NCBI RefSeq assembly: GCF_011516925.1
Contig: NZ_WOTG01000008.1
Coordinates: 1-64,000 of the forward strand
Length of the DNA stretch: 64,000 nucleotides
Direction of reading: 5' to 3'
From: Acetobacter fabarum
GTDB taxonomy: Bacteria > Pseudomonadota > Alphaproteobacteria > Acetobacterales > Acetobacteraceae
The first letter of the stretch is position 1. Every line of letters begins with the position of its first letter. Both the position numbers and the translations under genes were made by a program. A model generated the notes under the pieces. That model was not told where the DNA came from. It saw only the letters and a program-made list of their open reading frames with translations, and ran no database searches. Below are positions 1 to 64,000 of the stretch, in pieces.

Positions 1-28
1 GCAGGTTCAAATCCTGCCCCCGCAACCA
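1..28 (+). tRNA. tRNA-fMet, 3' end only (partial at window edge)
   Basis: Only the T arm and the 3' acceptor strand are inside the window. The T stem pairs positions 1-5 with 13-17 around a TTCAAAT loop, followed by acceptor strand CCCCGCA, discriminator A and an encoded CCA at 26-28. The terminal CCCCGCAACCA is that of bacterial initiator tRNA, in which A72 cannot pair with C1; this is what separates it from elongator tRNAs. In many Alphaproteobacteria tRNA-fMet closes an rrn operon, so rRNA genes may lie just to the left (inference). A 14-nt copy of this 3' end recurs at 33272-33285. Confidence 0.88.
15..28 (+). repeat. Putative att core, left copy (tRNA-fMet 3' end)
   Basis: TGCCCCCGCAACCA is shared exactly with 33272-33285. 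tRNA 3' ends are standard targets of tyrosine integrases, and the left copy completes the tRNA, as expected of an attL. Looser similarity continues for about 100 bp beyond both copies, including a near-identical terminator. The two sites could therefore also be the ends of two rrn-linked tRNA-fMet loci. Confidence 0.5.
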
Positions 29-60
29 GATGAAGCAACAAGTCCTCAATAGGATACGAT

Positions 61-89
61 AAACCCGCCCAACCACGGCGGGTTTTTTT
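61..89 (+). terminator. Rho-independent terminator after tRNA-fMet
   Basis: A 9-bp perfect stem (61-69 with 77-85) and 7-nt loop are followed by a run of T to position 89. It lies 32 bp after the tRNA CCA and would end the tRNA or rrn transcript. A sister terminator with the same stem sits at 33312-33339. Confidence 0.9.
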
Positions 90-782
90 GTGGCTTGAAC
101 ACCGCAGGAAACACATAGGAAACAAATGGAAAAGTAATCAGGCGCAATTTTGTCGGTGTTCACGTCTGCGTGAGTTCCGGAGCCAACCTAGAATAGGCAC
201 GAGAAGCCACTTAAAAAGCGGGTCAACCGGTGAGTGAATGGCGAATACGTCTTACCCGGGGCGCCCAGATCATAGCTTCTCGGTGCACACCGGGTGCTGC
301 GAGTGTTTTGCCGGCAGTGTCTCCAGTGATTAGACCGCTATCAAGCTCTTCACAGAGAGCGTTGAGCGGCCATTCCACCATCCCGCCGTATTTTCGATTG
401 CCACGTATAAACATAGTATCTCTGGTCCTGAGCCTGCGGCATAAATATGTAGCCGCAGAACATGTCTGACCCCCCTTCAGGATCCCGATGACATGATTCT
501 GGGTATTTTTTAATGTCAGTTTTCAGGGCACAGACTTCACTTCAATCCAAAGTCTAGTTCATGGGAAGACATAGAATACCTTAAGTTTTACAGCTTCAAA
601 TCGTTATACATTTATGTGCTGCGCTCATGATTATATGCATTAAATTAGGGCTAATTTTCTATTCTGAAAAATAATAACATAAGAGTTCACGCCGTTGAAT
701 GGACTGAAAACAAAAATCTGGATTGGTGAATTACGTCACCATTCATAATGATTTTGTACAAAATCAATAATGGGAGGTTTAC
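90..782. other. Non-coding or unassigned stretch
   Basis: About 690 bp separates the tRNA terminator from the first recognised gene. Overlapping short ORFs on both strands (around 223-469) resemble no family I know. The right part (480-760) is AT-rich and probably carries the promoter of the molybdenum enzyme operon; I could not place convincing -35/-10 elements. A clear ribosome binding site GGGAGG lies at 772-777. Confidence 0.5.
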
Positions 783-1247
783 ATGGAGTTGAACATCAAC
801 GGTATTCAGCACCATGTGGATGTCGAACCGGATACTCCCTTGCTCTGGGCTCTGCGCGACGACCTTGCGATGACGGGCACCAAGTATGGCTGTGGGCTGG
901 CGCAGTGCGGGGCCTGCACTGTGCTGGTTGACGGCCAGGCCGTGCGGTCCTGCGTGACACCTGTTGAAAAAGTGGCAGGAGCGTCGATCACGACCATCGA
1001 GGCGATCGAGCAGGATGATCTTGGCAAGCGTGTGGTTGCTGCATGGGTGAAACATCAGGTGCCGCAGTGTGGTTACTGCCAGTCCGGGCAGGTCATGGCC
1101 GCGACCTCACTGCTCAGGCAGGTTCCCCACCCCACGGATGCCGACATCGACGCAGCGATGGTCAATCTCTGCCGCTGCGGAACCTATAACGCCATTCGTG
1201 CCGCTATTCATGATCTGGCGTCCGGTTCAACGGACGGGGGAGCATAA
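783..1247 (+). CDS. Molybdenum hydroxylase small subunit, two [2Fe-2S] clusters (IorA / AldG type)
   Basis: The 154-aa protein is the iron-sulfur subunit of a xanthine-oxidase-family enzyme and passes electrons from the molybdenum site to a cytochrome. A plant-type [2Fe-2S] motif CGLAQCGACTVLVDG with a further C lies near residues 38-60. The second, alpha-helical cluster is CGYCQSGQ around residue 98 plus NLCRCGTY around 132. No signal peptide is visible, so export would be by hitch-hiking on the Tat signal of the next subunit. Its stop is 2 bp before the start of that gene. The order FeS subunit, Mo subunit, cytochrome c is that of isoquinoline 1-oxidoreductase and of the aldehyde dehydrogenase AldFGH of acetic acid bacteria. 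The substrate cannot be read from sequence. Confidence 0.9.
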   Translation: MELNINGIQHHVDVEPDTPLLWALRDDLAMTGTKYGCGLAQCGACTVLVDGQAVRSCVTPVEKVAGASITTIEAIEQDDLGKRVVAAWVKHQVPQCGYCQSGQVMAATSLLRQVPHPTDADIDAAMVNLCRCGTYNAIRAAIHDLASGSTDGGA

Positions 1248-1249
1248 GA

Positions 1250-3505
1250 ATGGTGAACGGTCTTTTTGATGATGCTCCCCTGATGCAGCAGGGCCCGGTC
1301 AATCTGTCCAGACGACGCTTTATGCTGACATCCGCAGGCGCTGCAACGGGTGCATTCGTGCTGGGTTTCGGTCTGCCGGCCCGACAGGCGCGCGCTCAGG
1401 CTGCGAAGGGACCAAAATATCGGGGAACACAGGTCCCAGCCTTCCTGGAAATCCGTCCGGATAACACCGTGCGCCTGCAAAGCCCCTTCATTGAAGGCGG
1501 GCAGGGAACGTTCACTGCCATGGCACAGATCGTCGGCGAGGAACTGGACGCGGACCCTTCGACTTTCCTTGTTGAAAATGCCCCGGCAGGGGATGAATAC
1601 GCTGTGATGGATAGCGGTATGCGCATCACGGGCGGGAGCATGTCGGTGCGGAACGGCTATCCGGCCATGCGGCGTCTCGGTGCGCTCGGACGTGAGATGC
1701 TACTTCAGGCCGGGGCGCAGCATCTGGGTGTTCCCGTGTCAGAGCTGACCACTCAGCCGGGACAGGTCGTTCATGCCGCATCGGGCCGAACGGTCAATTA
1801 TGGAGACCTAGCGCATGTGGCCATGGATCTCCCGGTGCCTGATCCGGCCAGTGTAAAGCTGAGAGATCCGTCGCAGTTCCGCTGGATCGGCAAGTCGGTC
1901 AAGCGGCTGGATATCTACGGAAAATCGACAGGCAAGGTCGACTACGCAATTGATGTGCGGGTTGATGGCATGCTGCACGCAGCGGTCCAGCATGCGCCGC
2001 GTCTTGGCATGACGGTTGGCTCCATCCGCAACGAAGAACAGGTGCGCCAGATGAAGGGTGTTCACTCCGTTCATCGTCTGCCGGGAGCGGCGGCGGTCGT
2101 GGCCGAGCGGTGGTGGCACGCCAGACGCGGGGTTGAAGCTCTGCTGGTGAACTGGGTCGAGGCTGAACCGGGGGCAGCCTCAGACATTCGTGTGATGCCA
2201 GCGGATTTTTCGACGGAAGAGTTCAGGAAGCATCTGGCGACAGTATCCGGGAAAGAAGAGAACGCGGAGACCAGAGGCGATGTGACGCGCGGATTGAAAA
2301 ACGCCCATACAGTCGTCGAGGCAACGTATTTCAGCCAGTACGTGAACCATGGGCAGCTTGAGCCTCCTTCCGCACTGGCACGGTATAATCCCGATGGAAC
2401 ACTCGACATCTGGCTCCCCAACCAGGCCCCCGACATGTTCCGTGCCGATATGGCCAGGCGCACCGGGATGGATGCCGAAAAGATCACGATTCATTCACCG
2501 TTACTGGGTGGGTTTTTCGGACGTCATTTCCTTTACGACCATGGTAGCCCCTATCCGCAGGCCATTGCGCTCGCCAAAGCGACGGGTCGGCCCATCAAGC
2601 TGATCTGGACCCGTGAGGAAGAGTTCCTGCGCGATGCCCTGCGTCCCATGGCGGCCGTGCGGTTCCGTGCGGGGCTTGATGCCACTGGTCGTCCTGTTGC
2701 GCTTGACGTCGTCAGCGCTACGGAAGGAGCAACGGAAGGTCTCGGGACGAAGCGCGGAAAAGACCTTGACCCGACAGCCCTCGAAGGACTGACCAACAAG
2801 GCCTACGATATTCCCGACCGTCGGATCGCCCAGTTGTTCGTCAGAAATCCGGCGACGCTGGGATACTGGCGTTCCGTCGGGAATTCCATGAATGACTTTC
2901 TCTATGAAACATTTCTGGACGAACTTGCGGACAAGGGACATCAGGACCCCTACGAGCTTCGGTTACACCTGCTCCGGGACAACAGGCGTCTGACGACTTT
3001 GCTCAAGGCGGTCGCAGACCTGTCGGGCGGCTGGAAGCGTGGCCCGTTTACGGCGGCAGATGGTTCACGCCGTGCGCGCGGGATTGGCATGGCGTCACCT
3101 TTCGGGTCTGAAGCTGCGGCGATTGCGGAAGTGTCGATCGAAAACGGGCGTGTCAGGGTGCACGAGGTCTGGGAAGCCATCGACCCTGGAAAGGTCGTGA
3201 ACCCCGCGATTGTGGAAGGGCAGGTCAATGGAGCCATAGCTCTCGGACTGTCTCAGGTGCTTCTTGAAGAGACTGTTTACGAGAACGGTATGCCGCGTGC
3301 GCGGAACTATGATGGCTACCCAATTCTCGCTCTGAATCAGATGCCTCGTGTGCATGTGAAGATTGTCGAGAGTGGCGAGAAGATGGGTGGCGTCGGGGAG
3401 CCACCGCTGCCTGCCATCCCACCCGCGGTGGCGAACGCGGTTTCGACCCTGACCGGGCGGCGTATCCGAAGCATGCCGCTGTCACGTCATGATTTTGCAA
3501 GCTGA
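1250..3505 (+). CDS. Molybdopterin-binding large subunit of aldehyde/isoquinoline-type oxidoreductase
   Basis: The 751-aa catalytic subunit belongs to the xanthine oxidase family (IorB-like), which hydroxylates aldehydes or N-heterocycles. A Tat signal with SRRRFMLTSAG lies at about residues 20-31, followed by a hydrophobic stretch and an ARAQA cleavage site, so the complex works in the periplasm. Family motifs include the GGFFGRHF molybdopterin loop near residue 420 and GGVGEPPLPAIPPAVANA near the C-terminus, with the catalytic Glu in VGEPPLP. Length is normal for single-chain IorB proteins. It is encoded 2 bp after the FeS subunit and 57 bp before the cytochrome. In acetic acid bacteria such complexes oxidise aldehydes and feed electrons to ubiquinone. 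An aldehyde is the likelier substrate by context, but this is inference. Confidence 0.9.
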   Translation: MVNGLFDDAPLMQQGPVNLSRRRFMLTSAGAATGAFVLGFGLPARQARAQAAKGPKYRGTQVPAFLEIRPDNTVRLQSPFIEGGQGTFTAMAQIVGEELDADPSTFLVENAPAGDEYAVMDSGMRITGGSMSVRNGYPAMRRLGALGREMLLQAGAQHLGVPVSELTTQPGQVVHAASGRTVNYGDLAHVAMDLPVPDPASVKLRDPSQFRWIGKSVKRLDIYGKSTGKVDYAIDVRVDGMLHAAVQHAPRLGMTVGSIRNEEQVRQMKGVHSVHRLPGAAAVVAERWWHARRGVEALLVNWVEAEPGAASDIRVMPADFSTEEFRKHLATVSGKEENAETRGDVTRGLKNAHTVVEATYFSQYVNHGQLEPPSALARYNPDGTLDIWLPNQAPDMFRADMARRTGMDAEKITIHSPLLGGFFGRHFLYDHGSPYPQAIALAKATGRPIKLIWTREEEFLRDALRPMAAVRFRAGLDATGRPVALDVVSATEGATEGLGTKRGKDLDPTALEGLTNKAYDIPDRRIAQLFVRNPATLGYWRSVGNSMNDFLYETFLDELADKGHQDPYELRLHLLRDNRRLTTLLKAVADLSGGWKRGPFTAADGSRRARGIGMASPFGSEAAAIAEVSIENGRVRVHEVWEAIDPGKVVNPAIVEGQVNGAIALGLSQVLLEETVYENGMPRARNYDGYPILALNQMPRVHVKIVESGEKMGGVGEPPLPAIPPAVANAVSTLTGRRIRSMPLSRHDFAS

Positions 3506-3562
3506 GACTTTGATCGTCGTCTGGCACGTCCCGCGTGCAGCAGAAAGAGTGCGGAACTGAAC

Positions 3563-4924
3563 ATGACTAACCGCCTGAAGAAAATTTTCGCAGTCGTGAT
3601 CCCTGCGTCGGCTGTTCTGGCTGCGGGAGCGGCATGGTTCGTGACCCGTCTCCCTGCGTCGTCCTTTGAGAAAACCGGTTCTCAGGAAGAGCCGTCGGCG
3701 CAACTCGTGGCGCGAGGGGAGTATGTGTCCCGTCTGACGGATTGCGTGGCCTGTCACAGTGTGCCGGGTGGGGCAGCCTATACCGGGGGCCTGAAGATGG
3801 TGACGCCGATGGGCGCAATCTTCGCCACGAACATCACGCCTGACCGTGAGACGGGGATCGGTGCCTATACGCTGGCGGATTTCGACAGGGCGCTTCGTTC
3901 CGGCGTGGCAAAGGATGGGCACCGTCTTTATCCGGCCATGCCCTATCCGTCCTATGCCAAGCTTTCTGACGATGATGTCAAAGCGCTTTATGCCTATTTC
4001 ATGAAGGGCGTCCCGGCCGTTCATCAGGAAAACCGTGAAAGCACGATCCCCTGGCCGCTGAACATGCGCTGGCCTCTGGCTTTCTGGAATGTGGTTTTTG
4101 CCCCGTCAGACGTTTATCGCCCGGACACGTCGAAAGATGCCCAATGGAACCGCGGGGCCTATCTTGTTGAAGGGGCGGGGCACTGCGGGGCCTGTCATAC
4201 GCCGCGAAGTCTGGCCTTCAACGAAAAGGGGACAGACAGCCATAGTGCGGCCTTTGTCTCCGGCGCTCTGATCGATGGTTGGTTCGCGCCTAGCCTGCGC
4301 AACGACCCCAATACGGGGCTGGGCCGGTGGAGTGAGGACGATATCTTCCGTTTTCTCAAGACCGGCCGGAACGACCATGCCGTCGTGTTCGGCTCCATGA
4401 CAGAGGCTTTCAACAACTCGACGCAGTTTTTCTCGGATGATGATCTGCGGGCAGTTGCGCATTATCTCAAGTCTCTGCCTGGCAACGCGCAACGTGACGG
4501 AACGCCGTGGAAGTATGAGCCGACACAGGCTGCGGTTGTCCAACCCGCCGGACGGCAGGGCATCCCCGGTGCGCAGACCTACATGGCGAAATGCAGCTTC
4601 TGTCATGGCACGGATGGGCGCGGGCAGGGGCAGTGGGTTCCGCCGCTGGCAGGAGCAGCTTCGTCTCTGGTGCCGGACAGTTCCTCTTCCATCAACGTCA
4701 CACTCAACGGGTCTGGTCGTGTCGTCGCGGCAGGTGTGCCGGATTCCTATCGGATGCCGTCATATCGCGAGCAGCTCTCCGACGGGGAAATCGCAGATGT
4801 GCTGACTTTTATCCGATCCTCGTGGGGAAACCGGCAGCCTCCCGTGGCGAAGGGGGATGTGAAAAAACTCAGGGAGCAAACCGTTCCTGCCAGCAGCAGT
4901 CCAGTTATTTTGAAAACTCGTTGA
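3563..4924 (+). CDS. Tri-haem membrane-anchored cytochrome c
   Basis: The 453-aa protein has an N-terminal hydrophobic segment (about residues 8-28) that acts as signal or membrane anchor, and three CXXCH haem sites: CVACH near residue 62, CGACH near 209 and CSFCH near 346. Each lies in its own cytochrome c domain. It resembles the cytochrome subunits of gluconate, alcohol and aldehyde dehydrogenases of acetic acid bacteria, which carry electrons from the periplasmic catalytic subunit to ubiquinone. It is third in the operon that starts at 783. Methionine sixth ligands are plausible (for example the YPAMPY segment). Confidence 0.9.
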   Translation: MTNRLKKIFAVVIPASAVLAAGAAWFVTRLPASSFEKTGSQEEPSAQLVARGEYVSRLTDCVACHSVPGGAAYTGGLKMVTPMGAIFATNITPDRETGIGAYTLADFDRALRSGVAKDGHRLYPAMPYPSYAKLSDDDVKALYAYFMKGVPAVHQENRESTIPWPLNMRWPLAFWNVVFAPSDVYRPDTSKDAQWNRGAYLVEGAGHCGACHTPRSLAFNEKGTDSHSAAFVSGALIDGWFAPSLRNDPNTGLGRWSEDDIFRFLKTGRNDHAVVFGSMTEAFNNSTQFFSDDDLRAVAHYLKSLPGNAQRDGTPWKYEPTQAAVVQPAGRQGIPGAQTYMAKCSFCHGTDGRGQGQWVPPLAGAASSLVPDSSSSINVTLNGSGRVVAAGVPDSYRMPSYREQLSDGEIADVLTFIRSSWGNRQPPVAKGDVKKLREQTVPASSSPVILKTR

Positions 4925-4999
4925 ATTTCTCGGGGATTGAAAAAACGAGTGTTACGATGCCCGAGTGCAGGTGCCGAATGCGTGATGAAGGATGCCGAC

Positions 5000-5872
5000 A
5001 TGACACGAATTAATGCCAGTCTTTCCGGAGAGTTCCTGCTAGGCGGAGAAATTTCCGTTCATCGTCTAGGGTTTGGTGCAATGCGCCTTACCGGACCGGG
5101 TGTATGGGGAGAGCCTGAAGATCGGGAAGAGGCGCTGCGCGTCTTGCGCCGCCTGCCGGAAATCGGTGTCAATTTCATCGACACCGCGGACAGCTATGGC
5201 CCTTTCGTCAGCGAGGATCTGATTGCCGAGGCTCTGGCGCCTTACAGGGGCCTGACCATTGCGACGAAAGGCGGTCTGGTTCGTCCTGGCCGGACGGAAG
5301 GACAATGGCCGCAAGTCGGGGACCCAAACTATCTCGGGCAGGCTGTTCGTCTGAGCCTTCGGCGACTGAAGGTTGAGCGGATTGACCTCTGGTAGCTTCA
5401 CAGGATCGATCCCAAACGTCCCGCAGAGGAGCAGTTTGAGACCATTCGCTCCTTTATCGATCAGGGCTTCATCCGGTATGCCGGGCTGAGTCAGGTATCG
5501 GTCGCGGAGATTGAGGATGCCAGAAAGATATTCCCGGTCGCTACTGTTCAGAACCGGTACAATCTGACCGACCGTGCGGACGAAGATGTGCTGGAATACT
5601 GTGAAGCCAATGGCATTGGTTTTATGCCCTGGTTTCCTCTGGCGGCCGGCGAACTGGCAAAGCCGGGCGGGATTGTCGATAGCATTGCCAGAACACATGG
5701 TGCGACACCGGGTCAGATCGCATTGGCATGGCTCCTCAGGCGTAGTCCCGTGATGTTGCCCATTCCGGGAACCAGCCGTGTCAGCCATCTGGAAGAGAAC
5801 GTTGCTGCGGCTGCGATCACGCTTTCGGATGAAGAATTCGACCAGCTCGATGCCGCGTCGAGAAGTCTATAA
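5000..5872 (+). pseudogene. Aldo/keto reductase interrupted by one in-frame TAG
   Basis: One reading frame encodes a complete aldo/keto reductase of about 290 codons except for a TAG at 5393-5395. The N-terminal part has [10 protein letters not shown] (catalytic Asp and Tyr) and ATKGG (Lys). The part after the stop begins with LHRIDP, which holds the catalytic His, and ends in a normal [12 protein letters not shown] cofactor-binding C-terminus. The residue at the stop is usually Gln in this family, so a single CAG to TAG change is the simplest explanation. The start at 5000 follows GAAGGA. Neither half alone has a full TIM barrel with all four catalytic residues. It could be a recent inactivation or a sequencing error; nothing suggests recoding. 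Confidence 0.85.
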
Positions 5873-5882
5873 AAGGGTATCC

Positions 5883-5920
5883 TCCCCCTGACACAGGCAG
5901 GCGTGCTGGTGTCAGGGGGA
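5883..5920. terminator. Inverted repeat between convergent genes
   Basis: A 12-bp perfect stem (5883-5894 with 5909-5920) and 14-nt loop lie just after the aldo/keto reductase remnant and 26 bp before the end of the convergent aldo/keto reductase. Its position suggests a bidirectional terminator, but there is no strong T run. Confidence 0.55.
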
Positions 5921-5946
5921 AGTGGCAGTCGGAGGAGGGCCGGTTG

Positions 5947-6936
5947 TTACCAGGCGTAAGCTTCGGGTGCTTCACCGCCGGGGCCGGGCCAGATTTCATC
6001 CAGACGCTTCAATGTGTCTGGAGAGAGACTAACGTCCAGTGCTTTAAGACTGCTTGCCAACTGCTCCTGCGTGCGGGGGCCGACGATTGGGGCTGTCACG
6101 ACAGGGTTGTGGAGCAGCCAGGCCAGTGCGACGTCAGCGGGCTGTTCGCCAAGTTCCGCGCAGAGGGATTCATAGGCTTCAAGCTGTGGTCGGTATTTCT
6201 CGATTTCCTTGAGTTTGCTGGCTCTGCGCGTACCGTTTTCCTTACCAAGAACGCCACCGAGCAGACCGCCGCCAAGCGGGCTCCACGGGATGATGCCGAG
6301 ACCATGGTGCCGACAGGAGGGAATGACCTCAAGTTCGATCATGCGGGCGGTCAGGTTGTACAGGCTCTGTTCCGAGACCAGCCCCATGAAGTTCCGGGCT
6401 TTGGCCGCGGCCTGTGCGGTGGCAACGTGCCAGCCGCCGAAATTGCTGCTGCCGACATAAAGTACCTTGCCCTGCTGAACGAGCAGTTCCATTGCCTGCC
6501 AGATTTCTTCCCACGGTGTCCGGTGATCGATGTGGTGCATCTGATACAGATCGATATGATCTGTCTTGAGGCGTCGCAGGCTGTCCTCACAGGCCTTTCT
6601 GATGTGATAGGCTGACAGATATTTGTCGTTCGGACCCAGCCCCATCGGCTGGTACACCTTGGTGGACAGGACGATCTGGTTCCGGCGATTTGTATCTTTT
6701 GAGAGCCAGTTGCCGATGATCTCTTCGGACGTGCCAAAACCCTGTGCCATGTCCGGTGTTTGTGGCCCACCGTAAACGTCGGCGGTGTCGAAGAAATTGA
6801 TCCCGGAGTCCAGCGCAGCGTCCATGATGGTGAAAGCCGTTGGTTCATCCGTAACCATACCGAAATTCATGGTGCCCAGACAGAACTTACTGACTTTCAG
6901 ACCTGTCCGACCAAGATATGTATAGTGCATGGTCAA
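5947..6936 (-). CDS. Aldo/keto reductase, NADPH-dependent
   Basis: The 329-aa protein is a full-length aldo/keto reductase of the YhdN/Gsp69-like class. FFDTADVYGG near residue 52 holds the catalytic Asp and Tyr, STKVYQP near 90 the Lys, and YQMHHIDH near 131 the His. The C-terminal IVGPRTQEQL segment is the NADP-binding signature. It should reduce an aldehyde or ketone in the cytosol; the substrate is unknown. It converges with the broken aldo/keto reductase but is of a different subgroup, so it is not a simple duplicate. Confidence 0.9.
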   Translation of the reverse strand: MTMHYTYLGRTGLKVSKFCLGTMNFGMVTDEPTAFTIMDAALDSGINFFDTADVYGGPQTPDMAQGFGTSEEIIGNWLSKDTNRRNQIVLSTKVYQPMGLGPNDKYLSAYHIRKACEDSLRRLKTDHIDLYQMHHIDHRTPWEEIWQAMELLVQQGKVLYVGSSNFGGWHVATAQAAAKARNFMGLVSEQSLYNLTARMIELEVIPSCRHHGLGIIPWSPLGGGLLGGVLGKENGTRRASKLKEIEKYRPQLEAYESLCAELGEQPADVALAWLLHNPVVTAPIVGPRTQEQLASSLKALDVSLSPDTLKRLDEIWPGPGGEAPEAYAW

Positions 6937-7231
6937 TCCTTCCGTGTTTGATCGCGCCTCGTTACCGCTGTAAATTCCTTCCTGTTTTCGAATGACAGGA
7001 GCCTGAAGCGACCTTTCAGGTAACTATTTGGGCCGCCGATTATCCGTTGAAACAGCTCTGTCTATCGATCAGCTCTTGATGAAGGCGCTAATGAGGGAAA
7101 AGATAGCCCTTTTCCCAGGCAGGGATTAGCCCTTTCATTATAGACATGGTCATGAGGTATTCTCATGAGTGTGAGTAAACTGTGTATGGTTTAAAGCATC
7201 CTTACAACAGTGCCATTTTTACTCAATTACA

Positions 7232-8152
7232 TTAGTGGGGCATCGGATCTTCTTGACTGATACCGGGCAATTTTTCAGCCAAAGTATCGACGATTACACG
7301 CAGGCGTTTGGGTAATGTTGGCGTTTCTGGCCAGACAGCGAACGTGTCAACAGCAGTAGAGGGAAATCCGTCCAGGAGAGAGAGAAGGCGACCTTCATTC
7401 AGATGAGGTCTGATAAGCCAGTCAGGCAACCACGCAATCCCTAGTCCTGCAACGGCAGCATCGACAATCGCCTCGAGATTGTCGAACTGAAGACGCCACT
7501 TTAATTTACAGTTCTGTAGATTGCCGTCCAGATCCCTTAACTGCCACGGAAAAAGCCTGTTTGAACGCCAGTAAACCAGGGCATCGTGCATCTCAAGATC
7601 ATGAATTGTTTGAGGTTTGGCACGTTCGGAAAAATATGACGGCGCAGCACAAATAATTTTATTCTGACTGCATATTTTTCGAATGCGCAATCCGCTTCCG
7701 TCTGCGATCGGACCTTGGCGGATTGCCAGATCAAAACCTTCTCCTATCACGTCCACAAGGAGATCGCTGAAGCGCAAATCAAGATCAAGATTGGGATATT
7801 GGCGAGCCAGTTCCAAAAGAATCGGTGTGACGCAATGGCGACCAAACAAGATTGGCATCGACATGCGAACCTTGCCAACAACGTCGGTACGACCCGCGAG
7901 GAGCAGTTCTTCTCCCGAGCGTAATTCCTTAAGGGCGCGTCGACATTTATCGTAATAGATCTGCCCTTCTTCGGTCAGGGTGAGAACGCGCGTCGTCCGG
8001 TTGAAGAGTCTGGCGTCAAGCCGTTCCTCCAGTCGTGCCACGGCCTTTCCCACAGCGGAGCGCGACAAACCGAGACGTTCTGCCGCGCGGGAGAAACCGC
8101 CTGCCTCAACGGCTTCGACAAAGACGGATATATTTTCAAGGCGGTGGTGCAT
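7232..8152 (-). CDS. LysR-family transcriptional regulator
   Basis: The 306-aa protein has the usual LysR layout: an N-terminal winged HTH (FSRAAERLGLSRSAVGKAVARLEERL, quoted here in part, residues about 19-45) followed by a periplasmic-binding-like effector domain (about 90-300). The C-terminus is proline-rich and ordinary. It is transcribed away from the flavodoxin/CMD/MFS operon at 8320. The 167-bp divergent region holds inverted and direct repeats that look like its operator. By analogy with neighbours of this type it may respond to an electrophile or quinone. The effector is not visible. Confidence 0.92.
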   Translation of the reverse strand: MHHRLENISVFVEAVEAGGFSRAAERLGLSRSAVGKAVARLEERLDARLFNRTTRVLTLTEEGQIYYDKCRRALKELRSGEELLLAGRTDVVGKVRMSMPILFGRHCVTPILLELARQYPNLDLDLRFSDLLVDVIGEGFDLAIRQGPIADGSGLRIRKICSQNKIICAAPSYFSERAKPQTIHDLEMHDALVYWRSNRLFPWQLRDLDGNLQNCKLKWRLQFDNLEAIVDAAVAGLGIAWLPDWLIRPHLNEGRLLSLLDGFPSTAVDTFAVWPETPTLPKRLRVIVDTLAEKLPGISQEDPMPH

Positions 8153-8163
8153 GGTGCCCTTAT

Positions 8164-8224
8164 TGTAGAATCATACGCTCATATTATGGGAATGGATTTC
8201 GCCACACGCTCATATAATTCTACA
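8164..8224. promoter_or_regulatory. Candidate LysR operator in divergent promoter region
   Basis: TGTAGAAT at 8164-8171 and its exact complement ATTCTACA at 8217-8224 flank two near-identical 13-mers, ACGCTCATATTAT at 8175-8187 and ACGCTCATATAAT at 8206-8218. The spacing and the T-N-A content fit LysR recognition and activation sites controlling both the regulator and the divergent operon. Binding is inferred. Confidence 0.55.
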
Positions 8225-8319
8225 TTATAAACTTACCGAGGCCCAGCGTGGAGTTGGTCGGAAGAGTGTCGCTCTTTGCCCGCCCTCTGCGGCAAAAACA
8301 TAGTGCAGGATTATCTATC

Positions 8320-8904
8320 ATGCTGATTTCTATCGTATATCATAGTGGTTACGGCCATACCGCGAGGCAGGCAGAAGCGGTTGCGGAAGGCGCGCGTCGC
8401 ATGGCGGGAGCCGATGTGAAGCTGATTTCAATCGGTGACGGGGAGATTCCCTGGGACACGTTGGAAGCCAGTGACGCGATTATCTTTGGTTCGCCGACCT
8501 ATAACGGCCTGATCAGCGCGAAATTCAAGGAATTCATGGAAGCCTCGACCAAGACGGCATGGTTCGAACAGAAATGGCTTAACAAGATTGCGGCGGGGTT
8601 CACCAACTCTGGTGCACAGCACGGCGACAAGCTCAACTCGCTGGTGTCCATCGCGCTCTTTGCTGCCCAGCATGGCATGACGTGGGTCAATCTCGGCCTG
8701 ATGCCCGGCAACAGCAGCAGCACCGGCAGTGTGAACGATCTGAACCGCATCGGAAGCTGGCTGGGTGCCATGGCGCAGTCCAACAATGATCAGGCCCCGG
8801 ATGTGACGCCGATCAAGAGCGATCTCGACACGGCAGCCCACCTTGGACAGCGCGTGGCGGAAATCACCCAGCGCTTTGTCTCGGGTTCAACACAGAGCAA
8901 GTAA
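8320..8904 (+). CDS. Flavodoxin-fold NAD(P)H oxidoreductase (WrbA/NmoB-like)
   Basis: The start at 8320 gives a 194-aa protein that opens with the FMN phosphate loop YHSGYGHTARQA; an AGGA lies 9 bp upstream. FGSPTYNGLISAKFKEF around residue 62 is the second FMN-binding loop of WrbA-type proteins. Such enzymes reduce quinones or azo compounds by two-electron transfer and limit redox cycling. The gene heads a three-gene set (with a CMD-family protein and an MFS pump) divergent from a LysR regulator, which suggests quinone or xenobiotic detoxification coupled to export. Confidence 0.85.
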   Translation: MLISIVYHSGYGHTARQAEAVAEGARRMAGADVKLISIGDGEIPWDTLEASDAIIFGSPTYNGLISAKFKEFMEASTKTAWFEQKWLNKIAAGFTNSGAQHGDKLNSLVSIALFAAQHGMTWVNLGLMPGNSSSTGSVNDLNRIGSWLGAMAQSNNDQAPDVTPIKSDLDTAAHLGQRVAEITQRFVSGSTQSK

Positions 8905-8993
8905 CTTTTGGAACGTTCGGCTATGCCGCGTATGCGGCAGCGGAAGAGCATCGTCTCTTTCGCTTCGAGCGGTGTCATGGAGGAAGCAAGACG

Positions 8994-9728
8994 ATGTCCA
9001 ATACTCCGTCTCTGACGCTGGAAGATGTGCGCGGTGTGGCTCCTGCTCTGGCGCATTATACGGAAACCGCAATCATTCGGGATCAGTGGGCGCGCTCCGG
9101 TCTTTCCGCACGTGACCGAAGTCTCGTGACCGTCTCCGCTCTCGTGGCTGGGGAGCGGACAATCGGGTTCTCGCATTATTTCACCAAGGCGCTCGACAGT
9201 GGTGTGACACCAGGTGAACTGTCTGAACTCATCACGCATGTCGCTTTTTATGCGGGGTGGTCAACGGCGTTTAATGCGGTTGTTTCCCTGAAGGGGATTT
9301 TTGCGCAACGCGGCGTGTCAGCGGATCAGTTGCCGCCCGTGAGTCCGGATCTGTTGTCGGTTGATGAGGCGCTTCCGGGGGATGCGGCCCGAGTTGCCCT
9401 GCTTCAGGAGCGTTTCGGGACGGTTGCGCCGGGCCTTGTCGAGATTACGAACGATCTGCTGTATGGAGACGTGTGGTTGCGTCCTGGCCTGACGCCAAGA
9501 GACCGTAATCTCGTGACTGTCAGTGCCATGATCGGCTCCGGGCAGAATGAGTTTCTGGCGATGTATCTTGGAAAAGCCGTCAAGATGGGCGTGACGCGAG
9601 ACGAACTTTCCGAACTTGTCACGCATCTTTCGTTCTATATTGGCTGGCCGCGGGCGATTTCCTCGGCCCGTGTCCTCGCCGAGTTTATCAGGACACAAAG
9701 CATCCAGGAGCCATCAGCCCCTACGTGA
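8994..9728 (+). CDS. Carboxymuconolactone decarboxylase-family protein, tandem domains
   Basis: The 244-aa protein contains two CMD domains: about residues 35-100 with RDRSLVTVSALV and ITHVAFYAGW, and about 160-235 with RDRNLVTVSAMI and VTHLSFYIGW. I see no CxxC motif, so a thiol peroxidase activity like AhpD is not supported; a decarboxylase or binding role is open. A GGAGG-like site precedes the start. It lies 89 bp after the flavoprotein gene and just before the MFS gene. Confidence 0.85.
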   Translation: MSNTPSLTLEDVRGVAPALAHYTETAIIRDQWARSGLSARDRSLVTVSALVAGERTIGFSHYFTKALDSGVTPGELSELITHVAFYAGWSTAFNAVVSLKGIFAQRGVSADQLPPVSPDLLSVDEALPGDAARVALLQERFGTVAPGLVEITNDLLYGDVWLRPGLTPRDRNLVTVSAMIGSGQNEFLAMYLGKAVKMGVTRDELSELVTHLSFYIGWPRAISSARVLAEFIRTQSIQEPSAPT

Positions 9729-9756
9729 TGGCCCTTCGTTCAGGAAAACGCAGAGT

Positions 9757-10974
9757 GTGACGACATCTCCCAACGCCCGACTGGATCATGACTTTCCCGG
9801 TGGTCGAATGCGGATTGGCGCTCTGCTCCCGCTGACGACAACAGCTTTTCTGATGATTGTGACCGAGACCATGCCGGCGGGTGTCCTGCCGGCCATGGCG
9901 CAGGATCTTGACGTTGCGCCCTCTGCGATTGGTCTGCTTGTCTCTGTTTATGCACTGGCTTCCGCATCGGCTGCGATTCCAGTCGTGGCGCTGACCAGAC
10001 GTCTTCCACGCAGACCTCTTCTGATTGGCCTGCTGTTCTGTTTTGCGCTGGCAAACAGCGTGACGGCGCTGTCAGCGTCTTATGCTCTTACAGTGGCGGC
10101 AAGGATCATTGCTGGTCTTGCAGCGGGCGTTGCATGGCCTGTCGTGATTGGGTTCGCAGTCAGGATCAGCGACGGCAGGAATGTCGGGCGGGCCGTTGCA
10201 ATGACGCTTGTGGGGAGCACGGTTGCGATGGTCGCGGGCTTGCCTCTCGGGACCATGTTGGGGGGAGTGTTGGGCTGGCGCGTCAGTTACGCGTTGCTGT
10301 CGGCTGTGGCGCTCGGCATTGTCGCATGGGTGCTGGCTATTCTTCCGTCTGTTTCCAGTCTGGAGGAAGAGCAGGCGTCTTCCATAAAACATGTCGCAGG
10401 TATTCCGGGAATGCGGCAGGTGTTGCTGGTGACGCTGTTGGGCATCATCGCGCATTATGCTCTTTACACCTATATCGCACCGTTTGCCGAAATGCTGAGT
10501 TTGACGCATGGAACGACCGAGGCCTTGCTGCTTTTCGGGAGTGGGGCTCTGATAGGAGTGACGACGGTAGGGCGACTGACTGACAAATCTCCGTTTGGTG
10601 TCGCGGTTACGGTGCCTGCACTGACGGTGGTGTCGCTTCTGGTCCTGTTTTTGGTCCGTTCCCCGGCAATCGAAGTTGTGATAATTTTCTTGTGGGGATG
10701 CTCATTCGGCGGACTGCCAACGATCCTGCAATCGGCAACAGCCCGGATTGCCGGGCGTGCCCATGCGGAACTGGCGACAGCGATGCTGACGACAGTTTAC
10801 AACACTGGAATTTTCAGCGGAGGCGCGCTTGGAGGTCTGGTTTTTGACCGCCTCGGGGCTGCTCGTATCCCGTTGCTTTCCGTGACTTTTATCGCTGCGG
10901 CGTTGATGATTATTCTCGTGAACGCACGGGTATTTTCAAACCGGGAAAACGAAGCGGAAATGTCAGGCCCGTAA
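9757..10974 (+). CDS. MFS transporter, DHA1-type efflux pump
   Basis: The protein has about 12 hydrophobic segments and an N-terminal motif TTTAFLMIVTETMPAGVLPAMAQ characteristic of the AraJ/sugar-efflux/chloramphenicol-type DHA1 group (quoted in part). The likely start is GTG at 9757, 11 bp after AGGA; ATG at 9808 is an alternative, and the long upstream extension overlapping the CMD gene is not credible. It ends the LysR-linked operon and probably exports the compound the preceding enzymes handle. Its stop codon lies inside the loop of the terminator at 10961-10990. Confidence 0.88.
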   Translation: MTTSPNARLDHDFPGGRMRIGALLPLTTTAFLMIVTETMPAGVLPAMAQDLDVAPSAIGLLVSVYALASASAAIPVVALTRRLPRRPLLIGLLFCFALANSVTALSASYALTVAARIIAGLAAGVAWPVVIGFAVRISDGRNVGRAVAMTLVGSTVAMVAGLPLGTMLGGVLGWRVSYALLSAVALGIVAWVLAILPSVSSLEEEQASSIKHVAGIPGMRQVLLVTLLGIIAHYALYTYIAPFAEMLSLTHGTTEALLLFGSGALIGVTTVGRLTDKSPFGVAVTVPALTVVSLLVLFLVRSPAIEVVIIFLWGCSFGGLPTILQSATARIAGRAHAELATAMLTTVYNTGIFSGGALGGLVFDRLGAARIPLLSVTFIAAALMIILVNARVFSNRENEAEMSGP

Positions 10975-10990
10975 AGGAGCGGGCCTGACA
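10961..10990. terminator. Bidirectional terminator-like hairpin
   Basis: An 11-bp perfect inverted repeat (10961-10971 with 10980-10990) with an 8-nt loop separates the MFS gene from the convergent SDR. The MFS stop codon occupies the loop. Confidence 0.65.
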
Positions 10991-11003
10991 ATAGGCCTGC
11001 CTG

Positions 11004-11747
11004 TTACCAGGGCTGGTTTACAGGACCGACCGTAAATTCATTGACAGTCGTGTCTTCCGGCAGGTCGATGGCAAACGCAACGACTTCGGCAACGCGATCA
11101 GGCGAGATGCCATACGTCTTGTAAAGACCCTGCATCTGTTCCTGCACGGCACTGTCCGTGATGGAATCAAGCAACTCGGTGTTGATCGCAGCGGGGTAGA
11201 GCGTTGCGGTACGGATGTTGCTGTTCGCGGATGCGGACTCCATACGCAGCACTTCCATGAAATTGCGCACGAACCATTTCGTGCCGCCATAGACAGCGCA
11301 TCCCGGATAGGCCTTGATACCGGCAACAGATGACGTCGCAATGATCTGTCCGGATTTCTGCTCCAGAAAAGACGGCATGACGGCTGCGACGCCGTTCAGG
11401 ACGCCCTTGATGTTGACGTCGACCATCCTGTTCCAGTCATCGGTTTTGAGTGCCGAAACCGGGGAGTTGGGCATGAGGCCCGCATTCAGGAAGATGACAT
11501 CCACACGACCGAACGTGTCCTTGGCAAATTGTACGATGCGTTCGTTATCAGATGGCTTCGTGACGTCCAGAACCTGATAGGCAGCCTGACCGCCGGCTTT
11601 TTCAATGTCGGTCACGATCTGTTTTAGCAGGCTTTCCCGGCGCGCACCGAGGACAACTTTTGCCCCTTTTGCGGCCAGTAGCTTTGCCGCGGCTTCGCCG
11701 ATCCCCGAGGATGCGCCCGTGATGAGGACGACTTTATCTTTAATCAT
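11004..11747 (-). CDS. Short-chain dehydrogenase/reductase (SDR)
   Basis: The 247-aa classical SDR has the Rossmann motif TGASSGIGEAAA (residues 10-21), the NAG structural motif (FLNAGLM near 89), catalytic Ser in ATSSVAG near 140 and YGGTKWFVR (YxxxK) near 153. The R37-like basic residue after the second strand suggests NADP preference. The substrate is unknown. It converges on the MFS gene and stands alone. Confidence 0.92.
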   Translation of the reverse strand: MIKDKVVLITGASSGIGEAAAKLLAAKGAKVVLGARRESLLKQIVTDIEKAGGQAAYQVLDVTKPSDNERIVQFAKDTFGRVDVIFLNAGLMPNSPVSALKTDDWNRMVDVNIKGVLNGVAAVMPSFLEQKSGQIIATSSVAGIKAYPGCAVYGGTKWFVRNFMEVLRMESASANSNIRTATLYPAAINTELLDSITDSAVQEQMQGLYKTYGISPDRVAEVVAFAIDLPEDTTVNEFTVGPVNQPW

Positions 11748-11853
11748 TTATGGTAATCCTAAGCGGTTTGAGTGTTGCCACGCAGCAATCGACAGAGTGT
11801 TCAGAGACTACGATTTTTAGTCTGTCTGAAGCCTTGCGCATGGGAAAAAATCT

Positions 11854-12210
11854 CTAGAGCGTCAGTTTGAAACTAACGTCGATAAGATTTTCGATGAGAG
11901 CATCAGAAACGCTGCCATCCAGCAGGATACTGATCCAGTGGGATTTGTTCATATGATAGGCCGGAACAATTCCTTCTGTCGTAAGATAATCCTGTATATT
12001 TTCTGGACGGCATTTGACGTCGAGAATATCGACATTCCCGCCTTCACTCAGCTTGAGTGTCTGGCGAGGCACATTCATGATAAGTCCAAACCACGTCTCG
12101 CGATCTTCGTGCCGGAGTGCGATATAGTCGGGAAAGTAATGAAAGGGATGGTCCGGGATCGTATCGTATTTTCTTCTGACGTAGGATAAAATAAGCTGTT
12201 TCTGGTTCAT
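11854..12210 (-). CDS. MmcQ/YjbR family DNA-binding-fold protein
   Basis: The 118-aa protein matches the small MmcQ/YjbR (CyaY-like fold) family: a central KCRPENIQ segment near residue 66 and YHMNKSHWISILLDGSV near 84-100 (HxNKxHW, the family signature). Members are of unproven function and some may bind DNA. It lies 100 bp upstream, in transcription order, of the end of the SDR region, and 50 bp after the cyclophilin-like gene. The three minus-strand genes may be co-transcribed. Confidence 0.85.
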   Translation of the reverse strand: MNQKQLILSYVRRKYDTIPDHPFHYFPDYIALRHEDRETWFGLIMNVPRQTLKLSEGGNVDILDVKCRPENIQDYLTTEGIVPAYHMNKSHWISILLDGSVSDALIENLIDVSFKLTL

Positions 12211-12262
12211 ATGGTGATCCCCCGTGCATTCCTTAATACATCAATGGTATTATGTACTTTGT

Positions 12263-12610
12263 TTAAAGAGCTTCCATCTGCATTTTTAGGCGACCGGTAA
12301 GAGCAAGCCCTTCAATGTTGTCTTCAATCTGGCCTAGCTTGATGAGACCAGATGAATATTCAAAATTACGATAAAAGATGGCGATATTTCCCCAAGGAGC
12401 ATAATAGGTAATGTCGCCTGCGGAAGGAGCATATCCTTTTGGTGCTTGGTCGCTCGACAAATGCCGGGGAAGGTCACAGATCTTCTCAGTCGCATTGTAA
12501 TCTTCAAGCATCAAAGTCATTGGCAAAAGAGAGAGAAAATCTCTCCCCGAAGGAGTGTCTTCCAACGAAGCAAAGATCACTTGCTCTCCAAGTGTCAGAC
12601 GTATTTTCAT
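12263..12610 (-). CDS. Cyclophilin-like fold protein
   Basis: I start the protein at the ATG at 12610, preceded by AAGGTAAAT; this gives 115 residues. Upstream in-frame codons are not needed for the fold. LPMTLMLEDYN, GDITYYAPWGNIAIFYRNF and the conserved acidic loop match the cyclophilin_like (DUF4198-unrelated) family often seen beside flavodoxins and oxidoreductases. Proline isomerase residues are not evident. It is followed by the MmcQ/YjbR gene. Confidence 0.75.
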   Translation of the reverse strand: MKIRLTLGEQVIFASLEDTPSGRDFLSLLPMTLMLEDYNATEKICDLPRHLSSDQAPKGYAPSAGDITYYAPWGNIAIFYRNFEYSSGLIKLGQIEDNIEGLALTGRLKMQMEAL

Positions 12611-12837
12611 ATTTACCTTATCTCCCATCTGGAGATGAAACCTTTGCGAAAACCCGTAACGTGGGTGACACATTCAGACCGACTTACGCAGTAGATGGTC
12701 TCACCGAGCTTTGTAGAAACAAAATACGTCGTGATCTTGCCGCTGAGAATCACTCATCCGGTAAGCCTGACCCAACCATTATAGCGATATAAAAAGATTG
12801 GGTTTAGAGGCGATATTTAGAACATAGAGATGAGTAT

Positions 12838-12883
12838 ATTTCATGAATACTGCTGGGCGGGATCTTAGTCTAATTCATGAAAT
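12838..12883. promoter_or_regulatory. Paired TTCATGAA palindromes upstream of MFS gene
   Basis: ATTTCATGAAT at 12838-12848 and its exact complement ATTCATGAAAT at 12873-12883 each contain the palindrome TTCATGAA. They lie about 200 bp before the MFS gene at 13076, in an otherwise gene-free stretch (12611-13075). Paired dimer sites of this sort are typical operators; the binding protein is unknown. Confidence 0.4.
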
Positions 12884-13075
12884 CTGCTCATTTTGATCAT
12901 GATATTATACGGTCTAGTTCTGGCACGTCATCTGGTTTATTCAGCACATGCTTGATGAGTTCTTTGTTGTGATTAAAATTATTTATTATATTTAGTCACA
13001 ATATACTTAAAAAATACTGATGAATTCAGAAAAATGGCCCTTATATTTCGGAAGGGGTCACTCAGTTGAGGTATA

Positions 13076-14281
13076 ATGAAAGAAGTATCTGAAATATCAC
13101 CTGATGTGGAAGTGGAGCCAGAAGCGAGATCTGGCTCGTGGAGTGGCGTGCTCGCCATGTCTCTCGGGGCATTCGCTCTCATTGCATCCGAATTTATGCC
13201 TGTCAGTCTCTTGACCCCGATTGCGGCTGATTTACAGATCAGTGAAGGACAGGCTGGGCAGGCCATTTCAGTTTCTGGTGCTTTTGCCGTATTGACGAGC
13301 CTGTTCATATCTTCCTTGACCAGAGGGCTTGATCGCAAGAGGCTCCTGTTGGGGCTAATTGGTGTGATGATTGTTTCGGGGAGTGTGGTGTCCGTCGCAC
13401 CAAATTATCTCATCTTCATGCTCGGCCGCGCTTTAATCGGGGTGGTCATTGGCGGTTTTTGGTCTATGTCGGCTGCTACAGTCATGCGGTTGGTCGAAGA
13501 ACATCATGTTCCACGGGCTCTGGCCATTCTGAACGGCGGAAATGCCCTGGCAACCGTTATCGCCGCTCCTGCAGGCAGTTTTCTTGGCGGTCTGATCGGT
13601 TGGCGTGGAGCATTTTTTTGTGTTGTTCCAGTTGCTGTTATTGTCTTCCTTTGGCAACTGGTAAGTCTGCCGTCCATGACGTCTGGCAAGACCCATGCGT
13701 CACCAAACGTTTTCAGGTTGCTCAAAAAGCCTTTGGTCGCCGTTGGTATGGCGGGAGCAGGCCTTTTCTTTATGGGGCAATTTAGCCTGTTTACTTATGT
13801 AAGACCATTTCTTGAAATTGTTGCTCACGTCAACGTCTCCACTCTGTCGTTTATTTTGTTGCTGATAGGGGTCTCCGGTCTTGTTGGAACTCTGTTGATT
13901 GGTGGGTTGTTGAAGAACAGCGTTTATCCGGTTCTTATAATCATTCCATTTATTATGGCGTTGCTGGCTGTCGGGCTTCTTTGCCTAGGTAAGTCGATCG
14001 TGATGTCTGCCGTCATTCTTACCATCTGGGGGCTGTTTGCGACATCTGCTCCTGTTGGCTGGTGGACCTGGCTGGCGAGAACGCTTCCCAATGATGCGGA
14101 AGCAGGAGGTGGGCTTATGGTTGCGGTCGTACAATTGGCTATTACCATGGGGGCAACCTGCGGGGGAATTCTCTTCGACGGAAGTGGCTATCGTGCGACT
14201 TTTGGTGTGAGCGCACTCATTCTTATAGCGGCGTCACTCAGCGCGTTAATGGCAAACCGCATCTACAAATGCGGAGTATAG
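13076..14281 (+). CDS. MFS transporter, DHA1-type
   Basis: The 401-aa protein has 12 predicted membrane segments, ALIASEFMPVSLLTPIAADL in helix 1 (the DHA1 'EFMPVSLLTPIA' signature of the YdhP/AraJ group) and the loop 2-3 motif RGLDRKRLLLG. TGAGG precedes the ATG by 4-5 bp. It is probably a drug or metabolite exporter driven by proton antiport. It converges with a LysR gene. Low sequence similarity to the MFS genes at 9757 and 46192 shows it is not a recent copy. Confidence 0.88.
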   Translation: MKEVSEISPDVEVEPEARSGSWSGVLAMSLGAFALIASEFMPVSLLTPIAADLQISEGQAGQAISVSGAFAVLTSLFISSLTRGLDRKRLLLGLIGVMIVSGSVVSVAPNYLIFMLGRALIGVVIGGFWSMSAATVMRLVEEHHVPRALAILNGGNALATVIAAPAGSFLGGLIGWRGAFFCVVPVAVIVFLWQLVSLPSMTSGKTHASPNVFRLLKKPLVAVGMAGAGLFFMGQFSLFTYVRPFLEIVAHVNVSTLSFILLLIGVSGLVGTLLIGGLLKNSVYPVLIIIPFIMALLAVGLLCLGKSIVMSAVILTIWGLFATSAPVGWWTWLARTLPNDAEAGGGLMVAVVQLAITMGATCGGILFDGSGYRATFGVSALILIAASLSALMANRIYKCGV

Positions 14282-14335
14282 TGCGTGTCGCCATATTAAA
14301 GTAAAATCTAACATAATATTTGAACCTTAATTTTA

Positions 14336-14374
14336 AAATCTCCCCATTTTTATCTTGAAAATGGGGAGATTTTT
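14336..14374. terminator. Bidirectional rho-independent terminator
   Basis: A perfect 15-bp stem (14336-14350 with 14358-14372) with a 7-nt loop has A-rich and T-rich tails, so it can end transcription from both the MFS gene (plus) and the LysR gene (minus). Confidence 0.92.
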
Positions 14375-14379
14375 GAAAT

Positions 14380-15282
14380 TCAACGGTTGCTTTTATGAAG
14401 GCGCATTTCGTCAATAAAAAGAGAAAGTGGAGCAACATTTTCATGGTGTCTTGGGAAGCAGAGATGATACCCGGACCAGTAAGGGCACCAGTCTTCTAGA
14501 ACCTGCAGGAGGCGTCCTTCCTGAATGTATTTTCGTGCTACCATTTCAGGCATATGAGCCAAACCTAAGCCTTCCAGGCAGGCATCTCGAATGGGAAAGA
14601 TGCTATTAAAAATTAAAGATCCTTCTACCTTCACGGTTATGTCTTTCCCCTTTTTCTCGAACTCCCAGGCGTAAATGCGACCATGCGTTGGAAGCCGTAA
14701 AGTCAGACAATTATGATTTAATAAATCCTTTGGGTGTTTCGGTTTGGGATTTTTTGAAAAATATTCAGGTGATCCAGCCACAACAAAACGAATATCTGGT
14801 GTGATAGGGACAGATGTCATTTCTTTTGTTATATTTTCACCAAGTCGAATTGCTCCATCAAAATATTCAGAAAAAATATCAATAAGTTTAAGATCCGCTA
14901 CAAATTCCACATTGATTTTGGGGTATTTTTGGACGAATTCTTTTATCTTAGGCAGGACAACGTAAGCCAGAGCATCATCGGGCATTGTAATTCGAAGATT
15001 TCCAGATTCCTGATTTCTTAATTCTCCTAATGATGTCAGTTGATTTTCTATTTGGTCTAAATGTGGTGCAATGCCGCTGATCAGTTGCTGTCCAGCAGTT
15101 GTGGGCGTAACGCTTCTTGTCGTGCGGGTCAGCAATCTCAAGTCAAGGCGCTCTTCCAAAAGACGAATGGTATGGCTGAGTGCCGATTGTGATACGCCTA
15201 ATTTCGCGGCAGCTTTTGTAAAACTTTTTGCCCGTGCAACAGCGACCAGAGCGGTCAAATCATTCAAGTTTTCGCGTGCCAT
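14380..15282 (-). CDS. LysR-family transcriptional regulator
   Basis: The 300-aa protein carries an N-terminal HTH (FTKAAAKLGVSQSALSHTIR, residues about 20-40) and a LysR effector domain including RLPTHGRIYAWEFEKKGKDI (about 200-220). That motif is typical of the DsdC/PgrR-like subgroup common in Acetobacteraceae. It is closely related in this segment to the LysR fragment at 23765. Its target is unknown; the divergent SoxR-side region is the nearest candidate, or the convergent MFS pump. Confidence 0.92.
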   Translation of the reverse strand: MARENLNDLTALVAVARAKSFTKAAAKLGVSQSALSHTIRLLEERLDLRLLTRTTRSVTPTTAGQQLISGIAPHLDQIENQLTSLGELRNQESGNLRITMPDDALAYVVLPKIKEFVQKYPKINVEFVADLKLIDIFSEYFDGAIRLGENITKEMTSVPITPDIRFVVAGSPEYFSKNPKPKHPKDLLNHNCLTLRLPTHGRIYAWEFEKKGKDITVKVEGSLIFNSIFPIRDACLEGLGLAHMPEMVARKYIQEGRLLQVLEDWCPYWSGYHLCFPRHHENVAPLSLFIDEMRLHKSNR

Positions 15283-15365
15283 GTAATCGTCCCGATCCGC
15301 CGTATTTTAGTTAAGAAATAGACGCGTTATATGCGAAGAAATCCCTGATGTAATGAACTCAATGA

Positions 15366-15815
15366 TCAGGAGAGAATGACCGCGCCGCGACCCTCCTTGG
15401 AAAGACAGTCTGAAGGATTGACCAAGGGGCAATCGGTTCGGGACAAGCATCCGCATCCGATACATTTATCAAGATGATTACGGAGTTTTGTCAGTCCTGT
15501 AATACGCCCATCTAGCATTACAGACCATTTCCGTACCATTTGATCAATATCTTTGGCGGAAATTTTGTCAGTGAGCGGAAACGCAGCCAATATAGCTGTA
15601 ATATCCGCTAAAGAGATACCCAGGGATTGCGCGGCTTTAATCAGAGCAATTCGCCGCAGCATATCCCGCGCGTATCGCCTTTGGTTGCCTTGTGTTCTGA
15701 TTGAAGAAATTAGATTTTTACTTTCGTAAAAATGTAAAGCCGACACGGCAACGCCACTACGACGCGAGACTTCCCCGACCGTTAGAAAATTCGCAGATGA
15801 TTTTTGTTCTGTCAT
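15366..15815 (-). CDS. soxR: SoxR redox-sensing MerR-family activator
   Basis: The start at 15815 gives 149 residues, the usual SoxR length. An N-terminal MerR HTH (TVGEVSRRSGVAVSALHFYE, residues about 11-31) is followed by a dimerisation helix and the [2Fe-2S] motif CIGCGCLSRTDC (about 119-130), which defines SoxR among MerR proteins. Oxidation of the cluster by redox-cycling compounds untwists the promoter and turns on the target. The divergent SoxR box at 15828-15845 lies in the promoter of the SDR at 15966, so that SDR is the clear local target and soxR is probably autoregulated. Confidence 0.96.
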   Translation of the reverse strand: MTEQKSSANFLTVGEVSRRSGVAVSALHFYESKNLISSIRTQGNQRRYARDMLRRIALIKAAQSLGISLADITAILAAFPLTDKISAKDIDQMVRKWSVMLDGRITGLTKLRNHLDKCIGCGCLSRTDCPLVNPSDCLSKEGRGAVILS

Positions 15816-15823
15816 TTTAGCGC

Positions 15824-15854
15824 TTGACCTCAAGTTAGCTTGAGGTTTTATACG
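15824..15854 (+). promoter_or_regulatory. SoxR-box promoter of the SDR gene
   Basis: TTGACC (-35, 15824-15829) and TATACG (-10, from 15849) are separated by 19 bp, the over-long spacer typical of MerR/SoxR promoters. The spacer centre carries the dyad CCTCAAGTTAGCTTGAGG (15828-15845), one base from the enterobacterial soxS operator. The promoter fires rightwards, away from soxR. Confidence 0.93.
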
Positions 15855-15965
15855 GGTTGTCAGCCTGCTTCCGCAAGGCTCTCGCTCATTTATGATCGGG
15901 TCCGTTTCTTCAGGATATGTTGCAAATTTTCTGCTCATATCCGATTACGTTCTGGAAGACTGACA

Positions 15966-16709
15966 ATGTTTCAATCAAGCAATCAGAAAAAAATAGCCTT
16001 GGTAAGTGGGGCAAATAGGGGCATCGGTTTTGCAATCGCCAAAGGTCTGGCGCGGCAAGGCGTAACGGTTCTTTTAGGGAGCCGGAATCTGGAAAAGGGG
16101 GATGAGGTTAGCGCCGCTTTAAGGCAGGAGGGGCTGGATGTCCGTGCTGTCCAGCTTGATACGACAGACGATGCAAGCGTGTGGAAAGCCTGTGGCCTTA
16201 TCCAGCGTGACTATGGGCGCTTGGATATTCTGGTCAACAATGCCGGTATAGGTTTGGATTTTGCTCAGGATATGACGCTTGTTGAGCGCATGGAACAGAC
16301 TTTGACCCTCAATGTCGTCGGCACGCTTCGCTTGATGGATGCTTGTATTCCGCTCCTCGAAGAGGCGCCCTTTGCGACCATCGTGAATGTCTCCTCGGAA
16401 CTGGGTTCGTTTGGTCTTCGGAATGACAAGGCATGGCAGTATTCAGCCTTTGTTCTGCCGACCTATCAGGCGTCAAAGGCGGCTGTAAATTCACTCACAC
16501 TAACTTATGCGACACTGTTGTCCGAGAAGGACATCAAGGTGAATGCCGTCTGTCCAGGATATACAGCAACGGATGCAACGAAAGACGCTGTGGTTGCTCC
16601 AACGCGCAAACCTGAACAAGCCGCTGGTATCGCCATCAAACTGGCATTGATCGGGAAAGATGGACCAACCGGAACGTTCCAGAATGAAGACGGTCATCTC
16701 CCTTGGTAA
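15966..16709 (+). CDS. SDR oxidoreductase, SoxR-regulated
   Basis: The start at 15966 gives 247 residues. SGANRGIGFAIA (residues about 14-25) binds the cofactor, NNAGIG near 92 and YQASKAAVN (YxxxK, about 176) complete the active site, and CPGYTATD follows. It resembles plant-type carbonyl reductases, which reduce quinones and reactive carbonyls with NADPH. The SoxR-box promoter upstream puts it in the redox-cycling response, which fits a quinone reductase role. Confidence 0.92.
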   Translation: MFQSSNQKKIALVSGANRGIGFAIAKGLARQGVTVLLGSRNLEKGDEVSAALRQEGLDVRAVQLDTTDDASVWKACGLIQRDYGRLDILVNNAGIGLDFAQDMTLVERMEQTLTLNVVGTLRLMDACIPLLEEAPFATIVNVSSELGSFGLRNDKAWQYSAFVLPTYQASKAAVNSLTLTYATLLSEKDIKVNAVCPGYTATDATKDAVVAPTRKPEQAAGIAIKLALIGKDGPTGTFQNEDGHLPW

Positions 16710-16738
16710 TTTCAGGACGGTCGGGATAGTTTTTTTGA

Positions 16739-16777
16739 ATCTCATGAGGTGCCTCGATAAGGTGTTCCTCATGAGAT
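16739..16777. terminator. Inverted repeat after the SDR gene
   Basis: An 11-bp perfect inverted repeat (16739-16749 with 16767-16777) with a 17-nt loop lies 30 bp after the SDR stop; a T run (16730-16736) precedes rather than follows it. It may be a terminator or an operator of the RND operon. The rest of 16710-16996 shows nothing else. Confidence 0.4.
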
Positions 16778-16996
16778 CATTTGGCGGGTTGTGCGTGATA
16801 GTGAGATCATTGATGAATTTATCTCATAATCATGTTCGGAAAAAACCGACTAGTCTCAATATGGAGCTTATGAATATTCTGCTCATCTAATCGTTCCATA
16901 AATGTGCAGTGTACATTCCAAGATGATTGACTGTGTCGATGTCAAAATCATCGTGGTCGCGTGCGCTCCCGGTTAAAAGCAGGATTTTCAGAAGAT

Positions 16997-19900
16997 ATGG
17001 GCATTGTTGGTCTCGCACTCCGAAAGCCCTATACTTTTATCGTCGGTGCAGCGCTGATACTGTTACTTGGCATTTCCGCCATCTTCAGAACGCCGACTGA
17101 CATTTTCCCCAATATCGATATCCCTGTCGTAACCGTCGTCTGGTATTATGATGGCCTGTCTGCACCGGAAACCGAAAAACGCATTAGTACCTATACAGAG
17201 TTTTCTCATAGTTTTTTCGTCAACAATCTGCGGACGATTGAAAGCCAGACCACACCCGGTCTTGTGCTTCAAAAGCTGTATTTCCAGCCCGGGGTGGATA
17301 TCGGGGTCGCTCTCGGGCAGACCGTTGCTGCCACGCAATCCATCCGTGCCCAGCTTCCACCGGGCGTGCAGCCTCCCATTATCATGCAGTATAGCGCCTC
17401 CAGTGTGGCGGTTCTCCAGCTTTCCCTGTCTTCTGACAAGCTGACGGAAAGCGAGCTGTACGATTATGGCGTGTATCGTCTGCGGCAGCAGATGGCGCCT
17501 GTTCCCGGCACGCTCCTGCCCCCGCCGCATGGCGGCAAGATCAGGCAGATCATGGTCGATATTGATCCGACCAAGTTGCAGGCCATGAAAATCAGCCCGC
17601 TGGATGTGTCCAACGCCATTAACGCCCAGAACCTGACACTTCCGGGTGGAACGGTGAAATTCGGTCCGTCTCAATACAACATCCAGATGAACGGCATTCC
17701 GTATTTTTCAAAGCAGCTCAACAACATTCCACTGCGGAAAGATCCGAATACAGGCGCCATCATCCGCATCCGTGATGTCGCGCAGGTCCGTGATGGCTGG
17801 GAGGTGCAGCATAACGTGGTGCGCCGTGAAGGGCAGCGTTCGGTTCTTCTGCGGATCATGAAAGCCGGGAATGCGTCGACGCTGGCGGTTGTGAACGCCA
17901 TGCGGGACACGGTTCTGCCCATCTCCCGCGCCGCAGCACCTCCGGGCATGAAGATTGACGAACTGTTTGATCAGTCCCTGTTCGTAAAGGCCGCCATCAA
18001 GGGCGTGGCGTCTGAAGCCGTGATTGCCGGTCTGCTGACTGCCGCCATGATCCTTGCCTTTCTGGCAAGCTGGCGTTCCACGCTGATTGTGGCGGTCTCC
18101 ATTCCGCTCGCGATCCTGTCTTCCATCGCCATTCTTTCTGCCACCGGAGAGACGCTCAATCTCATGACATTGGGTGGCCTCGCGCTGGCCGTGGGCATTC
18201 TGGTCGATGATGCCACGGTCACGATCGAGAATATCCACCGTTTGCATCATGACGGCGCAGACTTGCGCAAAGCCGTTCTGGATGGTGCCGCGGGCATTGC
18301 CCTGCCGACACTGGTATCCACGCTGGCGATTTCCTGCGTGTTCGTGTCCGTGGAATTCCTGACCGGACCATCACGCTTTCTGTTCACGCCTATGGCGCTG
18401 GCCGTTGTGTATGCGATGCTGGCCTCCTACGTCATCAGCCGGACTCTGGTGCCGATTTTTGCGGCTCTTCTGCTGCGCTCCGAAGAACAGGCCAAGAAGC
18501 GCCGTGAAGAGGCTGGGAAGCGCCGTGAAGAGGCTGGGAAGCCCCCCACGATTTTTGAACGGTTCGGCGCGAAATTTGATGCCCGGTTTGAGCGTCTGCG
18601 AAATGGTTATGAAAAGACGCTGTCCGGCCTTCTTCATAGCTCATGGAAAGTTCCGGCTCTAGGCGGCATCTTTGTTCTGGGCGCGGTGCTTCTTGCAACG
18701 CAGGTGGGGCAGGACTTTTTCCCGGTTATTGATGCCGGAGAGTTCAAGCTGCACGTCCGTGCGCCTGCGGGTACGCGAATTGAGACGACCGAACGGATTT
18801 TCGATCAGGTGGAAGATACCATTCGCGAAGTTGTTCCCCAGAATGAGCGCGAACTGGTGCTTGACGATATCGGCATCCCCTTCCGTTATTCCATGCCCTT
18901 TGATGATGGCTCAACCATTGGCCCGAATGACGGACAAATCATGGTGGCCCTGAAGGAAAAGCATCGTCCGACAGCGGAGTATATCAGCCGTCTGCGCACA
19001 GTTCTGGCCAAACGCTTCCCTGATGTCGTGTTTTATTTCCAGCCCGCCGACATGGTAACGCAGATCCTGAATTTTGGTCTGACATCCCAGATCGATGTGC
19101 GGATCACGGGCTACGATCAGGCGAATAACCGCGTGGTTATGGGCAAGATCATGGAGGACATGCGCCATGTGCGCGGTCTTGTGGATGTGCACCTGCATCA
19201 GCAGCTTGCCGCACCTGCCCTGAACGTGTCGATCGACCGCGAACGGGCGCAGGACCTCAATCTCGTTCTGAATGATGTAGCCCGTAGCGTTATGGTCTCG
19301 CAGGCCTCCTCCAACACGGTCACGCCGAACTTCTGGCCTGATCCGCAGATGGGAACGCTTTACCCGGTTGCCGTGCAGACGCCGCAATATCAGGTCAACA
19401 CCGTTGATGATCTGGGCAAGCTGGTGGTGGCAGGGAATGCATCGCAGGCGGCCGGTATCCCGACCCTGCTGAGGAACGTGGCAACCATCGAGCGCGCGGT
19501 AGCGCCTGACGTGATTTCACACAGCAACATCCAGCCGGTTCTGGATATCGACGCCAGCGCCGAGGATCGTGACCTCGGGAGCATTGCACGCGATATCGGG
19601 CGGATCGTAGATCGGCATAAAGGCGATCTGAAACCCGGCAACAACATAGAGGTAGCAGGGCAGATCGACAGCATGAACACCTCGTTCGCGCGCCTTGAGA
19701 TTGGCCTGCTGGTTGCGGCGGTTGCGGTCTATCTGCTGATGGTCGTGAACTTCCAGTCCTTCATGGACCCGCTGGTTGTCATACTGGGTCTGCCGGGGGC
19801 CATGTGCGGCATCGTGCTCATGCTTTTCGTCACGGGAACGACTTTCTCCGTGCCCTCACTCATGGGGGCGATCATGAGCGTGGGCGTGGCGAGTGCCAAC

Positions 19901-20209
19901 TCCATCCTGCTTGTCACCTTCGCCAAGGAAAGCCGCGCGCATGGCATGAACGCCATGGAAGCCGCCATGGAAGCAGGCCGGGAACGCCTCAGACCGATCC
20001 TTATGACCTCCCTCGCGATGGTGATCGGCATGCTGCCGATGTCGCTGGGCCTCGGAGATGGCGGCGAGCAGAACGCACCTCTGGGCCGCGCCGTGATTGG
20101 CGGCTCGATGATTGGCACCTGCACCACGCTTTTTGTTGTCCCCTGGCTCTACAGCCGTCTGCGCCGTCGTGAATCCCGCCTACTTGAGGAATATGAGAAT
20201 GTCGTCTGA
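16997..20209 (+). CDS. RND efflux pump inner-membrane permease (HAE1-type)
   Basis: The 1070-aa proton-driven transporter has the RND two-repeat plan: TM1 (residues about 12-32), a large periplasmic domain, TM2-6 with GGLALAVGILVDDATVTIENI (catalytic Asp pair in TM4, quoted in part), then the second half with TM7-12 and GAIMSVGVASANSILLVTFA. Short size and the FPNIDIPVV motif place it near MdtB/CusA-like AAB pumps rather than AcrB itself. The start at ATG 16997 is preferred over GTG 16961 because the protein then opens at TM1. A 21-bp tandem duplication lies in the cytoplasmic loop (18497-18538). It overlaps the adaptor gene by 11 bp. Confidence 0.92.
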   Translation: MGIVGLALRKPYTFIVGAALILLLGISAIFRTPTDIFPNIDIPVVTVVWYYDGLSAPETEKRISTYTEFSHSFFVNNLRTIESQTTPGLVLQKLYFQPGVDIGVALGQTVAATQSIRAQLPPGVQPPIIMQYSASSVAVLQLSLSSDKLTESELYDYGVYRLRQQMAPVPGTLLPPPHGGKIRQIMVDIDPTKLQAMKISPLDVSNAINAQNLTLPGGTVKFGPSQYNIQMNGIPYFSKQLNNIPLRKDPNTGAIIRIRDVAQVRDGWEVQHNVVRREGQRSVLLRIMKAGNASTLAVVNAMRDTVLPISRAAAPPGMKIDELFDQSLFVKAAIKGVASEAVIAGLLTAAMILAFLASWRSTLIVAVSIPLAILSSIAILSATGETLNLMTLGGLALAVGILVDDATVTIENIHRLHHDGADLRKAVLDGAAGIALPTLVSTLAISCVFVSVEFLTGPSRFLFTPMALAVVYAMLASYVISRTLVPIFAALLLRSEEQAKKRREEAGKRREEAGKPPTIFERFGAKFDARFERLRNGYEKTLSGLLHSSWKVPALGGIFVLGAVLLATQVGQDFFPVIDAGEFKLHVRAPAGTRIETTERIFDQVEDTIREVVPQNERELVLDDIGIPFRYSMPFDDGSTIGPNDGQIMVALKEKHRPTAEYISRLRTVLAKRFPDVVFYFQPADMVTQILNFGLTSQIDVRITGYDQANNRVVMGKIMEDMRHVRGLVDVHLHQQLAAPALNVSIDRERAQDLNLVLNDVARSVMVSQASSNTVTPNFWPDPQMGTLYPVAVQTPQYQVNTVDDLGKLVVAGNASQAAGIPTLLRNVATIERAVAPDVISHSNIQPVLDIDASAEDRDLGSIARDIGRIVDRHKGDLKPGNNIEVAGQIDSMNTSFARLEIGLLVAAVAVYLLMVVNFQSFMDPLVVILGLPGAMCGIVLMLFVTGTTFSVPSLMGAIMSVGVASANSILLVTFAKESRAHGMNAMEAAMEAGRERLRPILMTSLAMVIGMLPMSLGLGDGGEQNAPLGRAVIGGSMIGTCTTLFVVPWLYSRLRRRESRLLEEYENVV
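18497..18538 (+). repeat. 21-bp tandem duplication inside RND gene
   Basis: Two exact 21-bp units (18497-18517 and 18518-18538) encode KRREEAG twice, in the charged cytoplasmic loop between TM6 and TM7. Copy number may vary between strains without breaking the frame. Confidence 0.9.
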
Positions 20210-21377
20210 TCCTGTCATGTCCCAATCTGGCCACGCACACAGGCGGCTTTCCCCCGGCGTTGTTGCAGGCTTGAGTGTCATCGTCGCAGTTGGTTATGGC
20301 GTTTATAGCCATGTCGAGCGTGCGCACGCGGTCACGGCAACGGCCAGAGAACGCGACCAGCAGGTTCCTGATGTGCGGACCATGATCGCGCGTGCTTCGA
20401 CACAACCTTTGTCGCTAGACCTGCCGGGCGAGACGGTGGGGATTGAGACAACCCCCATTGGGGCCCGCGCCTCGGGCTATATCGACAAGCGATTTGTCGA
20501 TATCGGAACCCCTGTGCAGGCCGGACAGGTTCTGGCGATTATCCGTGCGCCGGAACTCGATCACCGCGTTGAGCAGGCGCAGGCCACACTGGCGCAGGCC
20601 CGTGCCAATCTGGCTCTGGCGCAGATTACCGCCCGCAGGTCCGGCGGGCTTGTCGGCGGTGGGGCTGTCAGCAAACAGAATTTCGATGTCGATCGTCTGA
20701 CCCAGAATGCCCGGCAGGCCGAACAGAAAGCCGCTGATGCCGTGCTGGCTGAAACTGCGCAACGTCAGGCCTACACGACGGTGACCGCCCCTTATGACGG
20801 CGTTGTCACCGTCAGGAACGTGGAGGCCGGAGATCTGGTCAGCGCTGATAACGCCGCGTCACGCCCCCTGTTTGTGGTCACCCGCACCGACCGGTTACGC
20901 GTACGTGTCCACGTTCCCCAGGATGCTGCTCTGACAGTCAAAGTGGGGGAGCCGGCCTCGATCGTAGTGCCGGAACGACCTGGTCAGACTTTCAAAGGCA
21001 CAGTGACGCGAACAGGGCACGCGCTGGAACAGGGAAGCCGTATGCTGCCCGTCGAGATCGACATTGATAACCACGATAATCGCCTGACAGCCGGGCTTTA
21101 TGCGGAAATCCATTTTGATCTGCCACGGGCAGCCCCCGTTATTATGGTGCCCTCAGAAGCACTCAACTACGAGGCCGATGGCCTGTCTGTGGAAACTGTT
21201 GAGGCAGATAACAAGGTTGTGGTCCGCAAGGTCAGGATTGGTCGGGATTATGGCGATCATCTGGAAATTCTGGATGGTTTGCCCGATGGCAGCCAGCTTG
21301 TAGTCCATCCGCCTTCTGCCTTGCATGAGGGAAGCATTGTGGCTCCTCAACTCGACAAATCGCTGAAGGTGCTCTGA
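20199..21377 (+). CDS. RND periplasmic adaptor (HlyD/MFP family)
   Basis: The protein (392 aa from ATG 20199; GAGGA lies 8 bp before) has one N-terminal membrane helix (about residues 20-36). It continues with a split lipoyl domain (GYIDKRFVDIGTPVQAGQVL and APYDGVVTVRNVEAGDLV, each quoted within limits) around an alpha-helical hairpin (about 115-185), then beta-barrel and membrane-proximal domains. It links the RND pump to the outer-membrane channel. The gene overlaps the pump and is followed 2 bp later by the channel gene, so the three are translated together. Confidence 0.92.
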   Translation: MSSDPVMSQSGHAHRRLSPGVVAGLSVIVAVGYGVYSHVERAHAVTATARERDQQVPDVRTMIARASTQPLSLDLPGETVGIETTPIGARASGYIDKRFVDIGTPVQAGQVLAIIRAPELDHRVEQAQATLAQARANLALAQITARRSGGLVGGGAVSKQNFDVDRLTQNARQAEQKAADAVLAETAQRQAYTTVTAPYDGVVTVRNVEAGDLVSADNAASRPLFVVTRTDRLRVRVHVPQDAALTVKVGEPASIVVPERPGQTFKGTVTRTGHALEQGSRMLPVEIDIDNHDNRLTAGLYAEIHFDLPRAAPVIMVPSEALNYEADGLSVETVEADNKVVVRKVRIGRDYGDHLEILDGLPDGSQLVVHPPSALHEGSIVAPQLDKSLKVL

Positions 21378-21379
21378 TC

Positions 21380-22849
21380 GTGCGGGGTTCTTCTGTATGT
21401 GGAGCGCTGCTGCTGGCTCTTCTTGGTGGCTGCACCATGATCCCGCACTATCACAAACCGGAGGCTCCTGTTGCCAACGGCTGGCCACAGGGGCAGGGGA
21501 AGGGCGTTGCAGGGCAGGATGCCTCTGCGCTCCTGCAGGACTGGCGGTCTTTTTATCGGGACCCGGTGATGCAAACCCTGATTGCGAGCGCGCTGGAGAA
21601 TAACCGCGACCTGCGTATAGCCCAGCAGCAGGCTGCGGCTGCCAGCTCCCAGTTTGATATAGAAAACGCGGCTCTCTTTCCAACACTCAATGGCACTGCC
21701 GGTGCCAATATCCAGAAAATGAACTCTCATATCTGGAGCCTCTCCCGCACGGACGAACCGATCTACATGCGGCAGTATGCAGTCGGCTTCGGTATTTCCG
21801 CCTATGAAGTTGACCTGTGGGGCCGCATACGAAGTGCATCGAGAGCCTCGTTCGACCGCTATATGGCCAGCGCGCTGAACCAGCAGGCCATGCGGCTGAG
21901 CATTATTTCCAGTGTGGCGACGGCCATGCTGAACTGGGTCGCCAACAATCAGGCGCTCACAGTTACACAGAATGTTCTGGAAAACCGACGCCATACTTAC
22001 GATCTTGTCAAACAGACAGTCGAAGTCGGCACAGGTACGCAACTGGACCTGGCGGAAGCCGAAGCCTCCATGCATGACGCCGAAACCAGTCTGCAAATCT
22101 ACACACGACAACGCGTGGAGGCTCTTGATCAGTTAACCCTGCTGGTGGGTACCCCGCTCACGGACGCCACGATCCGCTCCATGAACACCAGGACTTCTCT
22201 TGATTCCATCGCGCCATTTCCAGTCGTGCCGGCAGGCCTGCCATCGGATATGATAAGCCGACGACCAGATATAGCGGCTTCTGAAGGCGAGTTGCGAGCA
22301 GCCAATGACGATATTGGTGCCGCCCGGGCCGAATTCTTTCCTAAAATCCAGATCACGGCCGCCAACGGCACGGCAAGCAACAACATCACCCGGCTCTTCC
22401 AGAGCGGCATGGGCGCATGGAATGTCGCACCGCAGATTACCCTGCCGCTTTTTGACGCAGGCCGTCTGACTGCCCAGCTCAAGCAGGCCCACGCTCGCAA
22501 ACGAGAAGAAGTGGCCCGCTACGAGCGAACGATTCAGTCCGCGTTTCGCGAAGTCGCGGATGCGCTGGCCGGGCGGGAAACCTATCTCGGGCAGATGGTG
22601 GCCCAGCAGGCATCGGTCGCTGCCAATCAGCGGCAATATACCCTCGCCCTGCAGAGATTCAGGGCCGGCTATGATCCCTATCTCGCAACACTTGTCGCGC
22701 AGAGGGCATGGTATACCGCCCAGCTTGCAGCCATTACGACCCAACTCCAGGCCCTGTCGAACACTGTGACCCTCTACAAGGCGCTCGGCGGCGGTTGGGG
22801 CACAGAGATACCGCCCCGCAAGGCACCTCTTGCCGAGCATATCCTCTGA
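21380..22849 (+). CDS. Outer-membrane efflux lipoprotein (NodT/OprM family)
   Basis: The GTG start gives a 489-aa protein with a lipoprotein signal: hydrophobic ALLLALLGGC with lipidated Cys at residue 18. Two OEP repeats follow (about 60-250 and 270-460), including the NodT hallmark SRRPDIAASEGELRAANDDIG near 293. It forms the trimeric TolC-like exit duct for the RND pump. It is third of the three-gene operon starting at 16997. No regulator is adjacent. Confidence 0.92.
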   Translation: MRGSSVCGALLLALLGGCTMIPHYHKPEAPVANGWPQGQGKGVAGQDASALLQDWRSFYRDPVMQTLIASALENNRDLRIAQQQAAAASSQFDIENAALFPTLNGTAGANIQKMNSHIWSLSRTDEPIYMRQYAVGFGISAYEVDLWGRIRSASRASFDRYMASALNQQAMRLSIISSVATAMLNWVANNQALTVTQNVLENRRHTYDLVKQTVEVGTGTQLDLAEAEASMHDAETSLQIYTRQRVEALDQLTLLVGTPLTDATIRSMNTRTSLDSIAPFPVVPAGLPSDMISRRPDIAASEGELRAANDDIGAARAEFFPKIQITAANGTASNNITRLFQSGMGAWNVAPQITLPLFDAGRLTAQLKQAHARKREEVARYERTIQSAFREVADALAGRETYLGQMVAQQASVAANQRQYTLALQRFRAGYDPYLATLVAQRAWYTAQLAAITTQLQALSNTVTLYKALGGGWGTEIPPRKAPLAEHIL

Positions 22850-22919
22850 CGATCAGCCTCATTCGACGCATAGACGACACAGACAATTCACTGCGCGAGA
22901 GCCGTGAAGGAAAGAGCGC

Positions 22920-23555
22920 ATGCCTCAGCCATCACTACCCGTCCCCGCGACGGCCACCCTTACCTATATGCGGAGCAAGGTAAGTGAAGCCGATGCCATG
23001 CTCAGGCAGGGGTTGGCCAACCTCTCCCAGCCCTCTGACATGATACGGCTTGCCAGCAGGTTGTTGGATCTCTGCAATGACGTATCCGATCACCTCAACC
23101 ATCTCTGCATTGTGAAACCTGTCGCGTGCCGCAATGGCTGCGACACCTGTTGCAGAAGTCTCATCCAGGTCAATCCGATTTTTGCACACCTTGCGCTGGA
23201 TCATGCACAACGCACCTTCACGCTGGATCGCCTGGAGCAGCTTTATCAGAGACTGCTGACCGGCGTGCCGTTTTGCCCGTTTCTGTTCGATGGCGCATGC
23301 TCAATCTATGAGCAACGTCCCATGGTGTGCCGTGGATACTATAGCCTGGACGTTGCCCTGTGCCTCTCTGGCACCTTCTGTGAAGGCAACCCAGCCTATC
23401 AGGGAGATGACGGACACGCAGCGCATCATTACAGGATATTTCTCTTCGTTCTCGAAAAACGCCTGGAGCAGATTGAGAAAGAATTTGGAATCGCGCCGGG
23501 TCCAGTCTTCCTGCACGAAGCAGTATACGCCCTATGGGATCGATCCGTAAAATAA
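22920..23555 (+). CDS. YkgJ-family cysteine cluster protein
   Basis: The 211-aa protein contains the YkgJ metal-binding pattern: CRNGCDTCCRS (residues about 63-73), CPFLFDGACSIYEQRPMVCRGY (about 119-140, four cysteines in part) and later CLSGTFCEG. Such proteins bind Zn or Fe and are thought to be metal chelators or oxidoreductases of unknown partner. It sits 70 bp after the RND operon and may be its last gene. A weak hairpin at 23575-23592 follows. Confidence 0.8.
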   Translation: MPQPSLPVPATATLTYMRSKVSEADAMLRQGLANLSQPSDMIRLASRLLDLCNDVSDHLNHLCIVKPVACRNGCDTCCRSLIQVNPIFAHLALDHAQRTFTLDRLEQLYQRLLTGVPFCPFLFDGACSIYEQRPMVCRGYYSLDVALCLSGTFCEGNPAYQGDDGHAAHHYRIFLFVLEKRLEQIEKEFGIAPGPVFLHEAVYALWDRSVK

Positions 23556-23764
23556 GACTAATTGTCTGCATATTGAGGGTTTGAAAAGCCCTCTAATTAT
23601 GAGTTCCTGCCAGTATTTCCATCGTTTATTTCACGACGAGGGATGGATGATGAAGCTGACCATTTTTTTGATGTTGAGGAACGGCTTGCTCGCCTGAGTA
23701 GGCTTGGCGATCAGTTTGAAGCGTTGTCCCGAACTCTGGATTTTGAGATGTCAGTTTCGCCAAC

Positions 23765-24110
23765 CTATCTTCTCGATCGTTGCAATTCTTGCAGAAGCAG
23801 AGAAAAAGCCGGCGAGTGGTGCCTGCGGTTGGGATAATAGAGATGAAAACCTGGGAAAGGCTGACACCAGTCCTCAAGCAATATTTTGACCTGTTTGGCC
23901 TTAATCGCGGCTTCGGCGTGAAAATCCGGTACGAAAGCGATGCCTAGGCCAGCTATGGCTGCCTTGATAGCAAGCGACCCAGAGTTCGACGTGAATTGAC
24001 CTTGCACTTTTATCTTGAGTTCATCCCCGTCCTTTTCGAACTCCCAAGCATAGATGGATCCGCGTGTCGGTGCGCGCACTGCGATGCAGATATGTTCGGC
24101 CATTCGCAGA
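23765..24110 (-). pseudogene. LysR regulator, C-terminal fragment
   Basis: About 115 codons match the second half of a LysR effector domain: RAPTRGSIYAWEFEKDGDEL, AIAGLGIAFVPDFHAE and LEDWCQPFPGFHLYYP. It is similar to the intact LysR at 14380, whose equivalent part reads RLPTHGRIYAWEFEKKGKDI. The HTH domain and first half are missing; the frame runs into antisense of an aldo/keto reductase fragment at about 24110. It is not expected to be functional. Confidence 0.8.
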
Positions 24111-24462
24111 AGCGGGATCAATCGCTCCGAGATGTTCGTCACGACGAAACTCTGGGTCACGGACTATGGTTACGACGAAGCGCTCCGCGCCTTCGATCTA
24201 AGCTTGGATCGGCTTGGTCTCGATTATCTGGACCTGTATCTTCTTCACTGGCCGACGCCGGAGCAGTTCGACAAGACACTGGCAGCCTATCACGCAGCTG
24301 AGAAGCTGCTGACCGAACGCCGTGTCCGGGCTATCGGCGTATGCAATTTCGTTCCAAGCCGGCTGGAAACGCTAATCAGTCAGACCGACGTCGTTCCGGC
24401 CATCAATCAGGTTGAACTGCATCCTTTCTATAACCAGCGGGAAACGCGGGAGGCCGATGCAC
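24100..24462 (+). pseudogene. Aldo/keto reductase (2,5-diketogluconate reductase type), internal fragment
   Basis: About 120 codons match AKR5-like enzymes: MFVTTKLWVTDYGY with catalytic Lys, LDLYLLHWP with catalytic His, GVCNFVPSRLETL, and NQVELHPFYNQ. The N-terminal strands with Asp and Tyr and the C-terminal cofactor loop are missing. At its left it abuts a LysR fragment and at its right a TrbE fragment, so both ends are recombination joints. Confidence 0.82.
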
Positions 24463-24474
24463 GCGACGGTATTG

Positions 24475-25575
24475 CCGCCTGCGGAATCTTCCGGTCGGGC
24501 GGCGCGTTTTCTCTATGAGGGGAGGGAGCATGATGGTCCCGATCCGCATGGGATGCTTCATGCCTTCGTGGACCGTAGCGACCGGCTGCTGGCCCTGCTC
24601 GACGGCTTCATGCCCGAAGCCTCCTGGCTGGATGACGGCGAAACGCTGACCTATCTGCACAGTACTATTTCGACCCGGAACCAGCGCGTCAGGGTGCCGG
24701 AAATCCCGATGCACCTCGACGTGCTACTGGTGGATCAGCCGCTGTCGGGTGGTCTGGAACCGAAGCTAGGTGATGCCTATCTGAAAACCCTAACCACTAC
24801 CGGTTTCCCATCGCGGACATTTCCCGGGATCCTCGATGACCTGAACCGGCTGGCGATGCCGTATCGCTGGTCCACCCGCGCCATCCTGCTCGACAAGACC
24901 GATGCCACCAAGGTTCTGACGAAGATCCGGCGTCAGTGGTTTGCAAAACGCAAGAGCATTGCGGCCATTGTCCGGGAGGTCATGGCCAACGAAGCATCGG
25001 TTCTGGTGGACAATGACGCCGCCAACAAGGCCGCCGACGCTGACCTCGCGCTACAATCGCTGGGCGCGGATGATGTGGGGCAGGCCTATATCACCGCGAC
25101 CGTGACGGTCTGGGACGGCTCTGCCTCGATTGCTGCCGAGAAGTTGCGCCTCGTGGAGAAGATCATCCAGGGCCGCGACTTCACCTGCATGACGGAAAGT
25201 CTGAACGCCGTGGAGGCCTGGCTTGGGAGCCTGCCCGGTCACGTCTACGCCAATGTGCGTCAGCCCCCGGTCTCGACCCTGAATCTGGCCCATATGATTC
25301 CACTGTCCGCCGTGTGGGCAGGGCCGGAGCAGGATGGGCATTTCAAGGCAACGCCGCTGTTCTATGGCAAAACGGCAGGAGCTACGCCGTTCCGCTTTTC
25401 CCTGCATGTCGGTGATGTCGGGCACACCCTGATCGCCGGACCGACGGGGGCGGGGAAGTCTGTGCTGCTGGCGCTCATGGCGTTGCAATTCCGGCGTTAT
25501 GCAGGTTCGCAGATTTTCGCCTTCGATTTTGGCGGCTCCATGCGTGCGGCTGCGCTCGGTATGGGCGGAGACGCG
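24475..25575 (+). pseudogene. trbE: TrbE conjugal transfer ATPase, internal fragment
   Basis: About 365 codons match TrbE/VirB4, the ATPase of trb-type mating channels: the N-terminal CagE_TrbE_VirB part (LLDGFMPEASWLDDGETLTYLHS, quoted in part; RNQRVRVPEIPMHLDVLL) and the Walker A GPTGAGKS (about 25438-25462) followed by FAFDFGGSMRAAALGMGG. The protein should go on for another 350 or so residues with Walker B; instead it changes at about 25570 into a DUF2274-like tail. This is a remnant of a conjugative element of the Acetobacteraceae/proteobacterial trb type. Confidence 0.85.
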
Positions 25576-25640
25576 GCCAGACTGGTGCCGCTTATGGTTG
25601 GACGTTTCATGGAGACGGATCGGGCGTTCCAGAAACAGCG
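25570..25640 (+). repeat. 71-bp diverged direct repeat, copy 1
   Basis: This stretch matches 26160-26230 with about nine mismatches in 71 bp. Eight are at third codon positions and silent, which shows that both copies evolved under protein-level selection before decaying. Confidence 0.85.
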
Positions 25641-25698
25641 TCATGCGCGGGTGGCTCGGGTGAAGTCGGCGGGATCAGGTCAGGGTAACGCTCCCTGA
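25570..25698 (+). pseudogene. DUF2274 C-terminal fragment, copy 1
   Basis: The TrbE frame continues as AARLVPLMVGRFMETDRAF, which resembles the C-terminus of DUF2274 proteins, small proteins usually encoded at the end of trb operons. In an intact cluster several kb separate trbE from this gene, so a deletion has joined them. A diverged second copy is at 26160-26230. Family assignment is from memory of the motif. Confidence 0.55.
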
Positions 25699-26095
25699 GC
25701 AGGGAGAGGAAGGAGGCGAGGGGACGGCTTGGGTTGCTTCGCAACCAGCAGGCAGCGAACCGCAACTCGCTCGGCGCGTTTTCGAACCGTAGCTCCCGGT
25801 AGACAATCCCCGGCAATGTCTCGCCTGTGCTGCTTTCACAATCGATCATGATCCCTCGGTCCTCACTGACAAAAGGCCGCAGAGACGCCAACGGGATATC
25901 ATGCTCGATCAGGGTGGGATGATGACTGCTGCGGCCCAGACATGCACGAATGATCCGTGTCAGTTCCTGACCTGGATCCAGACTGCTGACCAGAAAACGC
26001 TCCTTTTTCAGCATCATCCATTCGAGCACCGCTTCGCCAGCAAGAGGGTGTTTCGCGGGTAAGACGGCAATGCATCGCTCTGGCCACAGCGGAAG
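25650..26095 (-). pseudogene. LysR regulator, C-terminal fragment (trb-linked)
   Basis: About 145 codons of a LysR effector domain: ERCIAVLPAKHPLAG, GQELTRIIRACLG, FVSEDRGIMIDCESSTGETLPG (quoted in parts) and SRPLASFLSLLRERYP. A LysR gene facing the end of the trb operon is usual in such elements. The HTH half is lost. The reading frame continues into antisense of DUF2274 copy 2. Confidence 0.75.
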
Positions 26096-26288
26096 AGACC
26101 TGCTGCTGTATGCTGAATTGGTCTCGGAAAAAGCAGGGGAGGCGGCAGATGCCATCCCCGATGCGGCCAGGCTGGTGCCGCTCATGGTCGGGCGTTTTAT
26201 GGAGACAGATCGGGCCTTCCAGAAACGGCGGCGGGACAGAAAACCAGCACCTGTCGCGGGAACGACAGGCGTTTCCAGCGAACGGTAA
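26095..26288 (+). pseudogene. DUF2274 C-terminal fragment, copy 2
   Basis: The frame reads LLLYAELVSEKAGE, then AARLVPLMVGRFMETDRAF and a basic tail ending at 26288, matching the last 60 or so residues of DUF2274. The start is missing. Together with copy 1 it flanks the LysR fragment, suggesting that two related trb elements recombined here. Confidence 0.55.
26160..26230 (+). repeat. 71-bp diverged direct repeat, copy 2
   Basis: Partner of 25570-25640; see that entry for the substitution pattern. The pair encloses the LysR fragment. Confidence 0.85.
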
Positions 26289-26317
26289 CGCAGATTTTGC
26301 ACGCAGTGGCAGCGTCG

Positions 26318-26600
26318 TCAGTCTGTTTCCATTAACCGCTCCCGGTGCCGTAGTCGGGGAAGGACACGGACGATAAGAAGCCCCGTCGTCGTCAATGAGA
26401 TAGAGGATATGGTGAGCCCGATGACGGTGGAGCCGTATCGGTGGGTCGAACTCACGACGTTCCGGCGCAAGCTGCTGAGGTGAGGCGATAAGGTCGAAGG
26501 CGTCCGCCAGTCCTGTATGGAAGGCCTCGGTTCGCTGTGGCTCGAATTCTTTGATACCCTACATGTAGATGCTGACGATGCTATCTTTGACGAGGCATGT
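26318..26600 (-). pseudogene. parE: ParE-like toxin, broken
   Basis: Reading the minus strand gives ParE/RelE-superfamily pieces: SIYM, then a TAG at 26559-26561, then GIKEFEPQRTEAFHTGLADAF, RREFDPPIRLHRHRAHHILY and LIDDDG. A frameshift near 26385 is followed by LLIVRVLPRLRHRERLMETD and a stop. The set is in the right order for a ParE gyrase-poisoning toxin, but one stop and one frameshift destroy it. Confidence 0.7.
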
Positions 26601-26664
26601 CTTTGCTACAGGTCGGCATCCGTCGTCCTGCTATCCGCGCGCGCATCCTGCAGCAACTGCTTCA

Positions 26665-26859
26665 TGCTCCTGGTCCCAACGCCGCTACGCAGACCAGCCG
26701 TGATGTGGCCCTGAACCCATCATGCGCCGCACGGGTCTCCTGATCATGCCAGATTAACTCGCGGACGTAGTCGCTCGCATTGCTGTAGCGTCCCGTCCTA
26801 GCTTGAGTCTTTGCCCGTTTCTTTATGGGGTCCGGCAGGGATACGTTCATAGTTGCCAT
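26665..26859 (-). pseudogene. parD: ParD-like antitoxin, frameshifted
   Basis: From the ATG at 26859 the protein reads MATMNVSLPDPIKKRAKTQ and then YSNASDYVRELIWHDQETRA, the ribbon-helix-helix N-terminus of ParD. The frame then leaves the family at about residue 50. The expected C-terminus (GVGTRSMKQLLQDAR) is found in another frame slightly downstream (about 26620-26680). It is directly upstream of the ParE remnant in transcription order, as in ParDE operons. Confidence 0.75.
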
Positions 26860-26965
26860 GGATACCTTCGATCTCAACGATGACAATCTTTAGCAATCCC
26901 TTTCAACGAATTTGAGACTTGGTGCGGTCTTTCGCGTCTGGATAACATGCTGTGTGAGCGTACCT

Positions 26966-27005
26966 AGAGCAATTCCACTGAACTAAAGTTCAGTGGAATT
27001 GCTCT
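26966..27005. repeat. Perfect 18-bp inverted repeat, 4-nt loop
   Basis: Positions 26966-26983 pair exactly with 26988-27005 around TAAA. It lies 14 bp beyond the stop of the DGQHR gene and could end its transcript, but no T run follows on either strand. Its perfection and its position at the border between decayed trb DNA and the AT-rich block also fit a mobile palindromic unit or element end. Confidence 0.85.
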
Positions 27006-27018
27006 AATTCATTGTTTA

Positions 27019-29421
27019 TCATGAATTTTCACTAGTTTGGATGTGTCCATTCAAATTGGCTCTGCTCTGGGAGGGATTTAAACCAAGGCAGTCATGAATT
27101 TTTGTCAATAGTTCGACGTCGCTTTTGTTCAATCCTTTTTCTTTTGTTCCTTCGTGAGCCCAGTTATTTCTCAGCGTGTTAAAAAACGAAATCCATTTTA
27201 TCTTGTCGGCTTTGCTGTTAAAGCCGTGCCCGATATCTATTGAAAAATGCTGCTCGAAGGACAATGCGTTTGCAGTGCCTTCGGGTTTTTTTGACCAATA
27301 TTTCTCGATAATCGTCTTGTAGTCTTTGATGAAAAACTGATCTGTCCATGGTATTTCGCGACGTCCAAGCCCGTCCTTATAATCTTTTTCCATCTGCTCC
27401 TTCGCGCGCATCTCGCACTCACGTTGGATCGTGCCAATCTCGATATCCCAATTTTCGCCAAACAGTGCTTTTAACTGTTTGATAATAAAACTCTTCATGT
27501 GTCGTTCAATCTGGGTTCCAAGATCCCGACCAGTGGTCTGGAGCGCCTTATCTTGTCTTTCTCGCCAATCCTGCAATTCAGGCGGATCGTAATCAGCGAA
27601 GTTTTTGTTAATATATGCTTGGAAAAACCGTAACCAAGTTACCTCAGCACCGCTGCCAAGCTTTCCACTTAATATTTCAGCATCCTCTGGTATCATTGAT
27701 TTCAATGCATTGAAAAGAACCAGCAGATACTTCCCAATAGCGTCTATCCGTTGCTCGGTGGTAGATTTAATCGAAATAGAGTTTTGTTTGACTTCAAATG
27801 CATGGAGATCGCCGATAAGTGATATAAAAGCGAAGCTGCCTCGGTTTGATAAAATGTAGGTGCCTAGTACTTCTTGATCTTGTGCAAACGATTCTTCCGC
27901 CATTACGTAACTGGCGTTGATAAAGCTTACCGTTCGACTCCTCGCCTTCATCATCTCGTCATTATGATCAACATTTGTGGTGTCATATAGCGATGGGGTG
28001 GCCGTTCCCTCGATAAATTTGTTGCCTTTTGCCACGGGTAACAACTTGCACTTGATAAGTGCGTCCGCGAATGGTTTAGCCTGAAGCATCGATCGGTCTT
28101 CGCCAAGAGAGATCTTGCCATAAAGGGGGCCGGATGCGTCTCCGCTAAGCGCTCGAATTACGGATGAGCGAAGGGCCTTTAGTCGTGAATCCAGACGATT
28201 AGAATTCCAGTATAAATCTTCTTCTAGGGTAATTCGCAAAGTGGGGGTAACTGCCTTCTGATTCTCGTTAATCTGCATGAATAACTCAAGCTGATCGCCA
28301 GGCTCGAGGTTTTTGAAGGCGACGACCGGTATCGTGTTGTTCGCTTTGTATTTCGAGTTCGCATACCCGTAAATCCGATGCTGCCCATCAATAATATAAG
28401 CAATCGCAAATGCATTCGGAATTTTTAATATGCCAGTTCTAGAAACAGAATCCTTTGAACGAGGTTGGCCTTGAAAATCGAGTTTTGTCTCGCGTTCGTT
28501 AAAATTTAGAATCGCTGAATTTGGAAAGAAACCTCCTCCATCGATGAATTTAGTGATTCCTTTTAGACGAGATGGGAGGAGAAGACGCTGGTAGGTAGGC
28601 ATCTCAGACTCGTTGGCGCGAGTACGGTGCAGGACAAAACCTATCTTCAGAAGTAATTCAGGTTCTAAAGAAAACATATAATATGTTTTCCCGCCCATCG
28701 TACCTTCAATAGCTGGGACCTCTATTTTCGTTTTATTGATGTTTTGCCCTTTCATTATCAAGCCCATAAATTGATAATGAGCAGCATCCCGATAAGACTT
28801 GAGAAGACTTTCTATATAATCGAATGTATTGTCGTTGTAGTAGAATCCACCAGATTCCATTAGTCTTACTATGTCGGCCGAATCTCTACTTAGTCTCAGA
28901 TTTCTAGTCGCAAATATGTATTTTATGCGCCTGCCAGGACCAAATATTTGATCAATTGCTTTCCGATAACCATCGAGACGGAAGCGTAGCGCTTCGAATT
29001 CGGTTTTGTAGGAGGGAGCTCTGGCGGGAGTTTTGCTCGACTTACATTCGACGAGCAACACGCTGTCGTCGTCGATCGCAACGACGTCGATCTGTTTCTT
29101 GTCGGATGGATTAGATCCAAAAGGCAGACAAAAATTTTCGTCCACATTGAGCATGCGATAGCCGAGACGATAAAGTTGGCACCAGATGTCGTCTTCAAAT
29201 TGGACGTTGTGGCTCTTTGATTTTCGAAGGTGCGTCTTCGTTTTTAAGGGTTTTCCATATTCTTCCCAGCCTTCTTCGAGCAAGTCTTCGACTAGACTGT
29301 GTTCTACACTACGGGAATGAAATTTGGATAACCTTGCCTTATAGAGCTTGCCAAGTTGGGACTTGTCTTTGCTCATCTTTTCACGAAGTAAGGCTGCCTC
29401 AGCAGGATCGATAAACGGCAC
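27019..29421 (-). CDS. DGQHR-domain protein with nuclease-like N-terminus and HEPN-like C-terminus
   Basis: I prefer GTG at 29421 as start because GGAGG lies 5 bp upstream; TTG 29433 and ATG 29376 are alternatives. Numbering from the TTG (804 codons): residues about 75-180 look like a PD-(D/E)XK nuclease, with QIDVVAIDDDSVLLVECKSS giving D116, E129 and K131. Residues about 240-500 form a DGQHR domain (IIDGQHR at 347-353, QINENQKAV at 388-396), the ParB-like family that includes the phosphorothioation regulator DndB. Residues about 690-785 contain RNNWAH (755-760), an Rx4H motif as in HEPN ribonucleases. No dnd sulfur-modification genes are nearby. It follows a DNA adenine methylase by 113 bp on the same strand. 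I infer a defence role, as restriction or abortive infection; function is unproven. Confidence 0.8.
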   Translation of the reverse strand: MPFIDPAEAALLREKMSKDKSQLGKLYKARLSKFHSRSVEHSLVEDLLEEGWEEYGKPLKTKTHLRKSKSHNVQFEDDIWCQLYRLGYRMLNVDENFCLPFGSNPSDKKQIDVVAIDDDSVLLVECKSSKTPARAPSYKTEFEALRFRLDGYRKAIDQIFGPGRRIKYIFATRNLRLSRDSADIVRLMESGGFYYNDNTFDYIESLLKSYRDAAHYQFMGLIMKGQNINKTKIEVPAIEGTMGGKTYYMFSLEPELLLKIGFVLHRTRANESEMPTYQRLLLPSRLKGITKFIDGGGFFPNSAILNFNERETKLDFQGQPRSKDSVSRTGILKIPNAFAIAYIIDGQHRIYGYANSKYKANNTIPVVAFKNLEPGDQLELFMQINENQKAVTPTLRITLEEDLYWNSNRLDSRLKALRSSVIRALSGDASGPLYGKISLGEDRSMLQAKPFADALIKCKLLPVAKGNKFIEGTATPSLYDTTNVDHNDEMMKARSRTVSFINASYVMAEESFAQDQEVLGTYILSNRGSFAFISLIGDLHAFEVKQNSISIKSTTEQRIDAIGKYLLVLFNALKSMIPEDAEILSGKLGSGAEVTWLRFFQAYINKNFADYDPPELQDWRERQDKALQTTGRDLGTQIERHMKSFIIKQLKALFGENWDIEIGTIQRECEMRAKEQMEKDYKDGLGRREIPWTDQFFIKDYKTIIEKYWSKKPEGTANALSFEQHFSIDIGHGFNSKADKIKWISFFNTLRNNWAHEGTKEKGLNKSDVELLTKIHDCLGLNPSQSRANLNGHIQTSENS

Positions 29422-29534
29422 TGCGTCCTCCAAATTCTCAATGTCGGCTGTAAGCTATATTAGAAAATGAATGTTGATTTGGTGTCATTAAGAAGCCATC
29501 TCTTGTTGGGATCGGCCTACTTGAGTGGGTGACT

Positions 29535-30467
29535 TCAATTGACAATCTTCTCGCTGATCAAAGGTCTACTTAATGTCTGATAATTGCTTGCTTCTGGTGC
29601 AGACCTACAAGAGACAGTTGCGTTGTCGATGTGTGCGTCCAGCCATGTTTGGATTACGAGTTCCTCCGTTTGGCTACGGTGTGCTTTGCTTGCGGCTAGC
29701 ACACTAGCGCGTCCGACGACCTGCTGCCGACCCACGCCATCATATATTTCACGGATTGAGGAATGGTTGGCATTCGTTACTAGTACTCGGGCTCCACGCG
29801 CTGCAGCACGGACAACGGCATCCCGCAAGCGTAATTGGTCCGACCATGAGAAGATTTTGTCATTATATTTAACGAAACCGTTTAGATTGTGCTTTACAGT
29901 GTAAGGTGGATCGACGAACACGAAGTCGCCATCCTCTGCTTTATTCAGTGTCACCTCAAAATCCTGCTGTAAAATCTCAACGCCTGATAGGAGGCGGCTT
30001 GTCCCGACAAAGTCATCGTTCGGTAGTAGGACGCTAGTCTTAGTGCCGATAGGCACGTTAAACTCATTCTTGCGATTGACTCGATAGAGGCCATTCCAAC
30101 ATGTCCGGTTCAGGTAAATGAACCATGCCGCGCGTTCGACTGGATCATTAGGCTTTACTGCTCGGGTATCGTAATAATATGCCTTGTCATGTAGCCGATG
30201 ATATTCTGTTAGGCGTTCGATGATGTCTTCCGGGGTATCGCAGACGGCACGGTAACAGTTGATAAGGTCTGGATTAAGATCCGATAAGACCGCTTCGGCG
30301 GGCCGGAGTGCAAAAAACATCGCCCCGCTTCCGAGGAATGGTTCAATATAACGATTATAAGTCTGCGGCGTCAGGTGGAGACAACGGTCTGCAAACCAGC
30401 GTTTTCCACCAGCCCATTTCAGGAAGGGTGCCAACGTTGGTATCTGCTGAGGTTTAGAACCGCTCAC
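29535..30467 (-). CDS. D12-class DNA adenine (N6) methyltransferase
   Basis: The 310-aa protein starts at GTG 30467, 4 bp after an AGGAAGAG site. FLKWAGGKR (15-23) and FLGSGAMFF (44-52) bind S-adenosylmethionine and VDPPY (185-189) is the catalytic motif IV. The order and the NRTCWNGLYRVNRKNEFNVP segment identify the Dam/DpnM class (MethyltransfD12), most of which modify GATC. An orphan Dam is possible, but its place upstream of a nuclease-like DGQHR gene, in a low-GC accessory block, suggests that it marks self DNA for that protein. Confidence 0.93.
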   Translation of the reverse strand: MSGSKPQQIPTLAPFLKWAGGKRWFADRCLHLTPQTYNRYIEPFLGSGAMFFALRPAEAVLSDLNPDLINCYRAVCDTPEDIIERLTEYHRLHDKAYYYDTRAVKPNDPVERAAWFIYLNRTCWNGLYRVNRKNEFNVPIGTKTSVLLPNDDFVGTSRLLSGVEILQQDFEVTLNKAEDGDFVFVDPPYTVKHNLNGFVKYNDKIFSWSDQLRLRDAVVRAAARGARVLVTNANHSSIREIYDGVGRQQVVGRASVLAASKAHRSQTEELVIQTWLDAHIDNATVSCRSAPEASNYQTLSRPLISEKIVN

Positions 30468-30842
30468 TTAACTCTTCCTCCTGGTCGCGAGCCGATGCCC
30501 ATGACCAACTTTTGCTTCCCATTTCATCTGTCACCGCGTCTTTTCCAAACTCAGAAACAATCTTGTGACGTCTAGGATATCGAAATGGCGACTTTTGTAA
30601 CAGCCCTGATGATGCCGCAGGGCAACGAATTTCGTCCTCATATCGTTAAGCTTTCATTAGTCGACGTTATATCATTCGTGAGACATGATGCTGGAATCGC
30701 TAATTTGAAGGAAGCTTAGCCTTTCTCACTTGTGCTGGCATTAAACGTGATGAAAATGAATTATTTGCCGAATCTCATGCTGATATAATTTTGTAGCTTG
30801 CGGCGATTAGGCGCCATATTCTCCGCAAGGGGTGCAGGGAAT

Positions 30843-31061
30843 ATGGCGCGATACGTTTTTTATCACCATGAAGACTGGCTCGGCTTCCAGTGGGACAAGG
30901 ACACCATTTCCCATGAACTGGCCGCGGTGCGTCACCGGCAGGGGTAGATTCTGGGCCGAATGGAGAGCCTCGGTTTCGATTTCAGGTCGGAAGCCGTGCT
31001 CCAGACCCTAACCGAAGATGTCATCAATCCAACCCATCAAACCCCGAAACTAAACACGTAA
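30843..31061 (+). pseudogene. Fic-family protein, N-terminal fragment
   Basis: The frame reads MARYVFYHHEDWLGFQWDKD and later VRHRQG, then a TAG at 30945-30947, then ILGRMESLGFDF and LQTLTEDVI. This is the DUF4172 N-terminal module of Fic AMPylating proteins. The Fic catalytic domain is absent: similarity stops at about 31035. The fragment is on the opposite strand to its neighbours and interrupts the space between the ATPase and methylase genes. The remaining part of the gap (30468-30842) holds no gene I can support. Confidence 0.8.
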
Positions 31062-31115
31062 ACTAATTTCGTCAGTAGGCTATAGCGGCGCTCCCTGAAA
31101 CATCCTTGTCTAGTT

Positions 31116-32852
31116 CTACCAGTTGATCGCTTGCTTAATCATGCTCTGAATCCCTAAATTTCTGAGTTTAAGAGCGATGGTAGAAGACTGATCGATCGCT
31201 CCCTTTCGATGCAAGGCATCGTTGTATACTACTCCTAGTAGAAAGCATGCTTCCGGGACGGAAATACCTATAGATTCGGCAAAGTTGAGTTTGTTTGCAG
31301 TGCCATTATACTCGATTAGAAACTTCTGTCGCTCCGGTTGCGTCTGGATTTTAGAGTAAGTGCATTGCTCGATTTCCACTCGGACATAGGCACATACTGC
31401 GAAAGGATCGTAACATCCGCTGCCAGAAACACACTTGTCCCATTCTTCTTTCAAAAAGGCGTAGAAGTTATGACTTTTGCCGTGCTTCTTCGGTAATCCA
31501 TATTGAGTGTTGAATATATCTGAGATGTCATAGTTGTCGGGATGGTAATGAAGGAAGTATCTCGATAATTCTTGTGCCCAACATGTATCATTCCGGTGTG
31601 TGATTACTTTTCGCATAGTTTCACTAATTTTCTGGGTTGTGTCTCCCAGGTATATGGTCTGCTGGCGCTTAAGTGCGTAGCCTTTGAAATACAGTGGATC
31701 TAGGTGGGTTAGGAGGCAAACGTAAATCTGCCTACTCTCCTCCCGATACGTATCGATTAATTTGCTTATGAAGTATTGAGCAACAACGATGTTCGCATCA
31801 TCAAGATAATCGAAGACTTCATCGATCAGCAGAATGCAGGGTTTAGTGCTAGTTGTCTCCCGCGTTAGTAGCAAATTGCAACCGAAGTAAAGAAGATCGC
31901 GTTGCCCATTTGAGAGCGACGAGGCATCAGGAAAATTGACTAGGACGCGACCTTTGGTCTCTTTTATTTCGGCAGTTACCCAAGCTCCATTAATGTCTCT
32001 GATGAAATCTTTCAAAGATTGCAGACGCCGGGAATACGCGGCGTATTGTAACCATTTCTTCAGGTTCGGCCTGTCGGATTGGCTTAAGTCCATCAGTATG
32101 TAGCATATGATGGCGCAATCAAGCCAAGAAGAGCTCCCTTGCCCGTGTTTCATCACCACATCAAAGACGGCCTTGAAATGTGGCAGTTCATTAAATTTCT
32201 GAGCGTATTCGGCTGCGACTTTGTTGCTAATTGACGCTTTTGTTCCGCACAGACTCTTTATCGTTTCGATCATTTCTTCGAACAAGTCAGATGATTTTTT
32301 TTGCTTGATCTTGTCTATAGAGGCGATGACGCCAAGCAATTCACTTCTGAGAAGCTCGTCGTCGTACTGGGTAGATATGTTAGGGACAACTTTGGAATTT
32401 ATTCCGAATAACGGCTTGTATTTATTTATATTAAAATTCAACTTCTCTTTTTTAAGAGATGGACCAAGGTCAAGTGATGGAATTTCTAAGTAAGGTTTTG
32501 CTACTGTGAAGCCATTTATTTTTGGAAGTTTAGCTTTTGGTTCAATGTTCGACTTAATTACATGAATATCAAATTCATTTGATATTTCATTCAGGTTTGG
32601 ATCAGCATTCAGGGTTTTTCCACCGTATTCAATGGAAAGGCGTGATACCGCCGTGTTTTTTTTCTTGTGTTTGTCTTTTTCGTCAATATTGAGTTTGTTG
32701 CCCTTGGCGCAGTTGAAAGCCGTAGAAATGCTGCTTTTGCCGAAGCCATTCGGTGCAACAAGTATGTTAGCGCAATTTGGGCGAATATTAACCGTCAAAG
32801 TTACCTTTTCAAAACCACGAATATTTTCGATGTGAATTTTTGAGATAGTCAC
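31116..32852 (-). CDS. SMC/ABC-type AAA ATPase of unknown function
   Basis: The 578-aa protein starts at GTG 32852 (AGGG 7 bp upstream). APNGFGKSS (33-41) is Walker A, LSNGQ (313-317) is an ABC signature and ILLIDE (340-345) is Walker B with catalytic Glu, followed by a DYLDD D-loop. The opening SKIHIENIRGFEKVTL is the N-terminal strand of RecF/SMC/OLD-like ATPases. The inserted middle (about 60-290) is lysine-rich and short for a coiled coil. Residues 400-578 match nothing I know and include several Cys and His. No TOPRIM motif is apparent, so it is not a classic OLD nuclease. It is upstream of, and on the same strand as, the methylase and DGQHR genes. It is AT-rich, as expected of transferred defence genes. 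Confidence 0.85.
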   Translation of the reverse strand: MTISKIHIENIRGFEKVTLTVNIRPNCANILVAPNGFGKSSISTAFNCAKGNKLNIDEKDKHKKKNTAVSRLSIEYGGKTLNADPNLNEISNEFDIHVIKSNIEPKAKLPKINGFTVAKPYLEIPSLDLGPSLKKEKLNFNINKYKPLFGINSKVVPNISTQYDDELLRSELLGVIASIDKIKQKKSSDLFEEMIETIKSLCGTKASISNKVAAEYAQKFNELPHFKAVFDVVMKHGQGSSSWLDCAIICYILMDLSQSDRPNLKKWLQYAAYSRRLQSLKDFIRDINGAWVTAEIKETKGRVLVNFPDASSLSNGQRDLLYFGCNLLLTRETTSTKPCILLIDEVFDYLDDANIVVAQYFISKLIDTYREESRQIYVCLLTHLDPLYFKGYALKRQQTIYLGDTTQKISETMRKVITHRNDTCWAQELSRYFLHYHPDNYDISDIFNTQYGLPKKHGKSHNFYAFLKEEWDKCVSGSGCYDPFAVCAYVRVEIEQCTYSKIQTQPERQKFLIEYNGTANKLNFAESIGISVPEACFLLGVVYNDALHRKGAIDQSSTIALKLRNLGIQSMIKQAINW

Positions 32853-33271
32853 ACGTCGCCCTACGAATCATTAGCTATTGCAATGATTTAAACTTAAGGC
32901 GCACTTCCGTGCTTAGGCAAGTGACAGGCATGTTACCTTTGTTCCCTGAAGCAGGCTATCGAAAGCTTTCTCATTTGCGACAACTTAGAGCGCGTTTACT
33001 GAATTCTGGATCATTTGGGTTACACCTGAAGAGAATTGTGTTTCACCGTTTTCATTGGCGGAGACCGTGGATGGCATGCGTGCAACGATATTCCGCTTTG
33101 GATGGGCGTTCAGATGCAGAGGCCGTGTAGTCCTGTGAGCGGACTTTTCCTCGACCGAACGTTACCGCTTCAGCGGAAATAAGCCGATATTTTCTTGATT
33201 TAAAGTGTTAAATCTCTGGTGTTGTGTAATTATATTGCCACCTGAAGTGAATGTGGGTATCGGTGTCTGCG
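32853..33271. other. Unassigned stretch upstream of ATPase gene
   Basis: About 420 bp lies between the ATPase start and the att-like repeat. Short ORFs (such as 32909-33130) show no family motif. The part near 33180-33240 is AT-rich. Leftward promoter elements for the ATPase gene are likely here, but I could not place them with confidence. Confidence 0.4.
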
Positions 33272-33285
33272 TGCCCCCGCAACCA
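33272..33285 (+). repeat. Putative att core, right copy
   Basis: An exact 14-bp copy of the tRNA-fMet 3' end (positions 15-28) without any tRNA body: the sequence before it does not form a T stem. A terminator like that of the tRNA follows at the same kind of distance. It could be the attR of an element or the end of a truncated second tRNA-fMet locus. Confidence 0.5.
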
Positions 33286-33311
33286 CGCATATCCGTCTGA
33301 ACAGACACGAC

Positions 33312-33339
33312 AAACCCGCCCAATCAGGCGGGTTTTTTT
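33312..33339 (+). terminator. Rho-independent terminator, sister of that at 61-89
   Basis: A 9-bp stem (33312-33320 with 33327-33335), a 6-nt loop and a T run to 33339. The stem is identical to that of the tRNA-fMet terminator at 61-89, and similarity continues after it (CGCAGGA, then ATAGGA and CAAATGG). Confidence 0.9.
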
Positions 33340-33459
33340 GTGGCCGAAGCACTGCGCAGGATGCGTATAGGATGCAAATGGGAGTGAAACTCCAGCGTAG
33401 TTATGGGCTCATAACGAGGGTTTTCACGATAGCGTGAGCTTTATCGGCGGCCTTATTGA

Positions 33460-33670
33460 TCAGTGGAAATTGCGCGATCTGACGACGAGACGTTCACTGC
33501 CTAAGTCTATGTCGACTGTGGTGTCTGCGGAGGATCGGTTCCCGACATCGGCCAGCAATCCGGAAAGGTCCGTGATCTCTTTCGCGACCAGATGCACGAC
33601 CTCGCCCTCCTTCTGCAGCATGCCTTTCACGGCCAGCATCTGCCCGCCCAGCACCACACGCCGGTTGGCG
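33460..33670 (-). pseudogene. dnaE2: Error-prone polymerase DnaE2, C-terminal remnant
   Basis: The minus strand encodes RRVVLGGQMLAVKGMLQKEG, EVVHLVAKEITDLSGLL and a final VVRSRNFH before the stop at 33460. These match the OB-fold tail of ImuC/DnaE2, the translesion polymerase of the SOS mutasome. The other 1,000 or so residues are gone: the gene is cut at 33671 by the left end of an IS5-type element. imuA and imuB are not present. Confidence 0.8.
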
Positions 33671-34255
33671 GGCTTTGTTGCAGAAATACTGGCAAGGGAT
33701 TCCCTGTTTGAAACCAGTTTGTTAGCTGTGAGTGATGAGCAAGCCGAAGCGCACACGCTACCGAACGACGAACTGGTCCTCCTACAACGCAGCACTGAAG
33801 AAGCGTGGGTGTCTGACGGTGTGGTTTGACCCGTCCATGAATTGGGAAGGTCTTCCGACGGGGCGCCGCGGTCGTCAGCGGAGTTACAGCGATGCTGCGA
33901 TCCAGGCCTGTCTGACGCTGAAGGTTCTGTTTGGTTTTGCCCTGCGACAGACGACGGGCTTTGTCGAAAGCCTCCTGCGCCTGGCGGGGCTGGCATGGTC
34001 TGTGCCGGATTTCAGCACGCTGAGTCGTCGGCAGAAAGCCCTGACGGTCGATATCTCCTATCGCAGTTCAGACGGTCCGCTTCATCTTCTGATCGACAGC
34101 ACGCGATTTCGACCGTCAGGTCACCGAAGTTCATGTCCGGATCGCCGTCCTCAATCGCTTCACAGCCCTCGGAATCCCCCTCACGCACCCTGTCGCGTCA
34201 GAAAACCCCTCAAAGATTGCAGCACGCCCAATCGCTGGAATTGTGCAACAGAGCC
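33671..34255 (+). mobile_element. IS5-family (IS903-like) element with internal deletion
   Basis: Ends are GGCTTTGTTGCA (33671) and TGCAACAGAGCC (to 34255), imperfect inverted repeats like those of IS903. The transposase frame from 33732 reads MSKPKRTRYRTTNWSSYN, then RGRQRSYSDAAIQACLTLKV and VPDFSTLSRRQKAL, and reaches DDE residue region LLIDST. It then jumps to a C-terminal piece (EVHVRIAVLNRFTALGIPL) at about 34110. A full copy is about 1 kb, so roughly 400 bp including most of the catalytic core is missing. No 9-bp target duplication flanks it. It is inactive but could be moved in trans. Confidence 0.85.
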
Positions 34256-34276
34256 GTTTGAAGCCTTACAGCTCCA

Positions 34277-34933
34277 ATGTTTTTTTATACCCATGAAAAC
34301 AGAGAGGTTTTTCCGGTCAGCCTTCAGGAGTTACGCCCCGGCCTTTTGAATGCGCTCAGAAGGGGAGAAATATGGTGTGGCATTGTTCTGACCATGACGT
34401 ATGAAATGAGTGGCCGGTTAGTGCAGGGTTTGACTGGTCCTTTTTTGATTGATCAGGGTATTCCGCTCAATACTGTTGGAGTTTTTAACGGTATGGGCGG
34501 TGTTGTTGCTGGTCTATGCGGCACAGTTGTTGGCGGTATTGTGGTGCGCAAAACCGGTGCAAAAAATGGCATGTATCTTATTGCCATCTGTCAGGCCGCT
34601 TTACTTGCTGTGATTTTTTCCTCGATTAAGCTTCAGTTCCTGCACATATCCATTCTATTCGCCCTCTTTGTGTGTGAGGCAGTCCTTATGGCGGCCAGTT
34701 TTGTTGCCAGTTATTCTCGACTAATGGCGTTTACGGCTCCTCATCAACCCGGAATAGATTTTACATTATTTCAAAGTGCAAGCGCCATTGCGGCAGCCTC
34801 TCTTGGAGCGACTGGTGCCTTTGTGGCTGGCAGGACAGGATACGAGACAGTTTTTCTAATTTCGGTTGTGTTATCTCTAGCTGCACTGTGTCTCATTCTT
34901 TTTGTAAATTCTTTTCAGAAGAAATGTTTATGA
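34277..34933 (+). pseudogene. MFS permease, C-terminal half
   Basis: About 210 codons with six hydrophobic segments: MTYEMSGRLVQGLTGPFLID, GVFNGMGGVVAGLCGTVVGG and SASAIAAASLGATGAFVAGR. This is half an MFS transporter. The style resembles PAT/RhtX-FptX siderophore permeases, which fits the TonB receptor genes downstream, but that is inference. The N-terminal half was lost at the IS end at 34255. The ATG at 34277 could be used, yet a half transporter is unlikely to work. Confidence 0.75.
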
Positions 34934-35428
34934 AAGTATTTATAATATAATTTTAGGAGTAGCATTCAATATTTCGTAATGCATATTTTAAATCCGGATT
35001 ATTTGTTCAAATAATAAGATATTTATTCCCCAAGCGGGCATAAGAATTTTGGCCAATTGTATTGGGAATGATAAGGATCATGAAGGAGGCGCCTAATTGC
35101 GACATATTCTCATTTGTGCGGAGCGCGTTTATCCGTAGTGTTCTGGTGCTCCTGAAAGCATGGATATGAACAGTTTCCAGATAAAATAAGTGTATACAGC
35201 TTTATATGGACCATGCCTGTTAGGGGCACAGTCTCACTAAAGGCCAGTGCAGAACACCTACAGAAGTCCGCTCAGAATACGGGGATTATCTGGCCGGACA
35301 ATACCTTTTTGTCTGTGGGAATACGGCCGGGTTCCCTCGATCTGGTATCTCAATCACAAGAAATATGAATAAATTGTAATATATTGTCGCTTTGGGTGAG
35401 GGCGGGAGTCTGCTAGACGCGCCGCTTA
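34934..35428. other. Non-coding stretch before TonB receptor gene
   Basis: About 500 bp, AT-rich in the first 100 bp. I see no coding region and no clear terminator. The only structured site is the Fur-like box at its right end. Confidence 0.5.
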
Positions 35429-35447
35429 TGAGAATGACTCGCATTAA
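35427..35447 (+). promoter_or_regulatory. Candidate Fur-type iron box
   Basis: TATGAGAATGACTCGCATTAA is a partial inverted repeat resembling Fur boxes (GAGAAT and GCATTA halves), 22 bp before the start of a TonB-dependent siderophore receptor. Iron repression would be expected for such a gene. Confidence 0.45.
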
Positions 35448-35468
35448 CCTCTTTGGTAGGACCTTGAT

Positions 35469-37853
35469 GTGACACTCCGTCCCGTAACATCTTTCCGCGT
35501 AACCGCTCTTTTGGCTTCGACATTCCTCTCTCTGGGGGGAGCATTGTCTGCACAGGCAGCAGACGCGGCGTATAATAAGAATAACAAGACAACTTCAGAC
35601 GAAGTGTTGGAAAAAAAAGCGGACGCCCCTAAAACCCCAGCGGTAAAGGCGAATAAAAACCAGAAGACCATCGTCAATGTCGCTTCCAAGGCGGACGAGA
35701 GTATTCTGGTTAAAGCCCACAGGTGGGACCGCGGCAGTTACACGGCATCGGAAACAAGCGCATCAACCGGTTTACCGCTAAGCCTGCGAGAAACACCACA
35801 GACCGTTACCGTCATGACCCGGCAGGTCATGGATGATCAGCAGATCAATAGCCTTGATGATGTTCTGAACACGACCCCCGGTGTTACCTCTTACGCCAAC
35901 GATAATGCCGGTCGCACAACCTACCGCGCACGTGGCTTTGATATTACCAACTACAAGATTGATGGCATGCAGATTGATGCCTCAACCAGTTTTGGTGGTG
36001 TGGGTTCATCCATGAACATGGACCTGTACGACAACGTGCAGATTGTCCGTGGTGCCAATGGTCTGCTGGGCGGGACGGGGGATCCATCCGCAACAATTTA
36101 TCTGCAACGCAAGGCACCGCAGCGCGAATTTTCCGCCAATGGCCTGTTAAGGCTGGGGAACTGGAACGAGCACCGCGTTATGGCGGACTTGAATGCGCCA
36201 TTAAACCACTCGGGCACCATCCGTAGCCGGTATGTTTTTTCGTGGGATGATACGGATACTTTTCGTGTGCGTGAACACGTTAACCGTATTGGTGCGCTGG
36301 CAAACTTTACGGCGGACATATCCTCACGCGATACCCTTAATTTTGGCTTCCAGTATGAACGAACCCAAAATGATGGCGCATCCTGGGGGACAAACGTGCC
36401 AATCTGGTATGCTGATGGGACAAAAACAAACCTCTCCCGTAGCACAAACCCTGCGGCAGACTGGAGCCAGGCCACCCGCGACCAGTACACCGCTTTTATT
36501 AACTATGATCATGATTTCTCAGCCGGTTGGCACCTGAAGGCTGGGTACATGCGTACGCAGGGGAGTTCCTATAACAACCTTGGCGTTGCAAAAATTAACA
36601 ATGCAACACGGAAAACCTACGGTGGTTTCTGGAATCAGGACGGCACAGGCGCTTATCTGAATGCTCTTCATGCCGAGTATGAAGATGCACGCGACAATGC
36701 TGATGTGCATGTCTCTGGTCCGGTGCATTTTCTGGGGCATGAGCACCAGCTTGTGTTCGGCTTTAATGGTTATAATGACGAGCTGACGCAATATACATTC
36801 AGCAATGCTTTGGGGAACTGCTCCATTGCCGGGGTTACGCCGTATTCAGGGTGCCAGTACCGTGCGACCGGGTTGCCCATTGCGAACTGGCAGACATGGG
36901 ATGGCTCTTACCCCAACTTTGTAACGCATCGTACCCACGCGCGTGAGGTTGATGTTACGCGCAATTATGGTGCCTATACATCCGGGCGTTTTGTGCTGGC
37001 CAAGGGGCTGTCGCTTATTCTGGGTGGGCGTATCAGCAGTTATCAGGCTTATACGGGCACTTATAACAAGGCAAACCAGTATTCCGGTTCTTCCAGCACA
37101 GGGCAGCAGAATGCAGTGCTAACGCCTTATGCCGGTATGGTTTATGATTTTACCAAAACCATGTCGATTTATGGAAGCTACACAAACGTTTATACGCCTC
37201 AGTCAAACCTGCGGGATTCTGATAACAAACCTCTCAACCCGGTCATGGGCAAGAGCTATGAAACGGGTTTGAAAGGGGCATTCTTCAAACAGCGCCTGAA
37301 TACATCTCTGGCTTTTTATCTTAACCGGCAAAGCAACGTAGCACAGGCAACTGGTGCCACAAACGTTACCACGGGTGAGGCCATTTACGATTCAGTCAAC
37401 GGCGTGAAAACGGAAGGGATCGACTTTGATGCCTCCGGCGAGCTGCTGCCCGGCTGGAATGTCTTTTTTGGGTATAGCTATCTTTACGAAAAAGGCCTGA
37501 GCTATCGTCAGGACCCGCATCACCTTGTGCGTTTGACAACGAGCTACACATTCCCCGGAAAACTGCATCATCTTACCATTGGTGGGGGTGTATCCAGCCA
37601 GTCCAGCACGGAATGGACAACCAACCCGGGGCGTCCTCTTGGGGGTGGCAAGTATGATGCATCCAACCTTCGGGTTAAAGGGTATACGCTTATCAATATC
37701 ATGGCCCGCTACCGTGTTGCGAACTGGCTGGATATTGCAGGCAACATTACAAATCTTACCGATCGCACCTATGTCCGGCAGGCAGGGTTTTACGATGGCA
37801 TGATTTATGGTGAACCCCGTACGTTCAGTTTTACTCTACGCGGTCATTACTAA
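35469..37853 (+). CDS. TonB-dependent siderophore receptor (FhuE/FpvA-like)
   Basis: The GTG start (AGGA about 8 bp upstream) gives 794 residues with a signal peptide ending near ALSAQA. The plug domain (about 95-230) has LPLSLRETPQTVTVMTRQ, the conserved start of FhuE/FpvA-type receptors, DGMQID and GANGLLGGTGDPSATIYL. A 22-strand barrel follows, ending in FSFTLRGHY with terminal aromatic Tyr. It imports a ferric siderophore using TonB energy. An AraC regulator follows at 38222, and a second receptor at 39287. The siderophore is not known and no biosynthesis genes are present. Confidence 0.93.
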   Translation: MTLRPVTSFRVTALLASTFLSLGGALSAQAADAAYNKNNKTTSDEVLEKKADAPKTPAVKANKNQKTIVNVASKADESILVKAHRWDRGSYTASETSASTGLPLSLRETPQTVTVMTRQVMDDQQINSLDDVLNTTPGVTSYANDNAGRTTYRARGFDITNYKIDGMQIDASTSFGGVGSSMNMDLYDNVQIVRGANGLLGGTGDPSATIYLQRKAPQREFSANGLLRLGNWNEHRVMADLNAPLNHSGTIRSRYVFSWDDTDTFRVREHVNRIGALANFTADISSRDTLNFGFQYERTQNDGASWGTNVPIWYADGTKTNLSRSTNPAADWSQATRDQYTAFINYDHDFSAGWHLKAGYMRTQGSSYNNLGVAKINNATRKTYGGFWNQDGTGAYLNALHAEYEDARDNADVHVSGPVHFLGHEHQLVFGFNGYNDELTQYTFSNALGNCSIAGVTPYSGCQYRATGLPIANWQTWDGSYPNFVTHRTHAREVDVTRNYGAYTSGRFVLAKGLSLILGGRISSYQAYTGTYNKANQYSGSSSTGQQNAVLTPYAGMVYDFTKTMSIYGSYTNVYTPQSNLRDSDNKPLNPVMGKSYETGLKGAFFKQRLNTSLAFYLNRQSNVAQATGATNVTTGEAIYDSVNGVKTEGIDFDASGELLPGWNVFFGYSYLYEKGLSYRQDPHHLVRLTTSYTFPGKLHHLTIGGGVSSQSSTEWTTNPGRPLGGGKYDASNLRVKGYTLINIMARYRVANWLDIAGNITNLTDRTYVRQAGFYDGMIYGEPRTFSFTLRGHY

Positions 37854-37872
37854 GCCTGAATGCAGGTATTGA

Positions 37873-37903
37873 CCCAGCCAGTGTGCGATGCGCGCTGGCT
37901 GGG
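37873..37903 (+). terminator. Terminator-like hairpin after TonB receptor
   Basis: A 14-bp stem (37873-37886 with 37890-37903, with G-T pairs) around a GAT loop lies 19 bp after the stop. The following tail is only moderately T-rich. The rest of 37904-38221 shows no gene. Confidence 0.7.
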
Positions 37904-38221
37904 GTATTCTCAGTTTTGAACCTGCAATGCCCGCATGCGTGGCAGCACCAGAATTTGGGAACGAGGGGTGCCAGACCTTGTGACCGCTAAAAATAATGGA
38001 CAAATGTTTTTTGTGGCATGAAAGCCGGACGAGAAAGCCCCATAATACGGGATGAAGTTTGTGCCGTCGGCATTGGAGCGGGGGAAGGCGTATTGCCACG
38101 CATTGTGGCCTAACAGAACAGACTTGATATTTTGGCCAAAAATCTGAAATAATGCGGCCTGATCAAGCCTGAAGGCAGTCCATTGGGTGGTTTTGTAAAA
38201 AATGGACTGGATTATAGCGTC

Positions 38222-39004
38222 ATGAAACGAACTGCCGATTTCCCGCGGCATCCGCCTCCCGTTGTCGGGTTTTCCGATTGTTATACAGGTGGGTTTGTGG
38301 ATGCGTTCCATGCCCATGAACGGGGGCAGCTCTCGGTTTTTCTGGCCGGGAGCGTAACCGTTAATACACGCAATGAGAGCTTTGTGCTTGGGCCGGGGCA
38401 GGCAATCTGGCTACCGGCCAACGTTGTACATCAGGCAACATGCAGGACCGATCTGGCTTTTCAGGTTGTATATGTCGCGCCCAGCCTGATCGGGGCGGAT
38501 ACGTTGCCATGCAAGATGTTCGATGCCTCCTCGCTCGTGCGCGGGCTGGTGGACGAAATTGTTGCCATGACATTTAATTTTGACATGGATGAACGCATGT
38601 CCGCCATTGCCCGGCTGTTAGTGGATGAAGTTGCCCGCGCGCCGCGTATTGCAGACAGGTTTCTTTTTCCATCAGACCCTCGTCTGCGCCGTGTTTGCGA
38701 AGCCATTACCGCCCAGCCGGGGGACTGCCGCGATATTGATTACTGGGCGCGGGAAGCCGGCATGGCACGGCGCACGTTTACCCGCCTATTCCAGCAGGAA
38801 ATGGGTATGGGCTTTGCTGCATGGCGGCGCAGGGTCCGGGTAGTGGAGGCAGCCTCCCGGCTTGCTACAGGGCAATCCATTGCGGAGGTCGCGTTTGACC
38901 TTGGTTATGATAATGCCGGTAGCTTCAGCACCATGTTTCATCGCACGTTTGGCGTAGCTCCCAGCACATTGCGGGTTAATTCCCTGCCAACACCTCGCTC
39001 GTAA
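38222..39004 (+). CDS. AraC-family regulator (siderophore-type)
   Basis: From ATG 38222 the protein is 260 aa; an in-frame start at 38183 is possible. The N-terminal half is a cupin-like sensing domain (FHAHERGQLSVFLAGSVTVN near residue 25; LGPGQAIWLPANVVHQA near 55). The C-terminal half has two HTHs: WAREAGMARRTFTRLFQQEM and IAEVAFDLGYDNAGSFSTMF. It lies between two TonB receptor genes on the same strand, and is likely to activate one or both when the ferric siderophore is taken up, as PchR-type regulators do. Confidence 0.88.
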   Translation: MKRTADFPRHPPPVVGFSDCYTGGFVDAFHAHERGQLSVFLAGSVTVNTRNESFVLGPGQAIWLPANVVHQATCRTDLAFQVVYVAPSLIGADTLPCKMFDASSLVRGLVDEIVAMTFNFDMDERMSAIARLLVDEVARAPRIADRFLFPSDPRLRRVCEAITAQPGDCRDIDYWAREAGMARRTFTRLFQQEMGMGFAAWRRRVRVVEAASRLATGQSIAEVAFDLGYDNAGSFSTMFHRTFGVAPSTLRVNSLPTPRS

Positions 39005-39217
39005 AAGCGAGCGCTCTACGCAGTCCTGCGCCCATTGTGGCGCTGCGCTTTTTCCCTTCCCACCACAATAAATCATATCCGTGCGTCATGTTGGGCCTGC
39101 TTGCCGGGTATCGGGCAGGCGGGTTTTGGCGTTCAGGCGGAATAGTGTCGCGTTTGGGCCAATGGCACGGGGTGCTGCTTGCTGACTTTTATGAATATGG
39201 ATAGGAGCGCAATTAAG

Positions 39218-39236
39218 TCTCATTATTAATAAGAAT
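39218..39236 (+). promoter_or_regulatory. Candidate iron-regulatory box
   Basis: TCTCATTATTAATAAGAAT is an AT-rich partial palindrome resembling Fur boxes, 50 bp before the second TonB receptor. Support is weaker than a full 19-bp match. Confidence 0.4.
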
Positions 39237-39286
39237 ACCGACAGCTGCCCTCTGTAAGGAGAAGCCGGTAACGAAACGAGTTGGGT

Positions 39287-41506
39287 ATGAAGCGCAGCAA
39301 ACTTTTTTATACGGTTTTCATCTCGTTTGCTCTGAGTGACGCCGCGTTCGCAGCAGAGCAGGATGCGCAGACGGATAATCGCCCGCAGTCACAAACCCTC
39401 ACACCTGCACACACCGCAGCCAAGCCAGCCAAAGCCCGCATTGCGCAGGATGAACTGGTGGAGGTCCGTGGCCACGGCCGGTCTTCCGTCATGGCGTCTT
39501 CTGCAACCAAAACAAACACACCGCTGGTTGAAACCGCACAATCCGTGACCGTGATCACGCGGGATGAAATGGACACACGCGGTGTTTTAACGCTCAATCA
39601 GGCGGTGCGTTATGCTGCGGGGATAACGGCTGATACCCGCGGCGGGGAGGGCACGCGGTATGATCTGTTTGACCTGCGCGGCTTTACCGTCCCCACGTTT
39701 TTGGATGGACTGAAACTGCAGGACAGCCCAATGGGTTTTGCCATTGCCCAGACCGATACATCGCGGCTGGAGCGGGTGGAACTGCTTAAAGGCCCGGCTT
39801 CTGCACTGTATGGCCAGTCCAGCCCCGGGGGGCTTACGGCATTGTCCAGCAAGCTGCCAACGGACCAGAAGTTTTACGGTAGTGTTAATACAACAGGGGG
39901 CATGTTCGACCTTTACCGTGTTGATGCCGATGTCGGCGGGTTTGCAACGGATGATGGTCTTGTGCGCTACCGGTTGTATGGCACGGTCAATGGGCAGCAT
40001 ACCCAGCTTGCCAGAACGGGGAGCAGACGCTTTAGCATCAGCCCGGCCTTTACGTTTGGGGGGGATGGGCCAACAACCCTGACCCTGCTGGGGAATTACC
40101 AGTATGACCCCGAAAATGGATCCTATGGCGGCGCGCCACTTGTGGGGTCGCTCAAACGCGGCACATTTGGCTATCTCCCCCGCAATTTTTATGATGGGGA
40201 CGCAGCTTTTGAAAAATACAACCGCAGGCAGGGTGGGATTACCTATATCCTGAACCATCGGTTTAATGAGGACTGGAGCTTTAGCACGCGCGGCCGTTAC
40301 GATGATATTATGACAACGTATCGCAGTGTGCTCAATTCAGGCGATTACGATAGTGCTGACATGACAAGTGGCACCATGCTTGGCCGTTCCTCCTACGGAG
40401 CGCATGAGCATAACCGGAATCTGGCATTTGATAGCCAGTTCAAGGGGAATGTTCACACTGGCGCATTGCGGCATACGCTGATGGTTGGCTTGGATTATAT
40501 GCAGCAGAAATCCCTGGATAATGAAAGTTCGGGCACTGCACCGGACATGGATGTGCTGCACCCTGATTATAATATGGCCATCCCCGACATGAGCCCCTCC
40601 GTCGGGTACCGGGTGGATTCACAGCAGATTGGTGTTTACGCGCAGGACGAAATCCGCTGGCGCCGTTTTATTCTAACCGGCAGCCTGCGGAATGACTGGT
40701 TCCATGCCCACCGGATTACCTATATTACGCCCGCGGATGACAGGCAGAGCTCCAGCCAGATTACGTGGCGTGCTTCTGGCCTTTATCATTTCGACTTCGG
40801 GCTTTCTCCCTATATCAGCTACTCCACCTCCTTTCAGCCGCAAGTGGGGAATGTTGCAACATCTGTCAGCGGGGTGACGCGTCAGGCGTCTCCCTCCATA
40901 GGCAAGCAGCTGGAGGGCGGGTTAAAATACCAGCTTCCCGGCAGTTCTCTTTTGCTAAGCGTTGCAGGGTTCCATATTGAGCAGAGCAATGTCCTTGTCG
41001 CCATTCCCCCAGCCATGGAGAGCTACACCCAGAGCGGGCTGGTGCATTCGGATGGTTTTGAATTTGAAGCTCACGCAGAACCCTTCCGCAATCTGATGCT
41101 GACTGCAGCGGTCAGTGTTCAAAAAATCAAGGATGATTCAACCGGTAAGCCCTTAACCCAGTCTTCCAGAGGGAATGCCTCGCTGTTTGCATTCTACACC
41201 ATGCCTTCAGGGCGGTTGAAAGGGTTCGGCTTTGGGGGCGGGATGCGCTACACGGCCAAAACATATGGCGGTGAACTGGAAAATGGGAGTGTATGGCTGC
41301 CACAATACGCCCTGTTTGATGCGGCCGTGTCGTATGACCTGTCCAATGCTTCCCCCTCTCTGCATGGGTGGAAGATCTCGGCCAATGTCCGCAACCTGTT
41401 TGACAAGAATTATATTGGCAACTGCTATGCCGATGGTGGTGTTGGTGGCTATTGCTTCTTTGGGGAGCGCCGCAACGCACAGGCCAGCATAGGGTATAGC
41501 TGGTAA
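39287..41506 (+). CDS. TonB-dependent siderophore receptor (FhuA/FoxA-like)
   Basis: The 739-aa protein starts at ATG 39287 (TTG 39281 is possible) and has a signal peptide ending near AAFA. The plug (about 60-210) has TPLVETAQSVTVITRDEM and YGQSSPGGLTALSSKLPT, the latter typical of ferrichrome/ferrioxamine receptors. The barrel ends in ASIGYSW with terminal Trp. The last strands include RNLFDKNYIGNCYADGG (paired Cys), a common FhuA-family feature. With the receptor at 35469 and AraC gene it forms an iron-uptake island lacking an intact inner-membrane permease. Confidence 0.92.
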   Translation: MKRSKLFYTVFISFALSDAAFAAEQDAQTDNRPQSQTLTPAHTAAKPAKARIAQDELVEVRGHGRSSVMASSATKTNTPLVETAQSVTVITRDEMDTRGVLTLNQAVRYAAGITADTRGGEGTRYDLFDLRGFTVPTFLDGLKLQDSPMGFAIAQTDTSRLERVELLKGPASALYGQSSPGGLTALSSKLPTDQKFYGSVNTTGGMFDLYRVDADVGGFATDDGLVRYRLYGTVNGQHTQLARTGSRRFSISPAFTFGGDGPTTLTLLGNYQYDPENGSYGGAPLVGSLKRGTFGYLPRNFYDGDAAFEKYNRRQGGITYILNHRFNEDWSFSTRGRYDDIMTTYRSVLNSGDYDSADMTSGTMLGRSSYGAHEHNRNLAFDSQFKGNVHTGALRHTLMVGLDYMQQKSLDNESSGTAPDMDVLHPDYNMAIPDMSPSVGYRVDSQQIGVYAQDEIRWRRFILTGSLRNDWFHAHRITYITPADDRQSSSQITWRASGLYHFDFGLSPYISYSTSFQPQVGNVATSVSGVTRQASPSIGKQLEGGLKYQLPGSSLLLSVAGFHIEQSNVLVAIPPAMESYTQSGLVHSDGFEFEAHAEPFRNLMLTAAVSVQKIKDDSTGKPLTQSSRGNASLFAFYTMPSGRLKGFGFGGGMRYTAKTYGGELENGSVWLPQYALFDAAVSYDLSNASPSLHGWKISANVRNLFDKNYIGNCYADGGVGGYCFFGERRNAQASIGYSW

Positions 41507-41511
41507 AATCC

Positions 41512-41547
41512 AGCCTGTGGGGCCGCCTCTTTGCTGCCCCATAGGCT
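41512..41547. terminator. Bidirectional terminator-like hairpin
   Basis: A 12-bp stem with one mismatch (41512-41523 with 41536-41547) and 12-nt loop lies between the TonB receptor and the convergent phosphatase. A TTTT follows on the plus strand at 41552. Confidence 0.7.
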
Positions 41548-41586
41548 ACGGTTTTCAGCCCCGCGCTGTGGGGCAGGCGTGTGAGG

Positions 41587-42363
41587 TTAGTATGCGTTTG
41601 TTGCGGCCTCATGCTCAATGGCGCAGGTTGCGGCATCGGGCGCGCCAGGGTGGGTTTGCAACTGCTCCAGCTCGTTACGGATTGCTGCGACCTGTTGTGT
41701 AAACCACGGTTGTGCCTGCAATGCGGCAAACATGGTGCTTCCGTTTATGTAGCCGGCCTGCACATCGCTTTTCCAGTGCACGCCGCAAACAATGCGGCTT
41801 TCCCCAAAAACCCGGCCACGCTGCATAATCTGGCTGGCGCGCTCAGGCAGGGCACTTGCCAGAATGGAGGCCACCATCCATCCCCATGTTGTATGGCCGG
41901 AGGGATAGGCAAAACTGCTGGTCAGTCTTGTTCGCGCATCGGGGGTGCAGATATCCTGCGTGGTGCCAACAAATGGCCGTGCCCTGTGCCAGAAGTTTTT
42001 TTCTTCGGTAACGCGTTGTTCAAGTGGTTTGGCCAGTGCGTTCAATAGGGTTAGCAGGGCTGGCAGCCTGTCGGGGATAAGCGCAAACCCTGCGGCGCAG
42101 GAAAAATCGCGTATGATGTGTTGCGGGCTCAGGTCGGCATCATCATGAGCCAGTTGCCAGCGCGGACTACCCCGGAGTGCGCGTGTGGCTTCAAAAGCCT
42201 GCCTGTCTGCTTCCTGCGCCAGTGAGCCTGTAGTGGGTGGTGGGGGCAGCACGGCCCGTCCATCCGGCAGCGGGGCGGGCTGTGCCCACGTTATCTGCAC
42301 CAACCCTCCGTGCAGGAGCGCACAGGCTGTTACAGTGCAAAGGGCAAAAGCACGCAGGCGCAT
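41587..42363 (-). CDS. Class A non-specific acid phosphatase (PAP2 superfamily)
   Basis: The start at 42363 gives 258 residues with a signal peptide (MRLRAFALCTVTACALLHGG). The three-part signature KX6RP (KNFWHRARP), PSGH and SRX5HX3D (SRIVCGVHWKSD) is complete, with the catalytic His residues in the second and third parts. Like PhoN/PhoC it should release phosphate from organic phosphates in the periplasm. It converges with the TonB receptor gene and is divergent from the nitrilase gene at 42585. Confidence 0.93.
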   Translation of the reverse strand: MRLRAFALCTVTACALLHGGLVQITWAQPAPLPDGRAVLPPPPTTGSLAQEADRQAFEATRALRGSPRWQLAHDDADLSPQHIIRDFSCAAGFALIPDRLPALLTLLNALAKPLEQRVTEEKNFWHRARPFVGTTQDICTPDARTRLTSSFAYPSGHTTWGWMVASILASALPERASQIMQRGRVFGESRIVCGVHWKSDVQAGYINGSTMFAALQAQPWFTQQVAAIRNELEQLQTHPGAPDAATCAIEHEAATNAY

Positions 42364-42584
42364 GGGGCAGGCCTTTTGTTGGCATGGGCAGAAATACTTC
42401 CAATACGCCAAACAGCACCGGGCAAAGTGTGATGATTTGATGATGAATAGCCGGGCAGGGATGATCAGGCAGTCAGGTGTCGGGGGTTTGATTTTGCGCC
42501 TGATCGGTTATGCTTTTACCCAAGCTGATGCGCTGGTGTGCGTGCCTGCGTCTGCCGCTGGTTTGGCCCCTAAGGATTCCTCGG

Positions 42585-43385
42585 ATGAAAATCGCTCTAG
42601 GACAATTTGCCGTTGCACCGGAATGGCGCGTCAATCTTGATCAATGCGTATCCCTGATCGAGCGGGCTGCGGCGGAAGGGGCCGGGCTGCTTATTCTGCC
42701 AGAGAGTATTATCGCGGCAGATATGCACGACCCCGGCATTACCGTACGCACGGCGCAAATGCTGGATGGGCCATTTGTCAGCGGGCTGGTTAACGCGCTG
42801 GCTGGTAAGGCGCTGAGCGTTATCTGCTGCATTGCCACTCCCGCCGTACCTGCGCTGACCCATAACTGCCAGATTGTGCTTGATGCGACCGGGGTGGTGG
42901 CCTGCTACCGCAAGCTGCACTTGTATGATGCTTTTAACATGAAGGAATCAAACGACTATGTGCCCGGCACGGAACTCCCCCCCATTGTGCAGGTGGGGGA
43001 TATACGTGTGGGGTTGATGACCTGTTACGATGTGCGCTTCCCCGAGGTCGCACGCTCCCTTGTGGTGCGTGGTGCGGATCTGCTGAGCGTGCCAGCCGCA
43101 TGGGTGCGCGGCCCCGGCAAGGAATGGCACTGGGAAGTTATGGTAACGGCCCGTGCGCTGGAGAACACCTGCTACGTAGCCGCCGTGGGCGAGTGCGGCC
43201 CCCGCAACATAGGGTGCAGCATGCTGGTGGACCCTATGGGGGTTGCCGTGGCCCGCGCGGGGAGTGGCCCGGACCTGCTCTTTGCCAATGTGGACAAGGA
43301 GCGTATGCGCGCAACCCGTGAGGTTCTGCCCGTGCTGGCCAACCGCCGGTTCAAGGATCCGGAGCTCAGGGCACCACAGGAATAA
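42585..43385 (+). CDS. Nitrilase-superfamily amidase (deaminated glutathione amidase-like)
   Basis: The 266-aa protein has the Glu-Lys-Cys triad: LPESII (E about 42), [10 protein letters not shown] (K about 108) and [10 protein letters not shown] (C about 147). The LHLYDAF and [14 protein letters not shown] motifs are those of E. coli YbeM/mammalian Nit1, which hydrolyse deaminated glutathione formed by side reactions of transaminases. So it is probably a metabolite-repair enzyme in the cytosol. The ATG at 42585 is preferred over 42510 because the protein then starts at the first strand. It ends 11 bp before a UvrA-like gene. Confidence 0.88.
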
Positions 43386-43396
43386 GGTAATCCCCT

Positions 43397-45916
43397 ATGC
43401 ACAGCAGGCACCCAGTGGAAGAAGCAGGCCGGGAGGCAGATAACGGGTTTGTGCATGTGCGTGGGGCGCGTGAACATAACCTGAAAAATATTAGCCTGAG
43501 CATCCCGCGGGACAGTCTGGTCGTGTTTACGGGGCTTTCGGGTTCGGGCAAGTCCTCGCTGGCATTTGGCACGTTGTACGCAGAGGCCCAGCGCCGTTAT
43601 CTGGAATCTGTCTCGCCCTATGCCCGGCGGCTGTTCCAGCAGATGCCTGTTCCCGATGTGGACGGGGTGGATGGGCTGCCTCCGGCCATAGCACTCCAGC
43701 AACAGCGCGGAGGGAGTTCGGGCCGTTCGTCCGTGGGCAGTATTACAACACTCTCCAACCTGCTGCGCATGCTGTACTCGCGGGCGGGGGATTATCCTCC
43801 GGGGTTGGCTCGGCTGGAGGCGGAATCCTTCTCCCCCAATACGCCTATGGGGGCCTGCAAACGCTGCCACGGGCTGGGCCGTATTCATGATGTTACGGAG
43901 GAGAGCATGGTGCCAGACCCATCACGCACACTCCGTGAGCGGGCTGTGGCATCGTGGCCGAGTGCATGGCAGGGGCAGAACCTGCGGGATATTCTGATCA
44001 CCAGAGGTATTGATGTTGATATTCCCTGGCGCGACCTGCCAAAAAAAACGCGCGAGTGGATACTTTTTACCGATGAAACCCCAACATACCCGGTCTATCC
44101 CGGCCTGACCCACGCGCAGGTGGTGCAGGCCATGGCGCAGGGTGTGGAGCCAGCATACCAAGGTACATTTACCGGGGCGCGGCGATATATTCTGCAAACA
44201 TTTGCCAAGTCGCAAAGTGCCATGATGCGCCGCCGGGTCGAGGCATTCATGACCACCACACTCTGCCCGGCCTGCCACGGCCAGCGGCTTAATGCCGATG
44301 CCCTGCGTGTAACATTTGGCGGGCACACAATAGCTGCCATGACCGCCTTGCCGCTGGAAACAATAGCCGCAACGCTTCGCACGACTATTGGCGCAAAGCC
44401 CGCAGCAGATGCAACGGCCATTGCCGCGGAGCGGATTGTGCAGGACATGGCCGCCCGGATTGGTGTGCTCGAAGAGTTGGGGCTCGGCTACCTGCAAATG
44501 GATCGGGGCGTGCAGACCCTCTCACCCGGGGAATACCAGCGCCTGCGGCTTGGCACGCAGATTCATTCCAACCTGTTTGGAGTGGTCTATGTGCTGGATG
44601 AACCATCAGCCGGGTTGCACCCGGCGGACACACAGGCCCTGCTTACCGCACTGGAGCGCTTGCGCCGCGCAGGGAACTCGCTTTTTCTGGTTGAGCATAA
44701 TCTGGATATTATCCGCCATGCGCAATGGGTGGTGGATGTAGGGCCGCAGGCGGGCACACGGGGGGGAGAGATACTGTATTCCGGCCCCCTTGCCGGGTTG
44801 GAAGATATTGCTGCGTCCCATACCCGCCATTACGTGTTCGCCCCCTCCGCCCGAGTGGCCTACACGCCCAGAACGCCACAGGCGTGGCTGCGGCTGGATG
44901 GTCTGACGTGGCATAATCTGGATAATCTTTCCGCGGCTTTTCCTCTTGGCACGCTGGTTGCGGTTACGGGGGTGTCGGGTTCGGGTAAATCCTCCCTGGT
45001 CAGTCAGGTGTTAACCAGCATTGTCGCCCGCGCGCTGGGGCAAACCCCGGTGGAGGAGGAGGAAGAGGACCCCATTGTAGCCTCTAACCCCATGGGGGAG
45101 CCGCAGGGCCATATTGTGGAGGGGCTGGAGCATATCAGGCGTCTGGTGGTCATTGACCAAAAACCCATAGGGCGCACGCCCCGCTCCAACCTTGCGACCT
45201 ATACGGGTCTGTTTGACATGATCCGTAAACTCTATGCCAGAACGGAATTGGCACAAAAGCGGGGGTATGATGCGGGGTACTTCTCCTTCAACCTGCCCAA
45301 GGGGCGTTGCCCAACCTGTGAAGGGGCCGGGGCAACCATGGTGGAGCTGCTGTTTCTGCCCAGTGTGTACGCGCCATGCCCCACATGCCATGGAGCGCGT
45401 TACAAACCGCAGGTGCTTGAGGTTACTTACCGTGGCCGTTCCATTGCCGACCTTCTGGCCATGACGGTGGATGAAGCCTGCCTGTTCCTGGCCGAAGATG
45501 CGGGTCCGGCACAGATTTTGGCCACACTGCAACGTGGCGGGCTGGGGCACCTTACTCTGGGGCAGCCTGCAACCGAGCTTTCCGGTGGGGAGGCACAGCG
45601 GATCAAGCTGGCAACGGAGTTGCAGAAACAGCGGCGTGGCCACACGCTTTATGTGCTGGACGAGCCCACAACCGGCCTGCACCCGTTTGATGCAGACAGG
45701 CTGATGGAACATCTGCATGAGCTGGTGCAGGCCGGTAATACCGTTCTGGTGGCCGAGCACGATATGCGGCTTGTTGCAAGGAGCGACTGGGTTATTGACT
45801 TGGGCCCGGGAGCAGGCAGCCGGGGAGGGCGCATTGTGGCGCAGGGTGTGCCGTATGACGTGGCACACACACAAGGCAGCACAACAGGCCCGTTTTTGGC
45901 CCGTTATACCGGGTAA
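43397..45916 (+). CDS. UvrA paralogue, short class (UvrA2-like)
   Basis: The 839-aa tandem ABC ATPase has the UvrA layout: Walker [19 protein letters not shown] (about 44-61), zinc-binding pairs CKRCHGLG and CPACHGQR, a first signature degenerated to [12 protein letters not shown], Walker [15 protein letters not shown], then Walker A2 [20 protein letters not shown] and CPTCHGARY, and the intact signature [15 protein letters not shown]. It is about 100 residues shorter than housekeeping UvrA (near 950). This is as in UvrA2/DrrC proteins that protect against DNA-binding drugs. The MFS exporter at 46192 may be functionally linked. The gene follows the amidase closely. Confidence 0.9.
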
Positions 45917-46191
45917 GGCTCTGGCCGGTGCGGGGGGTACCCGGAGGCGCACGGCCGGGTGGGGTGCCGGAGTATAGTGTGCAGGCGTGGTTGGTATGGT
46001 CTGCTGCCCATGGTTAACGTAGGCAAAATCGGGGCTGGCATGACAGTTTTATAAGATTTCGGAATATAAGAAATAAAGCCAACTCCCTTCGTTTATACAG
46101 CATTTAGGTGTTTCGCTTTGGTGCAGGAAGTGCCAGAAGGGCGCCGCACACACGGTATAAATCCGTATTTCTGTCTTTAAAACAGGTTGTC

Positions 46192-47388
46192 ATGCTTTTT
46201 AAACATCTTCCTCCCGGAGCCAGTATCGGGCTTTGGGCGCTGTTTGCCTGCACCTTTACGGCGCTGACCAGCGAGGTCGCACCCGTTGGCATACTGATAG
46301 AAATGGCCGGGACCTTCCATATACAGGAAGGTCAGGCCGGGCTGGCCGTGAGTGCTTTTGCGCTTATGGTGGCCCTTGGTGCCGTGCCCCTGACCATTAT
46401 GACCGCACATATCGACCGTAAGCGGCTTATGCTTGTTTCTCTCTCGGGCTATGTGGTGTCCAATCTGGTGGTAGCCATGGCTCCCACCTTTGTTGTGCTA
46501 TGCGCAGGCCGCTGTATTGGCGGGCTGGCCCATGCGCTGCTTATGTCCATTGTCTCGGCTTACGCGGCCCGGCTTGTGCCTGCGGGAATGACCGGGCGGG
46601 CTATTTCGTTCGTGTATGGCGGTACATCGCTCGGGGCTATTCTGGGGGTGCCGGGGACCGCGGCTGTCGGGCATCTGGCCAGCTGGCGCGTGGCTATGTA
46701 CATCATGACCGGCATTGCCGTTGTGCTCACGCTCTGCATTGCGTTTTTTCTGCCACCCGTCTCGTCTGCCGTGCATGTCAAGGAGAGCCTGCCCAGCATT
46801 GTCTCGCGCAAGGTCATGCGCACGTTTCTGGTTGTGGTTCTGGTGGATGCGGTCTTCTTTTTCGCACACAATCTGCTGTACACGTATGTCACGCCGCTCC
46901 TGCTTGAGCATGGGCTGTCCAGTGGTGTGCTCAGTATTGCTCTGCTGCTTACCGGAGGGCTGAGTATTCTGGGCCTATGGGGTGCAGGTCAGATTGTGGA
47001 CCGCCGACCGGCTGCAGGTATGCTGGCCAGCGGTATGGCCATGCTTGTGGGCATGGGTCTTCTGTATGGGCATATCCTGTCGGGCTGGATGTCTGTCGCG
47101 GCGGTGGGCCTGTGGTGTATTGGTTATTCCGCCATTATTCCGTTTGTTATGTCCGGCGCAATCCGGGCCCGTGCCACCCGGGCGGATGTGGCCGGTGCTG
47201 CCATTAACGCCGCAAGCAATGCCGGTATTCTGCTCGGTTCTGCCGCAGGGGGTATGGTGCTGACACAGGCAGGCTTTGCGGTGCTGACACCTCTGGCCCT
47301 TGCGGTTGCACTGTGTGGTATTCTGATCGCGTTTTTCAGCACTTCCGCATTCCCGCACGTGCTGCATCCCGCAGAGCATGAGGAATAA
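46192..47388 (+). CDS. MFS transporter, DHA1-type efflux pump
   Basis: From ATG 46192 the protein has 398 residues and 12 membrane segments. TALTSEVAPVGILIEMAGTF in TM1, the loop motif DRKRLMLVSLSGYVVSN and the C-motif-like GGTSLGAILGVPGTA in TM5 (proline and glycine pattern of antiporters) place it in DHA1. A GTG at 46108 would add an unrelated 28-residue extension. It lies 275 bp after the UvrA2 gene, with no terminator obvious between. The substrate is unknown. Confidence 0.88.
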   Translation: MLFKHLPPGASIGLWALFACTFTALTSEVAPVGILIEMAGTFHIQEGQAGLAVSAFALMVALGAVPLTIMTAHIDRKRLMLVSLSGYVVSNLVVAMAPTFVVLCAGRCIGGLAHALLMSIVSAYAARLVPAGMTGRAISFVYGGTSLGAILGVPGTAAVGHLASWRVAMYIMTGIAVVLTLCIAFFLPPVSSAVHVKESLPSIVSRKVMRTFLVVVLVDAVFFFAHNLLYTYVTPLLLEHGLSSGVLSIALLLTGGLSILGLWGAGQIVDRRPAAGMLASGMAMLVGMGLLYGHILSGWMSVAAVGLWCIGYSAIIPFVMSGAIRARATRADVAGAAINAASNAGILLGSAAGGMVLTQAGFAVLTPLALAVALCGILIAFFSTSAFPHVLHPAEHEE

Positions 47389-47479
47389 AAGGCTAGTGCT
47401 CCTGCCTGCATGGAGCAGTCGGGCTGGTCAGGCGTAGGAGCGTGCCCACTATGTGGCCGGGCGCTGGGGCCGGAGCACC

Positions 47480-48436
47480 TTAAGGTGCAGGGGGCTTGAT
47501 GGTGACAAGGGGCTTTTGGGAGCGCTTTCTGGCAGGAATTTTCTTTTTGGTGCTGTACATGGACTGGTCGGCATGGACCATAATGGCAGCAAGGTCCTTG
47601 CCGTCCTCGGGGTAAAGCCCGCCGCCAATGCTACCCGACAGGGAGAGTTTGAGCGTATCAACCGTTACCGGGCGACGCAGGGCAGCCAGCAGTTTGTTGC
47701 TGACCGTATCCAGCATAGTCCTGCTCTCAATGCCGGGGAGTAGAATACCAAATTCATCCCCGCCCATACGCACGACATAGTCGCTTTTACGCACGCTTTT
47801 GCGCAGCCTGCGGGCCATGCTCCGCAACACATTATCCCCGGTGGCATGGCCATATGTGTCATTGATCGGTTTGAACTGGTCCAGATCAATCATGAGGAAG
47901 CCTATGGCCTGCGCGGGGTCGTCTTCTATTTCCTCATTCCAGCGTTCCATCAGGCCGCGCCGGTTGCCAACGCCGGTCAGTTCATCTGTAAAGGCATCTT
48001 TCTGGAGTGCACGGTATTTGCGCTTGATGTCTGAAATATCGCGGAAAATACCAATCGCTATGCCCTGCTTATGGAACATGAGCGCATAGTGCTGCACAAT
48101 GCGTATTCTGCCATCTGCGCCTTTAAGGTCGAGCACCAGTTCTGGCAGTTCACTTGTGTCTTCCCGATCCGCCCGGCTTTTGGCATGCCGGACCTGAGCA
48201 CGGAGCTGTTCCTGCTGCTTGGGGTCCACGCAGCTGGTGTCGATCAGTGCGGACATGGTGGTAATCTTGTCGTCCGCAATATGGCGGAAGGCCGGGTTGC
48301 GCAGGAGAATCTGGCTATCGGACAGGCGTACAACGACTGTCCCGATCGGAACTTTCCTGAAAAGTGTTTGCCCCAGAGGCGCCAGATCAGGAAGGGTAGA
48401 AAAATCAAACTGACCAGACAGGGGATCGGCGTTCAT
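47480..48436 (-). CDS. Diguanylate cyclase with PAS sensor domain
   Basis: The 318-aa protein has an N-terminal PAS domain (about 20-140, with the PAC end FRDISDIKRKYR) and a C-terminal GGDEF domain (about 145-305). The catalytic GGDEF is at 225-229; DQFKPINDTYGHATGDNVL supplies metal and substrate binding. The inhibitory RxxD site (RKSD, 216-219) is five residues before it, so product feedback is expected. There is no membrane segment. It should make c-di-GMP, which in acetic acid bacteria controls cellulose synthesis among other traits. It is a lone gene. Confidence 0.93.
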   Translation of the reverse strand: MNADPLSGQFDFSTLPDLAPLGQTLFRKVPIGTVVVRLSDSQILLRNPAFRHIADDKITTMSALIDTSCVDPKQQEQLRAQVRHAKSRADREDTSELPELVLDLKGADGRIRIVQHYALMFHKQGIAIGIFRDISDIKRKYRALQKDAFTDELTGVGNRRGLMERWNEEIEDDPAQAIGFLMIDLDQFKPINDTYGHATGDNVLRSMARRLRKSVRKSDYVVRMGGDEFGILLPGIESRTMLDTVSNKLLAALRRPVTVDTLKLSLSGSIGGGLYPEDGKDLAAIMVHADQSMYSTKKKIPARKRSQKPLVTIKPPAP

Positions 48437-48902
48437 AGATGGGTATTATCCTGTGCAGCGGTACCGGGCTGGTCTGGCGCCTTGGTAAACGGGGCGCTCA
48501 GTCAAAAGTTCAGCCAAAACGAGCATACGGGTTTAATAAAGCCTGTTCAGGCCACAACCATAGTGCCCGAGTGTGAGTTGGCCATGCTTCGACCCTAAAT
48601 ACACCATAGACAATGATATATATCAATCATTCTGTATTATTTACGTTTGGCAGATAAGGCAGGTATGTAAGCCCCGCTGGATTCCATGGTCGACTAAAGG
48701 GAGAACTCAGGGGCTGAACAGGCCGTGAGTGGTAATAATAAATCCAAGATTTTTTCTGGATTTTCAATGAATTATGTGCGGGAAATATTGTGTGTTGAAT
48801 TGATGGCTCAGCAGGGAATGGGCTTATTTGTTGTGTGGATGATGATTATTCAGTTGGGTTGCGCCTAACATTATTGTGCTTAGGGGGTAGCCACAAAGGG
48901 CA
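48437..48902. other. Non-coding stretch between two minus-strand genes
   Basis: About 460 bp holds no convincing gene. The middle (48600-48880) is AT-rich. It should contain the promoter of the diguanylate cyclase near 48440-48560. Nothing else recognisable. Confidence 0.5.
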
Positions 48903-48960
48903 TGCGCGCCACATGGCTGCCACTACATTCTAAAAAAGCAGGGTTGCCATGTGGTGCGCA
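48903..48960. terminator. Large inverted repeat downstream of YceI gene
   Basis: A 15-bp stem with a single mismatch (48903-48917 with 48946-48960) encloses a 28-nt loop and starts 10 bp after the end of the YceI gene (minus strand). It probably acts as terminator or 3' stabiliser; there is no T run. Confidence 0.5.
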
Positions 48961-48970
48961 GGCGGGACGG

Positions 48971-49588
48971 TTAATTCTGCTTTTCGAACGCACCGGAAAT
49001 GCGCAGGGTTACGGAATCACTGACATAAGGCACATAGGTCTTGATGCCGAAGTCGCTGCGGTTGAAGGTGCTTGTGGCGTCAAATCCGGTCGTATATTTT
49101 TTGTCCATCGGGTTAATGCCAGCCCCTACAAAATGCACATTCAGGGTAATCGGCTTTGTAACGCCATGCAGGGTCAGGTTGCCGTGGATTGTCGCATCAT
49201 TCTGGCCAAGCATTTTAATGCTGGTCGAAACAAAGGTCGCATTCGGGAACTTTGTCGCATCAAACCACTGCGGGCCTTTCAATTCATCAGTCAGCTGGGA
49301 GCTGGTTGTCTGAACGGATGCAACCGGAATGGTCACGGATAATCTGGAAGATGCGGGGGACTGGGCATTCAGCTCCAGTGTGCCCGATGCGTTGGAAAAC
49401 GCACCGTAGTAGTTGGTAAATCCAAAATGCAGGACGGAAAACCCGATCTGGGTATGGCCGGCTTCCACCGCATAGGTGCCAGACTGGACCTGAGACGCTT
49501 TGGTAATGGTCTGGGCGGATACGGGGCTGAAGGTGCTGAAGGCAATGATGGCCGAAGCCGCCGAAAATAAAAGAGAAGCGCGGTTCAT
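48971..49588 (-). CDS. YceI-family periplasmic lipocalin-like protein
   Basis: From ATG 49588 (GGAG upstream) the protein has 205 residues with a signal peptide ending near SPVSAQ. The YceI pattern is complete: YAVEAGHTQIGFSVLHFGFT near residue 35, LTDELKGPQWFDATKFPNATF near 95, GNLTLHGVTKPITL near 130, FNRSDFGI near 170. YceI proteins bind isoprenoid quinone-like lipids in a beta-barrel. Acetic acid bacteria have several. Function is unclear; a link to periplasmic quinone chemistry is possible. Confidence 0.9.
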   Translation of the reverse strand: MNRASLLFSAASAIIAFSTFSPVSAQTITKASQVQSGTYAVEAGHTQIGFSVLHFGFTNYYGAFSNASGTLELNAQSPASSRLSVTIPVASVQTTSSQLTDELKGPQWFDATKFPNATFVSTSIKMLGQNDATIHGNLTLHGVTKPITLNVHFVGAGINPMDKKYTTGFDATSTFNRSDFGIKTYVPYVSDSVTLRISGAFEKQN

Positions 49589-49785
49589 GCTGGGGAATGC
49601 TCCAAAGCGTAAGGTCAGGATAGACGTGTCCAGATATGAATAGCAGGGCACACGTGAATTAATGAATAACAATAATATAAATGCTCTGGTTATGTTTTTT
49701 GTTTCGTTTTCTGTGGGTAGGCGGCGCTTGGGCCTGTGTTATAATCCCCGCCACGTTCACGTATGAATTAAGGGGAGGGCCGTCA

Positions 49786-51150
49786 ATGCTGACCGGAAAG
49801 GCCCCACAGCCCGAGCCTGTTAACGCCTCCGCCGAGGGCGAGCAGATATGGCTGAACGTCATAGGTAAAATGGAAGAAACCTGGGGCCAGCTTATTGGCC
49901 AGCAGGTGGAGCTGGAGCGTAAAAATGCCGCTTTGGAAGAAGCGCACGCATTTATGGCCAGCGTGTTTGAATCCATGTCCGATGTGCTGGTGGCGTGCGA
50001 TACGGCACTGCGCATCGTGCGCACGAATACGGCTGCGGAAAAACTGTTTGCACCTGAAGGGCAAAGCATTGTCGGCGTGCGGCTGGAGGACCTGATAGCC
50101 CCCTCATCTGGCTTGAAAGCCGAGGATGTTGCAAGCAGCATGACCCGGCGGCAGGGGCTGGAGGACAGGGAGTTCCAGTTCTCCACCACATCGGGTGCGC
50201 TACCTTTTGCCGTTAATGGCACGCTGTTATACGACCGGCGGCAACGCCTTTCCGGCATTGTGCTGCTTGGTCGGCCCTTGGGGGAGGTCAGGCGCGCTTA
50301 TTCCGAGCTGGATCAGGCGCACCGTAACCTCAAGGCTGCCCATGTGCAGCTGGTACAGGCCGAAAAAATGGCATCCCTTGGGCGGCTGGTTGCCGGGGTT
50401 GCGCATGAGCTGAATAACCCGATCTCGTTCGTGTATGGCAATGCCTATACGCTCAAACGCTTTGTTCCCCGGCTGGTCGCGTATCTGGAGCACATTCACG
50501 CCCAGCCCGGCGCAGCCCTGTTTGCGCAGGAGCGGCAGGCATTGCGGGTGGATATGGTTGTCTCCGAACTGGGGGGTACGCTGGACGGTATTGTGGAAGG
50601 TGCCGAGCGCGTGCGTGATATTGTGGCCGACCTGCGCCGCTTTTCATCAGACCGGCGGAGTGCTGGGGCTGTGTTCGACATGGCAGGCGTTGTGCGTACG
50701 GGGCTGGAATGGGTGCTTGCCAGCGCGGACCGTATTGTGGAAACCCGCATGGATGTGGAAGAGCCGCTGGAGGTTGAAGGCCATGCAGGGCGCATGCAGC
50801 AGGTTGTCATGAATCTGGTGCAGAATGCGCTCGATGCCATGGAAGATGTGCCCCACCCTGTGCTGTGCGTGACAGCAAAGCGGGATGGCGTGCGCGTGCG
50901 CGTGCAGATTGCCGATAACGGGAGCGGTATCCCCCCCGATGTGGCGGGCCATATATTTGATCCGTTTTTTACAACCAAGCCTGTCGGCAAGGGAACGGGG
51001 TTAGGGCTTGCCATCTGCTATGGCACTGTATCCGACCATGGGGGGCAGTTTACGGTGCGTAACGGGGCGCAGGGTGGTGCGGTTGTGGCGTTTGACCTGC
51101 CCGCATTTGCCCCGGATGGCGGGCCAGCCGTGTTACCGGAAGAAGGGTAG
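49786..51150 (+). CDS. hupT: Hydrogenase-linked sensor histidine kinase HupT/HoxJ
   Basis: From ATG 49786 the protein is 454 aa, soluble. A PAS domain spans about residues 50-165, the phosphoacceptor helix has [14 protein letters not shown] with H207, and the ATPase domain has [17 protein letters not shown] and [13 protein letters not shown]. HupT/HoxJ kinases form a complex with the regulatory hydrogenase HupUV/HoxBC and phosphorylate an NtrC-type regulator (HupR/HoxA) in the absence of H2. The hupU start is 7 bp after its stop, which supports the assignment. The response regulator gene is not in the window. A TATAAT hexamer at 49740-49745 may belong to its promoter. Confidence 0.9.
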
Positions 51151-51157
51151 GGAGAGC

Positions 51158-52156
51158 ATGGCTTTTACTGTTCTGTGGCTTCAGTCCGGTGGGTGCGGCG
51201 GGTGCAGCATGTCGCTCCTGTGCGCTGAAACCCCGGACCTTGTGGCCCAGCTACGCGGTGCGGGTGTGGAGTTTTTGTGGCATCCCAGCCTGTCAGAGCA
51301 AAGCGGTGCGGAGGTCAAGGCTCTGCTGGCAGACATTCTGGCTGGCCGAGTGCGGATGGATGCCCTGTGTCTGGAAGGGGCCGTGCTGCGTGGGCCGGAA
51401 GGCACGGGCCGTTACCATGTTATGGGGGGCACGGACCTGCCCATGATGGAATGGGTCCGCCAGTTGGCCGCAGTTGCGCGTTACGTTGTGGCTGTGGGCA
51501 GTTGTTCGGCTTATGGCGGTATGGCTGCGGCATCCCCCAATATTCTGGATGCCTGTGGGTTGCAGTATGAAGGTGTGCATCCTGGTGGGGCACTGGGGGC
51601 GGATTTTCGGGCGCAATCCGGTTTGCCGGTTGTGAATATCGCAGGCTGCCCGACGCATCCGGGCTGGGTGATTGAGACACTGGCCCTGCTGGCACAGGAA
51701 AACCTGCACGCGGAGGATATGGACGCAGTCGGTCGCCCCCGCCTGTATGCTGACCAGCTTGTGCATCAGGGCTGCACGCGGAATGAGTATTACGAATACA
51801 AGGCCAGTGCGCGCCAGCCCGCCCAGTTGGGCTGCATGATGGAATATATGGGGTGTGTCGGCACACAGGCCCATGCGGACTGCAACAACCGCCTGTGGAA
51901 CGGGGAAGGCTCCTGCACACGAGGAGGCTATGCCTGCATTAACTGCACAGCCCCCGAGTTTGAGGAACCGGGCCACCCCTTTGCTCAAACGCCGCGTATA
52001 GCCGGTATTCCTGTTGGCTTGCCAACCGATATGCCAAAGGCATGGTTCGTTGCGCTCTCCACGCTGGCAAAGGCGGCAACGCCGGAGCGTGTTGCCCGCA
52101 ATGCGGTGAGCGATCATCTGCTTGTGCCGCCAAGCAGCACGGGGGCGGAGGGGTAG
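51158..52156 (+). CDS. hupU: H2-sensing regulatory hydrogenase, small subunit HupU/HoxB
   Basis: From ATG 51158 (GGAGAG 2-7 bp upstream) the protein is 332 aa. GGCGGCSMSLLCAE near residue 10 starts the proximal FeS ligation; VGSCSAYGG, AGCPTHPGW and the distal and medial cluster cysteines (HQGCTRNEYYEYKA; CTRGGYACINCTAPEF) follow. No Tat signal and no C-terminal membrane helix are present, so unlike HupS it stays in the cytosol. These are the features of group 2b sensor hydrogenases, which report H2 to HupT rather than produce energy. Confidence 0.93.
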   Translation: MAFTVLWLQSGGCGGCSMSLLCAETPDLVAQLRGAGVEFLWHPSLSEQSGAEVKALLADILAGRVRMDALCLEGAVLRGPEGTGRYHVMGGTDLPMMEWVRQLAAVARYVVAVGSCSAYGGMAAASPNILDACGLQYEGVHPGGALGADFRAQSGLPVVNIAGCPTHPGWVIETLALLAQENLHAEDMDAVGRPRLYADQLVHQGCTRNEYYEYKASARQPAQLGCMMEYMGCVGTQAHADCNNRLWNGEGSCTRGGYACINCTAPEFEEPGHPFAQTPRIAGIPVGLPTDMPKAWFVALSTLAKAATPERVARNAVSDHLLVPPSSTGAEG

Positions 52157-52164
52157 GCGCGTAT

Positions 52165-53640
52165 ATGGTGGAGCAGACAAAAACCCGGCTGGTGGCAGGC
52201 CCTTTCAACCGCGTGGAAGGGGATCTGGAAGTGCGGCTGGATGTTGTGGGGCATCAGGTGGAGCGGGCCTGGGTGAATGCGCCGCTCTTCCGGGGTATAG
52301 AGCGGGTGCTGGAAGGCCGCACCCCCATGGATGCACTGGTTATTGCGCCGCGCATCTGTGGCATATGTTCTGTCTCCCAGTCCCATGCGGCCGCACTGGC
52401 GTTGGGGGGAGTTATGGGCATGGTGCCAACCCATAACGGCCAGCTTGCCACCAACCTGATTTTGGCGACTGAAAATCTGGCAGATCACCTTACGCATTTT
52501 CACCTGTTCTTCATGCCCGATTTTGCCCGCCCGGATTATGAGGGACGGCCTTGGTACCCCCGTGCGTATGAGCGTTTTGCCGCGTTACGCGGGAGTGCCG
52601 TGCGCGGTATTTTGCAAACGCGGGCACTGGCACTGCATGTCATGGGTATTCTGGCAGGGCACTGGCCGCACACGCTGGCCATACAGCCCGGCGGTTTGTC
52701 CCGCGGGGTGGAAAAGCAGGAATGCACGCGCCTGCTGGGTATTCTGGGGGGTGTACGCGCCGCGCTGGAGGACAGTCTGTTTGGCGCAAGGCTGGAGGAT
52801 GTTGCCGCCCTGTCCGCCCCGCAGGACCTCCGCCACGGGAGGGATAAACAGAACGGATCAGATTTTGGGCTGTTTTTACAAATTGCCCAGGACCTTGCCT
52901 TGCAGCACAGTGGGCGTAGCTACGATCGGTTTTTAAGTTTTGGGGCGTATCCGGGTTTTGAATCTGATCCCCGGCAACGCCACTGGCGCTCTGGTATTTT
53001 TGAATCCGGGTCCGTGCGGGCCTTGAATATTCAAGAGGTGCGGGAAGATCACACCTTCAGCCATATGGCGCAGGCCCCGCAGCCTTTGCCTCCGTTTGAA
53101 GGCACAACCGAACCCCATATGCGCGAGGATGCGTCCTACACATGGTGCAAGGCGCCCCGCATGGCGGGGCTGCCGTGCGAGACGGGCGCTCTGGCCCGCC
53201 AGCTTATGGCAGGCCAGCCATTGGTGCGTGCACTTGTGGCTGATCATGGTGGGAATGTTCTGTCCCGCGTGGTGGCGCGGCTTGTGGAGGTTGCACGGCT
53301 TGTGCCGCTTATGGAGCAGTGGGTCCGCGCCCTACGTCCGGGCGAGCCGTGGTGCCACGCCCAGCCCGGCACCGTGCCCGATGGGCGCGCCATAGGTATG
53401 ACAGAGGCTGCCCGTGGTGCTCTGGGCCACTGGCTTTGCGTGGAAAAAGGCCTGATCTCACGCTATCAGATTATAGCCCCGACAACATGGAACTTTTCAC
53501 CGCGAGACAGCGCCGGGGTGGAAGGCCCGCTTGAATACGCGCTAAGGGGGGCTCCCGTAAAAGAGGGGGAGCAGACCCCGCTTTCCGTGCAGCATATTGT
53601 GCGCTCGTTTGACCCGTGCATGGCATGTACCGTGCACTAA
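52165..53640 (+). CDS. hupV: H2-sensing regulatory hydrogenase, large subunit HupV/HoxC
   Basis: From ATG 52165 the protein is 491 aa. The NiFe ligands are in RICGICSVSQSH (C65, C68) and in the final DPCMACTVH (C485, C488). It ends exactly at the His, with no C-terminal extension, so no protease cleavage is needed, as in HoxC/HupV. Group 2b proteins have SVSQS where uptake enzymes have TGCHA; this is seen here. The start follows GGAGGGG and is 9 bp after the hupU stop. The stop overlaps the hypF start (TAATG). Confidence 0.94.
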   Translation: MVEQTKTRLVAGPFNRVEGDLEVRLDVVGHQVERAWVNAPLFRGIERVLEGRTPMDALVIAPRICGICSVSQSHAAALALGGVMGMVPTHNGQLATNLILATENLADHLTHFHLFFMPDFARPDYEGRPWYPRAYERFAALRGSAVRGILQTRALALHVMGILAGHWPHTLAIQPGGLSRGVEKQECTRLLGILGGVRAALEDSLFGARLEDVAALSAPQDLRHGRDKQNGSDFGLFLQIAQDLALQHSGRSYDRFLSFGAYPGFESDPRQRHWRSGIFESGSVRALNIQEVREDHTFSHMAQAPQPLPPFEGTTEPHMREDASYTWCKAPRMAGLPCETGALARQLMAGQPLVRALVADHGGNVLSRVVARLVEVARLVPLMEQWVRALRPGEPWCHAQPGTVPDGRAIGMTEAARGALGHWLCVEKGLISRYQIIAPTTWNFSPRDSAGVEGPLEYALRGAPVKEGEQTPLSVQHIVRSFDPCMACTVH

Positions 53641-55949
53641 TGCCCGAGTGTGCTGAGGAAATTTTTGTAACAGGTTTGGTGCAGGGGGTTGGTTTTCGGC
53701 CTTTTGTATGGCGTCTTGCGCAAAAGCTGGGGCTGCGGGGCTATGTGAGCAACCGGGGCGATGGCGTGCGGATTGTCGTAGCCGGGCCACCAGAGCGGGT
53801 GGCGGCACTGGTGGACGCGCTCGCAAGCCCGCCTCCTCGTGCCCGCATTGTGGCGCTCAAGCGCAGCATGGCGCAGGACGAAGGCTGGCAGGGTTTTACA
53901 ATACAGGCCAGCCAGCCCGGTACGGTGCAGGCTGGCATTGTGGCGGATCTGGCTATATGCCCCGCCTGCATTGCGGAAATTGCGGATAAAAAAGACCGCC
54001 GCTATCAGTATGCTTTTACAAACTGCACAGATTGCGGGCCACGTTTTTCCATTGTAACCGGCATTCCGTATGACCGTGCCCGCACGACCATGGCGGCCTT
54101 TGCCATGTGCCCCGCCTGTGGGGCCGAATATGCCAACCCGCAGGACAGGCGCTTCCATGCCCAGCCCGTTGCCTGCCCGGTGTGCGGCCCCCGGTTGACG
54201 TTTGTCTCCGGACAAAAGGGGAGCAACCCTGTTGTGGGGGATGGGGCGCTTGATCACGCCGTGAGCAGTCTGCTGGCGGGGCAGGTGGTGGCCATAAAGG
54301 GGATCGGGGGTTTTCATCTGGCCTGTCTTGCCGGTTCGGAGGCGGCTGTTGCAGCACTGCGGGAGCGCAAAAGCCGGCCCACCCGCCCGCTTGCGGTTAT
54401 GGTGCGGGATATGGCTATGGCGGAAGACTATGCCCATTTCTGTGCCGCGGAGCGTCAGGCGCTGGAGAATGTCTCAGCCCCCGTCGTGCTGGTCCGCCAG
54501 CGCAGGGAGCGGGCTTTTGCGCCCAATGTGGCTCCGGGTATGGAGCGGGTCGGGCTGCTTCTGCCCTATACGCCGCTGCATGTTGTGCTCATGCAAAAAA
54601 TTGGTCAGCCGCTGGTCATGAGCAGTGCCAACCGTTCGGGGCAGCCGCAGGTTGTGCATAATGCCGAAGCGCTGGAGGACCTGCAGGGCATTGCAGATGC
54701 GTGGCTCATGCACGACCGGCCTATTGCCAGACGGCTGGATGATAGCGTGGTGCGTGTGCTGGCCGGGCAGGCACGGGTTTTGCGCCGGGGGCGGGGGCTG
54801 GCACCAGAACCATTGCCGCTACCGGCTCTTATGGCAAAAGCTCCCCCCGTTCTGGCTATGGGGGGGGATTTAAAAGCCGCGTTCTGCCTGACGCAGGGCG
54901 GGCGGGCTCTGCTGTCCCACCATCTGGGGGATATGGCGCAACTGGCTACGGAGCAGGCTATGCTGGCCGCTCTGGCGGATTACAGGGCACTGTTCGGGCA
55001 AATGCCTGCCATTGTGGCGGTGGATGCCCACCCCGGGTACCGTAGTCGCGCTGTAGGGCAAAAACTGGCGGAAGATCACGGCTGGCAGCTTGAGACAGTC
55101 TGGCACCACCATGCACATATTGCCGCTAGCATGGTCGAGAATGGGTGGGAGCAGGGGCCAGTTCTGGGGCTGGCGCTTGATGGTACGGGTTATGGGCCGG
55201 ATGGCACCTTATGGGGGTGCGAAATACTGATGTGTGATTATGCCCATATGACCCGCTTGGGCCGTTTGGCCACAGTGCCCATGCCGGGGGGAGAAAAAGC
55301 CGCGCGTGAACCCTGGCGCATGCTTTTGGCACATCTGGACAACGCTTTGGGGGCAGAGGAATCCTGCAAAGTGCAGGCACAACTCTGCGCGCTAAAGGAC
55401 AAGCCGGTGGATGCCCTGCGCTCCATGGTACGTGCGGGGGTTAATGCTCCCCTGACCAGCTCCGCCGGGCGCCTGTTTGATGCCATGGCAGCCCTTGTTG
55501 GCACGGCCCCAACCCGCCTGAGTTATGAGGGAGAGGCCGCTATGCAACTGGAAGCGCTGGCTGAAAGGGCAGAAGGAGCCTGTGAGCCGCTGGAGTTTGG
55601 TTTGCATCTGTGCGGCACCTTGCTGGAAATAGACGCTGCTCCCATGTGGCGCGCTGGCCTGCACAGGCTGGTAGAAGGGGTTGCTGCCCCCGAACTGGCC
55701 TGGGCGTTCCATGCCGGGCTGGCGCGTGTTCTGGCCAAAGCCGTAGGCCAGCTTGCCCGGCGTAAGGGGTTGGGTACGGTGGCGCTGGCGGGCGGTGTTA
55801 TGCATAACGGTGTGCTTGTGGGCCTGCTGGTGCCGCTTTTGCAGGCCGCCGGGTTGCGCGTGCTCCTGCCCGCGCATGTGCCTGCGGGGGATGGCGGGCT
55901 GGCTATGGGCCAGGCTGCGGTGGCGGCATACCGGCACAGTCAGGCCTGA
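53640..55949 (+). CDS. hypF: HypF carbamoyltransferase for NiFe cyanide ligand synthesis
   Basis: The start at 53640 overlaps the hupV stop and gives 769 aa. Domains in order: acylphosphatase (about 1-90, VTGLVQGVGFRPFVWRLA), two zinc fingers (CPACIAEI with CTDCGPRF; CPACGAEY with CPVCGPR, about 105-190), a YrdC-like domain (about 205-385, IKGIGGFHLAC, KSRPTRPLAVMVRD) and a Kae1-like carbamoyltransferase domain (about 390-765, VWHHHAHIAASM). HypF makes carbamoyl-AMP from carbamoyl phosphate and loads HypE, starting the CN ligands of both HupV and HupL. The other hyp genes (A-E) are not in the window. Confidence 0.96.
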   Translation: MPECAEEIFVTGLVQGVGFRPFVWRLAQKLGLRGYVSNRGDGVRIVVAGPPERVAALVDALASPPPRARIVALKRSMAQDEGWQGFTIQASQPGTVQAGIVADLAICPACIAEIADKKDRRYQYAFTNCTDCGPRFSIVTGIPYDRARTTMAAFAMCPACGAEYANPQDRRFHAQPVACPVCGPRLTFVSGQKGSNPVVGDGALDHAVSSLLAGQVVAIKGIGGFHLACLAGSEAAVAALRERKSRPTRPLAVMVRDMAMAEDYAHFCAAERQALENVSAPVVLVRQRRERAFAPNVAPGMERVGLLLPYTPLHVVLMQKIGQPLVMSSANRSGQPQVVHNAEALEDLQGIADAWLMHDRPIARRLDDSVVRVLAGQARVLRRGRGLAPEPLPLPALMAKAPPVLAMGGDLKAAFCLTQGGRALLSHHLGDMAQLATEQAMLAALADYRALFGQMPAIVAVDAHPGYRSRAVGQKLAEDHGWQLETVWHHHAHIAASMVENGWEQGPVLGLALDGTGYGPDGTLWGCEILMCDYAHMTRLGRLATVPMPGGEKAAREPWRMLLAHLDNALGAEESCKVQAQLCALKDKPVDALRSMVRAGVNAPLTSSAGRLFDAMAALVGTAPTRLSYEGEAAMQLEALAERAEGACEPLEFGLHLCGTLLEIDAAPMWRAGLHRLVEGVAAPELAWAFHAGLARVLAKAVGQLARRKGLGTVALAGGVMHNGVLVGLLVPLLQAAGLRVLLPAHVPAGDGGLAMGQAAVAAYRHSQA

Positions 55950-56045
55950 AATAACAGATAAAAGTGGAAAGCTGGCTGCCAATTCTGTCGGCAGGGCTGT
56001 GTCCATTGGTGTGTCTGGGGCGGAGCCGCCTGCCTTTTTGGGACG

Positions 56046-56061
56046 TGGCACACTTCTTGCT
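56046..56061 (+). promoter_or_regulatory. Sigma-54 (RpoN) promoter of hupSLC
   Basis: TGGCACACTTCTTGCT matches the -24/-12 consensus TGGCAC-N5-TTGC exactly, 63 bp before the hupS start. RpoN promoters upstream of hup operons are known from Bradyrhizobium, Ralstonia and relatives, where HoxA/HupR-type activators are required. Confidence 0.92.
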
Positions 56062-56123
56062 TTCTCCTTGTAGGTAATTGCGGACCTGTTCTGGTTCGCC
56101 GCCTGAGGAGGACGTCTTCATTG

Positions 56124-57203
56124 ATGGCTGGACTTGAAACGTTTTATGACGTGATGCGACGGCAGGGCATTACCCGCCGCTCGTTTATCAAATACTGCTC
56201 GCTTACCGCTGCGGCCCTTGGTCTGGGGCCTGAGTTTGTGCCCCAGATTGCCAGCGCGATGGAAACCAAACCCCGCCTGCCCGTATTGTGGCTGCATGGG
56301 CTGGAATGCACCTGCTGCTCGGAAAGTTTTATTCGCTCGGCACATCCTTTGGTCAAGGATGTGGTCCTGTCCATGATCTCGCTTGATTATGATGATACCC
56401 TTATGGCGTCTGCCGGGCATCAGGCTGAGGCCATTCTGGACGAGGTCATGGAGAAGTACCACGGCAACTATATTCTGGCCGTGGAGGGGAACCCGCCCCT
56501 TAATGAAGATGGCATGTACTGCATTATTGGCGGCAAGCCATTTGTGGAGCAGCTTAAAAAAGTGGCCAGCGGGGCCAAGGCCATTATCTCGTGGGGGTCA
56601 TGCGCTTCGTATGGCTGCGTGCAGGCGGCTCGGCCCAACCCCACACAGGCAACCCCCGTCCACAAGGTTATTCTGGACAAGCCCATTATCAAGGTGCCCG
56701 GTTGCCCACCCATTGCCGAGGTCATGACCGGCGTTATTACCTACATGCTCACATTTGACCGCCTGCCCGAACTTGACCGGCAGGGGCGGCCCAAAATGTT
56801 CTACTCCCAGCGCATTCACGACAAATGTTACCGCCGCCCGCATTTTGATGCAGGCCAGTATGTGGAAAGCTTTGATGATGAAGGGGCCCGCAAGGGGTAC
56901 TGCCTCTACAAGGTCGGTTGCAAAGGCCCAACCACCTATAACGCCTGTTCTACCGTGCGGTGGAATGATGGCGTGTCCTTCCCCATCCAGTCCGGTCATG
57001 GCTGCATTGGCTGTTCCGAAGATGGGTTCTGGGACAAGGGGTCATGGTACGCAAGGCTCCAGAATGTCGGGGGTTTTGGCATAGAAGCCAGCGCGGACAA
57101 GGTAGGCATGGTTGCCGCTGGAGCCGTAGGTGCGGGCCTTGCCGCCCACGCCGCCATAAGCGCGCTCAGCCGCGCACGTTACAAAGGGGATGATGCCCAA
57201 TGA
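56124..57203 (+). CDS. hupS: Membrane-bound [NiFe]-hydrogenase small subunit, O2-tolerant group 1d
   Basis: From ATG 56124 (GAGGAGG upstream) the protein is 359 aa. The Tat signal has TRRSFIK (17-23), with cleavage after ASA (45). ECTCCSES gives C62, C64, C65 and [10 protein letters not shown] gives C160, C165; in mature numbering these are 17, 19, 20, 115 and 120. Cys19 and Cys120 are the extra ligands of the [4Fe-3S] proximal cluster of E. coli Hyd-1-type enzymes, which confers O2 tolerance. A C-terminal membrane helix (about 318-345) anchors it in the inner membrane facing the periplasm. The whole protein is very close to HyaA. It is translated with hupL (ATGA overlap). Confidence 0.97.
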
Positions 57204-59020
57204 CCACGCTCCAGACACCAAACGGTTTTGCGCTTGATAACGGTGGCAAGCGCATTGTGGTGGACCCGCTGACCCGCATTGAAGGGCATATGCGCGTTGA
57301 AGTTAATGTGGATGAGCAGAACATCATCCGCAATGCGGTTTCCACCGGCACAATGTGGCGCGGGCTGGAGGTTATTCTGCGTGGGCGCGACCCGCGTGAC
57401 GCATGGGCTTTTGTGGAGCGTATCTGCGGTGTGTGCACCGGCTGCCATGCTCTGGCCTCCGTGCGTGCGGTGGAAGATGCGCTGGATATTCGCATTCCCA
57501 CCAACGCATTCCTTATCCGCCAGATCATGGCCAAGGTTCTGGCATGGCATGACCATGTCGTGCATTTTTACCACCTGCATGCGCTGGACTGGGTTAATCC
57601 GGTCAATGCTCTGCGGGCGGACCCACGTGCAACATCCATGTTGCAGCAATCGGTTTCTCCCAACCACGCCAAATCTTCTCCCGGTTATTTCCGCGATGTG
57701 CAGAACAGGTTGAAAAAATTTGTGGAGAGCGGGCAGCTCGGCATTTTCAAAAACGGGTACTGGGACAGCAAAGCCTATCTGCTCCCGCCCGAAGCCGATC
57801 TTATGGCTGTAACGCACTACCTTGAAGCACTGGATTTTCAAAAAGAAATTGTAAAAATCCATACCATTCTGGGGGGTAAAAACCCGCACCCCAACTACAT
57901 GGTTGGCGGCGTTCCCTGCGCGATCAATATTGATGGGGACATGGCAGCGGGGGCTCCGCTGAACATGGAGCGCCTGAACTTCATCAAACAAAAGCTGGAT
58001 GAGGCTTACGAGTTTTCGCAAAACGTGTATGTGCCCGATGTTATCGCGATTGCCAGCTATTACAAAAACTGGCTCTACGGTGGTGGTCTGGCAAACCATA
58101 ACCTCATGGATTACGGCGATTACCCAACTGTGCAGGGGGATAAATCCACTGACCGTCTGCCCGGTGGTGTAATCCTGAATGGCAACTGGAACGAAATCCA
58201 CCCGATTGATGCCCGTGACCCGCAACAGGTGCAGGAGTTTGTAACCCATAGCTGGTACAGCTACGGGCAGGGCCGTGAAGATATTGGGCTGCATCCATGG
58301 GATGGGGTAACCGACCCACATTACGCTCTGGGCAGTGGGGCCAAAGGCACGCGCACCAATATTGAGGCGGTGGACGAAAACGCCAAATATTCGTGGGTCA
58401 AAGCACCGCGCTGGCGTGGCAATGCGTGTGAGGTCGGGCCTCTGGCGCGCTATATTCTGGCGTATGCAAAAGGCGTGCCCTACGTTAAGGCGCAGGTGGA
58501 TGATGCACTGGGGCGCTTTAACGCGCTGGCGGGCACCAGCTTTACCCCGCAGCAGGCGCTGCCAACCACCATTGGGCGTACGTTAACCCGCGCGCTGGAA
58601 GGGCATTATTGTGCCCAGCAGTTGCTGGATGATTACGATGCCCTGATCACAAATATCCGCAATGGTGATCTGGCAACAGCCAATATGTCCCGCTGGGACC
58701 CCGCAACATGGCCCAAGGAAGCAAAAGGCGTTGGCCTTGTGGCTGCTCCGCGTGGGGGTCTTGGTCACTGGATCAAAATCAAGGATGGCCGGATAGAAAA
58801 CTACCAGTGCGTGGTGCCCAGCACATGGAACGCAGGCCCGCGTGATGCCAAAGGCAATATTGGTGCATTCGAAGCCTCGCTTCTGGGCACGCCCATGGCC
58901 AACCCCGAACAGCCGGTGGAAATCCTGCGCACCCTCCATTCGTTTGACCCCTGCATGGCCTGCGCCACGCATGTCATGGCACCAGATGGGGATGAACTCG
59001 CCCGCGTAACCGTGCGCTAA
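57200..59020 (+). CDS. hupL: Membrane-bound [NiFe]-hydrogenase large subunit
   Basis: The 606-aa catalytic subunit oxidises H2. The NiFe ligands are in [14 protein letters not shown] (C76, C79) and DPCMACATH (C585, C588). The last 15 residues after H591 are the extension removed by HupD once nickel is in place. It has no signal peptide and is exported with HupS by Tat. The start codon overlaps the hupS stop. Residues E/R around the active site, such as [12 protein letters not shown] near 24-35, are normal. Confidence 0.97.
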
Positions 59021-59033
59021 GGGGGATAGCCCG

Positions 59034-59795
59034 ATGGTTCCATCCAAATCAAACATCCTGACCGACGAGGATTTGCAGGGCACAAACCTGCAGGGGCAAA
59101 ACGCGCGCGCATTGCGTGCGCGCAAGCTCACCACGATTTATGTGTATGAAGCCCCTGTGCGGCTCTGGCATTGGGTGACTGCGGCCTCTATCGTTGTGCT
59201 GGTTATTACCGGGTATTTTATTGGCTCTCCTCCCCCCTCACTGTCGGGGGAGGCCAGTAACCATTTTCTTATGGGCTGGATCCGCTACCTGCATTTTTCT
59301 GCGGCGTGGATTTTTGCCGTAGGGTTTGCCGGGCGTATTTTATGGACCTTTATGGGCAATATTTACACGCGGGAGCTTTTTTATATCCCGGTCTGGCGCA
59401 AGGATTACTGGAAAGGCCTGCTGGACGAAATACTGGTCTATGCCTTTATCAAAAAGCAGGGCGAAAAAACAATCGGGCATAACCCGCTTGCCCGTACGGC
59501 CCTGTTCTTCTGCTTTACCCTGACCGGCCTGTTCATGATTATCAGCGGGTTCGCGCTGTATTCTGATGGCACCGGAATTGATAGCTGGGAAGGCAGGGTT
59601 TTTGGCTGGGTCATGCCTTGGCTTGGGGGCAGTCTTGGCACTCACTTCCTGCACCACTGGGGTATGTGGGTTATTATTCTGTTTGTTATGATTCATATCT
59701 ACACCGTCACGCGGGAGGATATTATGTCCCGTCAGACGTTGCTCTCCGCCATGACCAATGGCTACCGCTCTTACAGGGATGACCGCCCTGAGTGA
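59034..59795 (+). CDS. hupC: Hydrogenase cytochrome b subunit HupC/HyaC
   Basis: The 253-aa integral membrane protein takes electrons from HupS to ubiquinone. Four membrane segments are seen (about 45-68, 85-105, 160-180, 205-225). Haem ligand histidines are in RLWHWVTAAS, RYLHFSAAW and FLHHWGMW/MIHIYTVTRED. It starts 13 bp after hupL, so the functional trio HupSLC is one operon. A terminator follows at 59843-59881. Confidence 0.95.
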   Translation: MVPSKSNILTDEDLQGTNLQGQNARALRARKLTTIYVYEAPVRLWHWVTAASIVVLVITGYFIGSPPPSLSGEASNHFLMGWIRYLHFSAAWIFAVGFAGRILWTFMGNIYTRELFYIPVWRKDYWKGLLDEILVYAFIKKQGEKTIGHNPLARTALFFCFTLTGLFMIISGFALYSDGTGIDSWEGRVFGWVMPWLGGSLGTHFLHHWGMWVIILFVMIHIYTVTREDIMSRQTLLSAMTNGYRSYRDDRPE

Positions 59796-59842
59796 GAGGA
59801 CTGTGACCATAAAACTGGTCAATCTGGAAATATAGAGTCCAC

Positions 59843-59881
59843 AAAATCCCGCCATCACATTTACGTGTTGGTGGGATTTTT
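59843..59881 (+). terminator. Rho-independent terminator between hupC and hupD
   Basis: A 12-bp stem with one G-T pair (59843-59854 with 59869-59880) and 14-nt loop ends in TTTTT. It separates the structural operon from the maturation operon. Confidence 0.85.
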
Positions 59882-59917
59882 GTATTTGCCCGGTCGCGTA
59901 TCTGCCATTCTGGAAGT

Positions 59918-59933
59918 TGGCATGGTTCTTGCT
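59918..59933 (+). promoter_or_regulatory. Second sigma-54-type promoter, ahead of hupD
   Basis: TGGCATGGTTCTTGCT is a one-base variant of TGGCAC-N5-TTGC, 81 bp before the hupD start and just after the terminator. It suggests that the maturation genes are switched on by the same H2-responsive activator as hupSLC. Confidence 0.8.
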
Positions 59934-60013
59934 TCTATTGAATGGCAGGAAAAGCGCGAACCAGTTCAGGCCGGTTCGCTGTTTCCCACACAGGGTAGCA
60001 GGAGGCGGCAGAC

Positions 60014-60664
60014 GTGGCGGCAGACGCGGTTCTATATGGCAATGAGCGGAAAATTCTGGTGCTGGGCATCGGGAATATCCTGTGGGCAGATGAGGGGTTT
60101 GGTGTTCGGGCTGTTGAGCACCTTGCCGCGCATTACAGTTTTGGCCCGGATGTGCAGATCATGGATGGTGGCACACAGGGGCTATACCTGCTGCCCGTGC
60201 TGGAAGACCTTGAAACCCTGATTATAGTGGATGCCATAGATTTTGGCCTCGCCCCCGCCACCTTGCACCATGTGGAAGGCTCTGCCGTGCCCGCCACAAT
60301 TGGCGCGCGGAAGATGAGCCTCCACCAGACCGGTTTTCAGGAAGTGCTGGCCCTGCTGGAGCTGCGTGGCCATGCACCGCGCGCTATTCATCTGGTGGGC
60401 GTACAGCCTGTGACCATGCAGGATTATGGCGGAGGATTGACCGAGGCCGTTGCCCGGCAGGTGCCCCACGCCGTGCATATGGTGCTGGAGCTTCTGGCGC
60501 AGCGCTACGGTGTTTGCCCCACGCCCTTGCAACACGCACCAGCGCCGGGGGCAGGGGTAATGACTCAGGCCGTAGCCCGCACGGCGTATGAGCAGGGCCG
60601 CCCGTCCGAAGAACTGGCCTGCCGCTATGGTGATGAACGCGTGCTTGCGCGTAGCGGGGTATAA
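60014..60664 (+). CDS. hupD: Hydrogenase maturation endopeptidase HupD/HyaD
   Basis: The GTG start is set by GGAGG 8 bp upstream. The 216-aa protein has the nickel-probing residues of the family: Glu in LGIGNILWADEGFGV (about residue 27), Asp in VDAIDFG (about 73) and His in SLHQTGF (about 104). It clips the C-terminal 15 residues of HupL after nickel insertion. The C-terminus is longer than in HyaD by about 20 residues. It is 81 bp after the sigma-54-type promoter and 3 bp before hupF. Confidence 0.93.
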   Translation: MAADAVLYGNERKILVLGIGNILWADEGFGVRAVEHLAAHYSFGPDVQIMDGGTQGLYLLPVLEDLETLIIVDAIDFGLAPATLHHVEGSAVPATIGARKMSLHQTGFQEVLALLELRGHAPRAIHLVGVQPVTMQDYGGGLTEAVARQVPHAVHMVLELLAQRYGVCPTPLQHAPAPGAGVMTQAVARTAYEQGRPSEELACRYGDERVLARSGV

Positions 60665-60667
60665 ACC

Positions 60668-61036
60668 ATGTGCCTTGGCATCCCCATGAAAGTGCTGCGT
60701 TGCGAAGGGAGCTTTGCGCTTTGCGTGGCAGAATCTCCCCCCGGCCAGCAGCAGTCCGCCCGGCAGGAGCAGGTTGATACCATACTGGTGCCCCATGTGC
60801 AGGAAGGGGACTATGTGTTGGTTTTTATGGGCATGGCACGTGCACGCATGGAGCCGGATGAGGCCCGCAAACTGCAAGATGCCCTTCAGGCTCTAGCCAC
60901 ACTGGCCGCAGCGCCAGTGGATGCAGGGGCCGCCCAGCAAATTGTAACCCACGGGTTTGCAGACCTGTGCAATGCGCCACCGCGCCTTCCCCCCCACCTT
61001 CAGGCTGCATTCGATGCAGGGCTTACGGAGGCCTGA
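60668..61036 (+). CDS. hupF: HypC-family chaperone HupF
   Basis: The 122-aa protein begins MCLGIPMKVL, the MCxGxP start in which Cys2 ties the chaperone to the large subunit or to HypD. VPHVQEGDYVLVFMGMARARM is typical. It is longer than HypC (near 80-90 aa) as is HupF, which protects HupL during maturation in the presence of O2. It lies in the hupD operon. Confidence 0.9.
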   Translation: MCLGIPMKVLRCEGSFALCVAESPPGQQQSARQEQVDTILVPHVQEGDYVLVFMGMARARMEPDEARKLQDALQALATLAAAPVDAGAAQQIVTHGFADLCNAPPRLPPHLQAAFDAGLTEA

Positions 61037-61042
61037 GTAAAA

Positions 61043-61453
61043 ATGTCCGTTCTAGAACTTCCTCTGGTGCAGGGGTTAACAACCCGGCACGGTATGCCCG
61101 TTTTGCACACGCTGGAGCAGGCACAGGCAGGCTATGTGCTGCTGTTGCTACCTAGCCACGCCAGAATACATCTGGAAACTCCAGACCTTGCAGCCATTTT
61201 GCCGGACCTGTTGCAGTTGGGGGCTGCCCATTTGCGGGGCGCGCAACCGATCAGTGGCGCTGTGGCAGATGCCGCGCTGGAGGCCGAACTGGTGCGGGAT
61301 GAGGGTGATCTTTCCCTCCCCGCACTGGTGGTGCTGGAAAACGGGCAGGTCAAAGCCAGCATTGCGCGCATGCGCGACTGGGATACCTATGTCAGCAGGT
61401 TTGGGGCACTTTTTGCTCCCTCCACAACAGCAGGCGGGGAGCCGGTGGTATGA
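61043..61453 (+). CDS. hupG: Thioredoxin-fold hydrogenase accessory protein HupG/HyaE
   Basis: The 136-aa protein fits HupG/HyaE: thioredoxin-like fold without the CxxC (no cysteine is present), with ALVVLENGQVKASIARMRDWDTY in the C-terminal half. HyaE/HoxO proteins hold the Tat-bearing small subunit until it is mature. It overlaps hupH by 4 bp. Confidence 0.88.
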   Translation: MSVLELPLVQGLTTRHGMPVLHTLEQAQAGYVLLLLPSHARIHLETPDLAAILPDLLQLGAAHLRGAQPISGAVADAALEAELVRDEGDLSLPALVVLENGQVKASIARMRDWDTYVSRFGALFAPSTTAGGEPVV

Positions 61454-62340
61454 GCGCATCTTTTATGTTCCCCCCCGTCGGGTTTGGTCCGGGTTCGCAG
61501 ATCGGGCAGGAAGATGAGGAACTGAACTATCTGGCCATGCCATCGGGCGTTCATGTGTACGAACCCCATGTGCCCGAGATTGATGACCCGGCTACCATGG
61601 CGGCAACGCTTGCCTTTCTGGGCGACCTGCAAAAACAGGCACAGGCATGGCGGGAGGGAGATGCCCGCATGCTGCCCCGGCACAACCTGAGCCCGGCTGC
61701 TGGTGCTGCGGTAAATGATGCTCTGGGGGAGGGGGAAGTCTCCGCCAGGCTGGAAGACACCGCAGGGCTGGTAGAGGTGCAGGAAACGGTTTTTGCAGGC
61801 ATATGGTCCCTACGTGCCTATGGTGGTCCGCCGGGGCAGGATGTGCGTGAACAGGTGGAGGTCTCGGCTTTTCCCAAAGCACTTCTGGCGCGTGCGTTCC
61901 CGCTCAGGCGTGCCCGCCCCGATATGGCGGCGGGTGTGGCTGATGGGGTTGTGAACGCTCCCGCTATTTTGACCGAACTGTTTGACCGGAGCGAAAACTG
62001 GAAGCCCCAGAATAGCCCCCATGTTGTCAACCTGAGCCTGCTGCCCCATACGCCGGAGGATATGGCCCTGCTGGAAACCAGTCTGGGCCGGGGGCGGCTG
62101 ACCATTCTCTCACGCGGGTATGGCAACTGCCGGATAGAGGCAACAGCAACGCCCCATGTCTGGCGTGTGCGTTATTTTAATTCCATGGATACGCTTATTC
62201 TGGACACGATAGAAGTGTCTGCCGTGCCCGAAGTGGCCTGCGCTGCGGTGGAAGATATTGCAGATTCTGCCACCCGCCTGCGCGAAATATGCGCCGTGCT
62301 GCAAGAGGAAAGTGCCAGCCCGCAGGGAGGGCAGGCATGA
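61450..62340 (+). CDS. hupH: Hydrogenase assembly protein HupH/HyaF
   Basis: The 296-aa protein resembles HupH/HyaF/HoxQ: VGFGPGSQIG near the start, LNYLAMPSGVHVYEPHVPE (residues about 26-44), SLLPHTPEDMALLETSLGRG near 195 and GYGNCRIEATATPHVWRVRYFNSMD (quoted in parts) near 220. These proteins help mature the small subunit FeS clusters with HupG. The start overlaps hupG (ATGA) and its stop overlaps hupIJ. Confidence 0.92.
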   Translation: MSASFMFPPVGFGPGSQIGQEDEELNYLAMPSGVHVYEPHVPEIDDPATMAATLAFLGDLQKQAQAWREGDARMLPRHNLSPAAGAAVNDALGEGEVSARLEDTAGLVEVQETVFAGIWSLRAYGGPPGQDVREQVEVSAFPKALLARAFPLRRARPDMAAGVADGVVNAPAILTELFDRSENWKPQNSPHVVNLSLLPHTPEDMALLETSLGRGRLTILSRGYGNCRIEATATPHVWRVRYFNSMDTLILDTIEVSAVPEVACAAVEDIADSATRLREICAVLQEESASPQGGQA

Positions 62341-63179
62341 GCAGCCTCACCCCACGGTTTGAGGGGTCTTATCTGGGGGATACCGCACGTCTGGCGGATG
62401 ATGCGGTTATGGAATGCAAGATCTGCTGGAGTGTGTATGACCCCGCAGAAGGGTGCGAGGTATGGCAGGTGCCCCCGCATACACCGTTTTCCAGCCTGCC
62501 GGATTACTGGCGCTGCCCTACATGCGATGGCGCAAAAGAGCAGTTTATGGTGGTGTCGGCATCCCCCGTGCCGCCCGGGCCTGCGGGGGAGGTAGCCGCC
62601 AGTAATGCCGCCCTTACGCAAGAGGAGCCCAAACACACGCCAGACCCGGCCAGTGGCTTTGCCCGTGCGCTGGAAGATGTGTTTGCAGATATTTATGCCA
62701 GCAAGATGCGGGGCCTGCCGTTTGTAAACGAAGCGCTTAACGTTAAGGCCGTAGGGTTCTGTTCGTTTGAAGGGCAGTTGGTCGGGGCATTGGTCACACC
62801 GTGGTTCATGAACCTGATCGTGCTCCCCGCTGCGGGTACGGATTGGTCTAGCGTGGTTTCGGGCCATAAAAAACTGCTGGAATTCCCCTCCGGAGCCTAC
62901 GAGTTTACTGCGGCCTTGCGTGATGGAGGGGACGGCGCACTTCCGGGTTACTGGGCGTGTTCGCTGTTTTCACCCATGTTCAATTTTACCACCATGCTGC
63001 AAGCGGTTGATACGGCGCAGGCTGCCGTGCGCGGCTTGCTGGACCCTGCACTCCACCCGCAGCCCGGCACCGCCCAAACCGCAGCACCCGTTCCGCAGGC
63101 CGGGCAACCGGCAGAAACGCCGGATATGGACCGCAGGAGCCTTCTGGTCGGTCAGTCAGCCAGAAGGGCGGGGGGCTAG
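62337..63179 (+). CDS. hupJ: Rubredoxin-HupJ fusion protein
   Basis: The start at 62337 (GGGAGGG upstream) overlaps the hupH stop and gives 280 aa. Residues about 22-70 are a rubredoxin: CKICWSVYDPAEG and later CPTCDGAKEQF hold the four Cys of HupI. After a Pro/Ala linker (about 75-105) residues 110-240 match HupJ/HybE (ALEDVFADIYASKMRGLPFVN in part; WFMNLIVLPAA; FPSGAYEFT; SLFSPMFNF). HupI and HupJ are separate genes in rhizobia, so this is a fusion. It probably supports FeS cluster assembly on HupS in the presence of O2. The C-terminal 40 residues are low complexity. Confidence 0.92.
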   Translation: MSSLTPRFEGSYLGDTARLADDAVMECKICWSVYDPAEGCEVWQVPPHTPFSSLPDYWRCPTCDGAKEQFMVVSASPVPPGPAGEVAASNAALTQEEPKHTPDPASGFARALEDVFADIYASKMRGLPFVNEALNVKAVGFCSFEGQLVGALVTPWFMNLIVLPAAGTDWSSVVSGHKKLLEFPSGAYEFTAALRDGGDGALPGYWACSLFSPMFNFTTMLQAVDTAQAAVRGLLDPALHPQPGTAQTAAPVPQAGQPAETPDMDRRSLLVGQSARRAGG

Positions 63180-63181
63180 GT

Positions 63182-64000
63182 ATGATTGGCACAATTCTCC
63201 TGCGTGGCGGGCAGGCCGGGCAGCCCTGGCAGGTGCAGACACATAATGTGGTCGATGCCGGGCTTTTATGTGCTGGTTTGCCGCCGGAGCAGGCTCTGGC
63301 GTTAATCGGCCGGGTTTTTGGCCTGTGCCGGGTCGCCCATATGGCGGCAAGCGCACGGGCCATGGGGTTGGCCGGGCATGCAGTGCCCGACCATGCCCGC
63401 ATGCAGGATGAAATTTTGCAAGATCACGCCTTGGCCCTGCTGGTAACTCTTCCCGCCCAACTGAACCTGCCCCCACAGCGCGAGAGCCTGTGCCGGGTTT
63501 TGCAGGACCGGCAGGCAGGGCGCGCCATTGCAGGCGAGTTGACAGGCACAAGCGTAAGTCTGGCGCACATGAACGCTCAGGCGTTTGAAGCATGGCTTGC
63601 CACTGGGCAGACGGAAAACGGTGCTTTTCTGCCTCGGCTGCTCAATCGTTGCCGGAGTGCTCTGCAAGGTGTGGGGGCGGCGGTGGGCATGGCAGGGCTA
63701 ACCCCACAGGCTGTGCAGGCCCGGCTTGCGCATGAGCGGGGGCAGCCTGTTCCCGCCATGGCGTATGATGCCAGTATCTGGCCCGATTATGCACACTACC
63801 CCGTTATGCAGGCTCTGGCTGAAGCGGGAGAGGTCACGCCCTTTGCACGGCTGGTGGCCCGGTTGCTGGAGTTTCTGGCCTGTCTGGAAGGGCATGCGGG
63901 GGGCATGTTTGCACGTGTGAACCCCTTTTTGGCCAGCATGGGGGCCGGATTTGGGGTGGCCCGGGCCGCGCGTGGCATGCTGGTCCATGCCGTGCAGGTG
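63182..64000 (+). CDS. hupK: HupK hydrogenase accessory protein (partial, runs off the right edge)
   Basis: The frame from ATG 63182 is open to the window end, 273 codons. RVFGLCRVAH (44-53) resembles the L1 motif RxCGxC of large subunits, but with Phe for the first nickel-binding Cys. HupK proteins look like degenerate large subunits and act as scaffold in maturation of HupL. Residues 240-273 (FARVNPFLASMGAGFGVARA) also fit the family. It starts 2 bp after hupIJ in the same operon. The C-terminal L2-like end is outside the window. Confidence 0.85.
   Translation, partial: MIGTILLRGGQAGQPWQVQTHNVVDAGLLCAGLPPEQALALIGRVFGLCRVAHMAASARAMGLAGHAVPDHARMQDEILQDHALALLVTLPAQLNLPPQRESLCRVLQDRQAGRAIAGELTGTSVSLAHMNAQAFEAWLATGQTENGAFLPRLLNRCRSALQGVGAAVGMAGLTPQAVQARLAHERGQPVPAMAYDASIWPDYAHYPVMQALAEAGEVTPFARLVARLLEFLACLEGHAGGMFARVNPFLASMGAGFGVARAARGMLVHAVQV

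Follow-up and report, generated by a model that had tools for sequence, protein, structure and literature searches.

The window, a 64,000-nucleotide stretch of Acetobacter fabarum DNA, carries neighbouring minus-strand genes for an ATPase, a DNA adenine methylase and a DGQHR protein (Table 1), which raises the question of whether the three form one defence system, as the original prediction grouped them, and how such a system would work. Among the ORFs of at least 60 aa catalogued in 22000–38000, all three genes are open at the predicted coordinates, and the Fic fragment described between the methylase and the ATPase is indeed present. The start of the DGQHR protein at 29421 is preferred to 29433, because in several relatives, L006, L016 and L017 among them, the ORF starts at residue 5 of the longest DGQHR ORF. 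The prediction of an AT-rich block holds at one edge: GC content is 41–49% in 27001–33000, 56–62% over the 3 kb on its left and 47–55% over the 5 kb on its right, and the contrast is therefore sharp on the left only.

Table 1. Features of the locus, with coordinates in the window.
Feature	Coordinates	Strand	Evidence or remark
DGQHR effector, ~800 aa: PD-(D/E)XK part, DGQHR/ParB-type fold, HEPN-like C-terminus	27019..29421	-	
C-terminal HEPN-like helical domain, RNxxxH	27079..27549	-	residues ~629-785
DGQHR domain, ParB-CTPase-like fold	28093..28719	-	residues 239-447; TIGR03187, fold matches
PD-(D/E)XK domain	28798..29211	-	residues ~75-212, AF2 model
D12/Dam-family adenine DNA methylase, 310 aa	29535..30467	-	PF02086, TIGR00571, DpnM 2dpm
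Broken Fic (DUF4172) N-terminus, right edge of the pair's slot	~30843-31055	+	in-frame stop
SMC/AAA_15-type ATPase, separate module, apparently outside the system	31116..32852	-	

Comparison with other genomes resolves the three genes into two modules. A D12 methylase lies within 1.5 kb of 71 of the 75 long-form DGQHR relatives that have at least 700 bp upstream, and these come from several phyla; the predicted recurrence of the two genes as neighbours in unrelated genomes is thus borne out. In a phylum-wide sample the methylase adjoins both long-form DGQHR genes (own included), unlike the 28 other DGQHR matches, unsorted by kind, of which 27 are without a D12 gene in the ~1.5 kb fetched. A reciprocal search of 385 genomes of the class gave 20 non-self methylase matches; the two closest (53% and 48%) adjoin a long-form DGQHR gene, and the remaining 18 have none in the ~1.5 kb fetched. 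Distant long-form relatives (26–29% identity) on pNL1 and an Agrobacterium plasmid have no D12 methylase annotated within 5–6 kb. Methylases of the pair's group also accompany shorter DGQHR proteins, there together with either a small membrane protein or a protein of 424–447 aa.

The ATPase follows a different distribution. It has matches to SMC_N, AAA_15 and AAA_23, of which AAA_23 alone exceeds its curated cut-off, by a small margin, and is unmatched in the searched loci of DGQHR relatives other than the window. Its own relatives occur on a Sinorhizobium meliloti plasmid (87% identical) and a viral contig (83%), neither with the pair, and in Agrobacterium (72%), where a cytosine methylase gene and a small ORF precede it, again without the pair; a 29.6% relative on a Brochothrix plasmid was left out of this neighbourhood comparison. 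The ATPase also has its own block of DNA homology (31059–32987). It was therefore rejected as a system component. A three-gene system could still be argued from its position beside the pair here and from two Bacteroidota loci (L032 and L038) in which the genes beside the DGQHR gene encode a D12 methylase, an ATPase of AAA_15/21 type and an HNH-type protein. However, those ATPases have no significant BLAST similarity to that of the window, and given the other settings and separate homology block, we regard the three-gene reading as scarcely credible.

Profile searches bear out the methylase as a D12 enzyme (PF02086, E 6.4e-48; TIGR00571 dam, E 9.5e-70). Its nearest solved relative is DpnM (2dpm, E 5.6e-57, aligned over residues 10–272), and ~35 C-terminal residues extend beyond the part alignable with relatives; the PADLOC model PD-lambda-5_B matches more weakly, as D12 only (E 8e-10). 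DPPY, together with F and the first G of the AdoMet-binding motif, is invariant in 49 aligned methylases. At the position of EcoDam Y138, a residue linked to site recognition, 41 of the 49 carry K or R, so that the methylated site may not be exactly GATC. The Zymomonas plasmid pZZM405 carries a DGQHR-linked methylase; the available text on the ZM4 methylome records no GATC methylation, for a strain that may not have held this plasmid (PMC8432527), and was set aside for that reason.

The effector is a three-part protein. Its central part belongs to the DGQHR domain superfamily (TIGR03187, residues 241–447, E 2.8e-33, 115.8 bits against a cut-off of 58.85; DndB PF14072, E 2.2e-11), all 57 aligned proteins carry an intact DGQHR motif, and the domain model resembles ParB (7bm8, Z 8.8, rmsd 2.8 over 99 residues) and PadC (8.7). 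For the N-terminal part, the AF2 model matches AF1548 (1y88, Z 11.1, rmsd 2.8, 119 residues), followed by Card1 (Z 8.7, rmsd 7.7), N.BspD6I (8.2, 4.0) and FokI (7.6, 2.9); the predicted nuclease residues D116, E129 and K131 are present here, and all three are kept in 45 of 57 proteins. The C-terminal domain, predicted to be helical, contains an RX4-6H motif of HEPN type, R755-N756-x3-H760, with R and H both kept in 54 of 57, in agreement with the nuclease and HEPN motifs originally proposed. Of 56 C-terminal parts, 35 match HEPN_Swt1 at E ≤ 0.1, the strongest at 2e-6; that of the window's protein has E 0.021, below Pfam's cut-off. A fold search returned, among weak helical matches, only Csx1-Crn2 entries on the HEPN side (Z 3.3 and 2.1); the putative HEPN assignment thus comes from sequence profiles and motif, without a clear fold match. 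Raw Foldseek with either effector model gave no match at E ≤ 0.001, and a PDB sequence search with the effector profile gave none at E ≤ 1.

Although the DGQHR domain (TIGR03187, PF14072) is common to DndB, DpdB and the effector, the TIGR04172 and DpdB models, of 352–381 positions, match only effector residues 238–443, and scores fall far below the curated cut-offs (TIGR04172, DGQHR_dnd_1: 71.3 against 450 bits; DpdB equivalog NF041060: 55.5 against 300). In PADLOC-DB 2.0.0 (2023), DpdB is the sole match at E ≤ 1 (residues 235–442); no model there or in NCBIfam spans the whole protein, consistent with the original view that no described system has exactly this gene set. GmrSD (DUF262 and DUF1524) likewise ties a ParB/Srx-type NTP-binding domain with a DGQ(H/Q)R motif to a nuclease and DNA modification (PMC4619093, in the available text). 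SspE has the same make-up. In place of their HNH nuclease, the effector has an N-terminal PD-(D/E)XK domain; it also gains a HEPN-like domain and is partnered by a D12-class adenine methylase. In a 2013 paper, Table 1 includes Saro_3948, in which a HEPN domain of the Abi2/Swt1 family is fused to ParB, as well as a second HEPN family, MAE_28990, whose operons also contain genes for a ParB nuclease and DNA methylases; the latter resembles the effector in gene context, and the available text holds no mention of a D12 link for Saro_3948 (PMC3710099). No earlier description of the D12-linked DGQHR system and its variants was found in the literature, preprints and most subscription journals aside, and the pair looks like a barely described immune system, with viruses and plasmids as likely targets.

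How might the pair work? We give an even chance to a two-gene, methylation-gated defence module of Dam-type methylase and DGQHR effector, in which the gating, the methylated site, the use of NTP and the two cleavage reactions are inferred as follows. The methylase would mark adenines of the cell's own DNA at a GATC-like site, while the effector would contact DNA through its N-terminal nuclease part, the ParB-type domain serving as an NTP-binding switch. Unmarked DNA entering or accumulating would cause the switch to release two outputs: cutting of the unmarked DNA, and RNA cleavage by the HEPN domain, through which the infected cell would be arrested or killed. This reading draws on the conserved pairing and on three observations given below: exchange of the methylase beside a retained effector, HEPN residues kept intact where the nuclease site is broken, and a slot filled by Gabija in a congener. 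Binding of both ATP and GTP is recorded for a DndB-like protein in the available text of PMC12704722. The reading of modification state by the DGQHR protein, as first proposed, is plausible and agrees with seven Bacteroidota loci that place its gene inside a DpnII-type restriction–modification operon (D12 methylase, DpnII nuclease, N6/N4 methylase). The pair shares with such operons the DpnM-type D12 methylase; in the seven loci the gene order is D12 methylase, DpnII-type nuclease, DGQHR protein, with an N6/N4 methylase following in six of the seven, whereas the window pair has no adjoining DpnII-type gene and the DGQHR protein stands in that place. DpnII-type nucleases cut unmethylated DNA. 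Where one is present, a second DNA-cutting activity in the effector would be redundant, and this counts against the favoured explanation, as do the relatives on pNL1 and the Agrobacterium plasmid with no D12 methylase annotated nearby. A dependence of nuclease-site loss on the presence of DpnII was rejected, the site being kept in five aligned rows of this type (L024, L025, L031, L059 and L060).

Plain NTP-dependent restriction–modification, with the effector as restriction enzyme for unmethylated sites and a structural C-terminal domain, would suit the methylase–nuclease pairing, the conservation of D/E/K, and three proteins (L019–L021) that lack the HEPN residues yet keep the nuclease site. 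We nevertheless consider it unlikely: the nuclease site is broken in nine aligned proteins, all of which keep the HEPN R and H and have a D12 gene within 1.5 kb, and in the seven operons a DpnII-type gene is present alongside that of the effector. (Loss of both active sites occurs in 0 of 57 proteins, with ~0.5 expected by chance, and is uninformative.) Residence inside those operons would fit a guard resembling PrrC, silenced by contact with the methylase or restriction–modification complex and firing its HEPN domain upon phage inhibition of that complex; HEPN links of this logic are proposed in the available text of PMC3710099. PrrC has an ABC-type switch, whereas the effector here carries a nuclease domain within its own chain and is paired with a D12 enzyme. 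In the window's own genome, moreover, the methylase has been exchanged and the effector, 85% identical, kept (AU p 0.0006), as apparently also in L028. Such exchange fits a private contact surface less easily and therefore favours communication through the DNA mark, making a guard distinctly unlikely.

An effector stimulated by the methyl mark itself, as in SspE-like or type IV systems, seems quite improbable, as co-residence with a methylase in nearly all loci would require extra control and the neighbouring DpnII-type enzymes act on unmethylated DNA. Its attraction lies in the DGQQR motif of the ParB/Srx-type DUF262 domain of GmrSD (PMC4619093) and in the naming of SspE as a DndB equivalent (PMC10853773), according to the available text of each. 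A selfish addiction pair, with killing of cells that lose it as the main effect, matches the two-gene make-up, mobile surroundings and patchy presence, the pair's DNA being detected, of 49 genomes of the genus, in no other than its own (at most six candidates scored per genome). We judge it very improbable in view of the DpnII-type operons and of congeners in which the slot is filled by Gabija or an OLD-type gene; in one, GajA (E 5.5e-271) and GajB (E 3.9e-239) occupy it.

The methylation-gated reading may extend further, and slightly short of an even chance is our estimate for a family of modification-gated immune modules that share a core of Dam-type methylase and DGQHR/ParB-type switch and vary in effector (the nuclease–HEPN fusion here, the small membrane protein, or the 424–447-aa protein). 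Because the methylase is exchangeable, the switch of such a family would answer the methyl mark, not the methylase protein. If so, the DGQHR domain, which is widespread and familiar from DndB and DpdB, would become the switch of an adenine-methylation-based defence. The gene pair is directly testable: loci with a decayed DNase or HEPN site permit separate tests of each output, and the natural methylase exchange poses the clean question of whether the switch reads the DNA mark or the methylase. Around 12 chosen relatives, 87 ORFs of at least 180 aa matched 19 PADLOC models, including OloA/OloB, DrmA/DrmD, RmrA, ZacC and PD-T4-6; 18 were matched in a single ORF each, the exception being Hydrolase with three. 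As this mixed defence content has no control set, the slot comparison was relied on instead.

Pairing of a D12 adenine methylase with a long-form DGQHR protein (hereafter the effector) is a real, widespread and mobile module. The ORF listing of the window DNA contains all three genes of the original prediction as described, and profile matches leave the D12 and DGQHR identities firm and confirm the third gene as an SMC/AAA-type ATPase. Position 29421 is the likelier effector start, since several relatives have ORFs that open only at residue 5 of the longest version. A genome scan revealed relatives of the DGQHR protein, with identities down to ~30%, at 71 loci in Pseudomonadota, Bacteroidota, Actinomycetota and other groups. 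The pairing count drew on 82 long-form relatives (profile score ≥150) from all loci collected for it; own copies and L071, a fragment of 143 aa, were excluded, and near-duplicates and a few genes that are truncated or broken (e.g. L014, L056, L085) were retained. As predicted, the two genes recur as neighbours elsewhere: a D12 methylase lies within 1.5 kb on either side in 71 of the 75 long-form relatives having at least 700 bp upstream, including three divergent, Pfam-confirmed enzymes (L032, L054, L067) and, at a contig edge, L019 with a weak partial match of 43 bits. In two of the four remaining loci the D12 gene is farther away, 2.6 kb in L038 (same gene run) and 4.0 kb in L044; the other two are the broken gene L085, and pNL1, where no D12 methylase lies beside the long-form gene, whose product is presumably Saro_3948; a further distant relative without D12, on an Agrobacterium plasmid, falls outside the 75-locus count. 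Typically, the methylase gene comes first, with a gap of -4 to ~+60 bp.

In a phylum-wide sample, the DGQHR domain occurs in 24/398 genomes (30 matches), with a methylase beside both long-form genes (own included) and only 1 of 28 other matches, within the ~1.5 kb fetched. Conversely, the methylase as query gave 20 non-self matches in 385 genomes of the class; the closest two (53% and 48% identical) adjoin a long-form DGQHR gene, and the remaining 18 have none in the ~1.5 kb fetched. Viral contigs carry at least six long-form copies, and the methylase adjoins 6/6 among the matches listed. Three distant long-form proteins have no annotated D12 methylase (L084, L183, L184); their neighbours, as seen in L084 and L184, are a short DGQHR protein, a radical SAM protein and one that binds ATP. 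The arrangement at L032 and L038 (see table) is another combination of the same parts.

Locations of the genes, flanking features and compared loci
Feature	Location	Coordinates (strand)	Remark
Effector gene	window	27019-29421 (-)	
D12 methylase gene	window	29535-30467 (-)	
ATPase gene	window	31116-32852 (-)	
Broken fic start	window	~30843-31055 (+)	
TrbE-like stretch	window	~24564-25572	DNA match
IS5 transposase stretch	window	~33670-34105	DNA match, common to Acetobacter and Kozakia plasmids
Left flank of slot	window	26097-26947	slot runs from here to fic
Perfect 20-bp inverted repeat	window	26965-27006	directly downstream of effector gene; unique in own genome
~105 bp around the repeat	window	26964-27078	several times in congener G1038
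40-bp sequence	window	31021-31062	adjoins broken fic; found again in many genomes of the genus
Further D12 methylase	own genome, G000:C23	13414-14232	
Further D12 methylase	own genome, G000:C1	810-1502	
Slot content	G1044:C39 (L196)	1878-5683	gajA and gajB between same left flank and unbroken fic
Slot content	G1042:C66 (L198)	1987-8254	OLD/GajA-like gene, DUF2130 gene, protein with weak HSDR_N match
Slot content	G1043:C49 (L197)		genes metabolic-looking by eye
DGQHR protein, divergent D12 methylase, AAA_15/21-type ATPase, HNH-type protein	L032	9893-16155	
Same gene set	L038	6043-12232	
Layout C, then DUF4433 and macro-domain genes	L082, Zymomonas plasmid pZZM405	3145-6807	

The ATPase, proposed as a third member, had no BLAST match in the loci of DGQHR-protein relatives. 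Its own relatives occur on a Sinorhizobium plasmid (87% identical), adjoining a row of genes annotated as TIR proteins, in Agrobacterium (72%), where it follows a cytosine methylase and a small ORF, and on a viral contig (83%), near an ORF that is integrase-like by eye; with such neighbourhoods (cf. L160, L161), this SMC-type ATPase appears to be an independent mobile unit. Nearby DNA matches point to the surroundings of the three genes being mobile DNA of an acetic acid bacterium, and the stretch around the inverted repeat may be a small mobile element. The DGQHR gene is present in one copy in its own genome. A search at DNA level across 49 genomes of the genus, scoring the best six or fewer candidates in each, found the pair and ATPase in their own genome only, and several other genomes have the flanks. 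The differing contents in G1044, G1042 and G1043 identify the slot as a cargo site and as a hotspot for cargo within the genus, with Gabija, a proven defence system, in a close relative.

The methylase–DGQHR pair is itself very likely defensive. In the AlphaFold2 model of the effector (56 sequences; mean pLDDT 88, pTM 0.77), residues 75-212 align with the PD-(D/E)XK protein AF1548 (Z 11.1, rmsd 2.8, 119 residues); over the N-terminal 230 residues there are looser matches to other PD-(D/E)XK proteins, namely Card1 (Z 8.7), Cdn1 (8.4), N.BspD6I (8.2) and FokI (7.6). Residues 244-393 match the ParB-type nucleotide-binding domains of 7bm8 (Z 8.8, rmsd 2.8, 99 residues) and PadC (Z 8.7). The C-terminal third, modelled by itself (pLDDT 92), has no clear fold match, Csx1-Crn2 entries appearing only at Z 3.3 and 2.1; its putative HEPN assignment comes from an RNxxxH motif, with R and H in 54/57 aligned effector proteins, and the HEPN_Swt1 profile, which matched 35/56 members at E ≤ 0.1 (best 2e-6, window 0.021).

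Both sites are strictly kept in 42 of the 57 aligned effectors, and K131 is replaced by R in three. Three others have lost the HEPN residues and kept the nuclease; none lacks both sites, against ~0.5 expected by chance, which is no proof that the two outputs are redundant. The reverse loss, of the nuclease site with HEPN kept, occurs in nine. In all nine loci a D12 gene still lies no more than 1.5 kb away, which indicates that the nuclease can be dispensed with in nature and weighs against a plain restriction enzyme. The methylase appears exchangeable. The window effector shares 79-85% identity with its counterparts in Stappia, Phyllobacterium, Sphingomonas, Sphingopyxis, Pelagibacterium and one further isolate, and lies inside that group in the effector tree (support 100/100), but the window methylase is only 49-51% identical to five aligned methylases from these loci, themselves 79-89% identical to one another. 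An AU test rejected its placement in the matching group of eight (p 0.00065), a group picked after seeing the identities. A similar mismatch separates another relative, L028, from a DpnII-type locus, with identities of 66% for the effector and 31% for the methylase; overall, methylase and effector co-vary (Mantel rank correlation 0.41, 47 pairs, 0/999 permutations as high). An effector that takes a new methylase is more simply explained if it reads the DNA mark, and we hold with roughly even confidence that methylation gates the effector, DNA without the mark releasing it.

As to the mark, our best guess is a GATC-like site with an uncertain first base, judging from the methylases and their loci. 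The closest solved structure to the window methylase is DpnM. Seven Bacteroidota loci, by family GATC restriction operons, have the order D12 methylase, DpnII-type nuclease (identified through PF04556 at E 4.5e-95 in L024 and through BLAST, 36-84%, in the remaining six), DGQHR protein, so that here the DGQHR gene is built into DpnII-type operons; an N6/N4 methylase follows in six, L036 stopping at a contig edge. Hairpin residues N125, G126, R129, N137, V138 and P139 are invariant in 49/49 aligned methylases, and the position equivalent to EcoDam Y138 carries K or R in 41 of them and Y in six (four DpnII-type loci, L020 and L021).

The theme of HEPN-R-M coupling is already in print, as are a fusion of ParB with HEPN and one HEPN family that accompanies ParB and methylase genes; one table in PMC3710099 lists an Abi2/Swt1-family HEPN fused to ParB, named Saro_3948, and a second HEPN family, MAE_28990, whose operons also contain a ParB nuclease and DNA methylase genes. 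No description of the D12-linked system, its nuclease domain or its exchangeable methylase was found in the literature searched, nor of B and C, two further layouts in which the methylase partner is a short DGQHR protein. No model for them was found in PADLOC-DB 2023. Layout B (L079, L083, L094, L142, L146, L148, L149, L155) combines a Dam-type methylase, a 157-258 aa protein with two to five hydrophobic segments and a short DGQHR protein, and looks like a separate three-gene system; layout C (L082, L151, L154, L159) combines a ~500-aa DGQHR protein, a 424-447 aa protein and a methylase. The added proteins had no Pfam match in the four searched (L082, L083, L148, L154), the others being grouped according to position, size and hydrophobicity; L146 and L159 have their methylase on the opposite strand. 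In a quick tree, all twelve methylases fall in one starred group of 36 rows with 23 from long-form loci and one that has no DGQHR gene beside it, and the layouts are interleaved, as would be expected if effectors were exchanged around a common core. The Zymomonas layout C locus is followed by DUF4433 and macro-domain genes, an arrangement as in DarTG.
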